Assembly (NCBI RefSeq): GCF_003330765.1
Contig: NZ_CP024903.1
Span: 992,001 to 1,056,000 of the forward strand
Direction: 5' to 3'
From: Burkholderia pyrrocinia
GTDB lineage: Bacteria; Pseudomonadota; Gammaproteobacteria; Burkholderiales; Burkholderiaceae
Length of the DNA: 64,000 nt
Below, in pieces: positions 1 through 64,000 of the stretch. Made by a program: the position numbers and the translations under genes. A model generated the notes under the pieces. That model saw only the letters and a list, made by a program, of their open reading frames with translations. It ran no database searches and had not been told where the DNA came from. Within the stretch, counting starts at the first letter, position 1, and each line of letters opens with the position of its first letter.

Positions 1-960
1 TACGTGAACGGCAAGCAGGCCGCGCAGGTCGCGGCGACGCTGCCCGCGCTGAACGGCGCGGCGACGATCGGCGCGGATGCGGCCGGCGCGCCGGCCGGCC
101 TGGCTGCCTACGCGGGCGCGCTCGACGAACTGCGGTTGTCGAAGATCGCGCGCTCGCCGGCCGCGCTCGCCGTCGACGCGCTCGCGCAGGGTTCGGAATC
201 GAAGCTCGTCGCGTACGGCGCCGACGAGAAGCAGTCGGGCTTCGGCTTCGGTTACTTCGGCGTGATCGTGCAGTCGGTGACGGTCGACGCGTGGGTCGTG
301 ATCGCGATCCTGCTCGGCATGGCGTTCGTGTCGTGGGTCGTGATGTGGACGAAGGCGCGCTACGTGGGCACCGTCGACAAGGCGAACCAGTATTTCGTGC
401 AGCGCTTTCGCGAGGTGGCCGGGCGTCACCTGGTCGGGCTAGCGCATGTCGACGAAGCGAGCGACGACGGCCGCCGGCTGTACCAGTCGTCGCTGTACCG
501 GCTGTACAAGGCCGGCGTGCATGAAATCCACAGCCGCATGGACGGCAACGGCCGCACGGTGATCACGTCCGAATCGATCGAGGCGATCCGCGCGTCGATG
601 GACGCGACCCTCGTGCGCGAGAACCAGCGGCTGTCGAAATCGATGGTGCTGCTGACGATCGCGATTTCGGGCGGCCCGTTCCTCGGCCTGCTCGGCACGG
701 TGGTCGGCGTGATGATCACGTTCGCGGCGATCGCCGCGGCCGGCGACGTGAACGTGAACGCGATCGCACCGGGTATCGCGGCCGCGCTGCTTGCGACGGT
801 GACGGGCCTGTTCGTCGCGATTCCCGCGCTGTTCGGCTACAACTACCTGCTGATCCGCAACAAGAACGTGACCGCGAACATGCAGGTGTTCGTCGACGAA
901 TTCGTCACGCGACTCGCCGAAGCGCACCGCACGCCCGATCACGCGGTGCTGGCCGACTGA
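1..960 (+). CDS. LamG-ExbB fusion protein (MotA/TolQ/ExbB proton channel domain), 5' partial
   Basis: The reading frame is already open at base 1, so the start lies upstream; 319 residues are visible. Residues 1-65 look like the end of a LamG/concanavalin-like sandwich (a YVNGK strand, then an AGALDELRLSK stretch typical of the family's last strand). Residues about 95-118 form a membrane segment. A cytoplasmic stretch follows, then two more membrane segments carrying the ExbB/TolQ hallmarks GPFLGLLGTVVGVM and ALLATVTGLFVAIPA. Proteins of this layout are usually annotated DUF2341/LamG plus MotA/TolQ/ExbB. By family, the channel part works with ExbD and TonB to turn proton flow into work across the periplasm; both partners follow directly. 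The LamG part should sit in the periplasm and may bind glycan or protein (inference). Confidence 0.88.
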   Translation, partial: YVNGKQAAQVAATLPALNGAATIGADAAGAPAGLAAYAGALDELRLSKIARSPAALAVDALAQGSESKLVAYGADEKQSGFGFGYFGVIVQSVTVDAWVVIAILLGMAFVSWVVMWTKARYVGTVDKANQYFVQRFREVAGRHLVGLAHVDEASDDGRRLYQSSLYRLYKAGVHEIHSRMDGNGRTVITSESIEAIRASMDATLVRENQRLSKSMVLLTIAISGGPFLGLLGTVVGVMITFAAIAAAGDVNVNAIAPGIAAALLATVTGLFVAIPALFGYNYLLIRNKNVTANMQVFVDEFVTRLAEAHRTPDHAVLAD

Positions 961-988
961 CCGCACTGAACGCACGCAGGAGACCACC

Positions 989-1390
989 ATGCAGGTTCAG
1001 GACGACGACAAGCCGTACGACGACATCAACATCACGCCGATGCTCGACCTCGCGTACGTGCTGCTGATCATCTTCATCATCATGACGACCGCGTCGGTGC
1101 AGGGCATCAAGGTCGATTTGCCGAAGGCGAGCTCGTCCGCGAGCCTCGCGAAGCCGAAGACCAAGGCGATCACGGTCGCCGATTCGGGGCAGGTCTTCCT
1201 CGATGCGTACCCGGTGACGATGGACGAGCTCGAGAGCCGGCTGCGTACCGAGAAGGCGACCAATCCGGAATTTCCGATCGTGCTGAAGGGCGATGCGGCC
1301 GTGCAGTACCAGAAGGTCATGGATGTGCTCGACCTGTTGCGCCGCCTCGACCTGTCGCAGGTCGGTCTCGTGACCGGCAAGGCGAAGTAG
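989..1390 (+). CDS. exbD: ExbD/TolR-type biopolymer transport protein
   Basis: A protein of 133 residues. It has a short cytoplasmic N-terminus, one membrane segment (about 19-36) and a small periplasmic domain. The sequence DINITPMLDLAYVLLIIFI matches the ExbD/TolR signature, and Asp20 sits where the proton-carrying membrane aspartate is expected (Asp25 of E. coli ExbD). The start follows a good CAGGAGA ribosome site, 28 bases after the ExbB-like gene. It should form the stator with that protein and energise the TonB encoded next. Confidence 0.93.
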   Translation: MQVQDDDKPYDDINITPMLDLAYVLLIIFIIMTTASVQGIKVDLPKASSSASLAKPKTKAITVADSGQVFLDAYPVTMDELESRLRTEKATNPEFPIVLKGDAAVQYQKVMDVLDLLRRLDLSQVGLVTGKAK

Positions 1391-1404
1391 GGCTAGGGCG
1401 CGCG

Positions 1405-2100
1405 ATGGAAATGACCTACAACGGCGGCCCGCCGCAGAAAGGCCCCGGCCGCTACGTGAAGCCCGTTGCGATCGCGCTGTTGCTCGCAGGGCTGGCCGCG
1501 CTGATCTGGCATTTCGCGGGCGATACCGCGGGCGTGAAGCGCGTGAGCGCGCCGCAGGTGACGACGGTGATTCCGCTGCCGCCCCCGCCGCCGCCGAAAC
1601 AGAAGCCGCCGCCCGAGAAGGTGAAGGAGGAGGTCAAGACGCCGGTCGACCGGCCGACGATCGCGCCGAAGCCGTCGGAGGCGCCGAAGCCGTCGGACAA
1701 CCAGCCGAAGCAGATGACGATGAATGCGCCCGCGCAGGCCGGCACCGACAGCTTCAACATCGGCGCGGGCGACGGCTCGGGAATGATCGGCAGCGGCGGG
1801 GGCGGCAAGTTCGGCAATGCGAGCTACGCGCAATACATGGTGTACGTGCTGCAGCGCGCGATCGAGCAGGACAAGGGCGTGCAGGAGGCCGGCGGCGCGC
1901 GTTTCACGGGGAGCCTGAACCTGTGGATGGATGCGTCCGGGCGGATCACGAAGGTGACGGTCGCGCAGTCGACCGGCGACGCGAAGATCGACGCGGCCGT
2001 CGTCGCGGCGGTCGAGGCGCTCGGCAAGGTCGACGAGGTGCCGCCGCCGGCGACGTCGTACCCGGTGCTCGTCAAGCTCCAGGGCCGAAAGCCGGCATGA
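1405..2100 (+). CDS. TonB-family energy transducer
   Basis: A protein of 231 residues with classical TonB architecture. There is a short cytoplasmic N-terminus, one membrane helix (about 20-38) with a His near its outer end, a Pro/Lys-rich spacer (about 57-100, including a run of PPPPPP) and a Gly-rich stretch. The C-terminal domain (about 140-229) contains LWMDASGRITKVTVAQSTG followed by DAAVVAAVEALGKV, the usual TonB_C pattern. It should carry energy from ExbB/ExbD to an outer-membrane partner. No classical plug-barrel TonB receptor is nearby; the next gene is a porin-like barrel instead. The ribosome site is weak and the gene lies 14 bases after exbD, suggesting coupled expression. Confidence 0.9.
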   Translation: MEMTYNGGPPQKGPGRYVKPVAIALLLAGLAALIWHFAGDTAGVKRVSAPQVTTVIPLPPPPPPKQKPPPEKVKEEVKTPVDRPTIAPKPSEAPKPSDNQPKQMTMNAPAQAGTDSFNIGAGDGSGMIGSGGGGKFGNASYAQYMVYVLQRAIEQDKGVQEAGGARFTGSLNLWMDASGRITKVTVAQSTGDAKIDAAVVAAVEALGKVDEVPPPATSYPVLVKLQGRKPA

Positions 2101-2192
2101 CGATGCGCGCGAGAGACCACGAAAGAATCATGGGGCAGGTCCGTCGCACGGATGCTGCCGGAAAAGAAACGAAAATTGTTCGGAGTGCTTCA

Positions 2193-4004
2193 ATGATTCG
2201 GAAGATGAACGGACGGGGTGGGGTGCCCCGCAACGGCGCGCTGCCCGCGCGCCTGTCGCGTGTTGGCGCGGCGGTGCTGATGCTGGGGTTGACGTGCGCG
2301 TCCGTCGCACAGGGTCAATCGCTCGAGGCGCAGGCGGCATCGGGGAAGGCCGCGCCGACGGAAAGCGTGGTGATCAACCTGATCAACCTGCTCGTCAAGC
2401 GCGGCGTGCTCACGCAGCAGAACGCGAACGAGCTGATCAGCGAGGCGCGCACGGAGGCCGTGCACGCGCGGGCCGCGCGCGGATCGGGCGCACCGGTCGT
2501 TGCGGGCGGCGTGGTCAACCCGCCGACGCAGCCGGGCGACGTCGCGGTGCCGTACGTGCCGCAGCTCGTGCGCGACCAGATCCGCGACCAGGTGAAGCAG
2601 GAAGTGATCGCGCAGGCGAAGGCCGAGAACTGGGCACAGCCGAACACGTTCCCCGACTGGGTGTCGCGCATCAAGCTCGACGGCGACCTGCGCGTGCGCG
2701 ACGAATACCACTTCTACGGCAGTCGCAACGCGAACAACGTGACGAACTTCGCGGCGATCAACCAGGGCGGCGGGTTCGACATCAACCCGAACACCAACAC
2801 GACGCAACTGCCGACGCAGAACACCACGCAGAACCGCAACAACCTGCTGCGCTACCGCGCGCGGCTCGGCGTGACGGCGACGCTGTCCGACGACATGATC
2901 GCCGGCATCCAGCTCGCGAGCGGCAACGACAACGGGCCCGTGTCGACCACGTCGACCGCCGGCGGCGGCTTCGCGAAGAAGAACATCTGGCTGAACAAGG
3001 CGTTCTTCGCGTACCGGCCGACGTCGTGGCTGAACCTGACGGCCGGCCGCTTCGACAATCCATTCTTCAAGTCGGACCTGGTGTTCGCCGACGACCTGAT
3101 GATGGACGGGCTCGCCGCGAACCTGCGCCACGCGCTGCCGTGGAATCCGGACGTCACGCTGTTCGGCACGCTCGGCGTGTTTCCGATCCAGTACACGAGC
3201 GAGAACTTCCCGTCGAACAGCACCGACAAGGCCGGCAGCGACACGAAATGGATGTTCGGCGCGCAGTTCGGCGCGGACTGGAAGATCGATGCGAAGAACC
3301 GGCTGCGCGGCGCCATCGCGTACTACGACTTCCAGAACATGCGCGGCACGCTGTCGTCGCCGTGCGCGCTGTATCTTGGTGCGACGAGCTGCAACACCGA
3401 CAACGAGGCGCCCGCGTTCATGCAGGGCGGCAACACGCTGATCGCGCTGCGCAACATCGTGCAGAACCCGAACCTCGCGCCGGGGATGACGCCGCAGCCG
3501 CAACTCTTCGGGCTCGCATACAACTACCGGCTGCTCGACCTGAAGGCGCAGTGGGACACGGTGGTGGCCGATCGCTTCAAGCTGCGTCTGGACGGCGAAT
3601 TCGTGCGCAACCTCGCGTACAACGACAACAAGGCGTTCGCGGCGGCGTCGCTGCCGGTCAACAACTACGAATCGACGTCGGTGAACGCGACGCGCGCCGA
3701 TTACCGCAGCGGCCCGAACGGCTTCCTCGCGAAGGCGACGGTCGGCGAGCCGGAGCCGCGCGAGAAGGGCCAGTGGAATTTCTCGATCGCGTACAAGTAC
3801 CTGCAGCCGGACGCCGTGCTCGATGCGTTCAACGATCCCGACTTCCATCTCGGCGGCACCAACGCGCGCGGCTACGTGATCGGCGCCGCGTACGCGGTGG
3901 CACGCGACACCTGGGTGTCGGCCCGCTACCTGAGCTCGAAGGAAGTGTACGGGCCGCCGGTATCGATCGACGTGCTGCAGATCGAGCTCAATGCTCGCTT
4001 CTGA
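2193..4004 (+). CDS. Putative outer-membrane porin (Porin_5-like beta-barrel)
   Basis: A protein of 603 residues. The ATG at 2193 is preferred over upstream in-frame starts because GGAGTG lies 9 bases before it and a signal peptide follows directly (basic start, LSRVGAAVLMLGLTCASVAQG, cleavage near AQG-QS). A helical segment follows (INLLVKRGVLTQQNANELIS), as in the family annotated 'putative porin'. The rest has alternating aromatic/polar strands and ends in Phe (LNARF), the usual C-terminal signal for outer-membrane insertion. No N-terminal plug domain or TonB box is evident. Position directly after exbB-exbD-tonB suggests it is the outer-membrane client of that motor (inference). The cargo is unknown. 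Confidence 0.82.
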   Translation: MIRKMNGRGGVPRNGALPARLSRVGAAVLMLGLTCASVAQGQSLEAQAASGKAAPTESVVINLINLLVKRGVLTQQNANELISEARTEAVHARAARGSGAPVVAGGVVNPPTQPGDVAVPYVPQLVRDQIRDQVKQEVIAQAKAENWAQPNTFPDWVSRIKLDGDLRVRDEYHFYGSRNANNVTNFAAINQGGGFDINPNTNTTQLPTQNTTQNRNNLLRYRARLGVTATLSDDMIAGIQLASGNDNGPVSTTSTAGGGFAKKNIWLNKAFFAYRPTSWLNLTAGRFDNPFFKSDLVFADDLMMDGLAANLRHALPWNPDVTLFGTLGVFPIQYTSENFPSNSTDKAGSDTKWMFGAQFGADWKIDAKNRLRGAIAYYDFQNMRGTLSSPCALYLGATSCNTDNEAPAFMQGGNTLIALRNIVQNPNLAPGMTPQPQLFGLAYNYRLLDLKAQWDTVVADRFKLRLDGEFVRNLAYNDNKAFAAASLPVNNYESTSVNATRADYRSGPNGFLAKATVGEPEPREKGQWNFSIAYKYLQPDAVLDAFNDPDFHLGGTNARGYVIGAAYAVARDTWVSARYLSSKEVYGPPVSIDVLQIELNARF

Positions 4005-4016
4005 CCGGAGCCGCGA

Positions 4017-4700
4017 ATGAACACGACCTATCGCACGATGCTTTCGGCCGGCGTGGCCGGCGCGCTGCTGCTCGCGGCCGGCGGTGCACACGCGCAGAGC
4101 ATCGAGGACAAGCTGCGCAGCCAGTTGCGCTCGACCGTGCAGGAGTTGCGCCAGTTGCAGGACAACCAGGCGCAATTGCAGAGCGACAAGGCGGCAGCCG
4201 AGAAGCAGCGCGACGACGCGCTCGCGCAACTGAAGACGTTGCAGGGGCAACTCGCGGCGGCGCGCGGCGATTCGGGCGCCGAGGCGGCCGCGAAGCGCGC
4301 GCTCGCGCAGGAGCGGGCGGGCCGCGAGCAGGACGCGAAGTCGCTGGCGAAATACAAGTCGTCCTACGAGGATCTGCTCGCCGTGTCGCGTGCCCGCGAT
4401 GCGCAGCACACGCAATTGCAAAAGGACGTCGCCGCGCGTGACACGCAACTGACAACCTGCCAGGCACACAATGCCGAGCTGTATCGCGTGGGGCACGAGA
4501 TTCTCGACGCGTACGAGCATGTCGGGATCGGCACGTTCTTCTCGTCGCGGCAGCCGTTCGCGCAGTCGGCGCGCGTGAAATATGACGATCTCGCGCAACG
4601 CTACGGCGATGCGCTGTATGCGGGCAAGTACGACCCGGCCGCGCGGCCGGCCGCCGCGGCACCGGCACCCGCGTCGGCCGCACCGGCAAGCGCGCCGTGA
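4017..4700 (+). CDS. Periplasmic coiled-coil protein of unknown function
   Basis: A protein of 227 residues. It has a clear signal peptide (LSAGVAGALLLAAGGAHAQ), then a long heptad-rich helix (about 28-150) dense in Gln, Lys, Glu and Ala. A compact conserved-looking C-terminal part follows (ILDAYEHVGIGTFFSSRQPF), then an Ala/Pro tail. I recognise no named family. It starts 12 bases after the porin gene, so the two are probably co-translated. A periplasmic rod next to TonB and a barrel could bridge the two membranes or hold the barrel, but that is inference from position and shape only. Confidence 0.75.
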   Translation: MNTTYRTMLSAGVAGALLLAAGGAHAQSIEDKLRSQLRSTVQELRQLQDNQAQLQSDKAAAEKQRDDALAQLKTLQGQLAAARGDSGAEAAAKRALAQERAGREQDAKSLAKYKSSYEDLLAVSRARDAQHTQLQKDVAARDTQLTTCQAHNAELYRVGHEILDAYEHVGIGTFFSSRQPFAQSARVKYDDLAQRYGDALYAGKYDPAARPAAAAPAPASAAPASAP

Positions 4701-4759
4701 GCGCATGGCCCGAAGCCGGGCTTGAACCGATCGATTCATTGAACACGGGGAAGACAGAC

Positions 4760-5341
4760 ATGCAAGACAAGCAACCGAACGCCGGCGACGAACGCGCGGC
4801 ACACGATGCGCCGATCGAAGCGATCAGCGCCGACCGCCTGGCCGACGTGCTGCGCCGCGCGGGCTACCGCGTGACGGCGGCCGAGCAGAACGGCACGGTG
4901 CAACTGATGAGCGCGAGCCAGGGCATCGGTTTCGCGGTGCGCTTCGGCAATCCGGCCACGGCGCTCGTGCCGCAGGGGGCCGATGCGCAGGCCGCCACGC
5001 TGCCGTACATCGACTACACGCTGTCCTGCGTGCTGCAGGTGCAGGGCGAATTGCCGGCCGAACTCGTCGCGGACTGGAACCGGACCAAGCGCTTCGCGCG
5101 TCTCGCGAGCCACGGGCCGTTTCTCGCGCTGGAGATGGATGTGGTCGTCGCGGGCGGTGTGTCGGAGCGCTACCTGCGCTCGACGATCGAGCTGTGGGAT
5201 CGCCTGATCCAGGAATTCCTGCTGCACCTGCGCAACCGTCCCGCGATGGCCGAGCAGGAAGCGGCGCGTGCGGCGGCGGGCGATCAGGGCGGCGCATCGG
5301 CCGCTGCGGCGGCCGGGCAAGAGGCTACCGCGCAGTCATGA
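4760..5341 (+). CDS. YbjN-domain protein
   Basis: A protein of 193 residues. The ATG at 4760 is chosen over a GTG at 4697 because GGGGAAG precedes it and the frame before it is poorly conserved in style. Residues about 20-150 match the YbjN/type III chaperone-like fold: a short helix (ADRLADVLRRAGY), strands, then VADWNRTKRFARLASH and a long C-terminal helix (STIELWDRLIQEFLLHL). YbjN proteins resemble secretion chaperones in fold and are linked to motility and stress phenotypes; the biochemistry is unclear. No signal peptide is seen, so it is probably cytoplasmic. Its stop codon overlaps the next start (ATGA). Confidence 0.78.
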   Translation: MQDKQPNAGDERAAHDAPIEAISADRLADVLRRAGYRVTAAEQNGTVQLMSASQGIGFAVRFGNPATALVPQGADAQAATLPYIDYTLSCVLQVQGELPAELVADWNRTKRFARLASHGPFLALEMDVVVAGGVSERYLRSTIELWDRLIQEFLLHLRNRPAMAEQEAARAAAGDQGGASAAAAAGQEATAQS

Positions 5342-5772
5342 TTGCCGCGAGCCGGATCGCCGGCCGCCGGATCGGCGCCGTGCTGCGCGCGTTGCTGCCG
5401 GGCCGTGCGCGACCCGCTGCGATGGTCGCCGGCGAGGTGCCGGCCGCGTGGGTTGCGTATGCGGAGCACATCGCGCAATGGCTGCAGGCGACGCTCGACT
5501 GCGACGACGCAGCCGCGTGCCGCCTGCGCGCCGACGTTGAGCGCTGGGCCGACGATCTTGCCGCTACCGGTGGCGACGGGCCCGTGCTGCCGGTGCGCGC
5601 GTGGCTCGACCGGCGCGGGCACGTGACGCGCGTCGACAGCGCGACGGCCGGGCAACCGGCGCTCGACGCCGCGCTGCACGCTGCGCTCGTCGGCCGGGCG
5701 GTCGGCGCGGCACCGCCGCGCGGGATGACGCAGCCGCTCGTTCTGCGGGTGATGCTGACAGGCGCGCGTTAA
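5338..5772 (+). CDS. TonB C-terminal-domain-like protein, free-standing copy 1
   Basis: A protein of 144 residues that starts within the ATGA overlap with the YbjN gene. It has a basic N-terminus and no clear signal peptide or membrane helix. The C-terminal half (LPVRAWLDRRGHVTRV, then ALDAALHAALVG and a closing strand) follows the TonB_C/TonB-like strand-helix-strand pattern seen in the transducer at 1405-2100. It resembles the protein at 9578-10057 along its length: both have a VPxxW start of the domain, a WL...DAA.RL helix, VRAW.....VTRV and a PP..M.QPL strand. Function is unknown. With no anchor it cannot act as a normal TonB and may be an accessory or regulatory piece. Confidence 0.7.
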   Translation: MIAASRIAGRRIGAVLRALLPGRARPAAMVAGEVPAAWVAYAEHIAQWLQATLDCDDAAACRLRADVERWADDLAATGGDGPVLPVRAWLDRRGHVTRVDSATAGQPALDAALHAALVGRAVGAAPPRGMTQPLVLRVMLTGAR

Positions 5773-5814
5773 GTACGGCGTCCGCATTTCAAGAACAATC
5801 CAGAGGGCAGTCGA

Positions 5815-6708
5815 ATGATGATGACGAAGATGAAGATGCTGGCAATGGTGGCGGGCAGTCTCGTGCTGGGCGTGCCGCTCGTTGCGCACGCACAGGACGA
5901 CGTGATCGCGAACGCCGCGCAGGCGTCGGTCACGCAGGCCGACATTGCGGCGCTGTTGAAGACGGTGAGCCCCGAAGGGCGCGAACGCCTCGCAGCCGAC
6001 CCGGCGACGCTGGATCAGGTCGTACGTTCGACGCTCGCGCAGAAGGCTGTGCTGGCCGAGGCGAAATCGAAGGGCTGGGACAAGCAGGCCCCGGTGCAGG
6101 CGGCCGTCGAGCAGGCGCAGCGCGATATCGTCGTGCGCAGCTATCTGACGTCGGTGAATGCGCCGCCGGCCGATTATCCGTCGGACGTGGAGATCCAGTC
6201 CGCGTATGACAAGAACCGCGCCGCGTTCACCGCACCGCGCGCGCTGCACGTCGCGCAGATCTATATCGCGGTGCCGCCGAACGCGGATGCCGCGACGCTC
6301 GACAAGGCGCGCAAGCACGCGGCCGATCTCGCGAACCGCGCGCGCAGCGGCGATTTCGCGGCGCTGGCGAAGGCGAACTCGCAGGACAAGGCGAGCGCCG
6401 CGAACGGCGGCGATCTCGGTTTCGTGCCCGATCCGTTGATGGTGCCGGCCGTCCGGCAAGCGGCCGACGCGCTGAAGCCGGGCCAGGTCTCCGCGCCGAT
6501 CCAGACGCCGGCCGGCTTTCACGTCGTGAAGCTGATCGACGTGCGCGCGGCCGCGCCGCGTCCGCTGGCCGACGTGAAGGAGCAACTGCGCGCGATGCTG
6601 CGCGCGCAGCGCACGCAGCAGAATACGCAGGCGTATCTCGCGAAGCTGGCCGCGAACGCGCCGATCAACGAAGACGCGCTGAAGAAAGCGCTCGCGTCTG
6701 CCCGGTAG
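5815..6708 (+). CDS. Periplasmic parvulin-type peptidyl-prolyl isomerase (PpiC/SurA-like)
   Basis: A protein of 297 residues. A signal peptide (MLAMVAGSLVLGVPLVAHAQ) is followed by a helical SurA/PrsA-like N-terminal region (about 24-125). A parvulin domain follows (about 140-245), with ALHVAQIYIAVP, FAALAKANSQDKASAANGG, DLGFVPDP and TPAGFHVVKLIDVR in the expected order. Such proteins catalyse cis/trans proline isomerisation and chaperone outer-membrane proteins in the periplasm. Being in this locus it may help fold the barrel at 2193-4004 (inference). The start has GAGGGCAG before it. Confidence 0.88.
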   Translation: MMMTKMKMLAMVAGSLVLGVPLVAHAQDDVIANAAQASVTQADIAALLKTVSPEGRERLAADPATLDQVVRSTLAQKAVLAEAKSKGWDKQAPVQAAVEQAQRDIVVRSYLTSVNAPPADYPSDVEIQSAYDKNRAAFTAPRALHVAQIYIAVPPNADAATLDKARKHAADLANRARSGDFAALAKANSQDKASAANGGDLGFVPDPLMVPAVRQAADALKPGQVSAPIQTPAGFHVVKLIDVRAAAPRPLADVKEQLRAMLRAQRTQQNTQAYLAKLAANAPINEDALKKALASAR

Positions 6709-6716
6709 GCGCGCTC

Positions 6717-7547
6717 ATGGCACCTGTCCGTTCGACGCCGCGCGTCGAGGCGCCCGACGCGCGCACGCCGAGGCGTCGTCGCCCGGCTGCCGCGTCCGAC
6801 CGTCCGCGCATGCCGAAGGCGATCCCGTGGCCGGGCCGGCCCGGCGAATGGCCGACGCATTGCCCGCTTTGCTTCGGCGCGCTGGAGCCGTTGCCCGGTG
6901 CGGGCGGCTATGCGCGGCACCGGAGCACGCGGTGCTCCGCGCAGTGCGTGCTCACGACGCGCCAGTATCAGCCGGAGGAGCTGACGATTCGCGGCTCGCG
7001 CGACGCGCAGGTCGCCGCGCTCAATCGCGAGCGCTTCATCGCGCAGTGGCCGCGCCATTACGCACTGATGCGGCGCGCGTGGCCCGCGCTCACGATCGGG
7101 CGCTTCATCGCGGTGATCGCGTGCGTGGACGTCGCGGATCTCTGGTCGTACCGGATGTCGCGCGACGACGATCTCGCGGCCGTGCTGCTCGTGCTGGCCG
7201 GCTTCCTGCGCGTGCCGGATGCGTCGGGCGCCGATGCGTCGGGCGCCGATGCGTGCGCGCCTACGGTGCGCTGGGTGCGGTTCTGGTTCGATGCGAGCGT
7301 GCGCGACGTCGGCGATCTGTGGGCGCCCGGCAACGACGCGCCACCGCTCTTTCGCGTCGACTATCGGGAGCCGCTCGTCACGCCGTATCCGACCGGTGCG
7401 CAGGTGCATGCGTGGCAGCCGGTCGACGGCATGCGTGATGCGTGGGCGCGGCACGCCGATGTGCATGAGCCGGCCGTCGAAACGACCGACCGCGCGGCAT
7501 TCGCGCGTTTCCTGGCGCGCGCGCCGGCGTCGGGCACGAGCGTGTGA
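6717..7547 (+). CDS. Hypothetical protein with possible zinc-ribbon N-terminus
   Basis: A protein of 276 residues with no family I recognise. After a basic, disordered-looking start comes a four-cysteine pattern (Cys49-x2-Cys52, Cys73-x3-Cys77), a possible zinc knuckle. A helical region and a C-terminal part rich in Trp, Asp and Val follow. No signal peptide is seen, so it is probably cytoplasmic. A perfect 15-base tandem duplication inside the gene (7218-7247) yields ASGADASGAD. An internal ATG at 6810 is an alternative start and would still keep the cysteines. It lies 8 bases after the isomerase gene. Confidence 0.6.
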   Translation: MAPVRSTPRVEAPDARTPRRRRPAAASDRPRMPKAIPWPGRPGEWPTHCPLCFGALEPLPGAGGYARHRSTRCSAQCVLTTRQYQPEELTIRGSRDAQVAALNRERFIAQWPRHYALMRRAWPALTIGRFIAVIACVDVADLWSYRMSRDDDLAAVLLVLAGFLRVPDASGADASGADACAPTVRWVRFWFDASVRDVGDLWAPGNDAPPLFRVDYREPLVTPYPTGAQVHAWQPVDGMRDAWARHADVHEPAVETTDRAAFARFLARAPASGTSV

Positions 7548-7593
7548 GTGCGGCGGCGCGAGCGCGATGGAGCTATCACGGAAGGAGGCGCGC

Positions 7594-7977
7594 ATGAAGA
7601 AGCGACGAAACGGAATCGCGACGATCGTCTGCCTGCTGCTGGCGGCCGGCGCACACGCGCAGGGCAGCCGTGCGGCGGCGAGTGCGCCCGCGCCTGCGCC
7701 GGCCAGTCCCGGTTCGGCTGCGAAGCCGGTGTGCGTCGATGCGGAAGTCGACGGCAAGCGCGCGCTGTCGTACGACTGCCTGAGCCGGCAACTGAAGCCG
7801 AAGGCCGAGCCGCAGCCCGGCGCGTCGCAGACGGATTCTGAGCGGCTGTCGAAGCAGCCGTCGAACCGTCTCGGCACGTTCAACCTGTCGACCGAGCGGA
7901 ACCGCTTCGGCTCGAACTGGGGCCGGTCGGTGACGCCGCAGCGGCCCGATGCGCCGGTTGCGGTGCCGCCGAAGTGA
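7594..7977 (+). CDS. Small secreted/periplasmic hypothetical protein
   Basis: A protein of 127 residues. The ATG at 7594 is chosen over 7567 because a near-perfect GGAAGGAGG lies 6 bases upstream and the sequence then opens with a textbook signal peptide (MKKRRNGIATIVCLLLAAGAHAQ). The mature part is Ala/Pro-rich, with two cysteines (VCVDAEVDG and YDCLSRQL) that could form a disulfide, followed by a polar tail ending in Pro and Lys. No domain recognised. Placement between the zinc-ribbon-like gene and the protease gene suggests membership of the envelope locus. Confidence 0.65.
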   Translation: MKKRRNGIATIVCLLLAAGAHAQGSRAAASAPAPAPASPGSAAKPVCVDAEVDGKRALSYDCLSRQLKPKAEPQPGASQTDSERLSKQPSNRLGTFNLSTERNRFGSNWGRSVTPQRPDAPVAVPPK

Positions 7978-8053
7978 TGCATGCGGCCGGCAACGCGGCG
8001 CGGGCATCGATGCGCCGACGGCGTTCCGGCGCGAACCGACGAGGAACTGCGAT

Positions 8054-9469
8054 ATGAAAGCGGGCAAGCACACGGGCCGGGTGGTGGTGGTGCGTGCGAT
8101 CGCGGGCGCGCTCGCGTTCGCCTGCGCGTGCACGACGGTACGGGCCGCCGAGCAGCCCGCGCAGGCGGGTACCGCACCGCCGACCGTGGCGCTGCCGAAC
8201 TTTGCCGCGCTCGTCCGGCGCGTCGGCCCGGCCGTCGTCAACATCAGCGTCACGCGCGAAGTCACGCAGATGGGCATCCAGTTGCCGCCCGGCATCGCGC
8301 CCGATCATCCGCTCGCGCCGTTTCTCGCGCGGCGCGTGATCGGCAACCGCGAGGAAGTGAGTCTCGGCTCCGGCTTCATCGTCAGCGCGGACGGCGTGAT
8401 CCTGACCAACCGGCACGTGGTCGGCGACGCGGCCAGCGTCGACGTGAAGCTGACCGACAAGCGGCAGTTCAAGGGGCGCGTGATCGGCAGCGATCCCGTG
8501 TCCGACGTCGCGGTGATCCGTATCGACGCGCGCAACCTGCCGGTCGTCGCGACCGGCGATCCCGCGCGTACGGAGGTCGGTGACTGGGTGATGGCGATCG
8601 GTTCGCCGTACGGGTTCGCGAACACGGTCACGCAGGGCATCGTCAGCGCGAAATCGCGATCGTTGCCTGGCGAGCGCGCGATTCCGTTCATCCAGACCGA
8701 CGTGCCGATCAACCCCGGCAATTCGGGCGGCCCGCTGTTCGACCTCGGCGGCCGCGTGATCGCGATCAACTCGATGATCTTCTCGAAGACGGGCGGCTAT
8801 CAGGGGCTCGCATTCGCGATTCCGATCGACATCGCGCTCGACGTGAAGGACCAGTTGCTGCGAACCGGCAGGGTTACGCGCGGGCGGCTCGGCGTGGCCG
8901 TGCAGGAAGTGAGCCAGGCGCTCGCGCGTTCGTTCGGCCTCGCGAGCCCGGACGGCGCGCTGATCACGATCGTCGAACCGGATGGCCCGGCCGCGCACGC
9001 GGGGCTGCAGGCGGGCGACGTCGTGCTCGCGGTCGATGGCAAGCCGATCGCCGAATCGACGGACCTGCTCGGCACAGTCGCGGGCATGCGTGCCGGGCGG
9101 CAGGCCGACCTGCTCGTGTGGCGCGCGGGACGGGCGATGCATGTGATCGCGACGGTGGGCGCATTCGACAGCGGCACGGCGTCGGCCGGCGGCGAGCAAG
9201 GGCCCGCGCGGTTCGGGCTGGCGCTGCGCGCGGCGACGGAGCAAGAACGCCAGCGGCTCGGCGTCAGCCAGGCGCTTGTCGTCGAGCAGGTGAGCGGCCA
9301 GGCCGCCCGCGCGGGTTTGCAGCCCGGCGATATCGTGCTGTCGGTCAATGGCACGCCGGTCGCGAGCATCGGCGCGCTGATGACCGAGATCGACGCCGCG
9401 CACGGCAACGTCGCGCTGCTCGTCCAGCGCGGCGGCACGCGGCTGTATGTGCCGATCGAGATCGGGTGA
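8054..9469 (+). CDS. DegP/DegQ-family periplasmic serine protease (HtrA)
   Basis: A protein of 471 residues. The start at 8054 has GAGGAA upstream and gives a signal region ending near ACTTVRAAEQP. The trypsin-like domain has its full triad: His121 (TNRHVVGD), Asp151 (SDVAVIRID) and Ser224 (NPGNSGGPLF). Two PDZ domains follow (about 285-375 and 395-465), each with a G-L-x-x-G-D-V/I core. Length and layout match Do-type proteases, which degrade misfolded envelope proteins and can act as chaperones. It sits downstream of the barrel, isomerase and secreted proteins, consistent with quality control for this locus. Confidence 0.93.
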   Translation: MKAGKHTGRVVVVRAIAGALAFACACTTVRAAEQPAQAGTAPPTVALPNFAALVRRVGPAVVNISVTREVTQMGIQLPPGIAPDHPLAPFLARRVIGNREEVSLGSGFIVSADGVILTNRHVVGDAASVDVKLTDKRQFKGRVIGSDPVSDVAVIRIDARNLPVVATGDPARTEVGDWVMAIGSPYGFANTVTQGIVSAKSRSLPGERAIPFIQTDVPINPGNSGGPLFDLGGRVIAINSMIFSKTGGYQGLAFAIPIDIALDVKDQLLRTGRVTRGRLGVAVQEVSQALARSFGLASPDGALITIVEPDGPAAHAGLQAGDVVLAVDGKPIAESTDLLGTVAGMRAGRQADLLVWRAGRAMHVIATVGAFDSGTASAGGEQGPARFGLALRAATEQERQRLGVSQALVVEQVSGQAARAGLQPGDIVLSVNGTPVASIGALMTEIDAAHGNVALLVQRGGTRLYVPIEIG

Positions 9470-9577
9470 GCGGGCGAGGCTGCGTGGCGCGAGGGCAGCA
9501 CGAGGGCAGCGCGAATGGCAGCGCGCAAAACAGCGCGCAAAACAGCGCGCCGACAATTCGTCGAAACGGGAGGCGGG

Positions 9578-10057
9578 ATGAAGCGAATGCAGGAGTGGGG
9601 CGCATCCGGATGGCTGCGGGCGATCGTCGTCGCATCGGCGTTGGCCGTGGGCGCCGCGCCGGCCGTCGCGCAGACGGCCGACGTGCCGCAGACGTGGATC
9701 CGTTACGGGCAGCTCGCCGGGCAGCAGTTCCAGATGTGGCTCGAAGCCGACGGCGACGCGGCCGACCGGCTGCACCGTTACCTCGAGACGCGCGTGCTGA
9801 ACGCGAGCGCCGATGCGCCGCCGCCCGCGATCGTCGTGCGCGCGTGGATCGGCGCGAACGGCGCCGTCACGCGTGTCGAATTCGCGTCGCTGGGCGATCC
9901 GGACGCGGACGCGACGCTGCGGCAACTGCTCACGGCCGGCCCGCTGACGGAGCCGCCGCCGCCGGACATGCTGCAGCCGTTGCGCGTGCGCCTGCGTCTC
10001 GCGCCGAATCCTGACGCGGCCGCCGTCGTGCCGGCATCGGCGGCGCGCACGCCGTGA
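9578..10057 (+). CDS. TonB C-terminal-domain-like protein, free-standing copy 2 (exported)
   Basis: A protein of 159 residues. The ATG at 9578 follows GGGAGGCGGG, and a signal peptide is evident (LRAIVVASALAVGAAPAVAQ), so the product should be free in the periplasm. The mature part carries VRAWIGANGAVTRVEF, a helix and a final strand, like the end of TonB. It is clearly related to the protein at 5338-5772. There is no membrane anchor or Pro-rich spacer. It could compete with, cap or assist the full TonB at 1405-2100 (inference). Confidence 0.7.
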   Translation: MKRMQEWGASGWLRAIVVASALAVGAAPAVAQTADVPQTWIRYGQLAGQQFQMWLEADGDAADRLHRYLETRVLNASADAPPPAIVVRAWIGANGAVTRVEFASLGDPDADATLRQLLTAGPLTEPPPPDMLQPLRVRLRLAPNPDAAAVVPASAARTP

Positions 10058-10155
10058 GGCTCGGAGCCGGACGATGCCGATAGATATCGTAATAAGATAT
10101 GAGGTTATTGCGTTGGCGGGATGATGACGACCCATTTCCTCAGAAGGAGCTACCC

Positions 10156-10635
10156 ATGCAACTGTCCCAGTTAGGCGGGCATGTCGCCCAATCCGGTTTC
10201 GCCGAACGGCAGAAACACGCGCAAGCGCTGATGTACGGGATGGCCGACATCAACGAGTATGTTTCCGGTGGCGTGTGCTACGACGCCGCGGCCTATGTCA
10301 GGTATCTGCTGCGCGGCGACGCGATGATCGCGCCCAGCGCGTTGCTCGACACGATCGGTCAGCACTGGCGGACGCGGTTCAACTTCGAGACCGGCGATCA
10401 GTGGGACGGCCACGCCAGCATTCCAGCGGGAACCGCGGTCGGTTTCTCCCGCGGCGGCAATGTCTTTCATGCCGCGATCGCGGTCGGCGGCAGCCGGATC
10501 CGGGCCGTGAACGGTGGCCGTCTGGGCAGCGGATGGATGTATGCGGTCGATCTTGCGCGGGTGCTTGAAGCGGATGCGGCCGGCGGTTTTACGTACGACC
10601 GCGCGAATATCCGAGTCCACCTGTCGCGCCTGTAG
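10156..10635 (+). CDS. Hypothetical protein with papain-like Cys/His/Asn pattern
   Basis: A protein of 159 residues with a strong AGAAGGAG ribosome site 7 bases before the ATG. No family is recognised by name. The order of features suggests a papain-like or transglutaminase-like fold: Cys41 at the start of a helix (GGVCYDAAAYVRYLL), His105 in a strand (NVFHAAIAVGG) and Asn119 in the next strand (RIRAVNGG). No signal peptide is seen. If the triad is real it could be a small cysteine peptidase or amidase. The gene is preceded by an AT-rich stretch (10078-10110) that may hold its promoter and looks independent of the envelope locus. Confidence 0.6.
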   Translation: MQLSQLGGHVAQSGFAERQKHAQALMYGMADINEYVSGGVCYDAAAYVRYLLRGDAMIAPSALLDTIGQHWRTRFNFETGDQWDGHASIPAGTAVGFSRGGNVFHAAIAVGGSRIRAVNGGRLGSGWMYAVDLARVLEADAAGGFTYDRANIRVHLSRL

Positions 10636-10936
10636 GCCCCGGCGTTAAATACCGCGCCGCCAGCTGTCCTTCAGCCGCTCGACGCGCGCACGGACCGGGC
10701 GGCCGTCTTCCCGCCGCTCGGCGATGTCCGCATGGCGTCGCGCTGCCCGTCGCAGCTGTCCTCTCGGCGGTGAAGGGCCATTCACGGGGGCGTGGATGCA
10801 CATGCTGCGTCGCGGCGATACGCGGGGGTGCGAGTCTGCACGCGCGCTGAGGTAGCATGACGGAATATCCACGATGATCCACGACCTGTTTCGTGATCGA
10901 TTCCCTTCCGTCCATGTACCCATGGTCAAGACAACG
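10636..10936. other. Intergenic region without recognisable gene
   Basis: About 300 GC-rich bases between the Cys/His/Asn protein and the first IclR gene. I find no convincing coding frame, hairpin with T-run, or copy of the GTTCC-N6-GGAAC operator seen at 13093 and 13378. It presumably contains the regulator's promoter, but no good -10/-35 pair stands out. Confidence 0.4.
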
Positions 10937-11815
10937 ATGAGCGACACTCCCGAACCTGCCGCGCCCGGCGACGACGAACCGTCCGGCGGCGCGTCGTCCT
11001 ATCTGGTGCCCGGCCTCGAACGCGGGCTGCGGATTCTCGCCGAATTCTCCGCGCGCGAGCCAGTGCTCGGCGCGCCCGAGCTGTCCAAGCGCATCGGCAT
11101 CCCGCGTACGACCACGTTCCGCCTGCTGCAGACGCTCGAGGCACTTGGCTTCCTCGAGCGCGTGAACGGCGACCGCTATTTCCGGCTCGGCGTCGGCGTG
11201 CTGCGGCTTGGCTTCGAGTACCTGAACTCGCTTGAACTGACCGATCTCGGCGCGCCCGTACTCGAACGGCTGCGCGATTCGACCGGCCTGTCGACGCATC
11301 TGCTGATCCGCGACCAGCGCGACGTCGTGTTCGTCGCGAAGGCACAGAGCAATGCGTCGATGTTCGGTTCGGTGAAGGTGCATGTCGGCACGCGCTTGCC
11401 CGCGCATGCGACCGTGCACGGCCACGTGCTGATGGGCGACCTGACGCGCGACGCGCTGCGCCAGCTCTATCCGGAAAAGCGGCTCGAGCAGTTCACCGAG
11501 CGCACGCCGGGCACCGTCGACGAACTGTACGAACGCGTGCGCCATTACGCGCGGCTCGGCTATGCCGTCAGCGAGGCGGCGTTCGAAAGCGGCATTTCGG
11601 CCGTCACCGCGCCCGTGCGCGATCACTCCGGCTCGATCGTCGCGGCGATCACCGCGACGGTGCCGCGCTCGGAGATCGGCGAGGCCGGCGAAAAGGAAAG
11701 GCTCGTCGAAGCGGTGTGCGGCGCGGCGGTCGACCTGTCGCAGCGACTGAACTACCGGCCGCTCGAAAGCGACCCGACGTTCGCGCATGCGCGCCACAAG
11801 GTCGCGATGTTCTGA
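10937..11815 (+). CDS. IclR-family transcriptional regulator, copy 1
   Basis: A protein of 292 residues from the ATG at 10937; ATGs at 10922 and 10874 are in frame and no ribosome site settles the choice. An N-terminal winged helix-turn-helix (LERGLRILAEFSAREPVLGA, then IPRTTTFRLLQTLEALGFL) is followed by a C-terminal effector-binding domain (about 95-270), the normal IclR layout and length. The region from the helix-turn-helix to LPAHATVHGHVLMGDL is almost the same as in the regulator at 17508-18365, so both probably read the same operator. Candidate operators flank the promoters of the porin and the Rieske operon. The effector is probably a pathway substrate or intermediate (inference). Confidence 0.92.
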   Translation: MSDTPEPAAPGDDEPSGGASSYLVPGLERGLRILAEFSAREPVLGAPELSKRIGIPRTTTFRLLQTLEALGFLERVNGDRYFRLGVGVLRLGFEYLNSLELTDLGAPVLERLRDSTGLSTHLLIRDQRDVVFVAKAQSNASMFGSVKVHVGTRLPAHATVHGHVLMGDLTRDALRQLYPEKRLEQFTERTPGTVDELYERVRHYARLGYAVSEAAFESGISAVTAPVRDHSGSIVAAITATVPRSEIGEAGEKERLVEAVCGAAVDLSQRLNYRPLESDPTFAHARHKVAMF

Positions 11816-11851
11816 CGAATCGAACCGGTCGCCACGCGCGGCTTCGCAAAA

Positions 11852-11881
11852 GACAAGAGCGGCCCGCGGGCCGCTCTTGTC
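11852..11881. terminator. Bidirectional terminator between regulator and porin
   Basis: A perfect 15-base-pair inverted repeat (left arm GACAAGAGCGGCCCG) with essentially no loop. On the minus strand it is followed by TTTTGCG, on the plus strand by a weaker GTTTCG. It lies between two convergent genes and should end both the IclR and the porin transcripts. Confidence 0.85.
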
Positions 11882-11909
11882 GTTTCGGGCGCCGAACGCG
11901 TGAAACCGC

Positions 11910-12989
11910 TCAGAACGAGTGGTGGATCCCGGTCAGCACGATCACCTGGTTCGCGGTGCTCGACACGCCTGCCGTGAAGAACGAGGCCTTCGCGCCGCCC
12001 GAACCATGCTCGTACAGCACGTTCGCGTAGAGCTGCGTACGCTTCGACAGCGCGTAGATGTCGCCGAGTTCGACCTGCGTCCAGCGACGGCCGGCCAGCG
12101 TCGTGGTCGCCGCGCCGCCCGCGATCGTGTTGAATGCGCTGCTGCGGTAGTTCACGCCCGCGTCATAGCTCTGGAACGTGTCCGAAAAGCCGTTCGACTG
12201 CATCTTCGTGCGCGTGTAGAGGCCGTGCACGAGGAAGTCGCCGAACTGGTACGACGCTCCCGCGCCGATGTTCTCGACTTTGTTCGCGATGTAGCCGTTC
12301 GCGGTGTTCTGCCCCTGGAACGAAGCGATACCCGTCTGGCTGATCAGGATCGAGCGGTCATGCTCGTTCGAGTAGACGGCCGACGCCTTGAACGGCCCGT
12401 TCGCATAGTTCAGCGCGACGCCGACCGATTTGCCGGTCGAGAAGTTCGTCGTGTTGCCGAGCGCGATCGTGGCCGCGGCCGAGAAGCCCGCGAAGCTCGG
12501 CGAGCGGTACTTCACCGAATTGTTGTAAGGCACGTTGCCGGTCGCGGCGAGCCCGTCGATGTTGCCAGGGTGGAACGCATACCAGCTCATCGCGAGGTAG
12601 GCCGTGCTGAGCGGATCGAGATAGTCGAACGTCAGCGGCGTCTGGCGGCCGAGCGTCAGCGTGCCGTAGCGGTCCGAGCTGAGGCCGACGAACGCCGCGC
12701 GGTTCCAGATCGTGTTCGCGGTCGCGAACTGTCCGTTGTTCGTATAGAAGCCGTTCTCGAGCTGGAAGATCGTCGACAGGCCGCCGCCGAGGTCTTCCTT
12801 GCCCTTCAGGCCCCACCGATCGGGCTGCGTGTTGCCCTGGATCATCGCCCACTTCGCATGGCCGCCGACGTTGTTCACGTACGCGACACCCGCATCCACG
12901 CTGCCGTACAGCATCACGCTGCTCTGCGCCCACGCGCCCGACGCGGCGCCCAATCCGATGACTGCTGCTGCTATCGCATGCTTGACCAT
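11910..12989 (-). CDS. Gram-negative porin (Porin_4, OmpC/Omp38-like)
   Basis: A protein of 359 residues. The signal peptide (VKHAIAAAVIGLGAASGAWAQ) is followed by SSVMLYGSVDAGVAYVNNVGG, the usual first strand of beta-proteobacterial trimeric porins. GLKGKEDLGGGLSTIFQLE, GRQTPL and the final GIHHSF with C-terminal Phe are also family hallmarks. It forms a general diffusion channel in the outer membrane. It is transcribed divergently from the Rieske operon, and both promoters carry the same palindrome, so it probably provides uptake for that pathway's substrate. Confidence 0.94.
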   Translation of the reverse strand: MVKHAIAAAVIGLGAASGAWAQSSVMLYGSVDAGVAYVNNVGGHAKWAMIQGNTQPDRWGLKGKEDLGGGLSTIFQLENGFYTNNGQFATANTIWNRAAFVGLSSDRYGTLTLGRQTPLTFDYLDPLSTAYLAMSWYAFHPGNIDGLAATGNVPYNNSVKYRSPSFAGFSAAATIALGNTTNFSTGKSVGVALNYANGPFKASAVYSNEHDRSILISQTGIASFQGQNTANGYIANKVENIGAGASYQFGDFLVHGLYTRTKMQSNGFSDTFQSYDAGVNYRSSAFNTIAGGAATTTLAGRRWTQVELGDIYALSKRTQLYANVLYEHGSGGAKASFFTAGVSSTANQVIVLTGIHHSF

Positions 12990-13092
12990 TTGATCTCCTG
13001 ACTCTCCAACCTGATGAAAACGTGGTGTGGCGGCATGCGTAGGGACGGCCGGCCGTCACGCGTTTTTCACCGCCGGGTGGGCTTTTTCGTAT

Positions 13093-13108
13093 GTTCCATA
13101 TAAGGAAC
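13093..13108. promoter_or_regulatory. Candidate IclR operator at the porin promoter
   Basis: The palindrome GTTCCATATAAGGAAC. Its reverse complement differs by one base from the site at 13378-13393. It lies 21 bases downstream of the porin -10 box, where a bound repressor would block transcription. TTCC/GGAA half-sites are typical of IclR-family operators. Confidence 0.7.
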
Positions 13109-13129
13109 AGTGTGCCTCTGGTGGAATGA

Positions 13130-13157
13130 AGTATAGAGGCGTCAAGCGCCGGATCAA
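13130..13157 (-). promoter_or_regulatory. Porin promoter (sigma70-like)
   Basis: On the minus strand TTGATC (13152-13157) and TATACT (13130-13135) are separated by 16 bases. The predicted start of transcription near 13122 gives a leader of about 130 bases with the operator-like palindrome inside it. Confidence 0.55.
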
Positions 13158-13331
13158 AAATAATTTTTTCGGGACGGATGCGTCCATAGCCGATGTCCGG
13201 CATCGGTGCTCGAGGCCCGAGATAAGGGTGTAACTACCCGTCACCAAACAAAAAACCACATTTGACGTGGTAGGTGGAGGCGAGGGTAGACAGGGCGGTC
13301 GGTGTTTTCCCTAGGGCATGCAGCTTTTTGT

Positions 13332-13359
13332 TTTACTCGTGGAAAGTCGCTTCTATAAT
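13332..13359 (+). promoter_or_regulatory. Promoter of the Rieske catabolic operon
   Basis: A perfect TATAAT (13354-13359) with TTTACT (13332-13337) 16 bases upstream. Transcription would start near 13366. The 447-base gap between the porin and the operon (12990-13436) holds this promoter, the porin promoter and both palindromes; a small hairpin ACCAC/GTGGT (13255-13271) is the only other structure I see. Confidence 0.6.
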
Positions 13360-13377
13360 CACCATCCATAAACTGAT

Positions 13378-13393
13378 GTTCCTAATATGGAAC
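13378..13393. promoter_or_regulatory. Candidate IclR operator at the Rieske operon
   Basis: The palindrome GTTCCTAATATGGAAC, 18 bases downstream of the TATAAT box, mirrors the arrangement at the porin promoter. The matching spacing on both sides argues for one regulator controlling both units. Confidence 0.7.
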
Positions 13394-13436
13394 AAACGAG
13401 AAGCAAACGAGAGTCGATCAGAAGGAAGGGTGTGAG

Positions 13437-13754
13437 ATGTCTGAACAATGGATTTGCGCCGGACACGCCGGCGCGCTGTCGGAAGACACGCCGATCGAGT
13501 TCAAGCGGACCGACGGCGTCGAAATCGGGATCTACCGCGTCGGCGACGACGTGTATGCGCTCGAGAACGTGTGCCCGCATGCGTACGCGCTGCTGACGCA
13601 GGGGTTCGTCGACGAAGGCACGGTCGAATGCCCGCTGCACGAGGCCGTGTTCGACATCAAGACGGGCGAATGCCTGAAGGGTCCGGGCGGACGCGCGCTG
13701 AAGCAGTACGCGGTGCGCCTCGCCGGCGAGGAAATCCAGATCAAGGTGGAATGA
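13437..13754 (+). CDS. Rieske-type [2Fe-2S] ferredoxin of a ring-hydroxylating system
   Basis: A protein of 105 residues, the usual size of a free Rieske ferredoxin. The cluster ligands are present: Cys46/His48 (CPHAYALLTQG) and Cys65/His68 (CPLHEAVFD). AGGAAGGGTG precedes the ATG. It should pass electrons from the FAD reductase at 24251-25495 to the oxygenase at 14123-15193, in the cytoplasm. It is the first gene of the operon. Confidence 0.93.
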   Translation: MSEQWICAGHAGALSEDTPIEFKRTDGVEIGIYRVGDDVYALENVCPHAYALLTQGFVDEGTVECPLHEAVFDIKTGECLKGPGGRALKQYAVRLAGEEIQIKVE

Positions 13755-13755
13755 C

Positions 13756-14067
13756 ATGAAAGAAGCGACCGTCAACTTCAATCCCTTCCTGAAGCCGTGG
13801 GTGGCGCCGCAGCCGAACAACGTCGCCGGCAAGGGGCAAATCGAGATCCCCGGTCAGGTCGAGAACCGGATCTGGCAGAACCGCAAGGCCGAGCCGACCC
13901 AGTACGAGAACGACCTCGGCGATGCGCTCGAACGCGTGTTCGAAGCCGGTGCAACCGAGCTGGACGACGTCGTCGCGGGCCTGAACCGCATCGGCTTCCG
14001 AGCGCCGGACGGCACGCCGTGGACACCCGAGCGCTTCCGCGCCGAACTGGCCTCGCTCGCGGAATGA
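13756..14067 (+). CDS. Small protein with recombinase-like helix-turn-helix
   Basis: A protein of 103 residues, one base after the ferredoxin stop. The C-terminal third (DVVAGLNRIGFRAPDGTPWT and a following helix) resembles the 'Recombinase' winged-helix motif of serine recombinases. No catalytic recombinase domain is present. The N-terminal half has a conserved-looking start (VNFNPFLKPWVAPQPNNVAG). Proteins of this kind have been annotated next to Rieske oxygenases as 'recombinase-like helix-turn-helix' proteins. Because it is wedged between ferredoxin and oxygenase genes, it is more likely an oxygenase-associated protein than a DNA enzyme (inference). Confidence 0.7.
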   Translation: MKEATVNFNPFLKPWVAPQPNNVAGKGQIEIPGQVENRIWQNRKAEPTQYENDLGDALERVFEAGATELDDVVAGLNRIGFRAPDGTPWTPERFRAELASLAE

Positions 14068-14122
14068 CCGCGCCGAGCGCGTGACCCGCCGACCCGACGA
14101 CAACCGCATCCGGAGCACACTG

Positions 14123-15193
14123 ATGACGTCCCCCGTACAACACGCATCCCAACACGACCCGGTCCGTGACTATCTCGACCGCGGCATCAAGAATTACTGG
14201 TATCCCGTCGCGCCGAGCTGGCAGGTGTCGAACGCGCCTGTCGGCCTCACGCGCCTGTCCGAGCAGATCGTGCTGTGGCGCGATCACGAGGGCAAGGTTC
14301 ACGCGCTGGAAGATCGCTGCCCGCACCGCGGCGCGCGCCTGTCGCTCGGCTGGAATCTCGGCGGCAACATCGCCTGCTGGTATCACGGCATCGAAATCGA
14401 CGGTGGCGGCACGGTCAACCGGGTGCCGGCCGTGTCGAACTGTCCGATGGAAGGGACGAAGTGCGTGAAGTCGTATCCGGTCGAAGAGAAGGCCGGCGCG
14501 ATCTTCCTGTGGTTCGGCGACGAAGCGCACGGCGAGCCGGCGCCGCTGAACCTGCCCGAGGAACTGGTCGCCGACGAGTACGGCCACTTCCTGTGCGTGT
14601 CGAACTGGAAGTGCAATTACCAGTACGCGATCGACAACGTGATGGACCCGATGCACGGCGCGTACCTGCACGCGACGTCGCACTCGATGGCCGAAGGCGA
14701 CAAGCAGGCCGACATGCGTGTGCGCAAGACGGAAACGGGCCTGATGTTCGAGAAGGTCGGCCAGCGCGACGTGAACTTCGACTGGGTCGAACTCGGCGAA
14801 ACGGGCTGCCTGTGGATGCGCCTCGCGATTCCGTACAAACAGAAGTTCGGCCCGGGCGGCAACTTCGGGATCATCGGCTTCGCGACGCCGGTCGACGGCG
14901 ACAACTGCCAGGTCTACTTCTGGCGCACTCGCAAGGTCAGCGGCTGGCAGCGCGACGTGTGGCGCTTCATGTACCGCAACCGTCTCGAAGGCCTGCACTG
15001 GGACGTGCTCGAGCAGGACCGCTACGTCCTCGAAAGCCTCGCACCGCAGGCGCGCGATCACGAATACCTGTACCAGCACGACGTCGGCGTCACACGCGTG
15101 CGCCGGATGTTGCGCCAGCGCGCACAGGAACACCTGACCGCGCTCGACGCGCATCGCGCGGCGCAAGCCGCTTCGGAGCCCGCGAATGGCTGA
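14123..15193 (+). CDS. Rieske non-heme iron oxygenase, catalytic subunit (phthalate/vanillate-type)
   Basis: A protein of 356 residues, starting at the ATG at 14123 (CGGAGC upstream). The Rieske cluster ligands are Cys66/His68 (CPHRGARLS) and Cys85/His88 (CWYHG). The mononuclear iron site is His178/His183 with bridging Asp175 (DNVMDPMHGAYLH). The size and the D-N-x-x-D-x-x-H spacing fit the homotrimeric alpha-only group that includes vanillate and dicamba demethylases and phthalate 4,5-dioxygenase. It hydroxylates or demethylates an aromatic or cyclic substrate with O2. The substrate cannot be read from sequence. The gene overlaps the next SDR by 8 bases. Confidence 0.92.
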   Translation: MTSPVQHASQHDPVRDYLDRGIKNYWYPVAPSWQVSNAPVGLTRLSEQIVLWRDHEGKVHALEDRCPHRGARLSLGWNLGGNIACWYHGIEIDGGGTVNRVPAVSNCPMEGTKCVKSYPVEEKAGAIFLWFGDEAHGEPAPLNLPEELVADEYGHFLCVSNWKCNYQYAIDNVMDPMHGAYLHATSHSMAEGDKQADMRVRKTETGLMFEKVGQRDVNFDWVELGETGCLWMRLAIPYKQKFGPGGNFGIIGFATPVDGDNCQVYFWRTRKVSGWQRDVWRFMYRNRLEGLHWDVLEQDRYVLESLAPQARDHEYLYQHDVGVTRVRRMLRQRAQEHLTALDAHRAAQAASEPANG

Positions 15194-15956
15194 GCTCGCA
15201 CCGGTCGTGTCGCTCGCAGGGCGCCGCGTGCTCGTCACGGGCGGCGCGCGCGGTCTCGGCGCGGCGTTCGTGAAGGCGCTGGTGGCAGCGGGCGCGCAGG
15301 TCGCGTTCGGCGACGTGCTGGCCGACGAAGGCCGGGCGCTCGCCGCGCAGCTTGCGGAAGCCGGCCATGCCGCGCATTTCTTCGCGCTCGACCTGGCCGA
15401 TCCGGCGAGCGTTGCCGCATTCGTCGCGCAGGGCGCGGCGGCACTGGGCGGCATCGACGCGCTGATCAACAACGCGGCGATCACGAACTCGGGCGGCAAG
15501 CTGTCGACGGAGCTCGACGTGTCGACCTGGGACGCCGTGATGAACGTGAACGTGCGCGGCGTGTGGCTCGTCAGCAATGCGGCGCTGCCGTACCTCGCGC
15601 AATCGGGCCGCGGCGCGATCGTGAACCTCGCATCGGACACCGCGTTGTGGGGCGCGCCGAAGCTGCTCGCGTACGTCGCGAGCAAGGGCGCGGTGATCGC
15701 GATGACGCATGCGCAGGCGCGCGAGTTCGGCGCGCACGGCGTGACGGTCAACGCAGTCGCGCCGGGGCTGACCGAAGTCGAGGCGACAGCCTACGTGCCG
15801 GCCGAGCGCCATGCGTTCTACATGCAGGGCCGTGCGCTGACGCGCGCGCAGATGCCCGACGACGTGACGGGCCCCGTGCTGTTCCTGCTGTCGGACGGCG
15901 CGCGCTTCGTGACGGGCCAACTGCTGCCGGTGAACGGCGGCTTCGTAATGAATTGA
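15186..15956 (+). CDS. Short-chain dehydrogenase/reductase (classical SDR)
   Basis: A protein of 256 residues, the normal size. Cofactor motif TGGARGLG, NNAA motif, and the catalytic Ser with YVASK are all present; the C-terminal GQLLPVNGGFVMN is typical of the family. It should oxidise or reduce an alcohol/ketone, or rearomatise a dihydrodiol made by the preceding oxygenase, with NAD(P). The 8-base overlap with the oxygenase gene supports consecutive steps. Confidence 0.9.
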   Translation: MAELAPVVSLAGRRVLVTGGARGLGAAFVKALVAAGAQVAFGDVLADEGRALAAQLAEAGHAAHFFALDLADPASVAAFVAQGAAALGGIDALINNAAITNSGGKLSTELDVSTWDAVMNVNVRGVWLVSNAALPYLAQSGRGAIVNLASDTALWGAPKLLAYVASKGAVIAMTHAQAREFGAHGVTVNAVAPGLTEVEATAYVPAERHAFYMQGRALTRAQMPDDVTGPVLFLLSDGARFVTGQLLPVNGGFVMN

Positions 15957-15985
15957 TGTTTTTACCCTTGATGAAGGAGAGGACG

Positions 15986-16513
15986 ATGGCGGACGCCGAT
16001 CTCGAACGCAAGTCGTGGGACCAGCCGGAAGGCGCAAGCTTTGACGACTGGATGGAAGGGCGCGTTGCGCGCTATGCGACGCGGCGCTACGACTGGGACG
16101 CACTGAAGTTCCAGGCCGACTACGACCCGAAGTACCGCCGTGCGCAGATGCGCTACGTCGGCACGGGCGGCACGGGCGTCGCGAAGGACGTCAACACGGT
16201 GCCGGCCGGCAACTTCACGTTCTCGACGATGGTCATCCCGGCCGGCAACATCGGCCCGAGCCACATCCATATCGACGTCGAGGAAATCTTCTTCGTGCTG
16301 CGCGGCAAGATGAAGGTGATCTGCGAGCGCGACGGCGAGACGTGGGAAGCGATCCTCGGCGAGCGCGACCTGATCTCGGTGCCGCCGGGCGTGTATCGCA
16401 CGGAAATCAACATCGGCGAGGAAGATGCGCTGATGTGCGTGATGCTCGGTTCGTCGAAGCCCATCACGCCGACGTATCCGCCCGATTCGCCGCTCGCGAA
16501 GATCAAGCGTTGA
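15986..16513 (+). CDS. Cupin-domain protein
   Basis: A protein of 175 residues. AAGGAGAGG stands before the ATG. The cupin core (about 75-160) has motif 1 (GPSHIHIDVEEIFFVLRG, with HxH and Glu) and motif 2 (GERDLISVPPGVYRTEIN), in which the usual second-motif His is replaced by Arg. It may bind a metal with three ligands. It could be a small dioxygenase, isomerase or binding protein within the pathway; sequence alone does not decide. Confidence 0.82.
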   Translation: MADADLERKSWDQPEGASFDDWMEGRVARYATRRYDWDALKFQADYDPKYRRAQMRYVGTGGTGVAKDVNTVPAGNFTFSTMVIPAGNIGPSHIHIDVEEIFFVLRGKMKVICERDGETWEAILGERDLISVPPGVYRTEINIGEEDALMCVMLGSSKPITPTYPPDSPLAKIKR

Positions 16514-16531
16514 GACGGAGCGGATGAAGCA

Positions 16532-17428
16532 ATGAGTGTCATCGACAAACGTGAACGCGACCGCACCGCGGCGTTCGCCGCGCTGCTCGGGCAGTTTCCG
16601 GAGCAGCGTTGCGCGGCCGGTGCGGCGGGCACGATCGGTTATCGCGAGGCCGGTGCGCAGCATGCGGGCCGCGCGCTGCCCGTCGTGTTGCTGCACGGGA
16701 TCGGCTCGGGTGCCGCATCGTGGGTCCGCCAGCTCGACGCGCTCGGCGCATCGCGGCGCGTGCTCGCGTGGGATGCGCCCGGCTATGGCGTGTCGACGCC
16801 CGTGCACTGTGCGTCGCCGGCCTCAGCCGATTACGCCGCATCGCTGAACGCGTGGCTCGAGGCACTCGGCATCGAACGCTGCGTGCTGGTCGGTCATTCG
16901 CTCGGCGCGATCATTGCGGGCGGTCTCGCCCGCGTGATGCCCGCGCGGATCGCCGGCCTGCTGCTGGTCTCGCCCGCGGGCGGCTACGGCAGCGCACCGG
17001 CCGAAACACGCGAATCGCGCCGCGACGCGCGGCTCGCAATGCTCGCTGAACTCGGCCCGGCCGGTCTCGCCGAGCAGCGCAGCGGCAACATGCTGTCGGG
17101 TTTCGCGAGCGAGGATGCCCGCGCCTGGGTGCGCTGGAACATGGCGCGCATCGTGCCGGCCGGCTACACGCAGGCCACGCATCTGCTCGCGAACGCCGAT
17201 CTGGCAAGCGATCTCGCGGGCTTTCGCGGTCGCACGGCCGTGGCGGTCGGTGCGAACGACGCGATCACGCCGCCCGCTGCGTGCGAGCGGATCGCCGCGG
17301 CCGCGCACGTCGGGTTGCAGGTGATTCCGCAGGCCGGTCATGCCGGCTACGTGGAAGCGCCGGCCGTTTATTCCGCACTGATCGACGCGTTCTGTCGGCA
17401 ATGCGACATGCAGCGAGGACTGGTATGA
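16532..17428 (+). CDS. Alpha/beta-hydrolase (meta-cleavage hydrolase-like)
   Basis: A protein of 298 residues. Oxyanion motif HGIGSG, nucleophile Ser123 in GHSLG, an acid (GANDAITPP) and a His (AGHAGYVEAP) are all in the expected order. In operons with extradiol dioxygenases, such hydrolases cleave the C-C bond of ring-opened products. An extradiol-type VOC enzyme is encoded at 23292-24254, so that role fits. An esterase or lactonase role cannot be excluded. Confidence 0.86.
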   Translation: MSVIDKRERDRTAAFAALLGQFPEQRCAAGAAGTIGYREAGAQHAGRALPVVLLHGIGSGAASWVRQLDALGASRRVLAWDAPGYGVSTPVHCASPASADYAASLNAWLEALGIERCVLVGHSLGAIIAGGLARVMPARIAGLLLVSPAGGYGSAPAETRESRRDARLAMLAELGPAGLAEQRSGNMLSGFASEDARAWVRWNMARIVPAGYTQATHLLANADLASDLAGFRGRTAVAVGANDAITPPAACERIAAAAHVGLQVIPQAGHAGYVEAPAVYSALIDAFCRQCDMQRGLV

Positions 17429-17432
17429 ACTG

Positions 17433-17504
17433 CCCCCACGCTCACATTCGTTCGCTGCCCCCCGAGGGGGCGGATGCCTCCCTTGGGGCGGCCCGGCGGG
17501 AGGC
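17433..17504 (+). repeat. GC-rich intergenic repeat, copy 1
   Basis: A unit of about 70 bases beginning CCCCCACGCT, with the core GCTGCCCCCCGAGGGGGC and then CGGCCCGGC. It shares these blocks with 18368-18437. It can form two hairpins. The second pairs GCCTCCC with GGGAGGC, and its right arm ends three bases before the ATG of the IclR gene, so it holds the Shine-Dalgarno sequence. Confidence 0.8.
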
Positions 17505-17507
17505 ATC

Positions 17508-18365
17508 ATGAGCGAACCGCTGCAACAACCCGAATCCGAGAACGCGAAGGCCGAGGCCAGCTACGTGGTGCCGGGCCTCGAACGCGGGCTGCGGATTCTC
17601 GCCGAATTCTCGCCGCGCGAGCCCGTGCTCGGCGCGCCCGAGTTGTCGAAGCGGCTCGGCATTCCGCGCACGACGGTGTTCCGTCTGCTGCAGACGCTCG
17701 AATCGCTCGGCTTCCTCGAGCGTGCGGACAAGGATCGCAACTACAAGCTCGGCATTGCCGTGCTGCGGCTCGGCTTCGAATACCTGAGCTCGCTGGAACT
17801 GACCGATCTCGGCTTGCCCGTGATCGAGAGCTTGCGCGATGCAACCGGCTTCACGACGCACATCGTGATCCGCGACGGCCGCGACGTGGTGTTCGTCGCG
17901 AAGGCGCAGAGCCAGTCGCCGGTGTTCAGCTCGATCCGCGTGAACGTCGGCACGCGCTTGCCCGCACATGCGACGACCCACGGCCACGTGCTGATGGGCG
18001 ACCTGTCGCTGAAGGAACTGCACGCGCTGTATCCGGAAGGCGCGCTGAACCGGATGACGAGCGCGACGCCGTCGACGGTCGACGCGCTGTACGAAGTGAT
18101 CCGCGAGGACGCGCTGCGCGGCTACGGCGTCAGCAATTCGTCGTTCGAGCGCGGTATCTCGGTGGTCACGGCGCCGGTGCGCAACGAGACGCAGAGGATC
18201 GTTGCGTGCATCACGGTGACGGTGCCTAAACCGGAGATCGACGCGGCGCTGATCGCGGACGGACTGATCGACAAGGTGCAGCGCGCGGCGGCGGAACTGT
18301 CGCGGCGGCTCAATTACCGCTCGGATGACGAGCACACGTTTCTGAAGGCGTTAGGACTGAAATGA
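17508..18365 (+). CDS. IclR-family transcriptional regulator, copy 2
   Basis: A protein of 285 residues with the same layout as the regulator at 10937-11815: winged helix-turn-helix (LERGLRILAEFSPREPVLGA, IPRTTVFRLLQTLESLGFL) and an effector domain. Identity is very high through the DNA-binding part and drops in the C-terminal third, so the two may read one operator but answer different ligands (inference). It lies inside the operon it probably controls, which would give autoregulation. Both flanks carry the GC-rich repeat. Confidence 0.92.
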   Translation: MSEPLQQPESENAKAEASYVVPGLERGLRILAEFSPREPVLGAPELSKRLGIPRTTVFRLLQTLESLGFLERADKDRNYKLGIAVLRLGFEYLSSLELTDLGLPVIESLRDATGFTTHIVIRDGRDVVFVAKAQSQSPVFSSIRVNVGTRLPAHATTHGHVLMGDLSLKELHALYPEGALNRMTSATPSTVDALYEVIREDALRGYGVSNSSFERGISVVTAPVRNETQRIVACITVTVPKPEIDAALIADGLIDKVQRAAAELSRRLNYRSDDEHTFLKALGLK

Positions 18366-18367
18366 GA

Positions 18368-18437
18368 CCCCCACGCTTGCTTTGCGCGCTGCCCCCCGAG
18401 GGGGCTGTCGGCCCTCTTGGGACGGCCCGGCGAGGAC
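18368..18437 (+). repeat. GC-rich intergenic repeat, copy 2
   Basis: A second copy of the unit at 17433-17504 (shared CCCCCACGCT, GCTGCCCCCCGAGGGGGC and CGGCCCGGC). Its end (GAGGACC) provides the ribosome site for the SDR at 18445. Here the second stem is less perfect than in copy 1. Confidence 0.8.
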
Positions 18438-18444
18438 CGACGAC

Positions 18445-19234
18445 ATGATTCAGATCGATCTGACCGGGCAGGTGGCGGTGGTGACGGGCGGTTCGTCCGG
18501 CATTGGCCTCGCGACCGCCGAACGGTTCCTGCAGGCTGGCGCGTCGGTCGCGATTTGCGGCCGCGACGGCGAGCGCCTCGCGCGTGCCGAGGCCATGCTG
18601 AACGAGAAATACCCGGGCGCACAACTGCTCGCCGTGCGCTGCAACGTGCTCGACGAGGCCGACGTGACCGCGTTCGCGCAAGCCGTGTCCGCCCGCTTCG
18701 ACCGAGCCGACATGCTCGTGAACAACGCGGGCCAGGGCCGCGTGTCGACCTTCGCCGACACGACCGACGACGCGTGGCGCGAAGAGCTCGAACTGAAGTA
18801 CTTCAGCATCGTCCGCCCGACGCGCGCGTTCGTGCCGCTGCTGCGCGACGCGCAGGCGCCGACGATCACCTGCGTGAACTCGCTGCTCGCGCTGCAGCCG
18901 GAACCGCACATGGTCGCGACGTCGTCGGCGCGTGCGGGCGTGCTGAGCCTCGTGAAGTCGCTCGCGACCGAACTGGCGCCGCAGCGCATCCGCGTGAACT
19001 CGATCCTGATCGGCATCGTCGAGTCGGGCCAGTGGCGCCGCCGCTACGAAGCGCAGGCGCAGCCCGGCGAAAGCTGGGAAGACTGGACGGGCGCGCTCGC
19101 CCGCAAGAAGAACATTCCGCTGAATCGCTTCGGCAAGCCCGACGAGGCGGCCTGGGCACTTTTTTATCTCGCAACGCATCTGTCGTCCTATACGACGGGC
19201 AGCCATATCGACGTTTCTGGAGGGTTTGCACGCC

Positions 19235-19242
<8 letters not shown>
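18445..19242 (+). CDS. SDR-family protein lacking the catalytic Tyr and Lys
   Basis: A protein of 265 residues. The cofactor motif TGGSSGIG and NNAG are intact, and the overall fold pattern is classical SDR. At the YxxxK position the sequence reads VATSSARAGV: Thr159 and Arg163 stand in for Tyr and Lys. Ser146 remains. It may bind NAD(P) with altered chemistry, or work as a lyase or binding protein. Its stop overlaps the next gene's start region by 8 bases (19235-19242), arguing for tight coupling with the ThDP enzyme. Confidence 0.85.
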
Positions 19243-21710
<2,468 letters not shown>

Positions 21711-21782
21711 CCGGGCCATTGAGCGTCCGCCCGCGCCACGGCGAGGGTGGGTGTGCAGAGACAGACTTGTGGGACTTGTGAC

Positions 21783-23273
21783 ATGACTTCTTTCGATACG
21801 AGCCTCGTACCCGACGGCAACATCCTGATCGGCGGCGAGTGGCGGCGCGGCCGTGGCGTGCCTTACGCGAGCATCTATCCGGCCGACCAGTCGCTGAATA
21901 GGGAAGTGTCGACGGCGAACGCGGAAGACGCGGCCGAAGCCGTCGAGGCCGCCGACGCCGCATGGCGCCGCGCCGACTGGGCCGGGTTGAAGCCGCACCA
22001 GCGCGCGCAGGTGCTGTACCGCATCGCGGATCTGATCATGCAGCGCCACGAGGTGCTCGCGAACCTGCAGCGCCGCGACAACGGCAAGCCGATCAGCGAG
22101 ACGCGCGTGCTAGTGGCGAGCGCCGCGAACACGTTCCGCTATTTCGCGGCCTGCCTCGAAACGCTCGACGAAGAACTGACGCCGTCGCGCGGCGACTACC
22201 TGACGATGAGCGTGTACGAGCCGATCGGCGTGATCGCGGCGATCACGCCGTGGAATTCGCCGATCGCGTCCGACGCGCAGAAGCTCGCGCCGGCGCTTGC
22301 GGGCGGCAACGCGGTGGTGCTGAAGCCGGCCGAAGTCACGCCGCTCGCGTCGCTGGCGCTCGCGCGCATCTGCGAGGAAGCCGGCGTGCCGAAGGGCGTG
22401 CTGAGCGTGCTGCCGGGCAAGGGTTCGGTGATCGGCGACGTGCTCGTGCGTCATCCGCTGGTGAAGAAGGTGTCGTTTACCGGCGGCACCGAAGTGGGCC
22501 GCGGCATCGCGCGCATCGCGGCCGAGAAGCTGATGCCCGTGTCGCTCGAACTCGGCGGCAAGTCGCCGACGATCGTATGCGACGACGCCGATCTCGATCA
22601 CGCGGTCAACGGCGTGCTGTACGGCATCTTCAGCTCGTCGGGCGAGGCCTGCATCGCGGGTTCGCGGCTGTTCGTGCAGCGTTCGGTGTACGACGAATTC
22701 ATGAAGCGCCTGGTGGCCGGCGCACGCAAGCTGCGGGTGGGCGACCCGACGCGCCCCGACACGCAGATGGGGCCGCTGATCACGGCGAAGCACCGCGAAT
22801 CGGTGGAGCGCTACGTCGCGCTCGGGCTGGAAGAAGGCGGCCGCCTGCTGTGCGGTGGCGAGCGGCCGTCGGGCGACGGGCGCGAGAATGGCTTCTTCTA
22901 TCAGCCGACGATTCTCGAGGGCTTGCCGAACAGCGCGCGCATCTGCCAGGAAGAAATTTTCGGGCCCGTGCTCGTCGCGATGCCGTTCGACGACGAAGCG
23001 TCGCTGATCGCGCAGGCCAACGACAGCGTATTCGGTCTTGCCGCCGGCATCTGGACGCGCGACTACAAGCGTGCATGGCGCATCGCGCGCGCGCTCGAAA
23101 CGGGCACCGTATGGATCAACACGTACAAGCTGTTCTCGATCTCCACGCCGTTCTCGGGCTGGAAGGAGAGCGGGATGGGCCGCGAGAAGGGTCGTCTCGG
23201 CATCCGCGAGTACATGCAGCAAAAGAGCCTTTACTGGGGCTTGAACGACGCGCCGCTGCCGTGGGCGAACTGA
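21783..23273 (+). CDS. NAD(P)-dependent aldehyde dehydrogenase
   Basis: A protein of 496 residues, typical length. Motifs include the substrate-channel Asn (PWNSPIAS), the NAD-binding SFTGGTEVGR, the general-base Glu (LELGGKSP) and the nucleophilic Cys (SSGEACIAGSR). The start at 21783 has only a weak GGGAC before it; a GTG at 21747 is possible but less likely. It would oxidise the aldehyde released by ring cleavage or ThDP chemistry in this operon. Confidence 0.9.
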   Translation: MTSFDTSLVPDGNILIGGEWRRGRGVPYASIYPADQSLNREVSTANAEDAAEAVEAADAAWRRADWAGLKPHQRAQVLYRIADLIMQRHEVLANLQRRDNGKPISETRVLVASAANTFRYFAACLETLDEELTPSRGDYLTMSVYEPIGVIAAITPWNSPIASDAQKLAPALAGGNAVVLKPAEVTPLASLALARICEEAGVPKGVLSVLPGKGSVIGDVLVRHPLVKKVSFTGGTEVGRGIARIAAEKLMPVSLELGGKSPTIVCDDADLDHAVNGVLYGIFSSSGEACIAGSRLFVQRSVYDEFMKRLVAGARKLRVGDPTRPDTQMGPLITAKHRESVERYVALGLEEGGRLLCGGERPSGDGRENGFFYQPTILEGLPNSARICQEEIFGPVLVAMPFDDEASLIAQANDSVFGLAAGIWTRDYKRAWRIARALETGTVWINTYKLFSISTPFSGWKESGMGREKGRLGIREYMQQKSLYWGLNDAPLPWAN

Positions 23274-23291
23274 GCGAAGGGGAATGACGCA

Positions 23292-24254
23292 ATGAGCATT
23301 TTGGGAATCGAGCAGATCACGTACGGCGTCGACGACCTCGCGACCTGCCGGCGCTTTTTCGCCGACTGGGGGCTGAAGGAAGTCGCGCACGACGACACGC
23401 GCGCGCGCTTCGAGACGATGAACGGCTGCACCGTGCTGGCCGTCAAGGCCGACGATCCGGCGCTGCCGCCCGCGTTCGAAGCGGGGCCGACACTGCGTGA
23501 AGTCACGTGGGGCGTCGCGACGCAACAGGAACTCGACGCGCTGCGCGACAAGCTCGCCGGCCAGCCGGGCTACTACACGCACGACGATGCGGTGGGCTGC
23601 ATCGATCCGAACGGGATGGCGATCCGTGTCGAAGTCACGCGCAAGCGCTCGCTCGACATCACGGGCTCGCCGTCGAACGTGTGGGGGCAGACGCTGCGCG
23701 TCGACCAGCCGAGCCCGATCTATGCACGCGCGGAGCCGGTCGAGGTCGGGCATGTCGTGTTCTTCACGAACTGCCTCGCCGCGCAGGAAACGTTCTATCA
23801 CGACCTGCTCGGCTTCGAGATGTCGGACCGCTACCCGGGCCGTGGCGCGTTCATGCGCTGCGCGCCGCACGGCGGCCACCACGACCTGTTCCTGCTCGCG
23901 CTGCCGAATGGCAAGCGCGGCCTGAACCACGTCGCGTTCACCGTGCGCGATATCCATGAAGTGTTCGGTGGCGGCATGCACATCGACCGCTGCGGCTGGG
24001 AAACCCAGCTCGGCCCGGGCCGCCACCCGGTGTCGTCCGCGTACTTCTGGTACTTCCAGAATCCGGCCGGCGGCCTGATCGAGTACTACGCGGACGAGGA
24101 CGTCCTGACGCCCGAGTGGCAGCCGCGCGAATTCGAGCCGGGCCCGACTGTGTTCGCCGAGTGGGCCGTCGACGGCGGCCTCGACGGCAACACGCGCCGG
24201 CAGAAAAACGCGAAGGCGCCGGAAGGCAAGTTCATGACGGAGCGCAAATCATGA
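23292..24254 (+). CDS. Two-domain VOC enzyme, extradiol-dioxygenase-like
   Basis: A protein of 320 residues with two VOC modules (about 5-120 and 150-270), the layout of two-domain type I extradiol dioxygenases. The second module carries the full 2-His-1-carboxylate site: His154 (GHVVFF), His213 (LNHVAF) and Glu264 (IEYYAD). It probably cleaves a catechol-like ring next to the hydroxyls with Fe(II) and O2. The C-terminal extension (about 280-320) is rich in charged residues. The stop overlaps the next start (ATGA). Confidence 0.85.
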   Translation: MSILGIEQITYGVDDLATCRRFFADWGLKEVAHDDTRARFETMNGCTVLAVKADDPALPPAFEAGPTLREVTWGVATQQELDALRDKLAGQPGYYTHDDAVGCIDPNGMAIRVEVTRKRSLDITGSPSNVWGQTLRVDQPSPIYARAEPVEVGHVVFFTNCLAAQETFYHDLLGFEMSDRYPGRGAFMRCAPHGGHHDLFLLALPNGKRGLNHVAFTVRDIHEVFGGGMHIDRCGWETQLGPGRHPVSSAYFWYFQNPAGGLIEYYADEDVLTPEWQPREFEPGPTVFAEWAVDGGLDGNTRRQKNAKAPEGKFMTERKS

Positions 24255-25495
24255 CCGATGCGAACACGCAGGCGCAGCCCGCGCCGGCCACGGTCGTCGT
24301 GATCGGCGGCGGGCAGGCGGCCGGCTGGGTGTTGAAGACGCTGCGCGCGGAAGGCTACGCGGGCCGCCTCGTGATGATTGCCGACGAGCCGCACTTGCCG
24401 TACGAGCGTCCGCCGCTGTCGAAGGCCGTGCTGGCCGGCGACGCCGATATCGAAACCGTGCGCGTCGTGCGTCCCGACGAATTCGACGCGTTGAACGTCG
24501 AAGCATGGCAGCCGGAACGCGCGGCGTCGATCGACCGCGCGCGCCGCGTGGTGACAACCGCCAGCGGCCGCGAGATCGAATACGACCGGCTCGTGATCGC
24601 GACCGGCGGCACGTCGCGCCGCCTGCCGGACGCGATCGTGAAGACGGCGAATTTGCACTACCTGCGCACGCTCGACGAAGCGGCCGCGCTCGGCGAGAAG
24701 CTGCGCGCCAGCCGGCGCGTGCTCGTGATCGGCGGCGGCTGGATCGGCCTCGAAGTCGCGGCGACCGCGCGCAAGCTGGGTGTCGAAGCGGTCGTAGTCG
24801 AAGGTGCGCCGCGCTTGTGTGGCCGCTCGGTGCCGCAGATCGTGTCGGATTTCCTGCTCGACCTGCATAGCGCGAACGGCGTCGACGTGCGCCTTGGCGC
24901 AGCGCTCGCGTCGCTCGACGCGCAGCCGGACGACGCGTCGCAAGTGCGCGCGACGCTCGCCGACGGCACGACGATCGACGCCGATTTCGCGGTGGCCGGC
25001 ATCGGCCTCGCGCTGAACGCGTCGCTCGCGAGCGACGCGGGGCTGGCCGTCGACGACGGCATCGTCGTCGACGAATTCGGCGCGACGAGCGACCCGGCGA
25101 TCTTCGCGTGCGGCGACGTCGCGAATCATCACAACGGCTGGCTGAAGCGGCGCGTGCGGCTCGAATCGTGGGCGAACGCGCAGAACCAGGCGATCGCGGC
25201 CGCGAAAGCCGTGCTCGGCGTGCGCGCGCCGTACGCCGAGATCCCGTGGTTCTGGTCCGATCAGTACGACGTGAACCTGCAGATCCTCGGTGATCTGCCG
25301 GCCGATGCGCAGCTCGTCGTGCGCGGCGATCTCGCCGCGCGCCGCGCGACGCTGTTTTTCCTTGGCGACGGGCATGTGAGAGGTGTCATCGCCGTAAACA
25401 ACGCGCGTGAGCTGAAGCTCGCGCGCAAATGGATGAACCAGGGCCGGGCAGTGGATACGGAAGCCCTGGCAGACACAACCAAAGCGCTTGCCTGA
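24251..25495 (+). CDS. FAD-dependent ferredoxin reductase of the Rieske system
   Basis: A protein of 414 residues, matching BphA4-type reductases. It has an N-terminal FAD fold (VVVIGGGQAAG), the flavin signature PYERPPLSK, an NAD fold (VLVIGGGWIGLEVAA), a second FAD contact (IFACGDVAN) and the C-terminal dimer domain (WFWSDQYDVNLQILG). It should take electrons from NADH and reduce the ferredoxin at 13437-13754, completing the three-component oxygenase. The start overlaps the VOC gene by ATGA. Confidence 0.93.
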   Translation: MTDANTQAQPAPATVVVIGGGQAAGWVLKTLRAEGYAGRLVMIADEPHLPYERPPLSKAVLAGDADIETVRVVRPDEFDALNVEAWQPERAASIDRARRVVTTASGREIEYDRLVIATGGTSRRLPDAIVKTANLHYLRTLDEAAALGEKLRASRRVLVIGGGWIGLEVAATARKLGVEAVVVEGAPRLCGRSVPQIVSDFLLDLHSANGVDVRLGAALASLDAQPDDASQVRATLADGTTIDADFAVAGIGLALNASLASDAGLAVDDGIVVDEFGATSDPAIFACGDVANHHNGWLKRRVRLESWANAQNQAIAAAKAVLGVRAPYAEIPWFWSDQYDVNLQILGDLPADAQLVVRGDLAARRATLFFLGDGHVRGVIAVNNARELKLARKWMNQGRAVDTEALADTTKALA

Positions 25496-25522
25496 CCGGC
25501 AAACGACCAGGAGACACCCCGC

Positions 25523-26923
25523 ATGAGCACTTTCGACAACGTCGTGGCCGGTCGCGCCACGATGGAAGCTGCCGCCTCCACGCCCGGCGCGATCATCGCA
25601 CGGCTCGAGCGGCTTCCGGCCAACGCGATGCAGATCCGCGCGCGCGTGCTGATCGGCACCGCGACGTTCTTCGACGGCTTCGACGTGATCACGATCGCGG
25701 CGACGCTGCCGCTGCTGATTCACAAATGGGGGCTGTCGCCAACGCAGATCGGCATGCTGATCGCGTCCGGCGCGATCGGCCAGCTGATCGGCGCGTTCCT
25801 GTTTCCCGCACTGGCCGAGAAGCATGGCCGCGTGAAGGCGATCGCGTGGAGCTCGGCCGTGATCGGCATCACGAGCATCGCATGCGGCTTCGCGCCGACC
25901 TTCGAGATCTTCGTGCTGCTGCGGATCCTGCAGGGGCTGGGGCTCGGCGGCGAGCTGCCGGTCGCGGCGACGTACATCAACGAGATCACGCGCGCGCATG
26001 GCCGCGGCCGTTTCGTGCTGCTGTACGAGATCGTGTTCCCGATCGGCCTGCTCGTGTCGATGGGGCTCGGCGCGTGGCTCGTGCCGCGGTTCGGCTGGGA
26101 GATCATGTACTTCGTCGGCGGGCTGCCGCTGATCCTGTCGCTCGTGCTCACGCGTCTCGTGCCGGAATCGCCGCGCTGGCTCGCGTCGCGCGGGCAGCTC
26201 GCGGAAGCCGGGCGTGCGGTCGGCGTGTTCGAAGCGTCGGTGCGCGGCGAACTGCCGCCCGTCACGCAGACGGCCGCGTTCGACGAGATGGTGCGTCAGC
26301 ATCCGAAGCGCAAGATGAGCGACCTGTTCAGCGCCGCATATCGCAAGCGCACGCTCGCGGTGGCGACGTTGTGGGCGACCTGCGGGTTCATCCAGTACGG
26401 GCTGTCGACGTGGCTGCCGACGATCTACAAGAACTTCTATCATGCGCCGCTGCAACTCGCGCTCAACCTCGCGGTGATCGGTTCGGTGGCGGGTGTGCTC
26501 GGTTCACTGGCGTCGGCGCTGCTCGTCGACAAGCTCGGCCGCAAGCCGGTGATCGTGTGGTCGTTCGTGCTGTGCGCGCTGTCGCTGGCGCTCGCGGGTA
26601 TCTACCACGCATCGTCGGTGTATGTCGTCGCGCTCTTCTGTTCGCTGTCGCTCGGGTTGATGGCGTCGGGGTTCATTACCGCGTACGTCTATACGCCGGA
26701 GCAATATCCGACCAGCATCCGCGCGTCGGGCTGCGGGCTCGGCAGCGCGTGGCTGAAGATCGCGTCGTTCGTCGCGCCGATGGTGGTGCCGCACGCGATC
26801 ATCGGCGGGAACCTCGCGCCGGCGTTCTACCTGATCGGCGTCGTGCCGCTGATCGCGGCGGTGACCGTGCACTTCGTCGGGATCGAGACGAAGGGGAAGG
26901 TGCTCGAAGCGCTTGAAGCGTAA
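25523..26923 (+). CDS. MFS transporter, aromatic acid:H+ symporter type
   Basis: A protein of 466 residues with twelve predicted membrane helices. TM1 has FFDGFDVITIAATLPLL, with the Asp typical of the AAHS family (PcaK, BenK), and the loop after TM2 has an R/K-rich family motif (FPALAEKHGR). It should bring the pathway substrate, probably an organic or aromatic acid, across the inner membrane. It closes the operon and is followed by a terminator. Confidence 0.91.
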   Translation: MSTFDNVVAGRATMEAAASTPGAIIARLERLPANAMQIRARVLIGTATFFDGFDVITIAATLPLLIHKWGLSPTQIGMLIASGAIGQLIGAFLFPALAEKHGRVKAIAWSSAVIGITSIACGFAPTFEIFVLLRILQGLGLGGELPVAATYINEITRAHGRGRFVLLYEIVFPIGLLVSMGLGAWLVPRFGWEIMYFVGGLPLILSLVLTRLVPESPRWLASRGQLAEAGRAVGVFEASVRGELPPVTQTAAFDEMVRQHPKRKMSDLFSAAYRKRTLAVATLWATCGFIQYGLSTWLPTIYKNFYHAPLQLALNLAVIGSVAGVLGSLASALLVDKLGRKPVIVWSFVLCALSLALAGIYHASSVYVVALFCSLSLGLMASGFITAYVYTPEQYPTSIRASGCGLGSAWLKIASFVAPMVVPHAIIGGNLAPAFYLIGVVPLIAAVTVHFVGIETKGKVLEALEA

Positions 26924-26954
26924 GGGCGGCCGGTAGCGGCGGATGATGCGACGA

Positions 26955-26980
26955 GGCCCGGGCGATGTCCGGGCCTTTTT
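26955..26980 (+). terminator. Rho-independent terminator of the Rieske operon
   Basis: Stem GGCCCGG / CCGGGCC with a 7-base loop, directly followed by TTTTT. It lies 31 bases after the transporter stop and marks the operon end. Confidence 0.85.
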
Positions 26981-27149
26981 GCTTTTGGCGGATTGCGTCG
27001 CGGATTACCTTGCAGACCAGACCGATCGCCTTCGCATGCCTGGGCCGACACACGGCCGCCACTGCGAAAGAATGCCGCATTGCCCGGGTGCGTCGGTGAA
27101 CTAGAGTCGAACGGTTGCGGACGAAACGACACCGGGAAGACAACGAACC

Positions 27150-27365
27150 ATGGCCAAGAAATTTCCGCTGCATCCCGTGCATCCGGAGAGGATCTGCTGG
27201 GGATGCGACAACTACTGCCCGACGCACGCGATGCGTTGCGGCAACGGCTCCAGCCGCACGCAGCACCCGAGCGAACTGCTCGGCGACGACTGGTATCGAT
27301 ACGGCGACTGGGGTATCGAATGTGCGGACGCCGACAACGCGACCGAAGCCGGCGAGCAGTCATAG
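27150..27365 (+). CDS. DUF3079-family small cysteine protein
   Basis: A protein of 71 residues opening MAKKFPLHPVHPERICWGCD, the DUF3079 signature, with CWGCDNYC and a later MRCGNG giving four closely placed cysteines that could bind a metal. Function of the family is unknown. It is a single gene with its own region upstream of the nitrosative-stress operon. Confidence 0.88.
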   Translation: MAKKFPLHPVHPERICWGCDNYCPTHAMRCGNGSSRTQHPSELLGDDWYRYGDWGIECADADNATEAGEQS

Positions 27366-27446
27366 CGACAAGTTGTCCCACCGGTACGTATCCCGTTTCT
27401 TGATCTGCATCACGGTGGCGAAACGCGTCCCGAAACATCATGAAAA

Positions 27447-27469
27447 AAGATGCATAAAACACGCATCTT
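27447..27469. promoter_or_regulatory. NsrR operator upstream of hcp
   Basis: A 23-base inverted repeat: left arm AAGATGCATAA, centre A, right arm ACACGCATCTT. It closely fits the known NsrR consensus (AAGATGYATTT and its mirror image). NsrR is a nitric-oxide-sensing [Fe-S] repressor, and hcp is its most conserved target in proteobacteria. The site lies 90 bases before the hcp start, within the promoter region. Confidence 0.85.
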
Positions 27470-27559
27470 GAAGCGGGCGGGATGCCCGGCGGCAAGGAAC
27501 CTGCGTTCTGCCGCCGTTCGCGCCGACCCGCGCCCCCATGATCGAGAAAGGAGAGCACC

Positions 27560-29227
27560 GTGTTTTGCTATCAATGCGAACAGACCGACCGGACCGGCGC
27601 GCGGCCCGGCTGCGCATCGGCGAAAGGCAACTGCGGCAAGGATGCAACGACGGCCGACCTGCAGGACCTGCTGGTCCATGCGGTGAAGGGCATCGCGCAA
27701 TACGGCGCGATCGCGCGCGCGATGGGCGAGCCCGATCGCGACGCGGATCGGTTCGTGCTGTACGCGATGTTCACGACGCTGACCAACGTGAACTTCCATG
27801 CGGCACGCTTCGTCGCGCTGCTGCGCGAAGCGGCGCAGACGCGCGACCGCGTGAAAGCCGCATGCGAAGCAAGCGCGCGGGCCGCGGGAACGGTCGTTCC
27901 CGCGCCGCAGGGGCCGGCGATATGGCAGCCGGCGGGCGATCTCGCCGGCCTGCTGGAACAGGCCGCGGCCGTCGGCATCGACACGGGCCTCGACAAGGTG
28001 GGCGCGGACATTGTCGGCCTGCGCGCGCTGGTGCTGTACGGGCTGAAGGGCGTGTGCGCGTACGCGCATCATGCGCGGGTGCTCGGCTACGAGCGCGACG
28101 ACATTTACGAGGGCGTCGAGGCGGCGCTCGAGTTTCTCGCGCGCGAACCCGACGACGTCAACGCGCTGCTCGCGCAGGCGCTCGAACTCGGCCAACTGAA
28201 CCTGACGGTGATGGAGTTGCTCGACAGCGCGAATACCGGCCGCTTCGGCGCGCAGCAGCCGACTGCCGTGCGTGTGTCGCCGGTGGCGGGCAAGGCGATC
28301 CTCGTGTCGGGCCACGATCTCGGCGATCTGCACGCGCTGCTCGAACAGACGGCCGGCACGGGCATCCAGGTCTACACTCACGGTGAAATGCTGCCGGCCC
28401 ACGCGTATCCGACGCTCAACGCGTTTCCTCACCTGGTCAGCAACTACGGCGGCGCGTGGCAGGACCAGCAGAGCGACTTCGCGCATTTCCCCGGGCCGAT
28501 CCTGATGACGTCCAACTGCATCATCGAGCCGATGCCGCAATACCGGCAACGGATCTTCACGACGGGGCCGGTCGGCTGGCCGGGCGTGCGCCATCTCGAG
28601 CATCACGATTTCTCGACGCTGATGCGCGCCGCGCAAGCGCTGCCCGGTTTCCCGGCCACGGCGCCGGAGGAGACGATCACGGTCGGGTTCGGCCGGCATG
28701 CGGTGCTCGGCGTCGCGGACCAGGTCATCGACGCGGTCAAGGCCGGACAGATTCGCCATTTCTTCCTGATCGGCGGCTGCGACGGCGCGGCGCCGGGCCG
28801 CAACTACTACACCGAGTTCGCGGAGCAGGCGCCCGACGATACGGTCGTGATGACGCTCGGCTGCAACAAGTACCGGTTCAACCGGCACGCGTTCGGCGAT
28901 ATCGGCGGCATTCCGCGCCTGCTCGACGTCGGGCAATGCAACGACAGCTATTCGGCGATCCGGATCGCCACGGCGCTCGCCGACGCGTTCGATTGCGGCG
29001 TGAACGACCTGCCGCTGTCGCTCGTGATCTCGTGGTTCGAGCAGAAGGCGGCGGCAGTGCTGCTGACGCTGCTCGCGCTCGGCCTGCGCAACATCCGCCT
29101 CGGGCCGACGCTGCCGGCATTCGTCACGCCGGGCGTGCTTGCGGTGCTGGTCGAGCAGTTCGGCATCCAGCCGATCGGCGACGCCCGTACCGACCTTGCC
29201 GCGTCGCTGGCGCGCAAGGCCGCCTGA
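27560..29227 (+). CDS. hcp: Hybrid-cluster protein (hydroxylamine reductase/NO reductase)
   Basis: A protein of 555 residues, close to the 550 of E. coli Hcp. The N-terminal [2Fe-2S]-type ligands Cys3, Cys6, Cys18 and Cys25 (CYQCEQT ... [11 protein letters not shown]) are present, as are the hybrid-cluster motifs [40 protein letters not shown] and DVGQCND. It reduces nitric oxide or hydroxylamine in the cytoplasm. It is followed 13 bases later by its probable reductase and preceded by an NsrR operator. AAAGGAGAG precedes the start. Confidence 0.95.
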
Positions 29228-29240
29228 GCGGGATCGTTCG

Positions 29241-30263
29241 ATGACTTTTCGGATCGAGATCACGACGCGCGATGGCGAACGGTTCGGTTTCGGTTGCGAC
29301 GCCGGGCAGGATTTGCTCGCGGCGGCGGCCGAAGCCGGCATCACGCTGCCGTCGCAATGCCGGCGTGGCAGCTGCGGGGCGTGTCAGGCGACCGTCGTCG
29401 AGGGGGCATACGAGATGCAGGCCGACAGCGTCGGCGTGCTGCCGGCCGGTCAGCGCGGCGCGGTCCTGATGTGCCGGACCACGCCGCGCGGCGATCTGCG
29501 GGTCGCCGCGCCGTACGACCGGGCCAAGGTGCTGCTGCATCCGGTGCCCGTGCGCACCGCGCGGATCGCGATGCTCGAACCGATCGCAGCCGACACGATA
29601 CGCGTCGAGTTGCAGGTCGAGCCCGACGACGCATTCGGCTCGGCAGTGGAGTTCGAGCCGGGCCAGTTCGCGGAACTCGAGGTGCCGGGCAGCGGCCTGC
29701 GCCGCCCGTATTCGCTCGCGAATACGAGCAACTGGGACGGCCGCCTCGAGTTCCTGATCCGGCTGCGGCCGGGCGGCTGGTTCTCGACCTACCTGCGCGA
29801 GCGTGCGCGGCCGGGCGATGCGCTGACCGTGCGTGTTCCGATGGGCGGTTTCGGGCTGTTCGCGGACAGCCTGCGGCCGCGCTGGTTCGTCGCGGGCGGC
29901 ACGGGGCTCGCGCCGATCCTGTCGATGCTGCGGTGCTTGGCCGAATTTCAGGAGATGGCCGACGCGCGACTGTTCTTCGGCGTCAATGAGGAAAGCGAAC
30001 TGTTCATGCTCGACGAGCTGGCGCGATTGCAGGCCGACCTGCCGCCATTGCGAGTCGATCTGTGCGTATGGCGCCCGGGCGGGGCGTGGGCCGGGTTTAG
30101 CGGCACGCCGGTCGACGCGTTGCGCGCGGCGCTCGCGCAGGCCGATGCGGCGCCGGACATCTATGTGTGCGGGCCGCCGCCGCTCGTGCAGGGTGTGCGG
30201 GAGGTGGCGGTCGCGGCGGGCGTGCCGGATGCGCAGTTCGCGAGCGAGCGTTTCACCGTGTGA
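29241..30263 (+). CDS. [2Fe-2S] ferredoxin-FAD/NADH reductase, partner of Hcp
   Basis: A protein of 340 residues. The N-terminal plant-type ferredoxin (about 1-95) has the C-x4-C-x2-C motif (CRRGSCGAC) and a distal Cys (VLMCRTTP). FAD-binding (RRPYSLAN) and NAD-binding (FVAGGTGLAPILSML, YVCGPPPLV) domains follow. This is the benzoate-dioxygenase-reductase order, the reverse of E. coli Hcr, where the ferredoxin domain is C-terminal. By position it should supply electrons to Hcp. The start at 29241 is set by the ferredoxin domain boundary. Confidence 0.88.
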   Translation: MTFRIEITTRDGERFGFGCDAGQDLLAAAAEAGITLPSQCRRGSCGACQATVVEGAYEMQADSVGVLPAGQRGAVLMCRTTPRGDLRVAAPYDRAKVLLHPVPVRTARIAMLEPIAADTIRVELQVEPDDAFGSAVEFEPGQFAELEVPGSGLRRPYSLANTSNWDGRLEFLIRLRPGGWFSTYLRERARPGDALTVRVPMGGFGLFADSLRPRWFVAGGTGLAPILSMLRCLAEFQEMADARLFFGVNEESELFMLDELARLQADLPPLRVDLCVWRPGGAWAGFSGTPVDALRAALAQADAAPDIYVCGPPPLVQGVREVAVAAGVPDAQFASERFTV

Positions 30264-30338
30264 GGCCTGTGCGATGCCGCGAGGCGAGGGCGGTATCAGG
30301 GGGCCCGAGGGAGGCTGCGCTATTCGGCATGCAACGTA

Positions 30339-30740
30339 TCAGCACAGCCCGTCGGTCCGCTTCCCCGAAGCCGTCGCGTGGTCGCCGGAAGCGGGAAGGA
30401 CGGTGTGCGCGACGCTTGGGGTGTGGGCAAATCCATTCGTCGCGTGCAGCGCGGATCCGTCGGCGATCATGTGAGTGCCGGCAGCGGCAATCGCTTTCCG
30501 GCGCCGCGCCCGCGCGCCCTTGGCAACGCCGAGCAGACTCCACACGAGCCAGAGCACCTGGCTGACTGCGGCCGCGAGATTGAAATGAAACAGCAGCGAA
30601 TACAGCAGGCAGCAGGGGCCGAACAGGTTCAGATAGAAGTACAGGCGGTCGTCGCGTAGCATGCGGCCGAGTTGCAGCCCCGCATAGGCGACTTGATAGC
30701 AGATCACACCTACGATGCCAATTGCGTCCGCGGCGTTCAT
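30339..30740 (-). CDS. Small membrane protein of the CBU_0592 type
   Basis: A protein of 133 residues from the ATG at 30740 (an ATG at 30776 would add 12 unlikely residues). The N-terminal 75 residues have three hydrophobic segments (AIGIVGVICYQVAYAGLQLG, LYFYLNLFGPCCLLYSLLF, LAAAVSQVLWLVWSLLGVA), matching the CBU_0592-like family. The C-terminal 50 residues are polar and unlike the family, so the true stop context may be recent. Function unknown. It ends close to the convergent reductase gene. Confidence 0.65.
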   Translation of the reverse strand: MNAADAIGIVGVICYQVAYAGLQLGRMLRDDRLYFYLNLFGPCCLLYSLLFHFNLAAAVSQVLWLVWSLLGVAKGARARRRKAIAAAGTHMIADGSALHATNGFAHTPSVAHTVLPASGDHATASGKRTDGLC

Positions 30741-30798
30741 GATGTCGAGTGGTCGGTGGTGGAGGGGGGGCGGCATTGCACAAATTGCCGGCGGGTTG

Positions 30799-32151
30799 CT
30801 ACGCGAGAAGCCGGTCTTCGAACGGGTAGGCCGTCAGCACTTCGTGCCCCGTGTCGGTGATCAGTACTTGCTCCTCGAGTTTCACGCCCGGGCCGCCGTC
30901 GATCCGTCCGAGATAGCTCTCGACACACAGCACCATGCCGGGTTCGATGACACCGTCATAACCCCACGACTGCCACGATTCAGGGAAGTAGATGTTCGGT
31001 GCTTCGTCGCATAACCCGACGCCGTGATACAGGCACGAGTAGTGCCGGAATTCGTTTGGTGCGTAGCGCAGCGCGCGATGGGTCAGGTCGTGATGCGTGA
31101 GGCCCGGGCGCAGCAGCGCGATGTTGTGCTGCACCTGCTCGTACGCGAGCCGGTAGATTTCGCGCTGCTCGGCAGTGGGCGTGTTGTCGCCGCAGAGCCA
31201 GGTGCGCGACGTGTCGACGCAAAAACCGAAAGTACCGACCAGATCCGTATCGAACGCGACGAGATCGCCGTTTTCGATCGTGCGGCTGCTGCACTCCTGG
31301 TACCACGGGTTGCAGCGTGGCCCGGATGCGAGCAATCGTGTCTCGATCCATTCGCCGCCACGTGCGATGTTCTCGGCGTGCAGGTAGCTCCACAGGCGTT
31401 GCTCCGTGATCCCCGGCTCAAGATGCCGATGCATGACGGCGATGCCGGCTTCGCATGCGTGAATGGCGCACCGCATCGCGCGGATTTCATCGTCGCACTT
31501 GATTCTGCGCGCTTCCTCCATCGGCGCTTCGCCGTTGTAGAGGCTAATGCCGAGCCGTTCGAGCGCGGCGACGCCCTCGGAATCGCAATGATCGATGGCA
31601 AGGCGCAGGTTGCCGCCGCCATGCTGCCGAACGACGGCCGCGATTTCGTCGGCCCAGCGCGCGGCCTGCTCGTCCGCGCGATCGCCTGCGCAGAAATGAA
31701 ACCACGGCACGCATGGCCGGATTTCATCGACTGACCCGGTGTGATGATTCAGGAAGTCGCAGTGGTCGAATTCCCACAGGATCACCGGGCCTTCCGCCGG
31801 AACGAACGCATAGCGGCACGCATTGTGCAGCGTCCAGACCTGCATGTTGGTGCTGTCGACGGCATAACGAATATTCACGGGATCGTAGAGAACGATGCCC
31901 ACGTAGTCGCGGCGAACCAGTTCCTGACGAATGCGCGCCAGCCGATAGCGCCTCATTGCAGCGAGATCCGGCAGTACCAGCCCGACGTCGGCCCATTCGC
32001 GGAGCACGTCGTCGCCGGGACCCAGCGCGTGCATGTTCAGCTTGCCTGCCGCGCTTTCGGGCGATGAAGCCTGTCGTGCCGACGGGCCGATTTTGCGCGC
32101 CGGCACGGCAGCACCTGCGAGAACGTTCGTTTGTGGCGATCGGGTATTCAT
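30799..32151 (-). CDS. dddP: DddP-type M24-family enzyme (DMSP lyase homologue)
   Basis: A protein of 450 residues from the ATG at 32151 (another at 32175; no clear ribosome site). It belongs to the M24 metallopeptidase fold and aligns closely with DddP. Shared stretches include DSTNMQVW, HAENIARGGEWIETRLL, HGVGLCDE and KLEEQVLIT. All DddP iron ligands have counterparts: Asp301, Asp303, Asp313, His376, Glu411 and Glu426, and the proposed catalytic Asp377 of DddP corresponds to Asp382. DddP cleaves dimethylsulfoniopropionate to dimethyl sulfide and acrylate. Family assignment is firm; substrate identity here is inference, since neighbours suggest a wider onium or amine pathway. Confidence 0.82.
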   Translation of the reverse strand: MNTRSPQTNVLAGAAVPARKIGPSARQASSPESAAGKLNMHALGPGDDVLREWADVGLVLPDLAAMRRYRLARIRQELVRRDYVGIVLYDPVNIRYAVDSTNMQVWTLHNACRYAFVPAEGPVILWEFDHCDFLNHHTGSVDEIRPCVPWFHFCAGDRADEQAARWADEIAAVVRQHGGGNLRLAIDHCDSEGVAALERLGISLYNGEAPMEEARRIKCDDEIRAMRCAIHACEAGIAVMHRHLEPGITEQRLWSYLHAENIARGGEWIETRLLASGPRCNPWYQECSSRTIENGDLVAFDTDLVGTFGFCVDTSRTWLCGDNTPTAEQREIYRLAYEQVQHNIALLRPGLTHHDLTHRALRYAPNEFRHYSCLYHGVGLCDEAPNIYFPESWQSWGYDGVIEPGMVLCVESYLGRIDGGPGVKLEEQVLITDTGHEVLTAYPFEDRLLA

Positions 32152-32314
32152 GGGTGCGGGATCGGAGTGAGCCATTTGCTGGTGGCTTTTGCAACGCGGT
32201 TGGGGACCCGCATCGCTTGCACTGGGCACGGCACTGCGTAGTCGGGATCGCGCCGCGGCCAGCGAAGGCTGCGGCGCGATCGATGCGCGCGTGGATTCGA
32301 CTCGACGGCGGGCG

Positions 32315-33691
32315 TCAGCCGGTGGTGCGAACCGCGGCCGTTCCTCGCTGCGGGGCGGAGACTTCGCTCAGCAGCTTGCCTTTGGTTTCAGGTGCCAGCC
32401 AGTACGACACGAGGCCGCCGAAAAGGCAGATGCCCGCGGCGATGAGCAACGCAACGTTGACCCCGTACGCGCTGATGACCTGCGGCAGGAGAAACGTGCC
32501 CAGCGCGGCACCGACGCGGGAGAAGGCGGTCGCGAACCCGACACCGATCCCGCGGATCTCCGTGGGGAACACCTCGCCGGGATAGACGCCGCACAGCGTG
32601 GTGGAAATCGCGTTCACCAGCGAGAAGACGAAGAAGCAGACGAGAATGACGACGGGCGAAACGTGAGAGAACAGCGCAACGCCCACCAGTGCGACAGCGG
32701 AGATGAAGAACGGCGGGATGCCGAGCTTGCGCCGGCCGACGCGCTCGACGAACATCACCGTGATGATCGTGCCCAGCACCGCAACCCCGTTCAGGACCAG
32801 GCCGCCCGTCAATCCCTCCTTGAGTCCGAGCTTTTCCAGCACGATCGGCGCAAACGAACCGATCGCGAAGTACGGCGTGACGTTGCATACCCAGAAGATC
32901 GACACGAACATCGTGGTCTTGATGTAGTCGGCCGAGAACAGGCGACCGAATCCCTGCTTGCCGGTTGCCCGCTGGAGTTGCAGATCGTGCTGCTCGTCCT
33001 GCTCCATGTGCTCTTCCGCGAGCGCGCGCGCTTCGGCCGTGCGTCCCTGGCTCATCAGCCAGCGCGGCGATTCGGGCGTGCCGAGGCGCAGCAGGAACAC
33101 GATGACGGTCGGGACCGTGCTGAGACCGAGGATCACGTGCCAGCCGGCCGTCGACGACACCGTCAAGCCGTAGCCCACCGCATAGGAAATCAGGTATCCG
33201 ACGTACCACGCGAGCTCGACGATCGACAGCAGCTTGCCGCGCAGGCGTGCCGGCGAGAATTCGGCGAGCAGCGGCCAGCCGATCGAGTAGTCGGCGCCGA
33301 TCGCGATGCCCATCAGGATGCGCACGATGAAGAGTTGCCATGCATCGGCAACAAAGAACTGCGCGACCGACCCGACCAGGAAGATCGCGAGATCGATCGT
33401 GAACATCGGGCGCCGCCCGACCTTGTCGGCCAGCCATCCGCCGAGCGGGCCGCCGATGAAGATGCCGATCAGCGCGGAGGCGCCGATCAGGCCTTCCCAG
33501 GCCGGCGACAAGTGCAGGTCGCTGCTGATGGCCGGCATGACGATGCCGATGCAGCCGAGGATGAAACCGTCGATGAACATTCCGCCGGAAATGACGGTCG
33601 TGAGTTTCGCGAGGAAGCGCCGGTGCTTGCCGGATTGCGCACGGGTGAACTGGTCGCGCGCGCTCGGCGTAGAAGGTAGGGCTTTTGACAC
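32315..33691 (-). CDS. MFS transporter (metabolite:H+ symporter/sugar-porter type)
   Basis: A protein of 458 residues starting at a GTG (33691) with AAGGAG 8 bases upstream; an ATG at 33805 lacks any ribosome site. Twelve helices are predicted. Motifs include GPLGGWLADKVGRRP after TM2 and PESPRWL before the central loop, as in the sugar-porter/metabolite symporter superfamily, and EVFPTEIRGIG in the second half. It should import the substrate of the surrounding catabolic genes. Confidence 0.88.
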   Translation of the reverse strand: MSKALPSTPSARDQFTRAQSGKHRRFLAKLTTVISGGMFIDGFILGCIGIVMPAISSDLHLSPAWEGLIGASALIGIFIGGPLGGWLADKVGRRPMFTIDLAIFLVGSVAQFFVADAWQLFIVRILMGIAIGADYSIGWPLLAEFSPARLRGKLLSIVELAWYVGYLISYAVGYGLTVSSTAGWHVILGLSTVPTVIVFLLRLGTPESPRWLMSQGRTAEARALAEEHMEQDEQHDLQLQRATGKQGFGRLFSADYIKTTMFVSIFWVCNVTPYFAIGSFAPIVLEKLGLKEGLTGGLVLNGVAVLGTIITVMFVERVGRRKLGIPPFFISAVALVGVALFSHVSPVVILVCFFVFSLVNAISTTLCGVYPGEVFPTEIRGIGVGFATAFSRVGAALGTFLLPQVISAYGVNVALLIAAGICLFGGLVSYWLAPETKGKLLSEVSAPQRGTAAVRTTG

Positions 33692-33951
33692 GATGATGTC
33701 TCCTTGTGTTTGTGCAGGACGGCAGGTCCAGCCGATTGCGGTTCTGACGACCTGATCTGGATCAACTGGCAAGGAGAGTTTGTGGAAATCGGCCGGGCCG
33801 AACAAACGATATTTCGTGCGTCAATTCATCATTTTTTGTAATAGACGCAGCGTGCAACAACATTGTCGGGCGCGGTTCCGGCGTGCGCAAGCCATGGCAT
33901 CCATCAGACGGAAACGCCATGACGGATGACCGAAAACGTGAAGCGTCGAGC

Positions 33952-34848
33952 CTATCTGAGCGACAGAAGCCAGTCCCTGAAGCTGCCGACGCTCTTGCGC
34001 CGTTCATGGGGGCCGGACGGTTCGAGGATCAGGAACTGGCCGTCCGTTTCCAGCGTTTCCGACACCGGGCGCACGAGCGTGCCGTCCCTCAGGTAGGGGT
34101 CGATCAGGTTGCGCCAGCCGAGCGCGACGCCTTGCCCGCTCAGCGCGGCCTGGATCACCATCGCATAGTTGTTGAGATTGATCTTGTTGCGCGGTGCGAC
34201 GGGCGGGAGTCCGAGGCGACGGAACCAGTCGGGCCAACTGACCCAGTCGCGCTCCGATTCGTCGAGCCACAGCCACGTGCACGAAGCGAGGTCTTCTGCG
34301 TGGCGCACCTCCGGGCGACGCGCGAGATAGGCCGGGCTGCAAATCGGGAAGATCTCTTCGCTGCAGATCGGCGTGCTCTTGATCGATTCGGGCGGGCTCT
34401 TGCAGTAGTAGACGGCGAGGTCGCACTCCAGCTTCCGGTAGTCCTTCACGTGGTCGTACGCGACGATGCGCAGGTCGATGCCACTGTGCGTCTCGTTGAA
34501 TTCCGGAATGCGCGGCAGCAGCCATAGCGACGCGAGTGCCGTGCTGGTCGCGACCGTCACCTGCTGGTCGCCGTGCCAGCGCTTGACCAGTTGTGTTGCC
34601 TCGGCGAGCGATAGCAAGGACTCCCGACAGGACTGGAAATACTGTTCGCCGGTCGGTGTCAGCCGCACCGAGCGCGTGGTGCGGTCGAGCAGATGGGCGC
34701 CGAGCATGTCTTCGAGCAGGCCGATCTGTCGGCTGATCGCGCCCTGGGTGACGTTGAGTTCGTCCGCCGCGCGCGTGAAGCTGCCGAGGCGTGCGGTCGC
34801 CTCGAAAGCGATCAGCGCCTTGAACGGGGGCAATGGCTGGATCTTCAT
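33952..34848 (-). CDS. LysR-family transcriptional regulator
   Basis: A protein of 298 residues. N-terminal winged helix-turn-helix (ALIAFEATARLGSFTRAADE, then VTQGAISRQIGLLEDMLG) and a periplasmic-binding-protein-like effector domain. The opening PPFKALIAFEATARLGSF and the motif LLDRTTRSVRLT are those of the GcvA/AmpR subgroup. It sits amid the catabolic cluster in the same orientation and is the likely local regulator, with a pathway metabolite as co-inducer (inference). Confidence 0.92.
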   Translation of the reverse strand: MKIQPLPPFKALIAFEATARLGSFTRAADELNVTQGAISRQIGLLEDMLGAHLLDRTTRSVRLTPTGEQYFQSCRESLLSLAEATQLVKRWHGDQQVTVATSTALASLWLLPRIPEFNETHSGIDLRIVAYDHVKDYRKLECDLAVYYCKSPPESIKSTPICSEEIFPICSPAYLARRPEVRHAEDLASCTWLWLDESERDWVSWPDWFRRLGLPPVAPRNKINLNNYAMVIQAALSGQGVALGWRNLIDPYLRDGTLVRPVSETLETDGQFLILEPSGPHERRKSVGSFRDWLLSLR

Positions 34849-34914
34849 TGGGGAACGGGTGTCTCCGTACAGCTTTTTGTAAGCGATTCCCGTTTCGGCG
34901 GTGCAACGGGAGAC

Positions 34915-34941
34915 GCGCCCGGCGGGCGTTTCCCGCCGGGC
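34915..34941. terminator. Strong GC hairpin after the cupin gene
   Basis: An 11-base-pair stem (CGCCCGGCGGG with its complement) and a CGTTT loop. No T-run follows on either strand, so termination is plausible but not certain. It separates the LysR gene from the cupin-oxidase-oxygenase genes. Confidence 0.5.
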
Positions 34942-35032
34942 GTCCTGCTTGTCGGGCTCGTGATTGACGATCGAATTCTGCCCGAGCCGCCGTCGCCGTC
35001 AAGTCGAGAGCGACACTACCCGAACGTGCCGC

Positions 35033-35440
35033 TCAGCGTTGCTGCGCGTGGAGGTCGGGCACGTCCCGATCCGCGGCGTCGCACGTCTGTTTCCAGTTTC
35101 CCGGGTAGACCACGTAGCCGAACAGCGCGAAGCCCGAGTAGACGAGCGTCGTGTACTTCGGCAGCCACAGCACCTGCCCCGGATTGACCTGGTGCGTGAC
35201 ACCGCCCGTCTCGACCTCCAGGCTACCTTCGAGCGTGAAGATGACCTCTTCGTACAGCGTGGTCCAGCTCACCTTCGCGCCTTCCCAGCGCGCAAAGCCG
35301 ATGCCGAGGTTCGGCGAGACGTCGTCGGGCAGCGCACGCGCCACGTAGGCGGCGCCGGGCGGGCCGCCCCGCACCACGAAGCCGAGATCGGCGTGGTCGA
35401 CCAGTCGTGCCTGGGCCGGTGTGTCGGTGCGCGCGTTCAT
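35033..35440 (-). CDS. Cupin-domain protein (EutQ-like)
   Basis: A protein of 135 residues whose start overlaps the upstream oxidase stop (ATGA). The cupin barrel (about 50-115) shows TTLYEEVIFTLEGSLEVETG and VNPGQVLWLPKYTTLVY, like the EutQ/ethanolamine-type cupins, with a reduced set of metal ligands. It may bind or detoxify a small amine or aldehyde. It is probably the last gene of the 35033-40846 unit. Confidence 0.8.
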   Translation of the reverse strand: MNARTDTPAQARLVDHADLGFVVRGGPPGAAYVARALPDDVSPNLGIGFARWEGAKVSWTTLYEEVIFTLEGSLEVETGGVTHQVNPGQVLWLPKYTTLVYSGFALFGYVVYPGNWKQTCDAADRDVPDLHAQQR

Positions 35441-36750
35441 ACCTCGCTCCGGCTTTGCCACGCGGCGAGCCTGATGCGCGTCCGCACGCCGAGGCCGAGC
35501 AGCGGCTCCGGCGGATTGAGGGACGGCATGCCGGTGACCGCGTGAATGTCGTCGAGCAGCGGCGACGACGCGCCGACCGCGCGGTCGGCCAGCAGCGTGC
35601 CGGAGATCGTGCCCCATGCCGCGCCGACGCCGTTGTCGCAGGCGGACGCGAACACGCCGTCCTCGAGTTCGCCGAAGAAGTTGGTGAAGTTGCGCGAAAT
35701 GGCGTAGACGCCGCCCCAGGTATGGGTGAACGGCACATCGGACAGTTCCGGAAAACGTGCGAGAAATGCCTTGCGATGATCGGCGCGAATCCGGTTACGC
35801 GTCGCTTCGTCGACGCTGCGGCCGTACTTCGGCACGTGCCGGTACGTATTGCGGATGATGATGCGTCGGTCCTGTGTCATGCGCACGGTCGTGCCGGCAT
35901 GGTCGGCCGGCGTCAGTCCCCAGTCGAGCATCCCGCGATAGCGCTTGCTCTGCGCGTCGTCGAGCGGCGCCGTCCAGCTCGCGAACGTCATCACCGGCAA
36001 CAGGCGATTCTGCAGGTAGCCGAATTCGCGGGTGAAGATGCTGGTCCCGAGGAGCAGGCGGCGCGCGTGGATCTGTCCGTCGGCGCCGTGCAGCACATAG
36101 CCGCCGCTGTCGCGTTCGACGCGCAGGATCGGCGATTCTTCGAGCAGTTCGACGTTCCCGGGAAGCGACCGGCCGAGCCCGCGAACCAGCGCGGCCGGCT
36201 GCATCAGGTAGCAGCCCGGCGTGTACACCGCGCGGCTGTAGTGCGACGTGCCGAGCACCTTCGCCAGTTCGGCGCCCTCGACCGACCGATATGGTTCCCC
36301 GAGGCCGGACATCAGCTTCTCGAAGTGTTCGAGATACCCAAGACCGCGCTCGCCGACCGCGCCCTGGTATTTGCCAGCGTGCGACCACTGGCATGCGATG
36401 CCGTGCTCGCCGATCAGCGACTGCAACTGTGCGATCGCCGCGCGGTTCAACCGCAACAGGCGCTGCTTGAATTCTGGGTCCGGATTCTCGAGCGCGAACT
36501 TGTGCGGCAGGTCGATGACGAAGCCTGAATTGCGGCCCGACGCACCTTCGCCGACACGCTGTGCATCCACCAGCAGGATGCGGGCATCGGGTTCGTGAAG
36601 CGCGAGCTGGCGGGCGGCGGCGAGGCCGGCGAAACCGGCGCCGATTACCGCGTAGTCGGCTACCTGGCGGCCGGAGAGACGGTGCGCAGGCGCGGGGGGA
36701 GGCAGCGCGGCATACCAGCCGCAGTTGGGGTCGTCGTGGGGCAGGTTCAT
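35437..36750 (-). CDS. FAD-dependent amine oxidase (DAO/PuuB-like)
   Basis: A protein of 437 residues; the ATG at 36750 lies just after the preceding stop. The N-terminal FAD fold (YAVIGAGFAGLAAARQL) is followed by GEGASGRNSGFV, typical of PuuB-like gamma-glutamylputrescine oxidases and related DAO-fold amine oxidases. The C-terminal FAD contact is VFASACDNGVGAAWGT. It would oxidise a C-N bond, giving an imine/aldehyde and ammonia or methylamine. The aldehyde dehydrogenase at 38192 is the natural next step. Confidence 0.88.
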   Translation of the reverse strand: MNLPHDDPNCGWYAALPPPAPAHRLSGRQVADYAVIGAGFAGLAAARQLALHEPDARILLVDAQRVGEGASGRNSGFVIDLPHKFALENPDPEFKQRLLRLNRAAIAQLQSLIGEHGIACQWSHAGKYQGAVGERGLGYLEHFEKLMSGLGEPYRSVEGAELAKVLGTSHYSRAVYTPGCYLMQPAALVRGLGRSLPGNVELLEESPILRVERDSGGYVLHGADGQIHARRLLLGTSIFTREFGYLQNRLLPVMTFASWTAPLDDAQSKRYRGMLDWGLTPADHAGTTVRMTQDRRIIIRNTYRHVPKYGRSVDEATRNRIRADHRKAFLARFPELSDVPFTHTWGGVYAISRNFTNFFGELEDGVFASACDNGVGAAWGTISGTLLADRAVGASSPLLDDIHAVTGMPSLNPPEPLLGLGVRTRIRLAAWQSRSEV

Positions 36751-36764
36751 GGTATTCGTCGGAA

Positions 36765-38177
36765 TCAAGAGGCGGTTTGTCCGGTAGCGGACTTGCATTC
36801 GTCCACCCAGCGGGCCCGTAGCGTTTGTGCGTGCTGACCGATCAATGCGAAGCCGCACAGGCGGCCCGTGCTGTCGACGTGTGCGCAACTGAAGCCGTCC
36901 GCGGTCTCGTCGACGCGCCATTCGCCGGCGACGTCAGCCTGCGGCGGCAGGAAGCTCAGCGGTGCGACGGGCGTCTTCACATGGACAGGCATGGGCGGAT
37001 AGCGGACGTCGGTCGGCTGGCCGGTCAGCGTGCGCGCGAGCGCGCCGACGCCGTGATTGATCGGCGCGAGATAGGGCGCCGGGCGGCCGTTGATCTCGAC
37101 ACAATCGCCGAGCGCGTACACGTCGGGAACGCTGGTGCGCAGTTGCGTATCGGTGCGGATGCCGCGGCCGACTTCGGCGCCGCATGCCGCGGCCAGCGCA
37201 ACATTCGGCGCGAGACCGACCGCGGAAATCACGACGTCCGCGTCGAGCCGACTGCCGTTCGCGAGCGTGAGCGTCCAGCGGCCGGGCTCGCCGTCGATGG
37301 CCGTGACCGCGTTGCGCAGATGCCAGCCGACGCCGAGGGCGGCCAGCGCGCGCTGCAGGTGCAGCCCGGCTTGCTGCGGCAGCAGGCGTTCAAGCGGCCA
37401 CTGTCCGATGCCGATGACGTTCACGTCGAAGCCGCTGGCGGCCAGGTCGTTTGCGAATTCGCATCCGATCAGCCCGTCGCCGATGATTGCCACGCGCGAT
37501 GCGGTTGCCAGTCGCTCGCGCAGCACGCGGTAGTCGTCGAGGTTATTGACGCTGAGCAGTGCGTCGGCGCGTCCCGCGACGTCGATGCGAACCGGGCTCG
37601 CGCCGAGCGCGAGGACGAGCTTCGCGTACGGCATCGGGCCGAACGCGGTGCGCACGACGTACGACGCCGCATCGATTGCCAGCACGTCGCAATGCGGGTA
37701 CACGCGGAGCTTCAGGCGTTGTTCGATTTCGAACGGCGACTCGGCGATCAACGCGTCAGCGCTGCGGCCCTGCGACGTCGCGATCGACAGCGCCGGCTTC
37801 GAGTAAAGATGGCCCGACTCGCGGGTCAGGATCACGATGTCGGCGTCGGGATCGCGCTGGCGCACGGCTTGCGCAAGGCTGTAGCCCGCGTGACCGGAGC
37901 CGACGATGACGATCGGCGCACTCGCGCGCTTCGCGGCGATGGCAGGAGCCGATGCGGGGGCCGACGGCACCGGCGTTGCGGGAACGGCGGGCGCGATCGG
38001 TGCCGTCTCGACGCTGATCTCGATCATTTCGAAATCGGACTTGCCGACGCCGCACTCGGGGCATTTCCAGTCATCCGGCACGTCTTCCCAGCGCGTGCCG
38101 GGCGCGATCCCGTCCTTCGGCCAGCCTTCGGCCTCGTCGTAGATCAGCCCGCAAATGACACAGAGCCACTTCTTCAT
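36765..38177 (-). CDS. Rubredoxin-rubredoxin reductase fusion
   Basis: A protein of 470 residues. Residues 1-52 are a complete rubredoxin with iron ligands Cys6, Cys9, Cys39 and Cys42 ([10 protein letters not shown] ... CPECGVG). After an Ala/Pro linker (about 58-82) comes a FAD/NAD reductase with [31 protein letters not shown] and [10 protein letters not shown]. Rubredoxin reductases normally serve alkane hydroxylases or oxygen defence. Here the only terminal oxygenase nearby is the Rieske enzyme at 39653, so the fusion may be its electron donor (inference). Confidence 0.9.
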
Positions 38178-38191
38178 CGTCGGTGCCTCTC

Positions 38192-39640
38192 TCAATCGCG
38201 GGCGACGCGGAACGCCACGTTCTTCGTCTGCACGTAGCTGTAGATCGCTTCCTGGCCTTTTTCTCGGCCGAACCCGGACAGGCCGATGCCGCCGAACGGC
38301 GTTTCGATGCCGCCGGCATACCACTCGTTGACGAACACCTGCCCGGCCCGCAGGCGCCGCGTGAGGCGCAGCACGCGATTGACGTCGCGCGTGAACACGC
38401 CGGCCACGAGGCCGAACGGCGTGCCGTTCGCGATCTCGACGGCTTCGTCTTCCGTGTCGAACGGCATCACGACCAGTACCGGCCCGAACACTTCTTCACA
38501 CGCGATCTTCATCTGCGGATGCACGTCGGCGAGCACGGTCGGCTGCATGAAGTGCCCGCTCCGGTCATTGATGCGATCGCCGCCGGCGACGGCCCGCGCG
38601 CCTTCGTCGATCGCGTCGCGGCACATCGACGCGACACGGTCGAGCTGGTTCGCGCTGATCAGCGGCGTGTGATCGGCATCCTGCTCGCCACGGCCGACGA
38701 CGAGGCTGCGCGCCAGACGGGCGACAGCGGTAACCACCTCGTCATGGATGCTCCGATGCACGACGAGGCGCGACATCGCCGAACACACCTGGCCTGCGTT
38801 GAAGAAGATGCCGCTCTTGACGCTAGCCAGCAGCTGTTCGCGGTCGCAATCCGGAAATACGATGGCCGCTGACTTGCCGCCGAGCTCCATCACGCTGGGC
38901 GTTGCCCACTGCGCGGCGGCGGCGAGAATCGCGCGGCCGGTCGGCACCGAGCCGGTGAAGACAATCTGCCTGGTCTTCGGGCTCGACGCGAGATGAGCGC
39001 CGACTTCGCTGCCCAGCCCGCACAGCAGTTGTGCCGCGCCGCGCGGGAGGCCCGCGCGCTCGATCGCCTCGAACAGCACACACATGCCCAGCGGCGAGAG
39101 TTCCGGCGACTTCACGATCACCGCGTTGCCGGCGGCCAGCGCCGGCGCCAGCGAGCGCGCGCAGATCGACACCGGGAAATTCCACGGCACGATCTGCACC
39201 GACACGCCCATCGGTTCGTAGTGCGTGAAGTCGACGTAGTCGTCGCCCAGCGGCACCGAGATGCCTTCGAGCTTGTCGGCGAGGCCTGCGTAGTATTCGA
39301 AGTAGCGGGCTGCCTCGACGAACTCGTCACGAGCATCGCTCAGGCGCTTGCCGTTTTCCCGGCACAGAATGCGCGCGCCTTCGTCCGTCACCGAGCGGAT
39401 TTCGTTGGCGATGCGCAGCAGCCATTTGACGCGTTCGGCGGGGCGCGGGCGAGTCAGTGCGCCGCTGTTGACGCATCGCGTCGCAGCGTCGAGTGCACGT
39501 TCGGCGTCGTCGTTCGAAGCCAATGCAACGGTTGCGAATGGTTCGGCGTCGGCTGGATTCGCGACGTCGAGACGGCGCGGGCTGTCGATCCATTCGCCGT
39601 CGATGTAGTTCAGCCAATGTCGGTTGAGTGAGTTTTCCAT
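38192..39640 (-). CDS. Aldehyde dehydrogenase (betaine-aldehyde/aminoaldehyde type)
   Basis: A protein of 482 residues. It carries [21 protein letters not shown], the base Glu (VMELGGKSA), the nucleophile Cys ([12 protein letters not shown]) and the C-terminal [19 protein letters not shown]. Best fit by motif is the betaine-aldehyde and gamma-aminobutyraldehyde group. It lies 12 bases after the oxygenase gene and just before the reductase fusion, so it probably oxidises the aldehyde made by one of those steps. Confidence 0.88.
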
Positions 39641-39652
39641 GACCGGCTCCCG

Positions 39653-40846
39653 TTACGCCTGTCCGTTCTCGAGCACTTTGCCGGCCATCCAGCGATGGAA
39701 ATAGTGCGTGGGTGCGTCCATTTCGGGCGAGAAGACACCGCCCTTGAACCCCGGCGATTGACGGCCAGCCTGCATGCCTTCCACCGCGCCGATGTCTTCG
39801 GAGAACACGACGCGCCATGCGGCCAGCACCGCGTGCCGGCTCGCCGCGTAGCCCGGATCGTGCGCGGCATCGTCGCCGACGAAGAACAGCCGCAGATGCT
39901 CGACCGTGCGGTTCGCCGCCATCGGCTGCAGGACCATCGCGAAGGCGTGGTCAGCCTGGATCCCGAGCAGGACGTTCGGGAACAACGAGACGTATTCCGC
40001 CGTTCGCATCCGGTCGCGCGGCCACGTCGGGAAGGTCGGCAGCGACGTGCCTTCGACGTCGGCGAGGTTGTACGCGCGGCTGCCCTGGCCCGCGAAGCGC
40101 TCGGCGAATGCGATGTTGTAGTGGTCTTCCAGGCGCGAATACGAGTTCAGGGACGGGTGGACCCACGGGAGGTGATAGGCCTCGCAGTAGTTCTCCACCG
40201 CCAGCTTCCAGTTGCAGTTGACCTCCAGCGACCACGAGCCGCTGTCGTGCGGTGCGCTGATCAGCGACAGGCCGTCCGTCCCGAGGAATTCCTGCCAGCG
40301 ATCCGTCAGCGGCTTGATCGCTTCTTCGAAATCGGGCGCCGTGCCCGACAGGTTCACGAACACCATGCCCATCCAGACATGGCTGCGCAGTGCCTTCAGG
40401 CCGTGCTTTTCGCACGCGAAGCGCGGGTCCTTGTGCTGGTTGATGCCGCCGACATGCGGCGTGCCCTTGAGCGAGCCGTTGAGATCGTAGGTCCACGAGT
40501 GATACTGGCAACGAATCACGCCCTGAATCTCACCGGCTTCGTGCACCAGCTTCATGCCGCGATGGCTGCACACGTTGTGGAAGACCTGGAGCGTGCCTTC
40601 GCGATTGCGCATCAGCAGTAGGGGCAGGCCCATGAAGTCGATCGGCCGGACGGACGACGCCTGTTTGATGTCATCGGCAAAGCCAATGCAGACCCAGTCG
40701 CGGCTCAGCACCGCATCACGTTCGTATTTGAAGTAGTGTTCGTCGGTGTAGAACTCGTTGCTGAGGCCCGTAGCCTGGTCAATCGGCTTCAGGACGGTTT
40801 CGAGCTGCACGAGCGGGAATTGTTTGACTTCGGCGGGGGCGTTCAT
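39653..40846 (-). CDS. Rieske oxygenase with bridging Glu (GbcA/CntA-like group)
   Basis: A protein of 397 residues; the ATG at 40846 has AAGGAGAC upstream. Rieske ligands are Cys93/His95 (CSHRGMKL) and Cys113/His116 (CQYHSWTY). The catalytic motif is ENYCEAYHLPWVH: iron ligands His225 and His230, with Glu222 where most Rieske oxygenases have the bridging Asp. A bridging Glu is known from carnitine monooxygenase CntA and fits oxygenases that act on quaternary or methylated amines. It is probably the first enzyme of this locus. Substrate unknown. Confidence 0.88.
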   Translation of the reverse strand: MNAPAEVKQFPLVQLETVLKPIDQATGLSNEFYTDEHYFKYERDAVLSRDWVCIGFADDIKQASSVRPIDFMGLPLLLMRNREGTLQVFHNVCSHRGMKLVHEAGEIQGVIRCQYHSWTYDLNGSLKGTPHVGGINQHKDPRFACEKHGLKALRSHVWMGMVFVNLSGTAPDFEEAIKPLTDRWQEFLGTDGLSLISAPHDSGSWSLEVNCNWKLAVENYCEAYHLPWVHPSLNSYSRLEDHYNIAFAERFAGQGSRAYNLADVEGTSLPTFPTWPRDRMRTAEYVSLFPNVLLGIQADHAFAMVLQPMAANRTVEHLRLFFVGDDAAHDPGYAASRHAVLAAWRVVFSEDIGAVEGMQAGRQSPGFKGGVFSPEMDAPTHYFHRWMAGKVLENGQA

Positions 40847-40932
40847 TGTCTCGTCTCCTTGGCATCTGTTGAGTTTGTTGCCCTGACCTGAGCGGGACAG
40901 GATGCGGGCCTCGGGACAAATTATCGAAGTCG

Positions 40933-40970
40933 GAATCCACCGCAACAAACGATTCTTTGGCGGTGGATTC
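40933..40970. repeat. 11-base inverted repeat upstream of the Rieske oxygenase
   Basis: GAATCCACCGC (40933-40943) and GCGGTGGATTC (40960-40970) form a perfect inverted repeat separated by 16 bases. It lies 87 bases upstream of the oxygenase start, in the 378-base gap (40847-41224) between the divergent oxygenase and PPC-domain genes. It could be an operator for the LysR regulator, or a hairpin. Nothing else stands out in this gap. Confidence 0.55.
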
Positions 40971-41224
40971 ATCAGCAAATCTCATGAGTGCGACGTCGCT
41001 CCGGGACGGGCGGGAGGGCACGACGGGAGGCCGGGGAAACGCTGGAGGGATATCGACGTACTCGGTTTCACGATCGACGTTGGCGAGTTGCCATGCGATG
41101 GCGCGGTCGAATTCGAGTGTCTGCGGCTCGATCTCCGATCCGCCGATCGATTGGCGGGCTTGCCGGATTGCCGGCACAAACTTACCCTTGGCCGAAACCG
41201 CGGCCCGCGAACAGGATATCGACC

Positions 41225-41638
41225 ATGCACGCCCATCCACTGCGACTGTCCCCCGGCGACGATCTGCGCGCGTCGATCGAGCTTGCATTGCGTCGGCACG
41301 CATCGCACGCGGCGTTCGTGATCCAGGGCATCGGCAGCCTGAGCGTCGCGCAGTTGCGCTTTGCCGGCGCCGACCTGCCGACCGAACTGCGCGGCGACCT
41401 CGAAATCCTGACGCTGGCCGGCTCGGTATCGCCGGATGGCGCGCACTTGCACATGTCCGTTTCCGATGCGGGCGGCCGCGTGTCGGGCGGCCATGTGGCG
41501 AGTGGCTGCGTGGTGCGCACGACCGCCGAGATCCTGCTCGCGCTGCTTCCCGCGCATCGTTTTTCTCGCGAACCCGACGCGGGCACCGGCTTCAACGAGC
41601 TGGTGATCCGTCGCGCGCCGGGCGGCGATGCCGCGTGA
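41225..41638 (+). CDS. PPC/DUF296-domain protein
   Basis: A protein of 137 residues; the ATG at 41225 begins MHAHPLRLSPGDDLRASIEL. The DUF296/PPC fold is recognisable: AAFVIQGIGSLSVAQLRF, ILTLAGSVSPDGAHLHMSVS, and GGHVASGCVVRTTAEILL. In plants this domain belongs to AT-hook DNA-binding proteins; in bacteria it is a stand-alone trimer of unknown role with a putative metal site formed by conserved His residues. It is a single gene, convergent with acnB and sharing a terminator. Confidence 0.88.
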   Translation: MHAHPLRLSPGDDLRASIELALRRHASHAAFVIQGIGSLSVAQLRFAGADLPTELRGDLEILTLAGSVSPDGAHLHMSVSDAGGRVSGGHVASGCVVRTTAEILLALLPAHRFSREPDAGTGFNELVIRRAPGGDAA

Positions 41639-41665
41639 GTGCCGCATAGCGGCGCCGCATGAAAA

Positions 41666-41700
41666 AATGGCGCCGCGGGCATTCACCCGGCGGCGCCATT
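41666..41700. terminator. Shared terminator of the PPC-domain gene and acnB
   Basis: An 11-base-pair stem (AATGGCGCCGC with its complement) and an inner GGG/CCC pairing. The left flank GAAAAAA gives a TTTTTT run on the minus strand, so it is a good terminator for acnB and probably works in both directions. Confidence 0.85.
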
Positions 41701-41746
41701 GCGTGGCGCTGCGACGGCAACAACCCGCCGCAGCCCGACAGCGTGC

Positions 41747-44332
41747 TTACATCTGCACGGTGTCGGCCACTTCCTTGAAGTCTTGGATCTGGTCGAAGTT
41801 CATGTACTTGTAGATCTTGTCGCCGTTGGCGCTGAGCACGCCCATGTCGGCCATGTACTCTTCCTTGGTCGGGATCTTGCCCAGACGCGAGCAGATTGCC
41901 GCCAGTTCCGCCGAGCCGAGGTACACGTTCGTGTTCTTGCCCAGGCGGTTCGGGAAGTTGCGGGTCGACGTCGACATGACCGTCGCACCTTCGCGCACCT
42001 GTGCCTGGTTGCCCATGCACAGCGAGCAGCCCGGCATTTCGGTCCGCGCGCCGGCCGTGCCGAACACGCCGTAGTGACCTTCTTCGGTCAGCTGCTTCTG
42101 GTCCATCTTGGTCGGCGGCGCGACCCACAGCTTGACCGGGATGTCGCGCTTGCCTTCCAGCAGCTTCGACGCGGCACGGAAGTGACCGATGTTGGTCATG
42201 CACGAGCCGATGAACACTTCGTCGATCGTAGCTCCTGCGACGTCGGACAGCGTCTTCACGTCGTCCGGGTCGTTCGGGCATGCGACGATCGGCTCGTGGA
42301 TGTCGGCGAGGTCGATCTCGATGACGGCCGCGTAGTCGGCGTCGGCGTCCGGCGACAGCAGTTGCGGGTCGGCCAGCCACTGCTCCATCGCCTCGATACG
42401 GCGCTGCAGGCTGCGCGGATCCTGGTAGCCCTGCGCGATCATCCACTTCAGCAGCGTGACGTTGCTGTTGAGGTATTCGATGATCGGTTCCTTGTTCAGG
42501 TGGACCGAGCAACCGGCGGCCGAACGCTCGGCGGACGCATCCGACAGTTCGAACGCCTGCTCGACCTTCAGGTCGGGCAGGCCTTCGATCTCGAGAATGC
42601 GGCCCGAGAAGATGTTCTTCTTGCCTTGCTTGGCGACCGTCAGCATGCCTTGCTTGATTGCGTACAGCGGAATCGCGTTGACCAGGTCACGCAGCGTGAC
42701 GCCCGGCTGCATCTTGCCCTTGAAGCGGACCAGCACCGATTCCGGCATGTCCAGCGGCATCGTGCCGGTGGCGGCCGCGAAGGCGACCAGGCCCGAGCCT
42801 GCCGGGAAGCTGATGCCGATCGGGAAGCGCGTGTGCGAATCGCCGCCGGTGCCGACGGTGTCGGGCAGCAGCATGCGGTTCAGCCAGGAGTGGATCACGC
42901 CGTCGCCCGGGCGCAGCGCGATACCGCCACGCGTGCTGATGAAGTTCGGCAGCGTCTGGTGCGTCTTCACGTCCACCGGCTTCGGATAAGCGGCGGTGTG
43001 GCAGAACGACTGCATGACGAGGTCGGCCGAGAAGCCGAGGCAGGCGAGATCCTTCAGTTCGTCGCGGGTCATCGGGCCCGTGGTGTCCTGCGAGCCGACC
43101 GAGGTCATCTTCGGTTCGCAGTACGTGCCCGGGCGGACGCCCTGGCCTTCCGGCAAACCGCACGCGCGGCCGACCATCTTCTGCGCGAGCGAGAAGCCCT
43201 TGCCGCTGTTGGCCGGCTGGTGCGGCAGGCGGAACAGCGTCGACGGGGCCAGGCCCAGCGATTCGCGTGCCTTCGCGGTCAGGCCGCGGCCGATGATCAG
43301 CGGAATGCGGCCGCCGGCGCGCACTTCGTCGAACAGCACGTCGGACTTGACCTGGAACTCGGCGATCACTTCGCCGTTCTTCAGCGCCTTGCCGTCATAC
43401 GGGCGCAGTTCGACCACGTCGCCCATTTCCATCTGCGACACGTCGAGTTCGATCGGCAGCGCGCCGGCGTCTTCCATCGTGTTGTAGAAGATCGGGGCGA
43501 TCTTGCTGCCGAGGCACACGCCGCCGAAGCGCTTGTTCGGAACGAACGGGATGTCTTCGCCGGTGAACCACAGCACCGAGTTGGTGGCCGACTTGCGCGA
43601 GGAGCCGGTGCCGACCACGTCGCCCACGTACGCGACCAGGTGGCCCTTTTCCTTCAGCGACTCGATGAACTTGACCGGGCCGCGCTTGCCGTCTTCTTCC
43701 GGCGTGATGCCCGGGCGTGCGTTCTTCAGCATCGCCAGCGCGTGCATCGGGATGTCCGGGCGGGTGGTGGCGTCCGGGGCCGGCGACAGGTCGTCGGTGT
43801 TGGTTTCGCCCGTCACCTTGAAGACGGTGATGGTCAGGCTTTGCGGCACTTCCGGACGGCTGGTGAACCATTCGGCATCGGCCCAGCTCTGCAGCACGGC
43901 CTTCGCGTGCGCGTTGCCCTGGTCGGCGAGTTCCTTCACGTCATGGAACTGGTCGAACATCAGCAGGGTTTTCTTCAGCGCGTCGGCGGCCACGGCCGCG
44001 ACTGCGTCGTCGGACAGCAGTTCGATCAGCGGCTGGATGTTGTAGCCGCCCAGCATCGTGCCGAGCAGCTCGGTGGCGCGCTCGCGCGAGATCAGCGCGC
44101 AGGCGGTCTCGCCCTTGGCCACGGCAGCCAGGAAGCCGGCCTTCACGCGGGCGGCTTCGTCGACGCCCGCGGGCACGCGGTGGGTGATCAGGTCGAGCAG
44201 CGTCTGCTCTTCGCCGGCGGGCGGGTTCGTCAGCAGTTCCACCAGTTCGGCGGTCTGCTGTGCCGTCAGCGGCAGGGGAGGAATACCGAGCGCGGCGCGG
44301 GCGGCCACGTGAGCACGAAAGTTTTCAAGCAT
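41747..44332 (-). CDS. acnB: Aconitate hydratase B (bifunctional aconitase/2-methylisocitrate dehydratase)
   Basis: A protein of 861 residues (865 in E. coli). The ATG at 44332 opens [20 protein letters not shown], the standard AcnB start. The N-terminal HEAT-like domain precedes the swivelling domain, unlike AcnA. The [4Fe-4S] ligands appear as [12 protein letters not shown] and [11 protein letters not shown]. It interconverts citrate and isocitrate in the citric acid cycle and can hydrate 2-methylaconitate. A promoter and palindrome lie upstream; the gene stands alone. Confidence 0.97.
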
Positions 44333-44412
44333 GGGGAGACCTGCTGATATTGCGTTTGAGGGGAAGGCCTTTCCGGCACTCCGGGGCTGTTCCAGGCACT
44401 GCTTTGAGCGGG

Positions 44413-44441
44413 ATTCTAATCTCAATGCACTGGAACGTCAA
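44413..44441 (-). promoter_or_regulatory. acnB promoter (sigma70-like)
   Basis: On the minus strand TTGACG (44436-44441) and TAGAAT (44413-44418) are separated by 17 bases, a near-consensus promoter. Transcription would start near 44406, giving a leader of about 74 bases. Confidence 0.72.
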
Positions 44442-44451
44442 ATGTCTTATG

Positions 44452-44463
44452 TCTTATATAAGA
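44452..44463. promoter_or_regulatory. Palindrome upstream of the acnB promoter
   Basis: TCTTATATAAGA is a perfect 12-base palindrome centred about 52 bases upstream of the predicted acnB start. ATGTCTT (44442-44448) and AAGACAT (44474-44480) lie around it. The position just behind the -35 box fits an activator or dual regulator, perhaps of the GntR type; the protein is not identified here. Confidence 0.55.
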
Positions 44464-44480
44464 GTTGAAACACAAGACAT

Positions 44481-44869
44481 GGGAGATCGGGGGGCATGGG
44501 GGCGTCGGCCTTGTCGGGCGTGATTCGGAGGCTTGCCTGAGCGCCTTTGCAGGCAAGGTGGTCCGGGTGGTTCTGGCGGTTGCCGGCGGGGACGGAGGGG
44601 ATCTGCGGCTAGCTGCCCGACCGCGATTTCGGGGCGTCCGCCGACGTCGGGTCGGCCCTGCCGGGTCTGGCTTTCGTCATGTGGAACAGGAGCGGGGCGT
44701 TCCTGGTCGCGACGGGCGCTGGCATGCACCAGCCAACGAAGCCCCTGAATGCGATTCAGATTGCCGACGCGGCACATACCTGCACGGGCGCGCATGAAAC
44801 GGTGCGCGCGCGGCGCTTTGTGTCACGTGGCTTGATCCACGCCACGATGAAGCAATAGCAGCGCGTGCC
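44481..44869. other. Intergenic region without recognisable gene
   Basis: About 390 bases between the acnB regulatory region and the SnoaL-like gene. Open frames exist on both strands but lack ribosome sites and domain signal. I see no hairpin with a T-run and no RNA gene. Confidence 0.35.
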
Positions 44870-45343
44870 TTATCTCCGCTTCGCTCGATACGCGTCGAGA
44901 TTCTTCCGCGCCTGCGCGCGGATGGCGCGTTGCATGAAAGGCGTCCAGCCGAGCAGGGCTCCCTTCAGCCCGAGTGCCTGGCGCGCCCAGCGCCACAGGT
45001 CGAAACTGTCGCGATGCTCGACGATGAGCCCGTCGCGAAACCGGAACCGTGCTTCGATCCGGTTGACCACCATCCGGCCGGTCGCGGTGAACCGGTAGTG
45101 CGCGATCCACTCCGCGCGTCCGGCCTGCTCGTCAGCGCCGACCTCGCCGAACGTCAATGAAAATTCCTGCGCACGCGCGACCAGCATGCGCCACATGTCG
45201 CGCGCGAGCTCGCCGCGCAGTTCGCCGAATGCGGGATCGCTGAAGACGACGTCGTCGGCATAGCAGGCCAGCATCGCGTCGATGTCGCGCTGCTGGAAGG
45301 CGGTGTAAAAGCGCTGGATCAACGCGGTGTTCGGATGGCTCAT
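44870..45343 (-). CDS. SnoaL/NTF2-like protein
   Basis: A protein of 157 residues. The first 115 residues have the NTF2-like cone pattern: TALIQRFYTAFQQRDIDAML, ACYADDVVFSDPAFGELRG, and paired strands ending FRFRDGLIVEHRDSFDLWRW. The C-terminal 35 residues are basic and helical. Members include ketosteroid isomerase-like enzymes and many binding proteins; no specific substrate is evident. It lies 15 bases after the small exported protein at 45359-45607. Confidence 0.85.
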   Translation of the reverse strand: MSHPNTALIQRFYTAFQQRDIDAMLACYADDVVFSDPAFGELRGELARDMWRMLVARAQEFSLTFGEVGADEQAGRAEWIAHYRFTATGRMVVNRIEARFRFRDGLIVEHRDSFDLWRWARQALGLKGALLGWTPFMQRAIRAQARKNLDAYRAKRR

Positions 45344-45358
45344 TCCGCCGGACTCACG

Positions 45359-45607
45359 TCAGCGGGCCGCCATCGCGACGTCCTGGGTGCGTCGCCCCGT
45401 CACCAGGCAGCCCGACATGAATGCCTCGCTCTGGCTGCTGGCGGCCGCTTCGCCGAAGCCGCGGCCGAGCGCGTCGCCCTTCACCTGCGCGGCGCCCTGT
45501 TCGCACGCAAGCGGGCTGGCGTCGCGGCCCTGCGCATGCAGGATCGCGCGATCGCCGATGAGATAGGCCAGCAGCGCGAAAACAGCGATATGTACGGCTC
45601 GTCTCAT
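45359..45607 (-). CDS. Small exported hypothetical protein
   Basis: A protein of 82 residues; the ATG at 45607 has GAGGAGACG 4 bases upstream. It starts with a signal peptide or signal anchor (MRRAVHIAVFALLAYLIGDR), then has two cysteines (LACEQG and MSGCLV) that could form a disulfide. No family recognised. It precedes the NTF2-like gene in the same direction with a gap of 15 bases, so both are probably co-transcribed. Confidence 0.62.
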   Translation of the reverse strand: MRRAVHIAVFALLAYLIGDRAILHAQGRDASPLACEQGAAQVKGDALGRGFGEAAASSQSEAFMSGCLVTGRRTQDVAMAAR

Positions 45608-46025
45608 GGTTCGTCTCCTCGTTGCCCAAGCGTAACGCGGACACGTACGACGAAGCACTTGGGGCTTCCCCCGGTAAACGTCTGCTGAAATGGTGGCTGG
45701 GCAGGGTGATCCCGTCCCGTTTTTCATGTTTCGTGTGCAACAGGAAGGCGGCGGCTTTCAGGCCGGCGGCCAGCGGTTTCAATGCGGCCGGTAGACGAAG
45801 CCCGGCGTACAGCGACGCAATCGCGCGACGGATTTCAGCGCGACAGGCGTGTGATTCTCGAGAGTTTGACGAATGTCAGGGTGCGGGCGGGTGGCGACGG
45901 TCGCTCGGCCGTTCAAAGCGATAGCATGAATGCATGATTTGACGGAGCGCGATGTGTGACGCGTGCATCGGGTCCGGCAAGCCGGCACGTGTTGAATATC
46001 GCTGTCTAAATAGTGAGGAATCCAA
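45608..46025. other. Intergenic region, promoter area of flanking small genes
   Basis: About 418 bases between divergent genes (45607 minus, 46026 plus). No convincing coding frame. The last 60 bases become less GC-rich and end in GTGAGGAATCC, the ribosome site of the small membrane peptide. No clear terminator or RNA gene is visible. Confidence 0.35.
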
Positions 46026-46136
46026 ATGTTGAACGTCTCTTCTGTGCTGATCAGTCTCGCTCCGATGTGGGCAATTCTGCTGGTTGCGTCTTCGGCGGCC
46101 GCCTATTTCGTGTTCTGGCGCAAGGTCATCGAATAA
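46026..46136 (+). CDS. Small membrane peptide (36 residues)
   Basis: A protein of only 36 residues: MLNVSSVLISL, then APMWAILLVASSAAAYFVFW and RKVIE before TAA. A GAGGA ribosome site lies 6 bases before the ATG. It has one strongly hydrophobic helix (about 11-31) flanked by a polar start and a positive RK end, so the C-terminus should be in the cytoplasm. The codon use is regular. Family unknown; such peptides often stabilise a larger membrane complex, but no partner is encoded beside it. Confidence 0.62.
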   Translation: MLNVSSVLISLAPMWAILLVASSAAAYFVFWRKVIE

Positions 46137-46188
46137 GCGCTGCGCCACACGCGTGAGTGCCGTGCGCGGGCGTGGCGCGCCATCCCTG

Positions 46189-46623
46189 TCATTGCACCGC
46201 CGTCACCGGCACATTCGAAATCCGCACCAGCCGATCCATCACGCTGCGGCGAAACATCGCCATCAGCGCATGCAGCGGATCATGTCTCGGCGCGACGACC
46301 ACGATCTCGTCGCAACCGGTCTCGGCCGCCGCTGCCGCGATGGTGTCGGCCACCGGCCCGACCCTCATCACGACGCTGAATTTCACGCCCGCGTCGCGCA
46401 AAGTCCGCTCGGCCATCGCGAGATCGTCGGTCGCGAATTTCTCCTCGATCGCGCGCAACCGCGACAGCGGGTGATAGGCCTCGAGCCGTGTCGATTCGAG
46501 TGGTGCCTGCACGTTGATCAGCACGATCTCCGACGCGTACCGCTCGCGATACAGAAACGTCGCGTGCCGGACCGCCTGAAGCGAGCGCGGCGAATGGCCG
46601 ACCGGAACCAGCAACTTGAGCAT
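46189..46623 (-). CDS. Universal stress protein (UspA family)
   Basis: A protein of 144 residues with the Usp pattern: LKLLVPVGHSPRSLQAVRHA at the start, ADTIAAAAAETGCDEIVVVA in the middle and RLVRISNVPVTAVQ at the end. The loop GPVADT and the C-terminal ATP site motif are altered from the classical G-2x-G-9x-G(S/T), so nucleotide binding is uncertain. Usp proteins respond to starvation and other stress. It is a single gene, convergent with the small membrane peptide gene. Confidence 0.9.
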   Translation of the reverse strand: MLKLLVPVGHSPRSLQAVRHATFLYRERYASEIVLINVQAPLESTRLEAYHPLSRLRAIEEKFATDDLAMAERTLRDAGVKFSVVMRVGPVADTIAAAAAETGCDEIVVVAPRHDPLHALMAMFRRSVMDRLVRISNVPVTAVQ

Positions 46624-46976
46624 GGACGATGTCCCGGGAACGAAGTACTTCCAGCGTAGCCTGCGGCCGGACGAAACGATCTAAAGAGATCGGGTGCCCA
46701 TGCAAAAAAGTCGTAAACGCGTGCGGGTCCGTGACGCGCAGATTAAAAATATAAGAAATTTAAGTTTATGCGCATAAACGATGACGCCGGATCGCTGCGG
46801 CCGCGGCGGCCGTCGGCAAGCGCATCGCCGGCCGCCCGCGCCACCCCGATTTAGTCGAATCCGCAATGAATTGCGCCGCAAAATATCGGAGGTCGAGCGG
46901 ATGGCGTCGCGTAGAGTAGAGCGTCGGCCGCCGTCCAGCGGCCCGCCATTCGATACCGCTTCCCAGGAGACCCCGC
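46624..46976. other. Regulatory region between usp and amidase genes
   Basis: About 350 bases between divergent genes, with an AT-rich island (46741-46779). It contains the perfect 16-base palindrome GTTTATGCGCATAAAC (46764-46779), a likely operator for a dimeric regulator of the amidase, the usp gene or both. CAGGAGA (46964-46970) before the amidase is its ribosome site. No gene is seen. Confidence 0.5.
46764..46779. promoter_or_regulatory. Perfect palindrome in the usp-amidase gap
   Basis: GTTTATGCGCATAAAC reads identically on both strands. It lies about 200 bases from the amidase start and 140 from the usp start, in unusually AT-rich sequence for this window. The regulator is unknown. Confidence 0.5.
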
Positions 46977-48461
46977 ATGCCGCACGGCGCCCCGCAGCTT
47001 CTCGCTCCCGCTTCCATCCCCGTCGACCCGATCGTGCGCCTGTCGGCAGGCGAGCTCGCGTCGGCGATCCGCAGCAAGGCTGTCTCGTGCGTCGAGACGA
47101 TGCGCGCGTATCTCGATCACGTCGAGCGCGTGAACGGCGCGGTCAACGCGATCGTCGCGCTGCGCGACCGCGACGTGTTGCTCGCCGAAGCCGCGGAAAA
47201 GGATGCCGCGCTGGCGCGCGGCGAGTACCACGGCTGGATGCACGGGATGCCGCAGGCGCCGAAGGATCTGGCGATGACGAAGGGGCTCCGGACGACCTAC
47301 GGATCGCCGATCTTCCGCGAGAACGTGCCGCAGGCCGATTCCGTGGGCGTCGCGCGGATGCGCGCGGCCGGCGCGATCTTCATCGGCAAGACCAACACGC
47401 CCGAATTCGGGCTCGGCTCGCACACGTTCAACGAGGTCTACGGCGCGACGCGCAATCCGTACGACCTGACGAAGAGCGCGGGCGGCAGCAGCGGCGGCAC
47501 GGCGGCGGCGCTTGCGTCGCGGATGCTGCCGGTGGCGGACGGCAGCGATTTCGGCGGTTCGCTGCGCAATCCGGCCGCGTTCTGCAACATCTACGGCTTC
47601 CGTCCGTCGCAGGGCCGCGTGCCGCGATGGCCGGGTGTCGACGTGTTCGTGCAGCAGCTCGGCATCGAAGGGCCGATGGGCCGCACGGTCGGCGACGTCG
47701 CGCAGCTGCTCGCGATCCAGGCCGGCTACGACCGCAACGATCCGCTGTCGCTCGCGGAAGATCCGGCCGTGTTCGCGCAGCCGCTGGACACGGACCTGCG
47801 CGGCAAGCGCGTCGCGTGGGTCGGCGACTGGAACGGCTATCTCGCGACCGAAGCCGGCGTGCTCGCGCAGTGCGAACAGGGGCTGGCGACGCTGCGCGAG
47901 ATCGGTTGCGACGTCGATGCCGCACTGCCGGCGTTCGCGCCCGACCGGATCTGGCGCCTGTGGCTCGCGCACCGGCATCTGCTGTCCGGCGGCGGGCTGC
48001 TCGCGCACTATCGCGACCCGGCGCGGCGCGCGCTGCTGAAGCCCGAGGCGATCTACGAGGTCGAAGGACTGCTCGCGATGCAGGGCGCGGCAGTGTTCGA
48101 TGCGAGCGTCGAGCGCACCGCGTGGCATCAGGCCGTGCTGAGCTTCTTTGACCGCTACGACTTCATCGCGGCGCCCACCGCGCAGGTGTTCCCGTTCGAC
48201 GTCGACCAGCGCTGGCCGAAGGAGATCGCGGGGCGCGCGATGGACACCTACCACCGCTGGATGGAAACGGTCGTGCCGTGGACGCTGGCCGGCTGCCCGG
48301 TGATCAACGTGCCGGTCGGCTTCAACGACGCGGGGCTGCCGATGGGGATGCAACTGATCGGGCGCCCGCGCGCCGATCTCGCCGTGCTGCAGCTCGCACG
48401 CGGCTACGAGCAGGCGGCCGACTGGGTCGACCGGCGGCTGCCGGCGTGGATGGCTGCGTAA
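46977..48461 (+). CDS. Amidase (amidase-signature family)
   Basis: A protein of 494 residues with the Ser-cisSer-Lys triad of the amidase-signature family: Lys96 (MPQAPKDLAMTKG), the Gly/Ser loop AGGSSGGTAAALA with the cis-Ser at about 171-172, and nucleophile Ser195 (GSDFGGSLRNPAAF). It hydrolyses an amide to acid and ammonia. The family covers many substrates (for example indole-acetamide and aliphatic amides), and none can be chosen from sequence. CAGGAGA precedes the start, and a terminator follows. Confidence 0.92.
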   Translation: MPHGAPQLLAPASIPVDPIVRLSAGELASAIRSKAVSCVETMRAYLDHVERVNGAVNAIVALRDRDVLLAEAAEKDAALARGEYHGWMHGMPQAPKDLAMTKGLRTTYGSPIFRENVPQADSVGVARMRAAGAIFIGKTNTPEFGLGSHTFNEVYGATRNPYDLTKSAGGSSGGTAAALASRMLPVADGSDFGGSLRNPAAFCNIYGFRPSQGRVPRWPGVDVFVQQLGIEGPMGRTVGDVAQLLAIQAGYDRNDPLSLAEDPAVFAQPLDTDLRGKRVAWVGDWNGYLATEAGVLAQCEQGLATLREIGCDVDAALPAFAPDRIWRLWLAHRHLLSGGGLLAHYRDPARRALLKPEAIYEVEGLLAMQGAAVFDASVERTAWHQAVLSFFDRYDFIAAPTAQVFPFDVDQRWPKEIAGRAMDTYHRWMETVVPWTLAGCPVINVPVGFNDAGLPMGMQLIGRPRADLAVLQLARGYEQAADWVDRRLPAWMAA

Positions 48462-48499
48462 CGTCGCGGCCGGCGGGTAGCCGGTAGCGGGTGGCGAAA

Positions 48500-48524
48500 C
48501 GGGCGGCGGCGAGCCGCCCGTTTT
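48500..48524 (+). terminator. Terminator of the amidase gene
   Basis: An 8-base-pair stem CGGGCGGC / GCCGCCCG with a GGCGA loop, followed by TTTT. It lies 38 bases after the amidase stop. Confidence 0.82.
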
Positions 48525-48850
48525 GCTTCGATCCCGGAACGGGATGTTCGTCCGCGCTCCGCGTGCCGGCCACGAACGCGTTGCCCGACAGCGCCAGGCG
48601 GCGATGCGCTTCGTCGCGCCGCTTGCGGAGGCCGGAAGCCGCCGTCATTGATGCGGCCGGAGAACGAATCCCGCTACGCGCCCGATATCGCGCGGCAAAC
48701 GCGGACGAATCCGCGCGACTGCGTACCGCGGTCGCGAAATTGCAAGCGGCCGTGCGGCGTGATTTCGTTTCGATGTGTTTCAGTCGTTGCGGCGGCGCGC
48801 GACGCGCTTCGACAATATCGGCCTCAACAATTCGGGCACGAGGGAAACAC
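48525..48850. other. Intergenic region before the exported Gln/Ala-rich protein
   Basis: About 325 bases without a supported gene. An open frame continues upstream of 48851 but has no ribosome site or domain content. GAGGGA just before 48851 is the ribosome site of the next gene. Confidence 0.35.
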
Positions 48851-49537
48851 ATGAAGCACATTCGCGCGACGGCCAGGCATCTGGCATCGGCAGGCATTGC
48901 GTTCGGCATCCTGGGGAGCGGCGCCGCGCACGCGCAGCTCGACCTGCAGTCGATCGGCACGTCGCTGCTCGGCGGCGGGCAGCAGCAGGCGGCGTCCGCG
49001 CAGGGCGGCGTCGCGCAACTGCTGCAGGCCTACGTCGGCGCGAACCAGCAGGTGCTGGCCGGCCAGTCGTCGCTCGCGTCGGCGATGGGGCTCACCGGTG
49101 CGGCCGGGCAGGCGCAGCAGGCCGCGGGCCGGCTAAGCGGCGGCGATGCGCTGACGCCGGCCGCGCTGTCGCAAATGGGCGGCGCGCAGCAGTCGGTGTC
49201 GCAGGCGCTCGGCCAGGCATTCGCGAGCGGCGGCGCGACGCACGGCCCGATCGACAAGCAGGCGTTCAGCAACGGCCTCGCGTCGCTCGGGCAGGGGCTC
49301 ACGCAGTATTCGCAACTGCAGTCGGGGCTCGGCAATCTCGGTTCGACGAGTGCCGCGTCGTTGTTGCAGTCGGGCCTGAATCCGCAAAACATGCAGGCCG
49401 CGTCGTATATCGCGCAAAGCGCGCCGGGCCAGTTGCAGTCGCTCGCGGCGACGCTCAGCCAGGCCGTGCAGTTCGCGACGAGCCAGGGCATTTCGGTGCC
49501 GTCGGTCGCGTCGTCCGCGCTGAAGCTGCTGCCGTAA
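48851..49537 (+). CDS. Exported Gln/Ala/Ser-rich protein of unknown function
   Basis: A protein of 228 residues; the ATG at 48851 follows GAGGGA and gives a clear signal peptide (LASAGIAFGILGSGAAHAQ). The mature part is low-complexity and helical, rich in Gln, Ala, Ser, Gly and Leu (for example LGGGQQQAASAQGGVAQLL and SALGQ-like repeats), and is almost free of charged residues. No family recognised. It might be a surface or matrix-associated helical protein; that is only a guess from composition. Confidence 0.7.
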   Translation: MKHIRATARHLASAGIAFGILGSGAAHAQLDLQSIGTSLLGGGQQQAASAQGGVAQLLQAYVGANQQVLAGQSSLASAMGLTGAAGQAQQAAGRLSGGDALTPAALSQMGGAQQSVSQALGQAFASGGATHGPIDKQAFSNGLASLGQGLTQYSQLQSGLGNLGSTSAASLLQSGLNPQNMQAASYIAQSAPGQLQSLAATLSQAVQFATSQGISVPSVASSALKLLP

Positions 49538-49660
49538 TGCTGCGCGGGATTGCGCGCGATGCGGTGCCGGCATCGCGCGCGACGAAGAACAAAGGTCCCG
49601 CACAACATGGGGATTTCGCGCGATGCTATCGTGGCGTGTCCCTTTTATCGGTGCAGGTTC

Positions 49661-50491
49661 ATGACTGACTCGTTCGACCTCTCGCGCTATTTCTCCCGCA
49701 TCGGCTACGACGGCCCGGCCGAGCCGACGCTCGACGTGCTGCGCCGGCTGCATCTGCTGCACCCGCAGGCGATTCCGTTCGAAAACCTCAATCCGCTGAC
49801 CGGCGCGCGCGTCGCGCTCGACCTGCCCGCGATCGTCGACAAGGTGATCGGGCACCGCCGCGGCGGCTACTGTTTCGAACTCAACAAGCTGTTCTACACC
49901 GCGCTCACGACGATCGGTTTTCGCGTGACGCCGCTGATCGCGCGCGTGCGCTGGATGCGGCCGCCCGAGATCGTCACGGCGCAGACGCACATGCTGCTGC
50001 GCATCGATCTCGATGGCGCGGTCTGGCTCGCGGACATCGGCTTCGGCAGTGCGACGCTGACCGCGCCGCTGCGCTTCGTGCCGGGCGAGCGGCAACTGAC
50101 GCCGCACGGCGCGTTTCGCGTCGTCGACGCGCCGGTCGACGGTGAATTCGACATGCAGTTCGAGATCCCCGACGGCTGGCAGACCACCTACCGCTTCTCG
50201 CTGAAACCGGCCGAGTGGATCGATTACGACGCCGCGAACTGGTTCACGTCGACGTATCCCGAATCGATCTTCGTGAACGACCTGATCGCGTGCCGCGTGC
50301 TGCCGGACGGCCGCGCGGCGCTGCTCAACACCGTGCTGACACTGCGCGACGCGGCGGGAGCCGGGCGCACCGTCACGTTCGACGACGCGGCCGCGTGGGG
50401 TGCGTGCCTGCGCGACACGATCGGCATCAATACGGCGGGATTCGATCTCGACGCGCTGTTTGCGCGGCTGGCGGCTCGCGCCGGGCAATAA
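49661..50491 (+). CDS. Arylamine N-acetyltransferase
   Basis: A protein of 276 residues, the normal length. The Cys-His-Asp triad is clear: Cys71 (RGGYCFELN), His110 (AQTHMLL) and Asp125 (LADIGFG). The start opens FDLSRYFSRIGYDGPAEPTL as in bacterial NATs. It transfers acetyl from acetyl-CoA to arylamines and hydrazines, a detoxification and biosynthetic reaction in the cytoplasm. It stands alone; an 8-base-pair GC hairpin (50516-50535) follows its stop, without a T-run. Confidence 0.94.
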   Translation: MTDSFDLSRYFSRIGYDGPAEPTLDVLRRLHLLHPQAIPFENLNPLTGARVALDLPAIVDKVIGHRRGGYCFELNKLFYTALTTIGFRVTPLIARVRWMRPPEIVTAQTHMLLRIDLDGAVWLADIGFGSATLTAPLRFVPGERQLTPHGAFRVVDAPVDGEFDMQFEIPDGWQTTYRFSLKPAEWIDYDAANWFTSTYPESIFVNDLIACRVLPDGRAALLNTVLTLRDAAGAGRTVTFDDAAAWGACLRDTIGINTAGFDLDALFARLAARAGQ

Positions 50492-50569
50492 CGCGAACGC
50501 ACGGTGTTCGCGCAGGCGGCCCGCACACGGGCCGCACCCGATCAAGCCATCCCTCTCCACCGCTCGCGG

Positions 50570-50597
50570 TTGACATTTACTAGATTGCTAGCATACT
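50570..50597 (+). promoter_or_regulatory. Promoter with three CTAG repeats
   Basis: TTGACA (50570-50575) and CATACT (50592-50597), 16 bases apart. CTAG occurs three times at exactly 8-base spacing (50580, 50588, 50596) across the spacer and the -10 box, a likely binding array for the ribbon-helix-helix protein that follows. The predicted transcription start is near 50604-50605, at the ATG of that gene. Confidence 0.6.
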
Positions 50598-50604
50598 AGC
50601 TTCC

Positions 50605-50781
50605 ATGATCGACGAAGAAGTGAAGCAATTCAACGTGTACCTGCCGCTGAGCCTGATCCGGCAGGTCAAGCATCGCGCCATCGAAACGGAGCAATCGCTG
50701 TCCGCGCTGGTGGCCGATGCGTTGCGCGCGTACCTGGCCGCTCCGCAGCCGGGCGCGGGGCCGTCCACCAAGGAGGAATGA
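50605..50781 (+). CDS. Ribbon-helix-helix (CopG-like) small regulator
   Basis: A protein of 58 residues: [20 protein letters not shown], then [18 protein letters not shown], then a short Pro/Gly tail. A beta strand with alternating residues followed by two helices is the ribbon-helix-helix fold of CopG/Arc regulators. There is no ribosome site; the predicted transcription start coincides with the ATG, so the mRNA may be leaderless. Tandem CTAG repeats over the promoter suggest autoregulation. Its stop is 1 base before the next ATG, so it is co-translated with the VOC gene. Confidence 0.75.
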
Positions 50782-50782
50782 C

Positions 50783-51133
50783 ATGTCATCCGAGCGAATC
50801 GAAGCCGTGTTCCTGACGACGCACAACTGGGGCAAGTCGGCGAAGTTCTTCCAGGCGCTGGGCTTCACGCTGGAATTCGAAACCGATCACCAGTCGGGCC
50901 GGTTGCGCAGCAGCGACGGCCCCTATCTGTTCATTGCCGAAGTGCCGCCGGGCGACACGCCGGACATGCAGGTCGTGCTCAAAGTGCCGGACGAGCAGGC
51001 GGTGCGCCCGCAACCGATCGTCGACGTCGTCACGCCGTTCGAGGATACGCACTGGGGCACGCGCGACATGACCGTGCGCGACCCCGACGGCCGCGTGTGG
51101 CGGCTGCAGGCGCCGGGCCGGCATGGCGCGTGA
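50783..51133 (+). CDS. VOC-family (glyoxalase/bleomycin-resistance-like) protein
   Basis: A protein of 116 residues, one VOC module pair. AGGAGG precedes the ATG. It begins RIEAVFLTTHNWGKSAKFFQ, has GFTLEFETDHQ and ends WGTRDMTVRDPDGRVWRLQA, the common pattern of the superfamily. The role might be antibiotic or toxin binding, or an isomerase; neighbours (RHH regulator, methyltransferase) do not decide it. Confidence 0.86.
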   Translation: MSSERIEAVFLTTHNWGKSAKFFQALGFTLEFETDHQSGRLRSSDGPYLFIAEVPPGDTPDMQVVLKVPDEQAVRPQPIVDVVTPFEDTHWGTRDMTVRDPDGRVWRLQAPGRHGA

Positions 51134-51140
51134 GGCCGAT

Positions 51141-52001
51141 ATGACCGATACCCGCGAAGACGCCCCCGACAGCACCGCCGCGCGCGTCGCGCTGTGGCGT
51201 GCGCTGCACGTCGAACTCGACGCGCCGCCGCACGTGCTCGCCGACACAGTCGGGCTGCGGTTGCTCGCGCCGGAGCCGGGCTGGCAGCAGCGCGGCGACA
51301 TGGATCCGCAGTTCACGCGGCCGTTCCGCGCATCGATCGTCGCGCGGGCGCGCTTCATCGAGGATCTCGTGGTCGAACAGGCCGCGCGCGGCGTGAGCCA
51401 GTACGTGATCCTCGGTGCCGGCCTTGACAGCTTCGTGCAGCGCCGGCCCGACATGGCGTCGCGCATGACCGTCTTCGAAGTCGACCCGCCGGTGCCGCAG
51501 GCATGGAAGCAGCGCCGCCTGGTCGAACTCGGCTTCGGCGTGCCCGACTGGCTGCGTTTCGTGCCGGTGGATTTCGAGGCGAAACAGTCGTGGCGCGATG
51601 CGCTCGTCGCCGCGGGCTTCGATGCCGGCAAGCCGGCGGTCGTGGTGTCCACCGGCGTCAGCATGTACCTGACGCGCGACGCGAACGCGGCCGCGCTGCG
51701 CGAAGTCGCGTCGCTCGCGCCGGGCTCGACGTTCGCGATGACGTTCCTGCTGCCGCTGGAGAACGCGGATCCGGACGTGCGCCCGGGGCTGGAAATGGCC
51801 GCGAAGGGCGCGCAAGCGAGCGGCACGCCGTTCATCAGCTTCTTCATGCCGGCGCAGATCCAGGCGCTCGCGCTGAAAGCCGGTTTCGCGAAGGCAGGGC
51901 ATGTGTCGGCCGCCGAATTGACGCGGCGTTACTTCGCGGATCGCACGGACGGTCTCAGGCCGCCGAACAACGCGGAAGAGCTGCTGGTCGCGACGGTCTA
52001 G
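51141..52001 (+). CDS. SAM-dependent methyltransferase (leucine carboxyl methyltransferase-like)
   Basis: A protein of 286 residues; the ATG at 51141 is preferred over 51123, which overlaps the VOC gene, because GAGG precedes it. The sequence shows FRASIVARARFIEDLV, the SAM motif VILGAGLDSFVQR, VFEVDPPVPQAWKQRRL and VVVSTGVSMYL, which fit the TIGR00027/LCM family of small O-methyltransferases. The substrate is unknown; members act on small metabolites and mycolate-linked compounds. Confidence 0.88.
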   Translation: MTDTREDAPDSTAARVALWRALHVELDAPPHVLADTVGLRLLAPEPGWQQRGDMDPQFTRPFRASIVARARFIEDLVVEQAARGVSQYVILGAGLDSFVQRRPDMASRMTVFEVDPPVPQAWKQRRLVELGFGVPDWLRFVPVDFEAKQSWRDALVAAGFDAGKPAVVVSTGVSMYLTRDANAAALREVASLAPGSTFAMTFLLPLENADPDVRPGLEMAAKGAQASGTPFISFFMPAQIQALALKAGFAKAGHVSAAELTRRYFADRTDGLRPPNNAEELLVATV

Positions 52002-52089
52002 CGTCGCACGCAAGCCAGCACATACGTGCGAGCCGGTTCCGGGCACACCGGGCCGGCGGCGCGAATTCGCCGGATGCCGGGCGGATCGG

Positions 52090-55000
52090 TCAGGCCCGTT
52101 CGAGCACGGCCATCTCCCGCACGACCACGAGCAGCACCGCGAGGCTTGCGCCGCCCGACGCGCGCAGGTCCGCGAGCAGGTGCTCGTAGCGGGCGAGCGC
52201 GGACTCGCGGCGCTCGCGCCACGCGCCGACGATCGTCTCCGGCGTGGCCGAATCCGGCGATTCCGCGAGCGCGCTCGTCGCGAGCGTGCGCTTGAGGCGC
52301 GCGACTTCCGCGAGCGCGGCCGCGCGCGCCAGCATGTCCCAGTGCGTCGGCGTCGGCAGCGTCGCCGCGCGTTCGCCGATCCACCCGTAATTGAGCAGCG
52401 TGCCGAGCGAGAAATACACGCCCGCGACGAGTTCGAGGCTGCGGTTGCAGGTCGCGGCCACTTCGGCGATATCGAGCAGCGCGGCCGAGATGTCGCCGCT
52501 CGCGACACGCACGGCGAGCGCGCTGTCGACGCCGGCTTCGACCAGCACGCGCTGCCGCTGGGACAGCGCATCGAGATCGTCGGCCGGCAGCAGCGACGGC
52601 AGTTGCGGCGCAAGCCGTTGCGCCGCGTCGCGGCAGCGCGCAATCAGCTCGGCCACGCCGCCGTCGGCCACCGCGCCGGACTGCAGATGCCGCAGGAACC
52701 ACAGCGCCGCGCGCTCCAGCAGCCGCGCGACGTCGACGAACATGCGCGCCTGCACGTCGTCGGCGACACGGTTGTCGAGCGCGTCGATGTCGCGCCATAC
52801 CGCATCGAGGTCGAACACGTCGCGCGCCATGATGCACGCGCGCACGATGTCGCCCGGCTTCGCGTCGGTTTCCTCCATCAGCCGGTGCACGAACGCGCAG
52901 CCGACGCGGTTCACGAGCGCGTTGGTCAGGTGCGTCGCGAGAATCTCGCGGCGCAGCGGATGGCGGCGCATCGGTTCGCTGAAGCGCTGCTGCAGCGGCT
53001 TCGGGAAGTAGTCGACGAGCATCGCGGCAACCAGCGGATCCTCGGGCACGTCGGATTCGAGCAGCGCGTCGTAGAGCCACATCTTGCTGTACGCGAGCAG
53101 CACCGCGCGTTCCGGCGACGTGAGGCCGAGCTTCGCGGTTTGCCGTTCGGCGACTTCGTCGTCGGTCGGCAGGAATTCGATCACGCGGTTCAGGCGGCCC
53201 GCGCGTTCGAGCCAGCGCATCAGGCGCGCCTCGGCGTCGAGCATCTCGACGGCATAACGACCCGCGATCGACAGCGCCTGCGTCTGGTAGTAGTTGTCGC
53301 GCAGCACGAGCAGCCCGACTTCGTCGGTCATCTCCGCGAGCAGGGCATTGCGCTGCTTCTCGGTCATCTCGCCGTCGGAGACGACGAGTCCGAGCAGGAT
53401 CTTGATGTTGACTTCGTGATCCGAACAATCGACGCCGGCGGAGTTGTCGATCGCATCGGTGTTGATGCGGCCGCCGCGCTGCGCGAACTCGATGCGGCCG
53501 AACTGCGTGCAGCCGAGATTGCCGCCTTCGCCGACGACCTTGCAGCGCAGGTCTGCACCGTTCACGCGTACCGCGTCGCTCGCACGGTCGCCGACCTGCA
53601 GGTGGGTCTCGCGCGCAGCCTTCACGTAGGTGCCGATGCCGCCGTTGTACAGCAGGTCGACCGGCGCCTGCAGGATCGCGCGGATCAGCTCGGTCGGCGC
53701 CAGCGCGTGCGCGTCGATGCCGAGCGCGGCCTGCACGGCCGGCGACAGCGGGATCGTCTTCGCGGTGCGCGGGTAGACGCCGCCGCCCGACGAGATCGCG
53801 GCCGAATCGTAGTCGGCCCAGCTCGAGCGTTCGAGCGCGAACATGCGCTGGCGCTCCGCGAAGCTCGTCGCGGGATCGGGGTTCGGGTCGAGGAACACGT
53901 GCCGGTGATCGAACGCGGCGACGAGCCGGATATGCGGCGACAGCAGCATCCCGTTGCCGAACACGTCGCCCGACATGTCGCCGACGCCGACCACGGTGAA
54001 GTCGGTCGTCTGCGTATCGACGCCCATCTCGCGGAAGTGCCGCTTGACCGATTCCCATGCGCCGCGCGCGGTGATCGCCATCTTCTTGTGGTCGTAGCCG
54101 ACCGAGCCGCCGGACGCGAACGCGTCGTCGAGCCAGAAGCCGTACTCGTGCGAGATCGCGTTCGCGTAGTCGGAGAAGGTGGCCGTGCCCTTGTCGGCGG
54201 CGACGACGAGATACGGATCGTCGGGGTCGTGGCGTACGACGTCGGGCGGCGGCACGATCGCGGTGCCGGCGAGGTTGTCGGTCAGGTCGAGCAGGCCGCG
54301 CAGGAACGTCTGGTAGCACGCGATGCCTTCGCGCATCCACGCTTCGCGATCGCTCGGCGGTGGCGGGTTCTTCACGACGAAGCCGCCTTTCGAGCCGACT
54401 GGCACGATCACGACGTTCTTCACCATCTGCGCCTTCATCAGCCCGAGCACCTCGGTGCGGAAATCCTCGCGGCGATCCGACCAGCGCAAGCCGCCGCGCG
54501 CGACGCGCCCGCCGCGCAGGTGCACGCCTTCGACGCGCGGCGAATACACCCAGATCTCGAACATCGGCTTCGGTTCGGGCAGGCCCGGCACTTTCGCCGG
54601 ATTGAACTTGAACGACAGGTAGGGTTTCGATTCGCCGTTCGCGTCGAGCAGGAAGTAGTTCGTGCGCTCGGTCGCGTTGATTACGCCGAGGAACTGGCGC
54701 AGGATGCGGTCCTCGTCGAGGTTCGGCACCTGGTCGAGCGCGCCTTCGATCGCCTTCAGCAGCCGTTCGGCCTGCACGTCGCGCGTGTCGCCGGTGAGCG
54801 GGTCGAAGCGCAGCAGGAACAACTCGACGAGCTGCCGCGCGATTGCCGGATTGCCGGTCAGCGCGCGTTCGATATACGCGTCGCTGAACGTCGAGCCGAC
54901 CTGCCGCAGGTATTTCGCATACGCGCGCAGGATCGTCACTTCACGCGCGCTCAGGTGCGCGCGCAGCACGAGGCGGTTGAAGTCGTCGTTCTCGATCCGG

Positions 55001-56931
55001 CCGTTCCAGATCCGGTCGAACGCATCCTCGAACAGGCCTTTCACGCGCTCGATGTCGAACTCGGTATCGTCGGCGAGCTCGAGGCCGAAGTCGTGCACCC
55101 ATGCGTGTGCGGCGTCCTGCGTCTGGATCCGGTACGGCCGCTCCTCGTCGACGCGCACGCCGAGATGCTCGAGCATCGGCAGGCTGCGCGACAGCGCGAT
55201 CGGGTCGCCCGCGCGATAGACCTTGAAGCGGAATGCGCGCGCCTCGGCCTCGATCGGCCGGTACAGGTTCATCGCGAGCTGGCCCGAATCCTTCACGCGC
55301 TCGATCAGCTCGATGTCGCGCACGGCCGTGCGCGCGGGGTAGTCGTCGCGATAGCCGGCCGGGAACGAATCGGCATAGCGCTGCAGCAGGCGGTTGCCTT
55401 GCTCTTCGCCGAATGCGTCGAGCAGCGCGTCGGCGAGATCGTCCTGCCAGCGGCGCGCGACCTGCACGAGCCGCGTTTCGAGTTCGCGCGTGTCGACGTC
55501 CGGCATCGTGCCCGGTTCCGCGTGCACGACGAAATGAATCCGCGCGATCGCTGATTCCGAAAGCAGCGGCGTGAATTCGACGTTCACGCCGTTGTACGCG
55601 TCGACGAGCAGCTTTGCGATGCGCCGGCGCAGGTCGGTGTTGTACTTGTCGCGCGGCACGAACACGAGGCACGACACGAAGCGGTCGAACCGGTCGCGGC
55701 GCACGAACAGGCGCGTGCGCTGGTGTTCCTGCAGCCGCAGGATGCCGAGCGCGATGTCGTAGAGCTGGTCTTCGTCGGCCTGGAACAGCTCGTCGCGCGG
55801 ATAGGTTTCGAGCACCGTCACGAGCGTCTTGCCGAGATGCCCCTTCGGCAGGAAGCCCGCGCGCCGCACGATGTTCGCGCACTTGCGGCGCACGATCGGG
55901 ATCTCGGCGCTCGACACCATGTACGCGGTCGACGTGTAGAGCCCGATGAAGCGGCGCTCGCCGGTGACCTTGCCGTCGGCGCTGACGAGTTTCACGCCGA
56001 CATAGTCGAGATAGCCGGGCCGGTGCACGGTCGCGCGCGAATTCGCCTTGGTCAGGAAGATCGGCCAGGGGCCGGTGATGATGTCGGCGGCGGCTTGCGG
56101 TAGCGGCGTCACGTCGGGAGCGCCCGACGTGCGCAGCGATTCGCGCAGGATGCCGACGCCGGAGCCCTCGATGCCGCGCAGGCCGAAACCCGCGCCGTGC
56201 GACACGAGCGCGTAGTCGCGCTGGCCGAGGAACGTGAAGTGATCGGCGGCCATCCATTCGAGGAACGCGCGCGCCTCGATGTCTTCCGCGGTCGATTCGC
56301 GCGCCTTCATCTCCTTGATCGTCGCGCGGGCGATGTCGACGATCTTCGGCCAGTCCTCGACCGATGCGCGCACGTCGCCGAGCACGTGCGCGATGTCCTC
56401 GCGCAGCGTATCGAGCAGCGCGGCGTCGCCGCAGCGATCGACTTCGAAATGGATGAACGACGCGAGCTGCGACTGGGCGTCGCCGGGCGTCGCGCCGCCC
56501 GCGTCGACGCGCTCGATGCTGCCGTTGGCGCCGCGCCAGATGCGGAACACGGGGTGCAGCGCCGAATGCAGCGCGAGCCCGAGGCGGTTCACGGCCATCG
56601 TCACCGAGTCGACGAGGAACGGCATGTCGTCGTTGACGATCTCGATGACCGTGTGGTCGGAATGCCAGCCGTGCTGTTCGAGGATCGGGTTGTATACGCG
56701 CAGCCGTTCGTTGCCGGGCACGAATTTCTGGGCGGTCTGCCAGTGCGCCATCGCGGCGCCGTAGAGATCGGCGATGCTGCGGTTCTGCAGATCGTCGGCG
56801 TCGACGAAATCGTAGTAATGATGCAGGAAGGGTTCGACGATCCGGAACGTGGCTTCGGGCAGGCGCCCGCGCGCGAATTCGACGACGTCGGAGAGCAGGT
56901 GTGCGACGACTTCTTCGTTCTTCGCTTCCAT
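52090..56931 (-). CDS. NAD-specific glutamate dehydrogenase, large (180 kDa) type
   Basis: A protein of 1613 residues from the ATG at 56931 (GAGGAGACC upstream). The size and layout are those of the GDH-180 class of Pseudomonas and related bacteria: a long N-terminal regulatory region, ACT-like modules, a central catalytic domain ([53 protein letters not shown]) and a C-terminal helical domain. It deaminates glutamate to 2-oxoglutarate with NAD and is usually catabolic. It is a single gene with a short gap before the tautomerase. Confidence 0.95.
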   Translation of the reverse strand: [1613 protein letters not shown]

Positions 56932-57121
56932 GGCGGTCTCCTCGTCGGGTGGCCATTGGCTGCTGCGTGTGTCCGGCATTATGCGCCGATTGCGTGACAA
57001 AGCGATGTGCGGGCGCACAACGGGAGAGGGCGGAGGAAGCCGCCTGCAGTGTCCGTCGCGGACGACGCGGGTATGCGTCAGCGCATTGCGAGCGGTGCCG
57101 AAGTGACGCCGCCGTTGTCGC

Positions 57122-57310
57122 TCAGCGCTCGTCGCTCCACAGCTTTCCGGCCGTCGCCCAGTTCTCCTTCTTCACGTCGGTCAGGATGATGTCGACCGAG
57201 CCCGGCGTGCAGCCGAGCGTCTCGCACGTGACGCGTGTAATCGCTTCGACGAATTCGCGCTTCTGCTCGACGGTACGGCCTTCGAACAACTGGATATTGA
57301 AAGTCGGCAT
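57122..57310 (-). CDS. 4-oxalocrotonate tautomerase-family enzyme
   Basis: A protein of 62 residues, the exact size of the family. Starting MPTFNIQLFEGRTVEQKREF, it has the catalytic Pro at position 1 after Met removal, and it ends VKKENWATAGKLW with the usual C-terminal Trp region. It would move a proton in enol/keto acids, typical of aromatic meta-cleavage. No such pathway gene is immediately beside it. Confidence 0.9.
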   Translation of the reverse strand: MPTFNIQLFEGRTVEQKREFVEAITRVTCETLGCTPGSVDIILTDVKKENWATAGKLWSDER

Positions 57311-57365
57311 GACTGGATGCTCCGATGGTTGGGGTGAACGATTCGTTGAGAGGCCGGCGACGGCG

Positions 57366-58142
57366 TCAGTCGCGATACGACGGATCGATCCGGTCGAGCC
57401 GGCGCAGCAGCGCCGGCCATTCCAGCTCGCCTTCGATCGCGCCGCCGTCGCGCAGTTGTTCGGCGGTGCGGTCCGCGACGGCCGGGTCCGGCAGCACGAG
57501 CGACCCGCCGCCAGCCTGCGCGCGGACCTGGATGTCGCACGCCTTGATCAGCGTATCCATCAGCACATAGGCTTCGGCAACGGTACGGCCGACCGTCAGC
57601 GTGCCGTGATTGCGCAGCAGCATCGCGGATTTCGCGCCGAGGCTCGCGGTTAGCCGCGCGCCTTCGGCCGGCGAGAACGCGAGCGCCTCGTAGTCGTGGT
57701 ACGCGAGGTCGCCATGAAACCGCAGCGCGTGCTGCGACGCGGGCAGCAGCCCATCGCGCTGGATCGACACGGCGATGCCGGCCGTATTGTGCAGATGCAT
57801 CACGCAGACGGCATCGGCGCGCGCGGCGTGTACGGCCGCGTGCAGCGCGAAACCGGTCACATTGACTGCATGCTCGCTGTCGCCGATCCGATTGCCGGCG
57901 AGGTCGATCTTCACGAGGTTCGACGCGCGGACCTCGTCGAACGTGAGGCCGAACGGATTGATCAGGAAGTGACCGGGCTCGCCTGGCACGGTCGCGGAAA
58001 GATGCGTGTAGATCAGGTCGTCCCAGCCGTTCAGCGCGACGAGCCGATACGCGGCGGCGAGGTCGACGCGCAGCCGGCGTTCGGCGTCCGAGGTCGGGCC
58101 GCCGGGCTTGACGGCATCAGGACGGTGTGCGAATGACGACAT
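57366..58142 (-). CDS. Class II aldolase/adducin-family protein
   Basis: A protein of 258 residues; the ATG at 58142 has GGAGA upstream. It contains LAAAYRLVALNGWDDLIYTH, HFLINPFGLTFDEV, the metal-binding region VCVMHLHNTAGIAVS and LLRNHGTLTVGRTVAEAYV, as in fuculose-phosphate aldolase-like proteins. It is probably a zinc-dependent aldolase or decarboxylase of unknown substrate. Its start overlaps the urea transporter gene by 26 bases, so the two are coupled. Confidence 0.9.
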   Translation of the reverse strand: MSSFAHRPDAVKPGGPTSDAERRLRVDLAAAYRLVALNGWDDLIYTHLSATVPGEPGHFLINPFGLTFDEVRASNLVKIDLAGNRIGDSEHAVNVTGFALHAAVHAARADAVCVMHLHNTAGIAVSIQRDGLLPASQHALRFHGDLAYHDYEALAFSPAEGARLTASLGAKSAMLLRNHGTLTVGRTVAEAYVLMDTLIKACDIQVRAQAGGGSLVLPDPAVADRTAEQLRDGGAIEGELEWPALLRRLDRIDPSYRD

Positions 58143-59007
58143 CGGGTTCTCCAAGAGTGAAGCGGCGCGCGACGGCTACCGTGACCCACGACGCGAGCGC
58201 GAACGGCGCCGTGAACACGGGCATGCCCGCGCGCGTCGCGAGCCACTGGATCAACGCGGCGAGTGCGGCGGCCGCGAGCGCGGCCCGTACGCCGCGCGAC
58301 ATCAGCGCGAGCGCGGCAAGCGCGCCGTTGAAGCCGAGCAGGCCGGCCGCGAACAACGCGTGGTCGGCGCCGAGCGCGGCCAGCAGCACGGTCGACACGA
58401 TCGCGCCGCCGAGCGCGAATGCGGCCGCACGCCGCGACGCGACGGCGATGCCGGCGACGATCAGCGCGCCGGCCCAAGCGCCCTGCGCGAAGGTGGTCTG
58501 GGCGACGCCCGCGAGCAGCGCGGCGCCCGCCGACACAAGCGTCGTCGCGGCGGCCGTGGCGCCATCGGCATGCTGCAGCGCGACAAACGGCAGCCACAAC
58601 GCTGTGACGGCGAGGCACGGGCTGGAATACGGGCACTGGCGCCAGCGGGCGAGCGGCGCGCGCATCGCGCGCTGCACGAGTGCCGCACCGATTGCGGCCA
58701 GCGGCGTCAGCCTGAGGGCGACGTGGGGATCGGGCGCGAAAACGACGGCGATCAGCGCGGCGAGTGCGCCGTTGAAGCCGTGCAGCCCCTGTTCGACGTC
58801 GCGGCGTTCGGCGCCCGTCAGCACGGCGGTCATGCTGGCGGCGGCCGAGCCGACCAGCGCCGCGCACGCGAGCCGCAAGTCGGTCAGCGCCAGCGCCGCG
58901 AGCAGCAGCGTGCCGGTGAACGCATTCGCCTGCAGCACGATCTGCCCGATGCCGCGCAACAGGATGCGCAGGTCGATCGATGGCGAGGCGGAGCGGGCGG
59001 TAGACAT
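58117..59007 (-). CDS. Urea transporter-family membrane protein
   Basis: A protein of 296 residues with about ten hydrophobic helices; the ATG at 59007 (MSTARS) is taken, with weak ribosome support. The repeated motif (GLHGFNGALAALIAVVF in the first half, GLLGFNGALAALALM in the second) is the hallmark of the UT/SLC14 two-repeat fold. It should form a urea or small-amide channel in the inner membrane. No urease genes are in the window; the link to the aldolase gene is unclear. Confidence 0.87.
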   Translation of the reverse strand: MSTARSASPSIDLRILLRGIGQIVLQANAFTGTLLLAALALTDLRLACAALVGSAAASMTAVLTGAERRDVEQGLHGFNGALAALIAVVFAPDPHVALRLTPLAAIGAALVQRAMRAPLARWRQCPYSSPCLAVTALWLPFVALQHADGATAAATTLVSAGAALLAGVAQTTFAQGAWAGALIVAGIAVASRRAAAFALGGAIVSTVLLAALGADHALFAAGLLGFNGALAALALMSRGVRAALAAAALAALIQWLATRAGMPVFTAPFALASWVTVAVARRFTLGEPDVVIRTPS

Positions 59008-59094
59008 GGTGGCGGCGAAACAGGACGAGCCGCGAGCATAGGACACAAACCCATGCACCGGAATAGGGAATTCTGGATAGTCAGGATTTGTGGG

Positions 59095-59247
59095 CGATGC
59101 CCCAGATCGGGGAATGGGGATGTTTTCCCGTGTTTGACCTGGGCTGCGTTAGCGTTTTTTGGTGCGTTATCTGTTTTGGTAGCGAATTTGGGAATCTGCT
59201 GGCGTTTTCGTTGCGGGATTCGTGCGACGATGCCCCGCATCGGGGAA
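59095..59247. repeat. Pair of direct 20-base repeats in the urea-transporter upstream gap
   Basis: CGATGCCCCAGATCGGGGAA at 59095-59114 recurs at 59228-59247 with two changes (GC for AG in the middle). Each copy can fold as a short CCCC/GGGG hairpin. The 256-base gap between the divergent urea transporter and glycolipid-binding genes holds these, a T-rich stretch, and no other gene. Confidence 0.6.
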
Positions 59248-59263
59248 ACCGGGAGGCCGGACG

Positions 59264-59824
59264 ATGCGCGAAGTGCGTTGGGCGTCGCTCGAGGGCGACG
59301 GGGTCGAACATCTGACGTTCGACCGGAGCGGCGGCGGGATCGTCGTCGAAAGCGCGGTGGTCGGCCAGCGGTACGGCCGTGCATACGGGCTCGCGTATCG
59401 CGTCGAGTGCGATCCGCAATGGCGCGCGACGTATGCGGTGCTCAAGGTGATGGGCGGCGGCACGCTCGAACTGCGCGGCGACGGCGCAGGCCGCTGGCGC
59501 GACGGCACGGGCCGCGCGCTGCCGGCGCTGGACGGCTGCATCGACATCGACATCGCGGCGACGCCGTTCACGAATTCGCTGCCGATCGGCCGCCTCGGGC
59601 TCGCGCGCGGCGAGCGGCGGCCGATCGACGTCGCGTACATCTCGACGCCGGACCTGAAGGTCACGCCGGTCAAGCAGGCCTACGCCTGCATCGAGCCGGG
59701 CCGGCGCTACCGCTACGAAGGGATCTTCCGAAATTTCACGGCCGAGATGGACATCGACGACGATGGGCTCGTCGTCGACTACGAGACGCTGTTCAGGCGC
59801 CTGCCGGCGCCGACGCTGCGCTGA
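59264..59824 (+). CDS. Putative glycolipid-binding (DUF1089) family protein
   Basis: A protein of 186 residues; the ATG at 59264 follows GGGAGGCCGG. Strands such as EVRWASLEGDGVEHLTF, RAYGLAYRVECDPQW, CIDIDIAATPFTNSLPIGRL and YRYEGIFRNFTAEMDID match the DUF1089/PF06475 beta-sheet family named for putative glycolipid binding. No signal peptide is seen. Its last 46 bases overlap the convergent alpha/beta-hydrolase gene. Confidence 0.82.
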   Translation: MREVRWASLEGDGVEHLTFDRSGGGIVVESAVVGQRYGRAYGLAYRVECDPQWRATYAVLKVMGGGTLELRGDGAGRWRDGTGRALPALDGCIDIDIAATPFTNSLPIGRLGLARGERRPIDVAYISTPDLKVTPVKQAYACIEPGRRYRYEGIFRNFTAEMDIDDDGLVVDYETLFRRLPAPTLR

Positions 59825-60690
59825 ACGGCGGCGGTCGTGACCGCCGGCCGCTCGTGCGCGGACGCGAAGCGGTCGATCCGCGACGCGATCATGTCCGGGT
59901 GGCGCAGCACGATCCAGTGCGTGCCGTCGATTTCCTCGCGCACGTGGTCGCCGAGCCAGCGATCGAGGTCGACCGACATCTCGGGCGTCACGTAACGGTC
60001 GCGCACCGGCACCAGGATCTGCACGGGCGCCTGCGCGTACCGTTCGCGCGGCTTGCGCGCCCGCGCCAGGAAGTTCGCACGGTAGAGCTGCAGGCCGTTC
60101 AGCGCGTTCTTCAATTGCACGGGATCGCGCTCGGCGCGCACGCGCTCGGTGAACTGCAGCCAGCGCGGCCACAGTGCTGCTCCGCCGAGCCGCCACACCA
60201 GCGACGGCACGAGCGGCAGGTGGAAGAACGCGATGTACCACGACTTCAGGCTCTGCTTGAGCCGCATCTTCGCGCGGAACACGTGATCGAGGCACGGGCC
60301 CGAGATCGACGTGTACGACGCGATCCGGCCGCGGAACGCGGGGTCGGTCACGGCCTCCCAGCACTGGATCGAGCCCCAGTCGTGGCCGACGAGGTGGAAC
60401 GGCCGGTCGCCGCAGGTCGCGTCGGCTACCGCCTTCAGGTCGTCGGCGAGCCGCGCGAGCGTGTAGTCGGCGCGGCGTCGCGGCGCATCGGACGCGCCGG
60501 CGCCGCGCACGTCGTAGGCGATCACGCGGTAGCGCTTCGCGAGCCGCGCGCGGATCGGCGCCCACACGGCCGCCGAATCGGGGTAGCCGTGCACGAGGAT
60601 CAGCGGCGGCGCGCGCCGCGGCCCGCTTGCGTAGACGGCGAGTTTCACGTCGCCGGACTGGACGGTCAGCATCGCGTGTGCGCGCGCCAT
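59779..60690 (-). CDS. Alpha/beta-fold hydrolase (epoxide hydrolase-like)
   Basis: A protein of 303 residues. HGYPDSAAVW, YDVRGAGASDAP and the nucleophile elbow GHDWGS, in which Asp takes the serine position as in epoxide hydrolases and haloalkane dehalogenases, point to that group. The cap domain lies about 130-215. The start at 60690 is 4 bases after the neighbouring stop. It probably forms one unit with the hydrolase, SDR and monooxygenase genes upstream. Confidence 0.85.
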   Translation of the reverse strand: MARAHAMLTVQSGDVKLAVYASGPRRAPPLILVHGYPDSAAVWAPIRARLAKRYRVIAYDVRGAGASDAPRRRADYTLARLADDLKAVADATCGDRPFHLVGHDWGSIQCWEAVTDPAFRGRIASYTSISGPCLDHVFRAKMRLKQSLKSWYIAFFHLPLVPSLVWRLGGAALWPRWLQFTERVRAERDPVQLKNALNGLQLYRANFLARARKPRERYAQAPVQILVPVRDRYVTPEMSVDLDRWLGDHVREEIDGTHWIVLRHPDMIASRIDRFASAHERPAVTTAAVQRSVGAGRRLNSVS

Positions 60691-60694
60691 GGCG

Positions 60695-61600
60695 TCATGC
60701 CTGCGGAACCGGGTGCAGCGGCACGCGGCGCGGGGCGGCCTGCGTCGCGTAGCGCGCGTTGGTCGCGTCGATGTTTTCGAGCAGCGTGTCGAGCCCCTGC
60801 AGGTACTGGTGGTTGTCGTGGTCCCACGGGTGGAAGCCCGGGCGGAAGTAGTCGAGCCATTCGCGCGCGATGCTCGGAAACACGCCGTGCTTCGGGCCGT
60901 ACAGATACTTCACGAGGCGCCACATGCCGCCGAACTTGCCGTGTTCGCGACGGTGCGCGCGCATCAGGCGCACGTGGAAGTCGAATACGATCGCCCAGAA
61001 GAACACGGTCGTCGTCAGCATCGTGCCGGTGCGCAGCAGGTAGCTGCCGAGGCCCGGCTTCATCACGGTGGACCACACGTCGTAGGACACCGCCTTGTGC
61101 TCGGTTTCCTCCATCGCATGCCACATCCACATCTGCTGGTAGCCTTCGACCGATCCGTCGATCCGGTGCTCGTGGCCCGACAGCAGCTGGTTCGCGAGGA
61201 TCGCCGTGTAGTGCTCGAGCGCGATCGTGATCGCGAGCTGCATCGAATGCGGCAGCGCCTTCTTGAACCAGCCGAGGATCGTCCACAGGCGCTTGTCGAG
61301 CTTGTGCGCCGGCAGGCCCGACGCTTGCAGCAGGTCGTTGTATTCGATGTGCTCGCGCGTGTGCATCGCTTCCTGGCCGATGAAGCCGAGCACCTGCTTC
61401 TTCAGCTCGGGATCCTCGATCCGGTCGCGGTAGTGGCGCACCGAATCCATGAAGAAGCGCTCGCCGGCCGGGAACAGCAGCGACAGCGCGTTCATGAAGT
61501 GCGTGACCGGTACGCCCTGCACGTGCCAGTCGCGCGCGCGTTCGGGGGGCAGCGCGAAACGGATGTCGCGCCGCACCGGCATCATGTTCGGGGTCGTCAT
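60695..61600 (-). CDS. Diiron-like metal-dependent hydrolase (PF10118 family)
   Basis: A protein of 301 residues starting MTTPNMMPVRRDIRFALPP. Ferritin-like helices carry FIGQEAMHTREHIEYNDLL and MEETEHKAVSYDVW, giving ExxH pairs for two metals, and a hydrophobic segment lies at about 215-240. The family is annotated 'metal-dependent hydrolase' and is often next to Baeyer-Villiger monooxygenases and short-chain dehydrogenases, as here. Biochemistry is not established. It is 5 bases from the next gene. Confidence 0.85.
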   Translation of the reverse strand: MTTPNMMPVRRDIRFALPPERARDWHVQGVPVTHFMNALSLLFPAGERFFMDSVRHYRDRIEDPELKKQVLGFIGQEAMHTREHIEYNDLLQASGLPAHKLDKRLWTILGWFKKALPHSMQLAITIALEHYTAILANQLLSGHEHRIDGSVEGYQQMWMWHAMEETEHKAVSYDVWSTVMKPGLGSYLLRTGTMLTTTVFFWAIVFDFHVRLMRAHRREHGKFGGMWRLVKYLYGPKHGVFPSIAREWLDYFRPGFHPWDHDNHQYLQGLDTLLENIDATNARYATQAAPRRVPLHPVPQA

Positions 61601-62532
61601 GATTGTTCTCCTCCCTGATTGCCTGCGTTGTTGTACGTGGCGTGCAGCGGCGCGGGCGCCGGCGTGCCGCGTGCGGCGTGGCGGCGGGCCTTCGCGGCCT
61701 CGCGGCGCGTCGCCAGCACGACGAGCGCCTGGTAGGCGGACGGCAGGATGCGCGCCATCCAGTCACCGGCCTTCGCATCGCGGCCAATCAGCACGCGGCG
61801 CTTGTTCCGGCGCACGCCGGCGAGGATCGTGCGCGCGGCGTCGTCGGCGGTCGTGATGAAGAACTTCTCGAACGTGTCCCTGCCTTGCTGCTCGCTTGCG
61901 ACCATGAAGCCGACCATGTTCTTCGAGACGCGGCTGGCCTGCGCGATGTTCGTGCGGATGCCGCCCGGATGCACGCAGGTCGCCGACACGCCGCACTTCA
62001 TCATGTCGAGTTCCTGGCGCAGCGACTCGGTGAAGCCGCGTACCGCGAACTTGGTCGCGTTGTAGCCGCTCATGCCCGGCTGCGCGAAGATCCCGAACAG
62101 GCTCGACGTGTTGATCACGTGGCCGTCGCCCGATGCCTTCAGGTGCGGCAGGAACGCCTTCGTGCCGTGCACCACGCCCCAGAAGTTGATGTTCACGATC
62201 CACTCGAGATCGCTGTATTCCATCCCTTCGATCGTGCTCGACAGCGCGACGCCCGCGTTGTTGAAGACCAGGTTGACCTTGCCGTGCTCCTTCGCGGTGT
62301 CGTCGGCCCACGCGAACATCGCGTCGCGCTCGCCGACGTCGAGCACGCGCGTCGACACGCGCACGTTCGGCGCGATCGCGCGGACGATCCGTTCGGTTTC
62401 CGCGAGGCCGACGCCGTTCTTGTCGGCGAGCGATACATGGCAGCCGGCCTGCGCGAGCTGGATCGCGAGCGAGCGGCCCATGCCCGAGCCGGCACCCGTG
62501 ATCGCGGCGACCTTGTTGGCGAAATCTCTCAT
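61597..62532 (-). CDS. Short-chain dehydrogenase/reductase (SadH-like)
   Basis: A protein of 311 residues. Cofactor motif TGAGSGMG, NNAG, catalytic Ser/Tyr/Lys (SSLFGIFAQPGMSGYNATK) and an extended C-terminus with a basic tail. It overlaps the PF10118 gene's start by 4 bases. In the analogous mymA locus of mycobacteria, a monooxygenase and an SDR of this type act together on fatty acyl or related substrates; similar coupling is likely here but not proven. Confidence 0.9.
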   Translation of the reverse strand: MRDFANKVAAITGAGSGMGRSLAIQLAQAGCHVSLADKNGVGLAETERIVRAIAPNVRVSTRVLDVGERDAMFAWADDTAKEHGKVNLVFNNAGVALSSTIEGMEYSDLEWIVNINFWGVVHGTKAFLPHLKASGDGHVINTSSLFGIFAQPGMSGYNATKFAVRGFTESLRQELDMMKCGVSATCVHPGGIRTNIAQASRVSKNMVGFMVASEQQGRDTFEKFFITTADDAARTILAGVRRNKRRVLIGRDAKAGDWMARILPSAYQALVVLATRREAAKARRHAARGTPAPAPLHATYNNAGNQGGEQS

Positions 62533-62553
62533 GTCGTTTGCTCCTTGTCTGGC

Positions 62554-64000
62554 TCAGGCCGCTTCGGCGGAAGCGGCGGGCGCGGCGACGGGCCGCGCGA
62601 TCGTGTCGTGCTGCGGGGCGCGATACGCGTGGTAATCGGCGATCGAGAAGCGCGCGGTCGCCTGGCGGAAGCGCCACGTGAAGCCCGGCCACAGCGTGGT
62701 GTTCTTGCCCGTGCGCGGGTCGAGGTACCAGCTCTTGCAGCCGCCCGTCGACCAGATCGCCTTCTTCAGCTTGCCCTGCAGGTCGCTGTTGAACTGCGCC
62801 TCGACCAGCGGGCGCACCTCGATCGCATCCGCGCGCTCGCGGTGCATCGCCTGCAGCGCGCCGAGGATGTATTCGATCTGCGACTCGATCATGAACACCA
62901 TCGAGTTGTGGCCGAGGCCCGTGTTCGGGCCGACGATCATGAAGAAGTTCGGGTAGCCGGGCAGCGTCGAGCCGAGATACGCGTGCGCGCCGTCGCGCCA
63001 CGCGTCGACGATGTCGAGGCCGCCGCGGCCGACGATCGCGCCGCGCGGATACGGATCGGCAACCTGGAAGCCGGTGCCGTAGATCAGGCAATCGACTTCA
63101 TGGCGGCGGCCGTCGGTCGTCACGACCGCGTCGGCTTCGATGTGGTCGATGCCGGTCGTGATCACGTCGACGTTCTTGCGCGACAGCGCCGGGTAGTAGT
63201 CGTTCGAGATCAGCACGCGCTTGCAGCCGAGCGTGTAGTTCGGCGTGACGGTCTTGCGCAGCTCCGGATCGGGAATCTGCTTGCGGATGTGGCGCAGCGC
63301 GAGCTTCTGCACGTTCTTCATCAGCGACGGATGGATCGCGAAGCCGAGCACGCGCGATTCGAGCATCCAGTAGATGCCGCTGCGCACGGCTTTCTGCGTG
63401 AACGGCAGCGTGCGGAACAGCCACTTCTCGAGCCCGGTCAGGTTGCGGTCGGGCTTCGGCATGATCCACGGCGGCGTGCGCTGGAACAGCGCGAGTTCCT
63501 TCACGCGCGGCGCGATCTGCGGCACGAACTGGATCGCGCTCGCGCCGGTGCCGATCACCGCGACGCGCTTGCCGTCGAGCGCGTAGTCGTGATCCCACTG
63601 CTGCGAATGGAACGCGCGGCCCTGGAAGTTTTCCACGCCGGGAATCGCCGGCAGTGCGGCGCGCGACAGGCCGCCCATCCCCGACACCAGCACGCGCGCG
63701 GACAGCCGCTTGCCGTTCGCGAACGTGAGGCGCCAGCGTTGCGCGGCCTCGTCGTACTCGGCGCGCTGCAGTTCGTGGTTCAGGCGCAGGTGCGGGCCGA
63801 TCCCGAAGCGCTGCACGCAGTCTTCCAGGTACGCGCGGATTTCCGGCTGCGGCGCGAACATGCGCGTCCAGCGCGGGTTCGGCGCGAACGAGAACGAATA
63901 GACGTGCGATTGCACGTCGCATGCACACCCGGGGTAATGATTGTCGCGCCACGTGCCGCCGACCGACGCGGCCTTCTCGAGGACGACGAAGTCGGTCATG
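62554..64000 (-). CDS. Baeyer-Villiger-type flavin monooxygenase, 5' partial
   Basis: The frame runs to the window edge. The ATG at 63999 is unlikely to be the true start because the FAD Rossmann motif (GxGxxG) that should precede EKAASVGGTWRDNHYPG is missing and must lie outside. 481 residues are visible. Features are GGTWRDNHYPGCACD, the BVMO fingerprint FQGRAFHSQQWDHD, the NADPH motif VIGTGASAIQF and the C-terminal VGPNTGLGHNSM. It should insert oxygen next to a ketone using NADPH and O2. It starts the operon-like cluster continuing to 59779. Confidence 0.93.
   Translation of the reverse strand, partial: MTDFVVLEKAASVGGTWRDNHYPGCACDVQSHVYSFSFAPNPRWTRMFAPQPEIRAYLEDCVQRFGIGPHLRLNHELQRAEYDEAAQRWRLTFANGKRLSARVLVSGMGGLSRAALPAIPGVENFQGRAFHSQQWDHDYALDGKRVAVIGTGASAIQFVPQIAPRVKELALFQRTPPWIMPKPDRNLTGLEKWLFRTLPFTQKAVRSGIYWMLESRVLGFAIHPSLMKNVQKLALRHIRKQIPDPELRKTVTPNYTLGCKRVLISNDYYPALSRKNVDVITTGIDHIEADAVVTTDGRRHEVDCLIYGTGFQVADPYPRGAIVGRGGLDIVDAWRDGAHAYLGSTLPGYPNFFMIVGPNTGLGHNSMVFMIESQIEYILGALQAMHRERADAIEVRPLVEAQFNSDLQGKLKKAIWSTGGCKSWYLDPRTGKNTTLWPGFTWRFRQATARFSIADYHAYRAPQHDTIARPVAAPAASAEAA

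Follow-up and report, generated by a model that had tools for sequence, protein, structure and literature searches.

An operon of 14 genes, in a 64,000-nucleotide stretch of Burkholderia pyrrocinia DNA (the window), probably serves the uptake and breakdown of kynurenate (4-hydroxyquinoline-2-carboxylate), a reading to which we give a probability of roughly 60%. The gene content, conservation, active-site residues and operator uniqueness on which this reading draws are observed directly, and the activity of the L-aspartate dehydrogenase (AspDH) from the Klebsiella copy is established by its match in size, mass and motif to a purified enzyme; the substrate, each individual step and the repressor role are what we infer from them. 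The initial annotation, whose interpretation is partly supported by the present work, had not recognised the gene combination as a described pathway, but a counterpart does exist, in that the classical kynurenate pathway fits it step by step.

Gene content and conservation

Gene calls and Pfam/NCBIfam scans establish the operon and its divergent porin gene (Table 1), and they confirm the inventory that had been drawn up from the sequence: oxygenase, SDR, VOC enzyme, hydrolase, aldehyde dehydrogenase (ALDH), ThDP enzyme, AspDH-like enzyme, cupin and symporter. Two details of that inventory require correction, since there are two SDRs (SDR-A and SDR-B) rather than one, and the porin, although present, lies outside the interval that had been assigned to the operon. 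The intergenic gaps, computed before the reductase start was set to ATG 24251 (which overlaps the VOC stop), range from -17 to +79 bp, and ATG 14123 is an alternative start for the oxygenase alpha subunit. The HTH_62 gene within the operon had gone unlisted. Terminator-like sites are no commoner than in shuffled sequence (8 versus 9.9), so that only the position of the hairpin behind the last gene is suggestive.

Table 1. Operon genes and flanking features, in window coordinates
Feature	Position	Strand	Evidence
IclR-family regulator (PcaR/PobR-like) beyond porin, candidate regulator	10874-11815	+	IclR_C; TIGR02431 below cut-off
Gram-negative porin, divergent from operon	11910-12989	-	Porin_4 166 bits
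Palindrome TGTTCC-N6-GGAACA, operator candidate, porin side	13092-13109		exact genome-wide scan
Promoter-like TTTACT-16-TATAAT	13332-13359	+	consensus scan
Palindrome TGTTCC-N6-GGAACA, operator candidate, operon side	13377-13394		exact genome-wide scan
Whole operon, 14 genes	13437-26923	+	gene calls, Pfam/NCBIfam scans
Rieske-type ferredoxin	13437-13754	+	Pfam Rieske 66.9 bits; CxH-16-CxxH motif
HTH_62 (PF20552) small protein, role unassigned	13756-14067	+	102 bits; single copy in genome
Rieske oxygenase alpha, proposed kynurenate 7,8-dioxygenase	14081-15193	+	Rieske + VanA_C
SDR-A, proposed cis-dihydrodiol dehydrogenase	15186-15956	+	adh_short 169 bits; YVASK at 163
Cupin, proposed ring-opening or C-C hydrolysing step	15986-16513	+	Cupin_2 (frame read from 15563)
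Alpha/beta hydrolase, proposed amide or C-C hydrolase of pyridine remnant	16532-17428	+	Abhydrolase_6/1
IclR-family regulator within operon, candidate repressor	17508-18365	+	IclR_C 98.5 bits
SDR-B, proposed side-chain reductase	18445-19242	+	PRK07062 479 bits, cut-off 266
ThDP-dependent enzyme, proposed 2-oxo acid decarboxylase	19226-20902	+	PRK07064 978 bits, cut-off 495
AspDH, proposed iminosuccinate reductase	20895-21710	+	PRK13303.1-1 562 bits, cut-off 479
ALDH, proposed formylethyl-dihydroxypicolinate dehydrogenase	21747-23273	+	Aldedh 578 bits
Two-domain VOC extradiol dioxygenase, proposed 7,8-dihydroxykynurenate 8,8a-dioxygenase	23292-24254	+	Glyoxalase 53 bits
FAD ferredoxin reductase (glutathione-reductase type)	24251-25495	+	Pyr_redox_2 219 bits, Reductase_C (read from 24116)
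MFS transporter, aromatic-acid/H+ symporter type, proposed kynurenate importer	25523-26923	+	TIGR00895 225 bits, below cut-off 419
Terminator-like hairpin, T-rich tail, directly 3' of last gene	26953-26977	+	11-bp stem

The gene set is not a chance assembly, because a VOC relative is encoded in 479 of 490 pattern-matched stretches drawn from the GTDB collection, and the 13-gene core (all but the IclR gene) is present in 74 of the best 80 of these 479, all of them from Burkholderiaceae; of the remaining six loci, five run into a contig end. Nor is the operon peculiar to this genome, given that 98 of 200 Burkholderiaceae genomes hold a VOC relative, and much of the set, rearranged, is also found in Klebsiella, Acinetobacter, Novosphingobium and other lineages. 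In 47 other genomes or records the VOC gene is accompanied by genes for the ThDP enzyme (42), ALDH (43), AspDH (41) and the cupin (36), many of the misses being cut stretches. The HTH_62 domain tracks the operon, occurring in all 11 positive genomes and in 12 of 300 genomes overall.

That an operon so common in well-studied genera has already been assigned a substrate, perhaps with gene names, in subscription journals or preprints is somewhat unlikely, and would be compatible with the kynurenate reading. The AspDHs of P. aeruginosa and R. eutropha are reported to have been characterised, which speaks for such an assignment; against it, the open-access literature, to which the search was confined, assigns neither this gene set to a known substrate nor genes to the kynurenate pathway, and the NCBIfam models of June 2026 (PRK07062, PRK07064, PRK13303) name the members generically.

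Proposed correspondence with the kynurenate pathway

The classical kynurenate (quinoline) pathway of Pseudomonas, reportedly the work of Taniuchi, Hayaishi and co-workers in the 1960s, proceeds through 7,8-dihydroxykynurenate, and Delftia acidovorans, formerly Pseudomonas acidovorans, is its textbook organism. A VOC relative at 79% to the query is present in that species, which counts in favour of the kynurenate reading. Judged by enzyme class, the operon appears to fit the pathway one for one, each step having an enzyme of the right class, including the decarboxylase/ALDH pair. The existence of the pathway in pseudomonads is attested by citations in PMC5610271 and PMC11354673.

Kynurenate would enter through the porin and then the MFS carrier, and would be hydroxylated twice, at C7 and C8, by the three-component Rieske oxygenase. 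This system is complete, as had been stated, with a ferredoxin, an FAD reductase and an alpha subunit whose CxH/CxxH (C80, H82, C99, H102) and D/H/H (D189/H192/H197) ligands are intact, and there is no accompanying beta subunit gene; other lineages have a DmmA-like reductase in place of the FAD ferredoxin reductase. The best solved relatives of the alpha subunit include DdmC (92 bits), a putative phthalate 4,5-dioxygenase, carbazole 1,9a-dioxygenase and 2-oxoquinoline 8-monooxygenase. DdmC and the last two, which we take to be alpha-only oxygenases, align only partially, at 92 bits or less, and differ in substrate and gene neighbourhood. Dioxygenation is not certain, because DdmC, the closest of these relatives, is a demethylase.

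This kinship with dicamba O-demethylase also favours a monocyclic or methoxylated plant aromatic acid as the substrate, which the VanA_C-type oxygenase would demethylate or hydroxylate to a catechol for ring opening by the VOC enzyme; the alpha/beta hydrolase would then act as a C-C hydrolase, and AspDH would help to balance nitrogen or redox or would deal with an amino-acid side chain. The hydrolase is weakly like BphD/HsaD, the transporter is of aromatic-acid type, and in A. baumannii growth on mucin raises four operon genes 2.2-3.7-fold, along with genes for benzoate and other aromatics, a response which does not single out kynurenate. Such a substrate is nevertheless quite improbable, since it leaves unexplained both the frequency with which ThDP, ALDH, AspDH and cupin genes stand beside the VOC gene and the Mo hydroxylase found in some copies.

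In the proposed kynurenate route, the cis-diol would be rearomatised to 7,8-dihydroxykynurenate by SDR-A, a candidate dihydrodiol dehydrogenase with a normal YxxxK site which adjoins the oxygenase gene here and has a match in 36 of the 47 other genomes or records. The VOC enzyme would then perform extradiol cleavage between C8 and C8a, to yield a pyridine whose side chain is a 2-oxo acid, 5-(3-carboxy-3-oxopropenyl)-4,6-dihydroxypicolinate. The iron site of the VOC enzyme (H154, H213, E264) is intact, as claimed initially, and shows 97% conservation or more across an alignment of 114 sequences; the enzyme is related to HpaD/BphC, and in its AlphaFold model (mean pLDDT 75) the secondary structure repeats in two halves. 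By these features it belongs to the type I extradiol dioxygenases, which have a tandem pair of VOC modules and iron bound at a 2-His-1-Glu site.

Cleavage beside the ring nitrogen would give an amide, which is probably unfit for an ordinary meta-cleavage hydrolase, and the unusual pairing of a ThDP enzyme with an ALDH would be needed for this reason. After saturation of the side chain by a reductase (here SDR-B), the ThDP enzyme would decarboxylate the 2-oxo acid and the ALDH would oxidise the resulting aldehyde to 5-(2-carboxyethyl)-4,6-dihydroxypicolinate. The two genes, which can be assigned to the 2-oxo acid decarboxylase and ALDH classes but not more narrowly, encode conserved residues and motifs: E55 is conserved and a GDG-N motif present in the ThDP enzyme, and C302 and E268 of the ALDH are near-invariant in 112 sequences. 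SDR-B (353 bits to Q9HYA2, PDB 3lf1) has an atypical active site in which TSSAR replaces YxxxK, and its want of the usual catalytic Tyr and Lys counts against the kynurenate reading. It has no match in nine of the 42 genomes or records with a ThDP gene (at least 34 kb having been examined in six of the nine), nor has the ALDH in genome G558, and these steps must therefore be served otherwise there.

The cupin and the alpha/beta hydrolase would hydrolyse one C-C and one amide bond of the pyridone to give glutarate and 2-aminofumarate/iminosuccinate, which AspDH would reduce to L-aspartate, so that the carbon balance would be C10 = CO2 + C5 + C4. Cupin residues H104, H106, E110 and E111 (numbered from TTG 15953) and hydrolase residues S123, D243 and H270 are near-invariant in 106 sequences. 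The latter enzyme, initially described as C-C hydrolase-like, is an alpha/beta hydrolase, and its best NCBIfam match is a bifunctional PcaDC enol-lactonase model, at 116 bits far below the cut-off of 390. AspDH (NAD(P)-binding motif GFGAIG) fits this ending because a 4-hydroxypyridine-2-carboxylate ring would yield exactly iminosuccinate. The operon AspDH gene of K. pneumoniae encodes a protein of 254 aa and 26,816 Da with the motif GYGAMA, which matches in length, mass and motif the purified, active K. pneumoniae enzyme (254 aa, 26.8 kDa, GxGxxA). The earlier expectation of ring opening and handling of an amino-containing or 2-keto fragment fits well.

These last steps are a proposal of the present analysis and depart from the classical scheme; to our knowledge, hydrolysis of a dihydroxypicolinate to glutarate and an iminosuccinate trapped by AspDH has not been described. 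The product skeletons (C5 and C4/C3) do agree: the products reported for pseudomonads include glutamate and alanine, the former equivalent to a C5 unit and the latter to a C4 unit that has lost CO2, in agreement with the carbon balance.

Other known systems correspond less closely. The VOC enzyme weakly matches HpaD (63 of 321 bits) and the ALDH fairly matches HpaE (473 of 638 bits), but all matches to the HpaD/HpaE and BphC/BphD meta-cleavage pathways are below equivalog cut-offs, and we know of no ThDP enzyme, AspDH or cupin in the homoprotocatechuate or biphenyl pathways. The Lum operon of riboflavin/lumichrome catabolism, as described in the available sections of PMC12746152, likewise breaks down an N-heteroaromatic compound with a decarboxylation that depends on thiamin, an enzyme of the xanthine-oxidase type, a Rieske oxygenase of several components and an extradiol dioxygenase, but it has Rieske alpha and beta subunits (LumC/LumD) and a different substrate, order and end products, and those sections do not mention an AspDH.

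The tryptophan 2,3-dioxygenase and kynureninase of this genome have no match in 156 fetched stretches, and no aminotransferase is recurrently linked to the operon, which counts against the kynurenate reading; linkage to kynurenate-making genes does not define a route supplied with kynurenate from outside. P. aeruginosa presumably has the operon. If so, the accumulation of kynurenate to about 100 uM by its kynU mutant in rich medium, as reported, weighs against the kynurenate reading, repression being a possible alternative explanation.

Accessory enzymes and related substrates

Some copies of the operon carry an additional peripheral enzyme. Four of the 47 other genomes or records have an XDH-family Mo hydroxylase, whose gene adjoins that of the oxygenase (L136, L137) or the VOC enzyme (L129) or lies nearby (L107), and its nearest solved relative is 4-hydroxybenzoyl-CoA reductase, quinoline 2-oxidoreductase ranking fourth; nine have an FAD monooxygenase, for which 6-hydroxynicotinate 3-monooxygenase is the best solved relative. 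Enzymes of both kinds are characteristic of N-heteroaromatic pathways and could channel quinaldate and xanthurenate to the same diol, and their presence is counted in favour of the kynurenate reading. The same variation, together with the two electron-transfer versions of the oxygenase, which might differ in substrate, suits a different bicyclic N-heteroaromatic acid, such as quinaldate, xanthurenate or a substituted 4-quinolone carboxylate, degraded by the same chemistry and AspDH logic with kynurenate at best an intermediate or side substrate. We consider this unlikely, as the window and the 80 best loci contain no match to either enzyme, and 34 of the 47 others lack both in the stretch examined. 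The common substrate thus seems to need no prior hydroxylation, and kynurenate is the simplest such compound. The identity of the solved relative nearest to the Mo hydroxylase and the absence of the accessory enzymes from most copies are points against the kynurenate reading.

Regulation and biological meaning

The operon likely has its own on/off switch. Across the 8.0-Mb genome the palindrome TGTTCC-N6-GGAACA has no more than two exact matches, both between the porin and the operon, and the reversed control has none. The core box of the palindrome, GTTCC-N6-GGAAC, lies 24-44 bp upstream of the ferredoxin match in 75 of the 76 loci whose upstream sequence extends for 75 bp or more. The promoter-like sequence is weak by itself, the consensus scan having returned two sites in 14.7 kb against 1.4 expected. 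An IclR gene is found in or beside most operon copies, and in Caballeronia L133 and L134 both the porin, in the same divergent position, and the IclR gene beside it are conserved. By our proposal, an IclR-type regulator would act through the two palindromes to keep the porin and operon repressed in the absence of an inducer.

More tentatively, the operon may encode the kynurenate pathway in its entirety, with an ending in glutarate and AspDH-trapped iminosuccinate, a dedicated HTH_62 protein, Mo hydroxylase and FAD monooxygenase variants that funnel in quinaldate and xanthurenate, and copies in Klebsiella and Acinetobacter able to consume host kynurenines. If this is true, orphan enzymes known biochemically since the 1960s would gain sequences, and a physiological role would be found for AspDHs, so far studied for biotechnology. 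Kynurenic acid is a neuroactive and immune-active product of tryptophan, and a 2024 review, in the part available, merely states that certain pseudomonads can metabolise it. The gene set would make a 60-year-old pathway deletable, expressible and traceable in gut, lung and soil communities, and the HTH_62 sequence marker and genome-unique operator candidate make its regulon easy to test.

Gene content and conservation of the operon

The window corresponds to G000:C2:992001-1056000 of the source genome (8.0 Mb, three contigs), and the GC content of the operon is similar to that of its surroundings. The initial annotation had described a single operon in which a Rieske oxygenase system is combined with an extradiol-type enzyme, a hydrolase, an aldehyde dehydrogenase, a ThDP enzyme and an aspartate-dehydrogenase-like enzyme, and gene calls and domain scans bear this observation out. 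The oxygenase falls in the VanA_C group in the Pfam scan and was not matched in a genome-wide scan for Ring_hydroxyl_A, and none of the fourteen operon genes encodes a beta subunit for it.

Features of the window, with positions and strands
Feature	Position	Strand	Content
TecA-type gene	10099-10635	+	type VI secretion effector deamidase family; NCBIfam 320 bits, cut-off 220
IclR gene beyond porin	10874-11815
Porin	11910-12989	-	oriented away from operon; second IclR gene beyond it
TGTTCC-N6-GGAACA sites	13092-13109, 13377-13394
Operon (14 genes)	13437-26923	+	in order: Rieske ferredoxin, HTH_62 protein, Rieske oxygenase alpha, SDR-A, cupin, alpha/beta hydrolase, IclR regulator, SDR-B, ThDP enzyme, aspartate dehydrogenase (AspDH), ALDH, VOC extradiol enzyme, FAD ferredoxin reductase, MFS carrier
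HTH_62 gene	13756-14067	+
SDR-A gene	15186-15956	+
IclR gene inside operon	17508-18365	+
SDR-B gene	18445-19242	+
VOC gene	23292-24254	+	two-domain extradiol enzyme
Hybrid-cluster protein (hydroxylamine reductase family), then MmoC/BenC-like NADH reductase	27560-30263	+	profile matches
Separate Rieske locus	32315-40978	-	Ring_hydroxyl_A oxygenase 39653-40978, ALDH, rubredoxin/reductase fusion, FAD-dependent oxidoreductase (DAO), LysR regulator, MFS carrier

The oxygenase carries all of its Rieske ligands (C80, H82, C99, H102) together with a D189/H192/H197 motif, the ferredoxin a CxH-16-CxxH motif, the VOC enzyme H154/H213/E264 and SDR-A the sequence YVASK, while SDR-B has TSSAR at the YxxxK position, which is an atypical site. 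SDR-B scores 353 bits against the solved protein Q9HYA2 (3lf1), the runner-up scoring 135. Q9HYA2 is a P. aeruginosa protein reported to have an atypical active centre. When the 89 to 114 sequences collected for each gene are aligned, conservation is at least 97% at the VOC triad, at glutamate E55 of the ThDP enzyme, at the S123/D243/H270 triad of the hydrolase, at the cupin residues H104/H106/E110/E111 and at C302 and E268 of the ALDH. The structure predicted for the VOC enzyme has a mean pLDDT of 75, two halves that resemble each other and a weak C-terminus; it is compatible with an extradiol enzyme and uninformative on the substrate.

The thirteen genes other than the IclR gene are kept in 74 of 80 loci from named genomes, the exceptions being five loci that hit a contig end (L010, L051, L065, L072, L082) and L074, in which the MFS gene had no match. 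The top VOC relatives come from Burkholderia, mostly under cepacia-complex names, at 93-97% identity. Paraburkholderia xenovorans LB400 has the complete operon (L038), and Delftia acidovorans has a VOC relative. A further table, in which many stretches are cut, covers 47 genomes or records with a VOC relative, including K. pneumoniae, two A. baumannii records and Novosphingobium resinovorum, whose copy gave no ferredoxin match; others, judged by protein names, resemble Cupriavidus, Ralstonia, Pandoraea, Comamonadaceae and Pseudomonadaceae. Matches were found for the oxygenase in 45 of the 47, ALDH in 43, the ThDP enzyme in 42, AspDH in 41, the alpha/beta hydrolase in 37, the cupin and SDR-A in 36 each, SDR-B in 33 and HTH_62 in 40, a tblastn count that is likely to include misses because the protein is short and divergent. 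Identity and coverage thresholds were applied both in this table and in the residue alignments, and an absent match may mean that the gene has diverged or that the stretch is cut. Neighbourhood scans omitted stretches below 4-5 kb (such as L082), and the step that produced the table took all 80 loci. SDR-B is not kept in every lineage: nine of the 42 genomes or records with a ThDP gene gave no match for it (G517, G553, G399, G558, G913, G1340, G1362, G1311 and G1390), at least 34 kb being examined in six of the nine. G558 also gave no ALDH match.

In a census by sampled genomes, the family has VOC relatives in 98 genomes out of 200, the order in 11 out of 300, the family of genome G196 in 14 out of 150, the order of G279 in 3 out of 247 and the phylum, at a looser cut-off, in 14 out of 398. 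Five of these last 14 match at only 33-39% identity and probably carry other enzymes; no operon was found in the stretches around their matches. In the family of G196 the oxygenase is also present in 11 of 12 newly fetched loci, the VOC gene of the twelfth lying at a contig end, and in the family of G058 an AspDH match occurs in 14 of 248 genomes, ten of which were fetched and eight of which hold the operon. AspDH relatives are also seen in that family at L185 (47% identity) and L186 (34%), where the rest of the operon is absent from the fetched stretch.

Cluster variants, candidate operator and the HTH_62 protein

Two types of electron transfer occur among the relatives, namely a ferredoxin with an FAD reductase (Burkholderia, Klebsiella, Acinetobacter and others) and a single DmmA-like reductase (22 of 47, e.g. 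L105-L107, L175, L187-L190 and L254), the remaining genes being much alike in both. The transporter varies in type (MFS, TctC, ABC or DctP), and transporters were the commonest neighbours among the 25 of 112 families listed for the 81 of 122 flanking frames that were scanned. An XDH-family Mo hydroxylase, whose nearest solved relative is 4-hydroxybenzoyl-CoA reductase, adjoins the gene for the oxygenase in two genomes of a single genus, G553 and G517, and lies about 3.5 kb past the MFS gene in G328. Plasmid pNK84 of Caballeronia sp. NK8 (L128/L129) has two adjacent copies of the cluster, of which the second is partial and consists of ferredoxin, HTH_62, oxygenase, ThDP and VOC genes followed by the Mo hydroxylase, a CoxG-like protein (which also follows the Mo hydroxylase in G553) and, farther on, XdhC. 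In 9 of 47, the cluster contains an FAD monooxygenase gene or has one nearby, usually between the oxygenase and VOC genes; the top solved relative of this enzyme is 6-hydroxynicotinate 3-monooxygenase. Within the examined stretch, neither the Mo hydroxylase nor the FAD monooxygenase was found in the window or in any of the 80 loci. A B. ambifaria plasmid (L130) has VOC, reductase and MFS matches and, near them, a stretch that resembles the hybrid-cluster protein at 89%.

The pattern TGTTCC-N6-GGAACA has exactly two sites in the 8.0-Mb genome, both of them between the porin and the operon, and the reversed control pattern has none. Its core, GTTCC-N6-GGAAC, lies 24-44 bp upstream of the ferredoxin match in 75 of the 76 loci (among the 80) with at least 75 bp upstream, the exception being L087; no further site was found in the counted loci, and the exact core box is mostly absent from distant lineages. 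In the window the box stands just downstream of a promoter-like TTTACT-16-TATAAT, a repressor-like geometry for this candidate operator, with the two IclR regulators as candidate binders.

HTH_62 (PF20552), which the Pfam description presents as recombinase-like, has one copy in the source genome. Among 300 genomes of the order, a sample identical by its handles to that of the VOC census, 12 have an HTH_62 match above the cut-off, and these 12 include all 11 VOC-positive genomes, the twelfth being G438 (84% complete). By simple counting, the probability of this overlap is 3e-19, or 3e-14 at the genus level, figures which are optimistic because the genomes are related. The gene lies near the oxygenase gene in most copies, and in G405 it is on a different contig from the VOC gene. 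HTH_62 is a near-exclusive companion of the oxygenase operon in the sampled genomes of the order, and its recombinase-like label may be misleading.

The operon as a probable kynurenate pathway

The degradation of kynurenate, listed in KEGG and the older literature under EC 1.14.99.2, 1.3.1.18, 1.13.11.10 and following, proceeds by dioxygenation, dehydrogenation, C8-C8a extradiol cleavage, side-chain reduction, 2-oxo acid decarboxylation and aldehyde oxidation, in that order. Judged from sequence, the operon appears to have a fitting enzyme class for each of these steps. Its genes can be divided into two blocks, the upper one with ferredoxin, HTH_62, oxygenase, SDR-A, VOC, reductase and carrier and the lower one with cupin, hydrolase, SDR-B, AspDH, ALDH and ThDP, which is the actual gene grouping in Klebsiella and Acinetobacter. 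According to citations and a review section, pseudomonads convert kynurenate via 7,8-dihydroxykynurenate to glutamate, alanine and organic acids. Because the operon contains an AspDH, we propose a hydrolytic ending with glutarate and iminosuccinate, in which 5-(2-carboxyethyl)-4,6-dihydroxypicolinate would be hydrolysed at two bonds, one C-C and the other an amide, to give glutarate and aminofumarate/iminosuccinate, the latter would serve as the AspDH substrate, and the ten carbons would be accounted for as 1 + 5 + 4. The AspDH purified from K. pneumoniae is described in PMC5554190 as a 26.8 kDa protein of 254 aa with a GxGxxA motif, and the P. aeruginosa and R. eutropha enzymes are cited there as characterised; the operon AspDH of K. 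pneumoniae (254 aa, 26,816 Da, GYGAMA) agrees with the purified enzyme in the three properties compared, namely size, mass and motif.

Two other readings were rejected. A BphD-type meta-cleavage route was set aside as the leading reading because it leaves the ThDP enzyme, AspDH and the cupin without work, and the lumichrome (Lum) pathway differs in its route and has an oxygenase with alpha and beta subunits, whereas the operon has no beta gene.

Several observations count as evidence against the kynurenate reading. In a P. aeruginosa kynU mutant, kynurenate builds up to ~100 uM in rich medium, as reported in PMC4938989. The A. baumannii genes A1S_0954, 0956, 0957 and 0958, which were equated with lower-block genes by gene order and names, are up 2.2-3.7-fold on mucin, as are genes for benzoate and other aromatics, and no further A1S_094x-096x tags appear in the main text (PMC5757984). 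This mucin response, the atypical and non-universal SDR-B, the oxygenase having a demethylase as its closest solved relative, and the nearness of the Mo hydroxylase to 4-hydroxybenzoyl-CoA reductase all belong on the same side. The substrate argument for kynurenate does not rest on SDR-B. A search of 156 fetched stretches, several of them from one genome or without the operon, gave no match to the tryptophan 2,3-dioxygenase (on C1) or the kynureninase of the source genome, and no kynurenine-pathway or aminotransferase neighbours were found near the relatives' loci. Separately, L129 has an aminotransferase-like stretch at 11746-12471, within a gap in its annotation.

The open-access papers searched yielded no gene assignment for kynurenate degradation or for the whole gene set, only passing mentions of the P. 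aeruginosa locus tags, nothing relevant on Q9HYA2, and no match for AspDH or kynurenine in the JMP134 genome paper. Because the search covered open-access papers only, the chance that an assignment has already been published is put at about one in four. The initial annotation's claim of an unassigned pathway holds within the open-access literature searched, but the combination itself can be read: the operon most likely encodes the kynurenate pathway, and the ending that forms aspartate is our own proposal.
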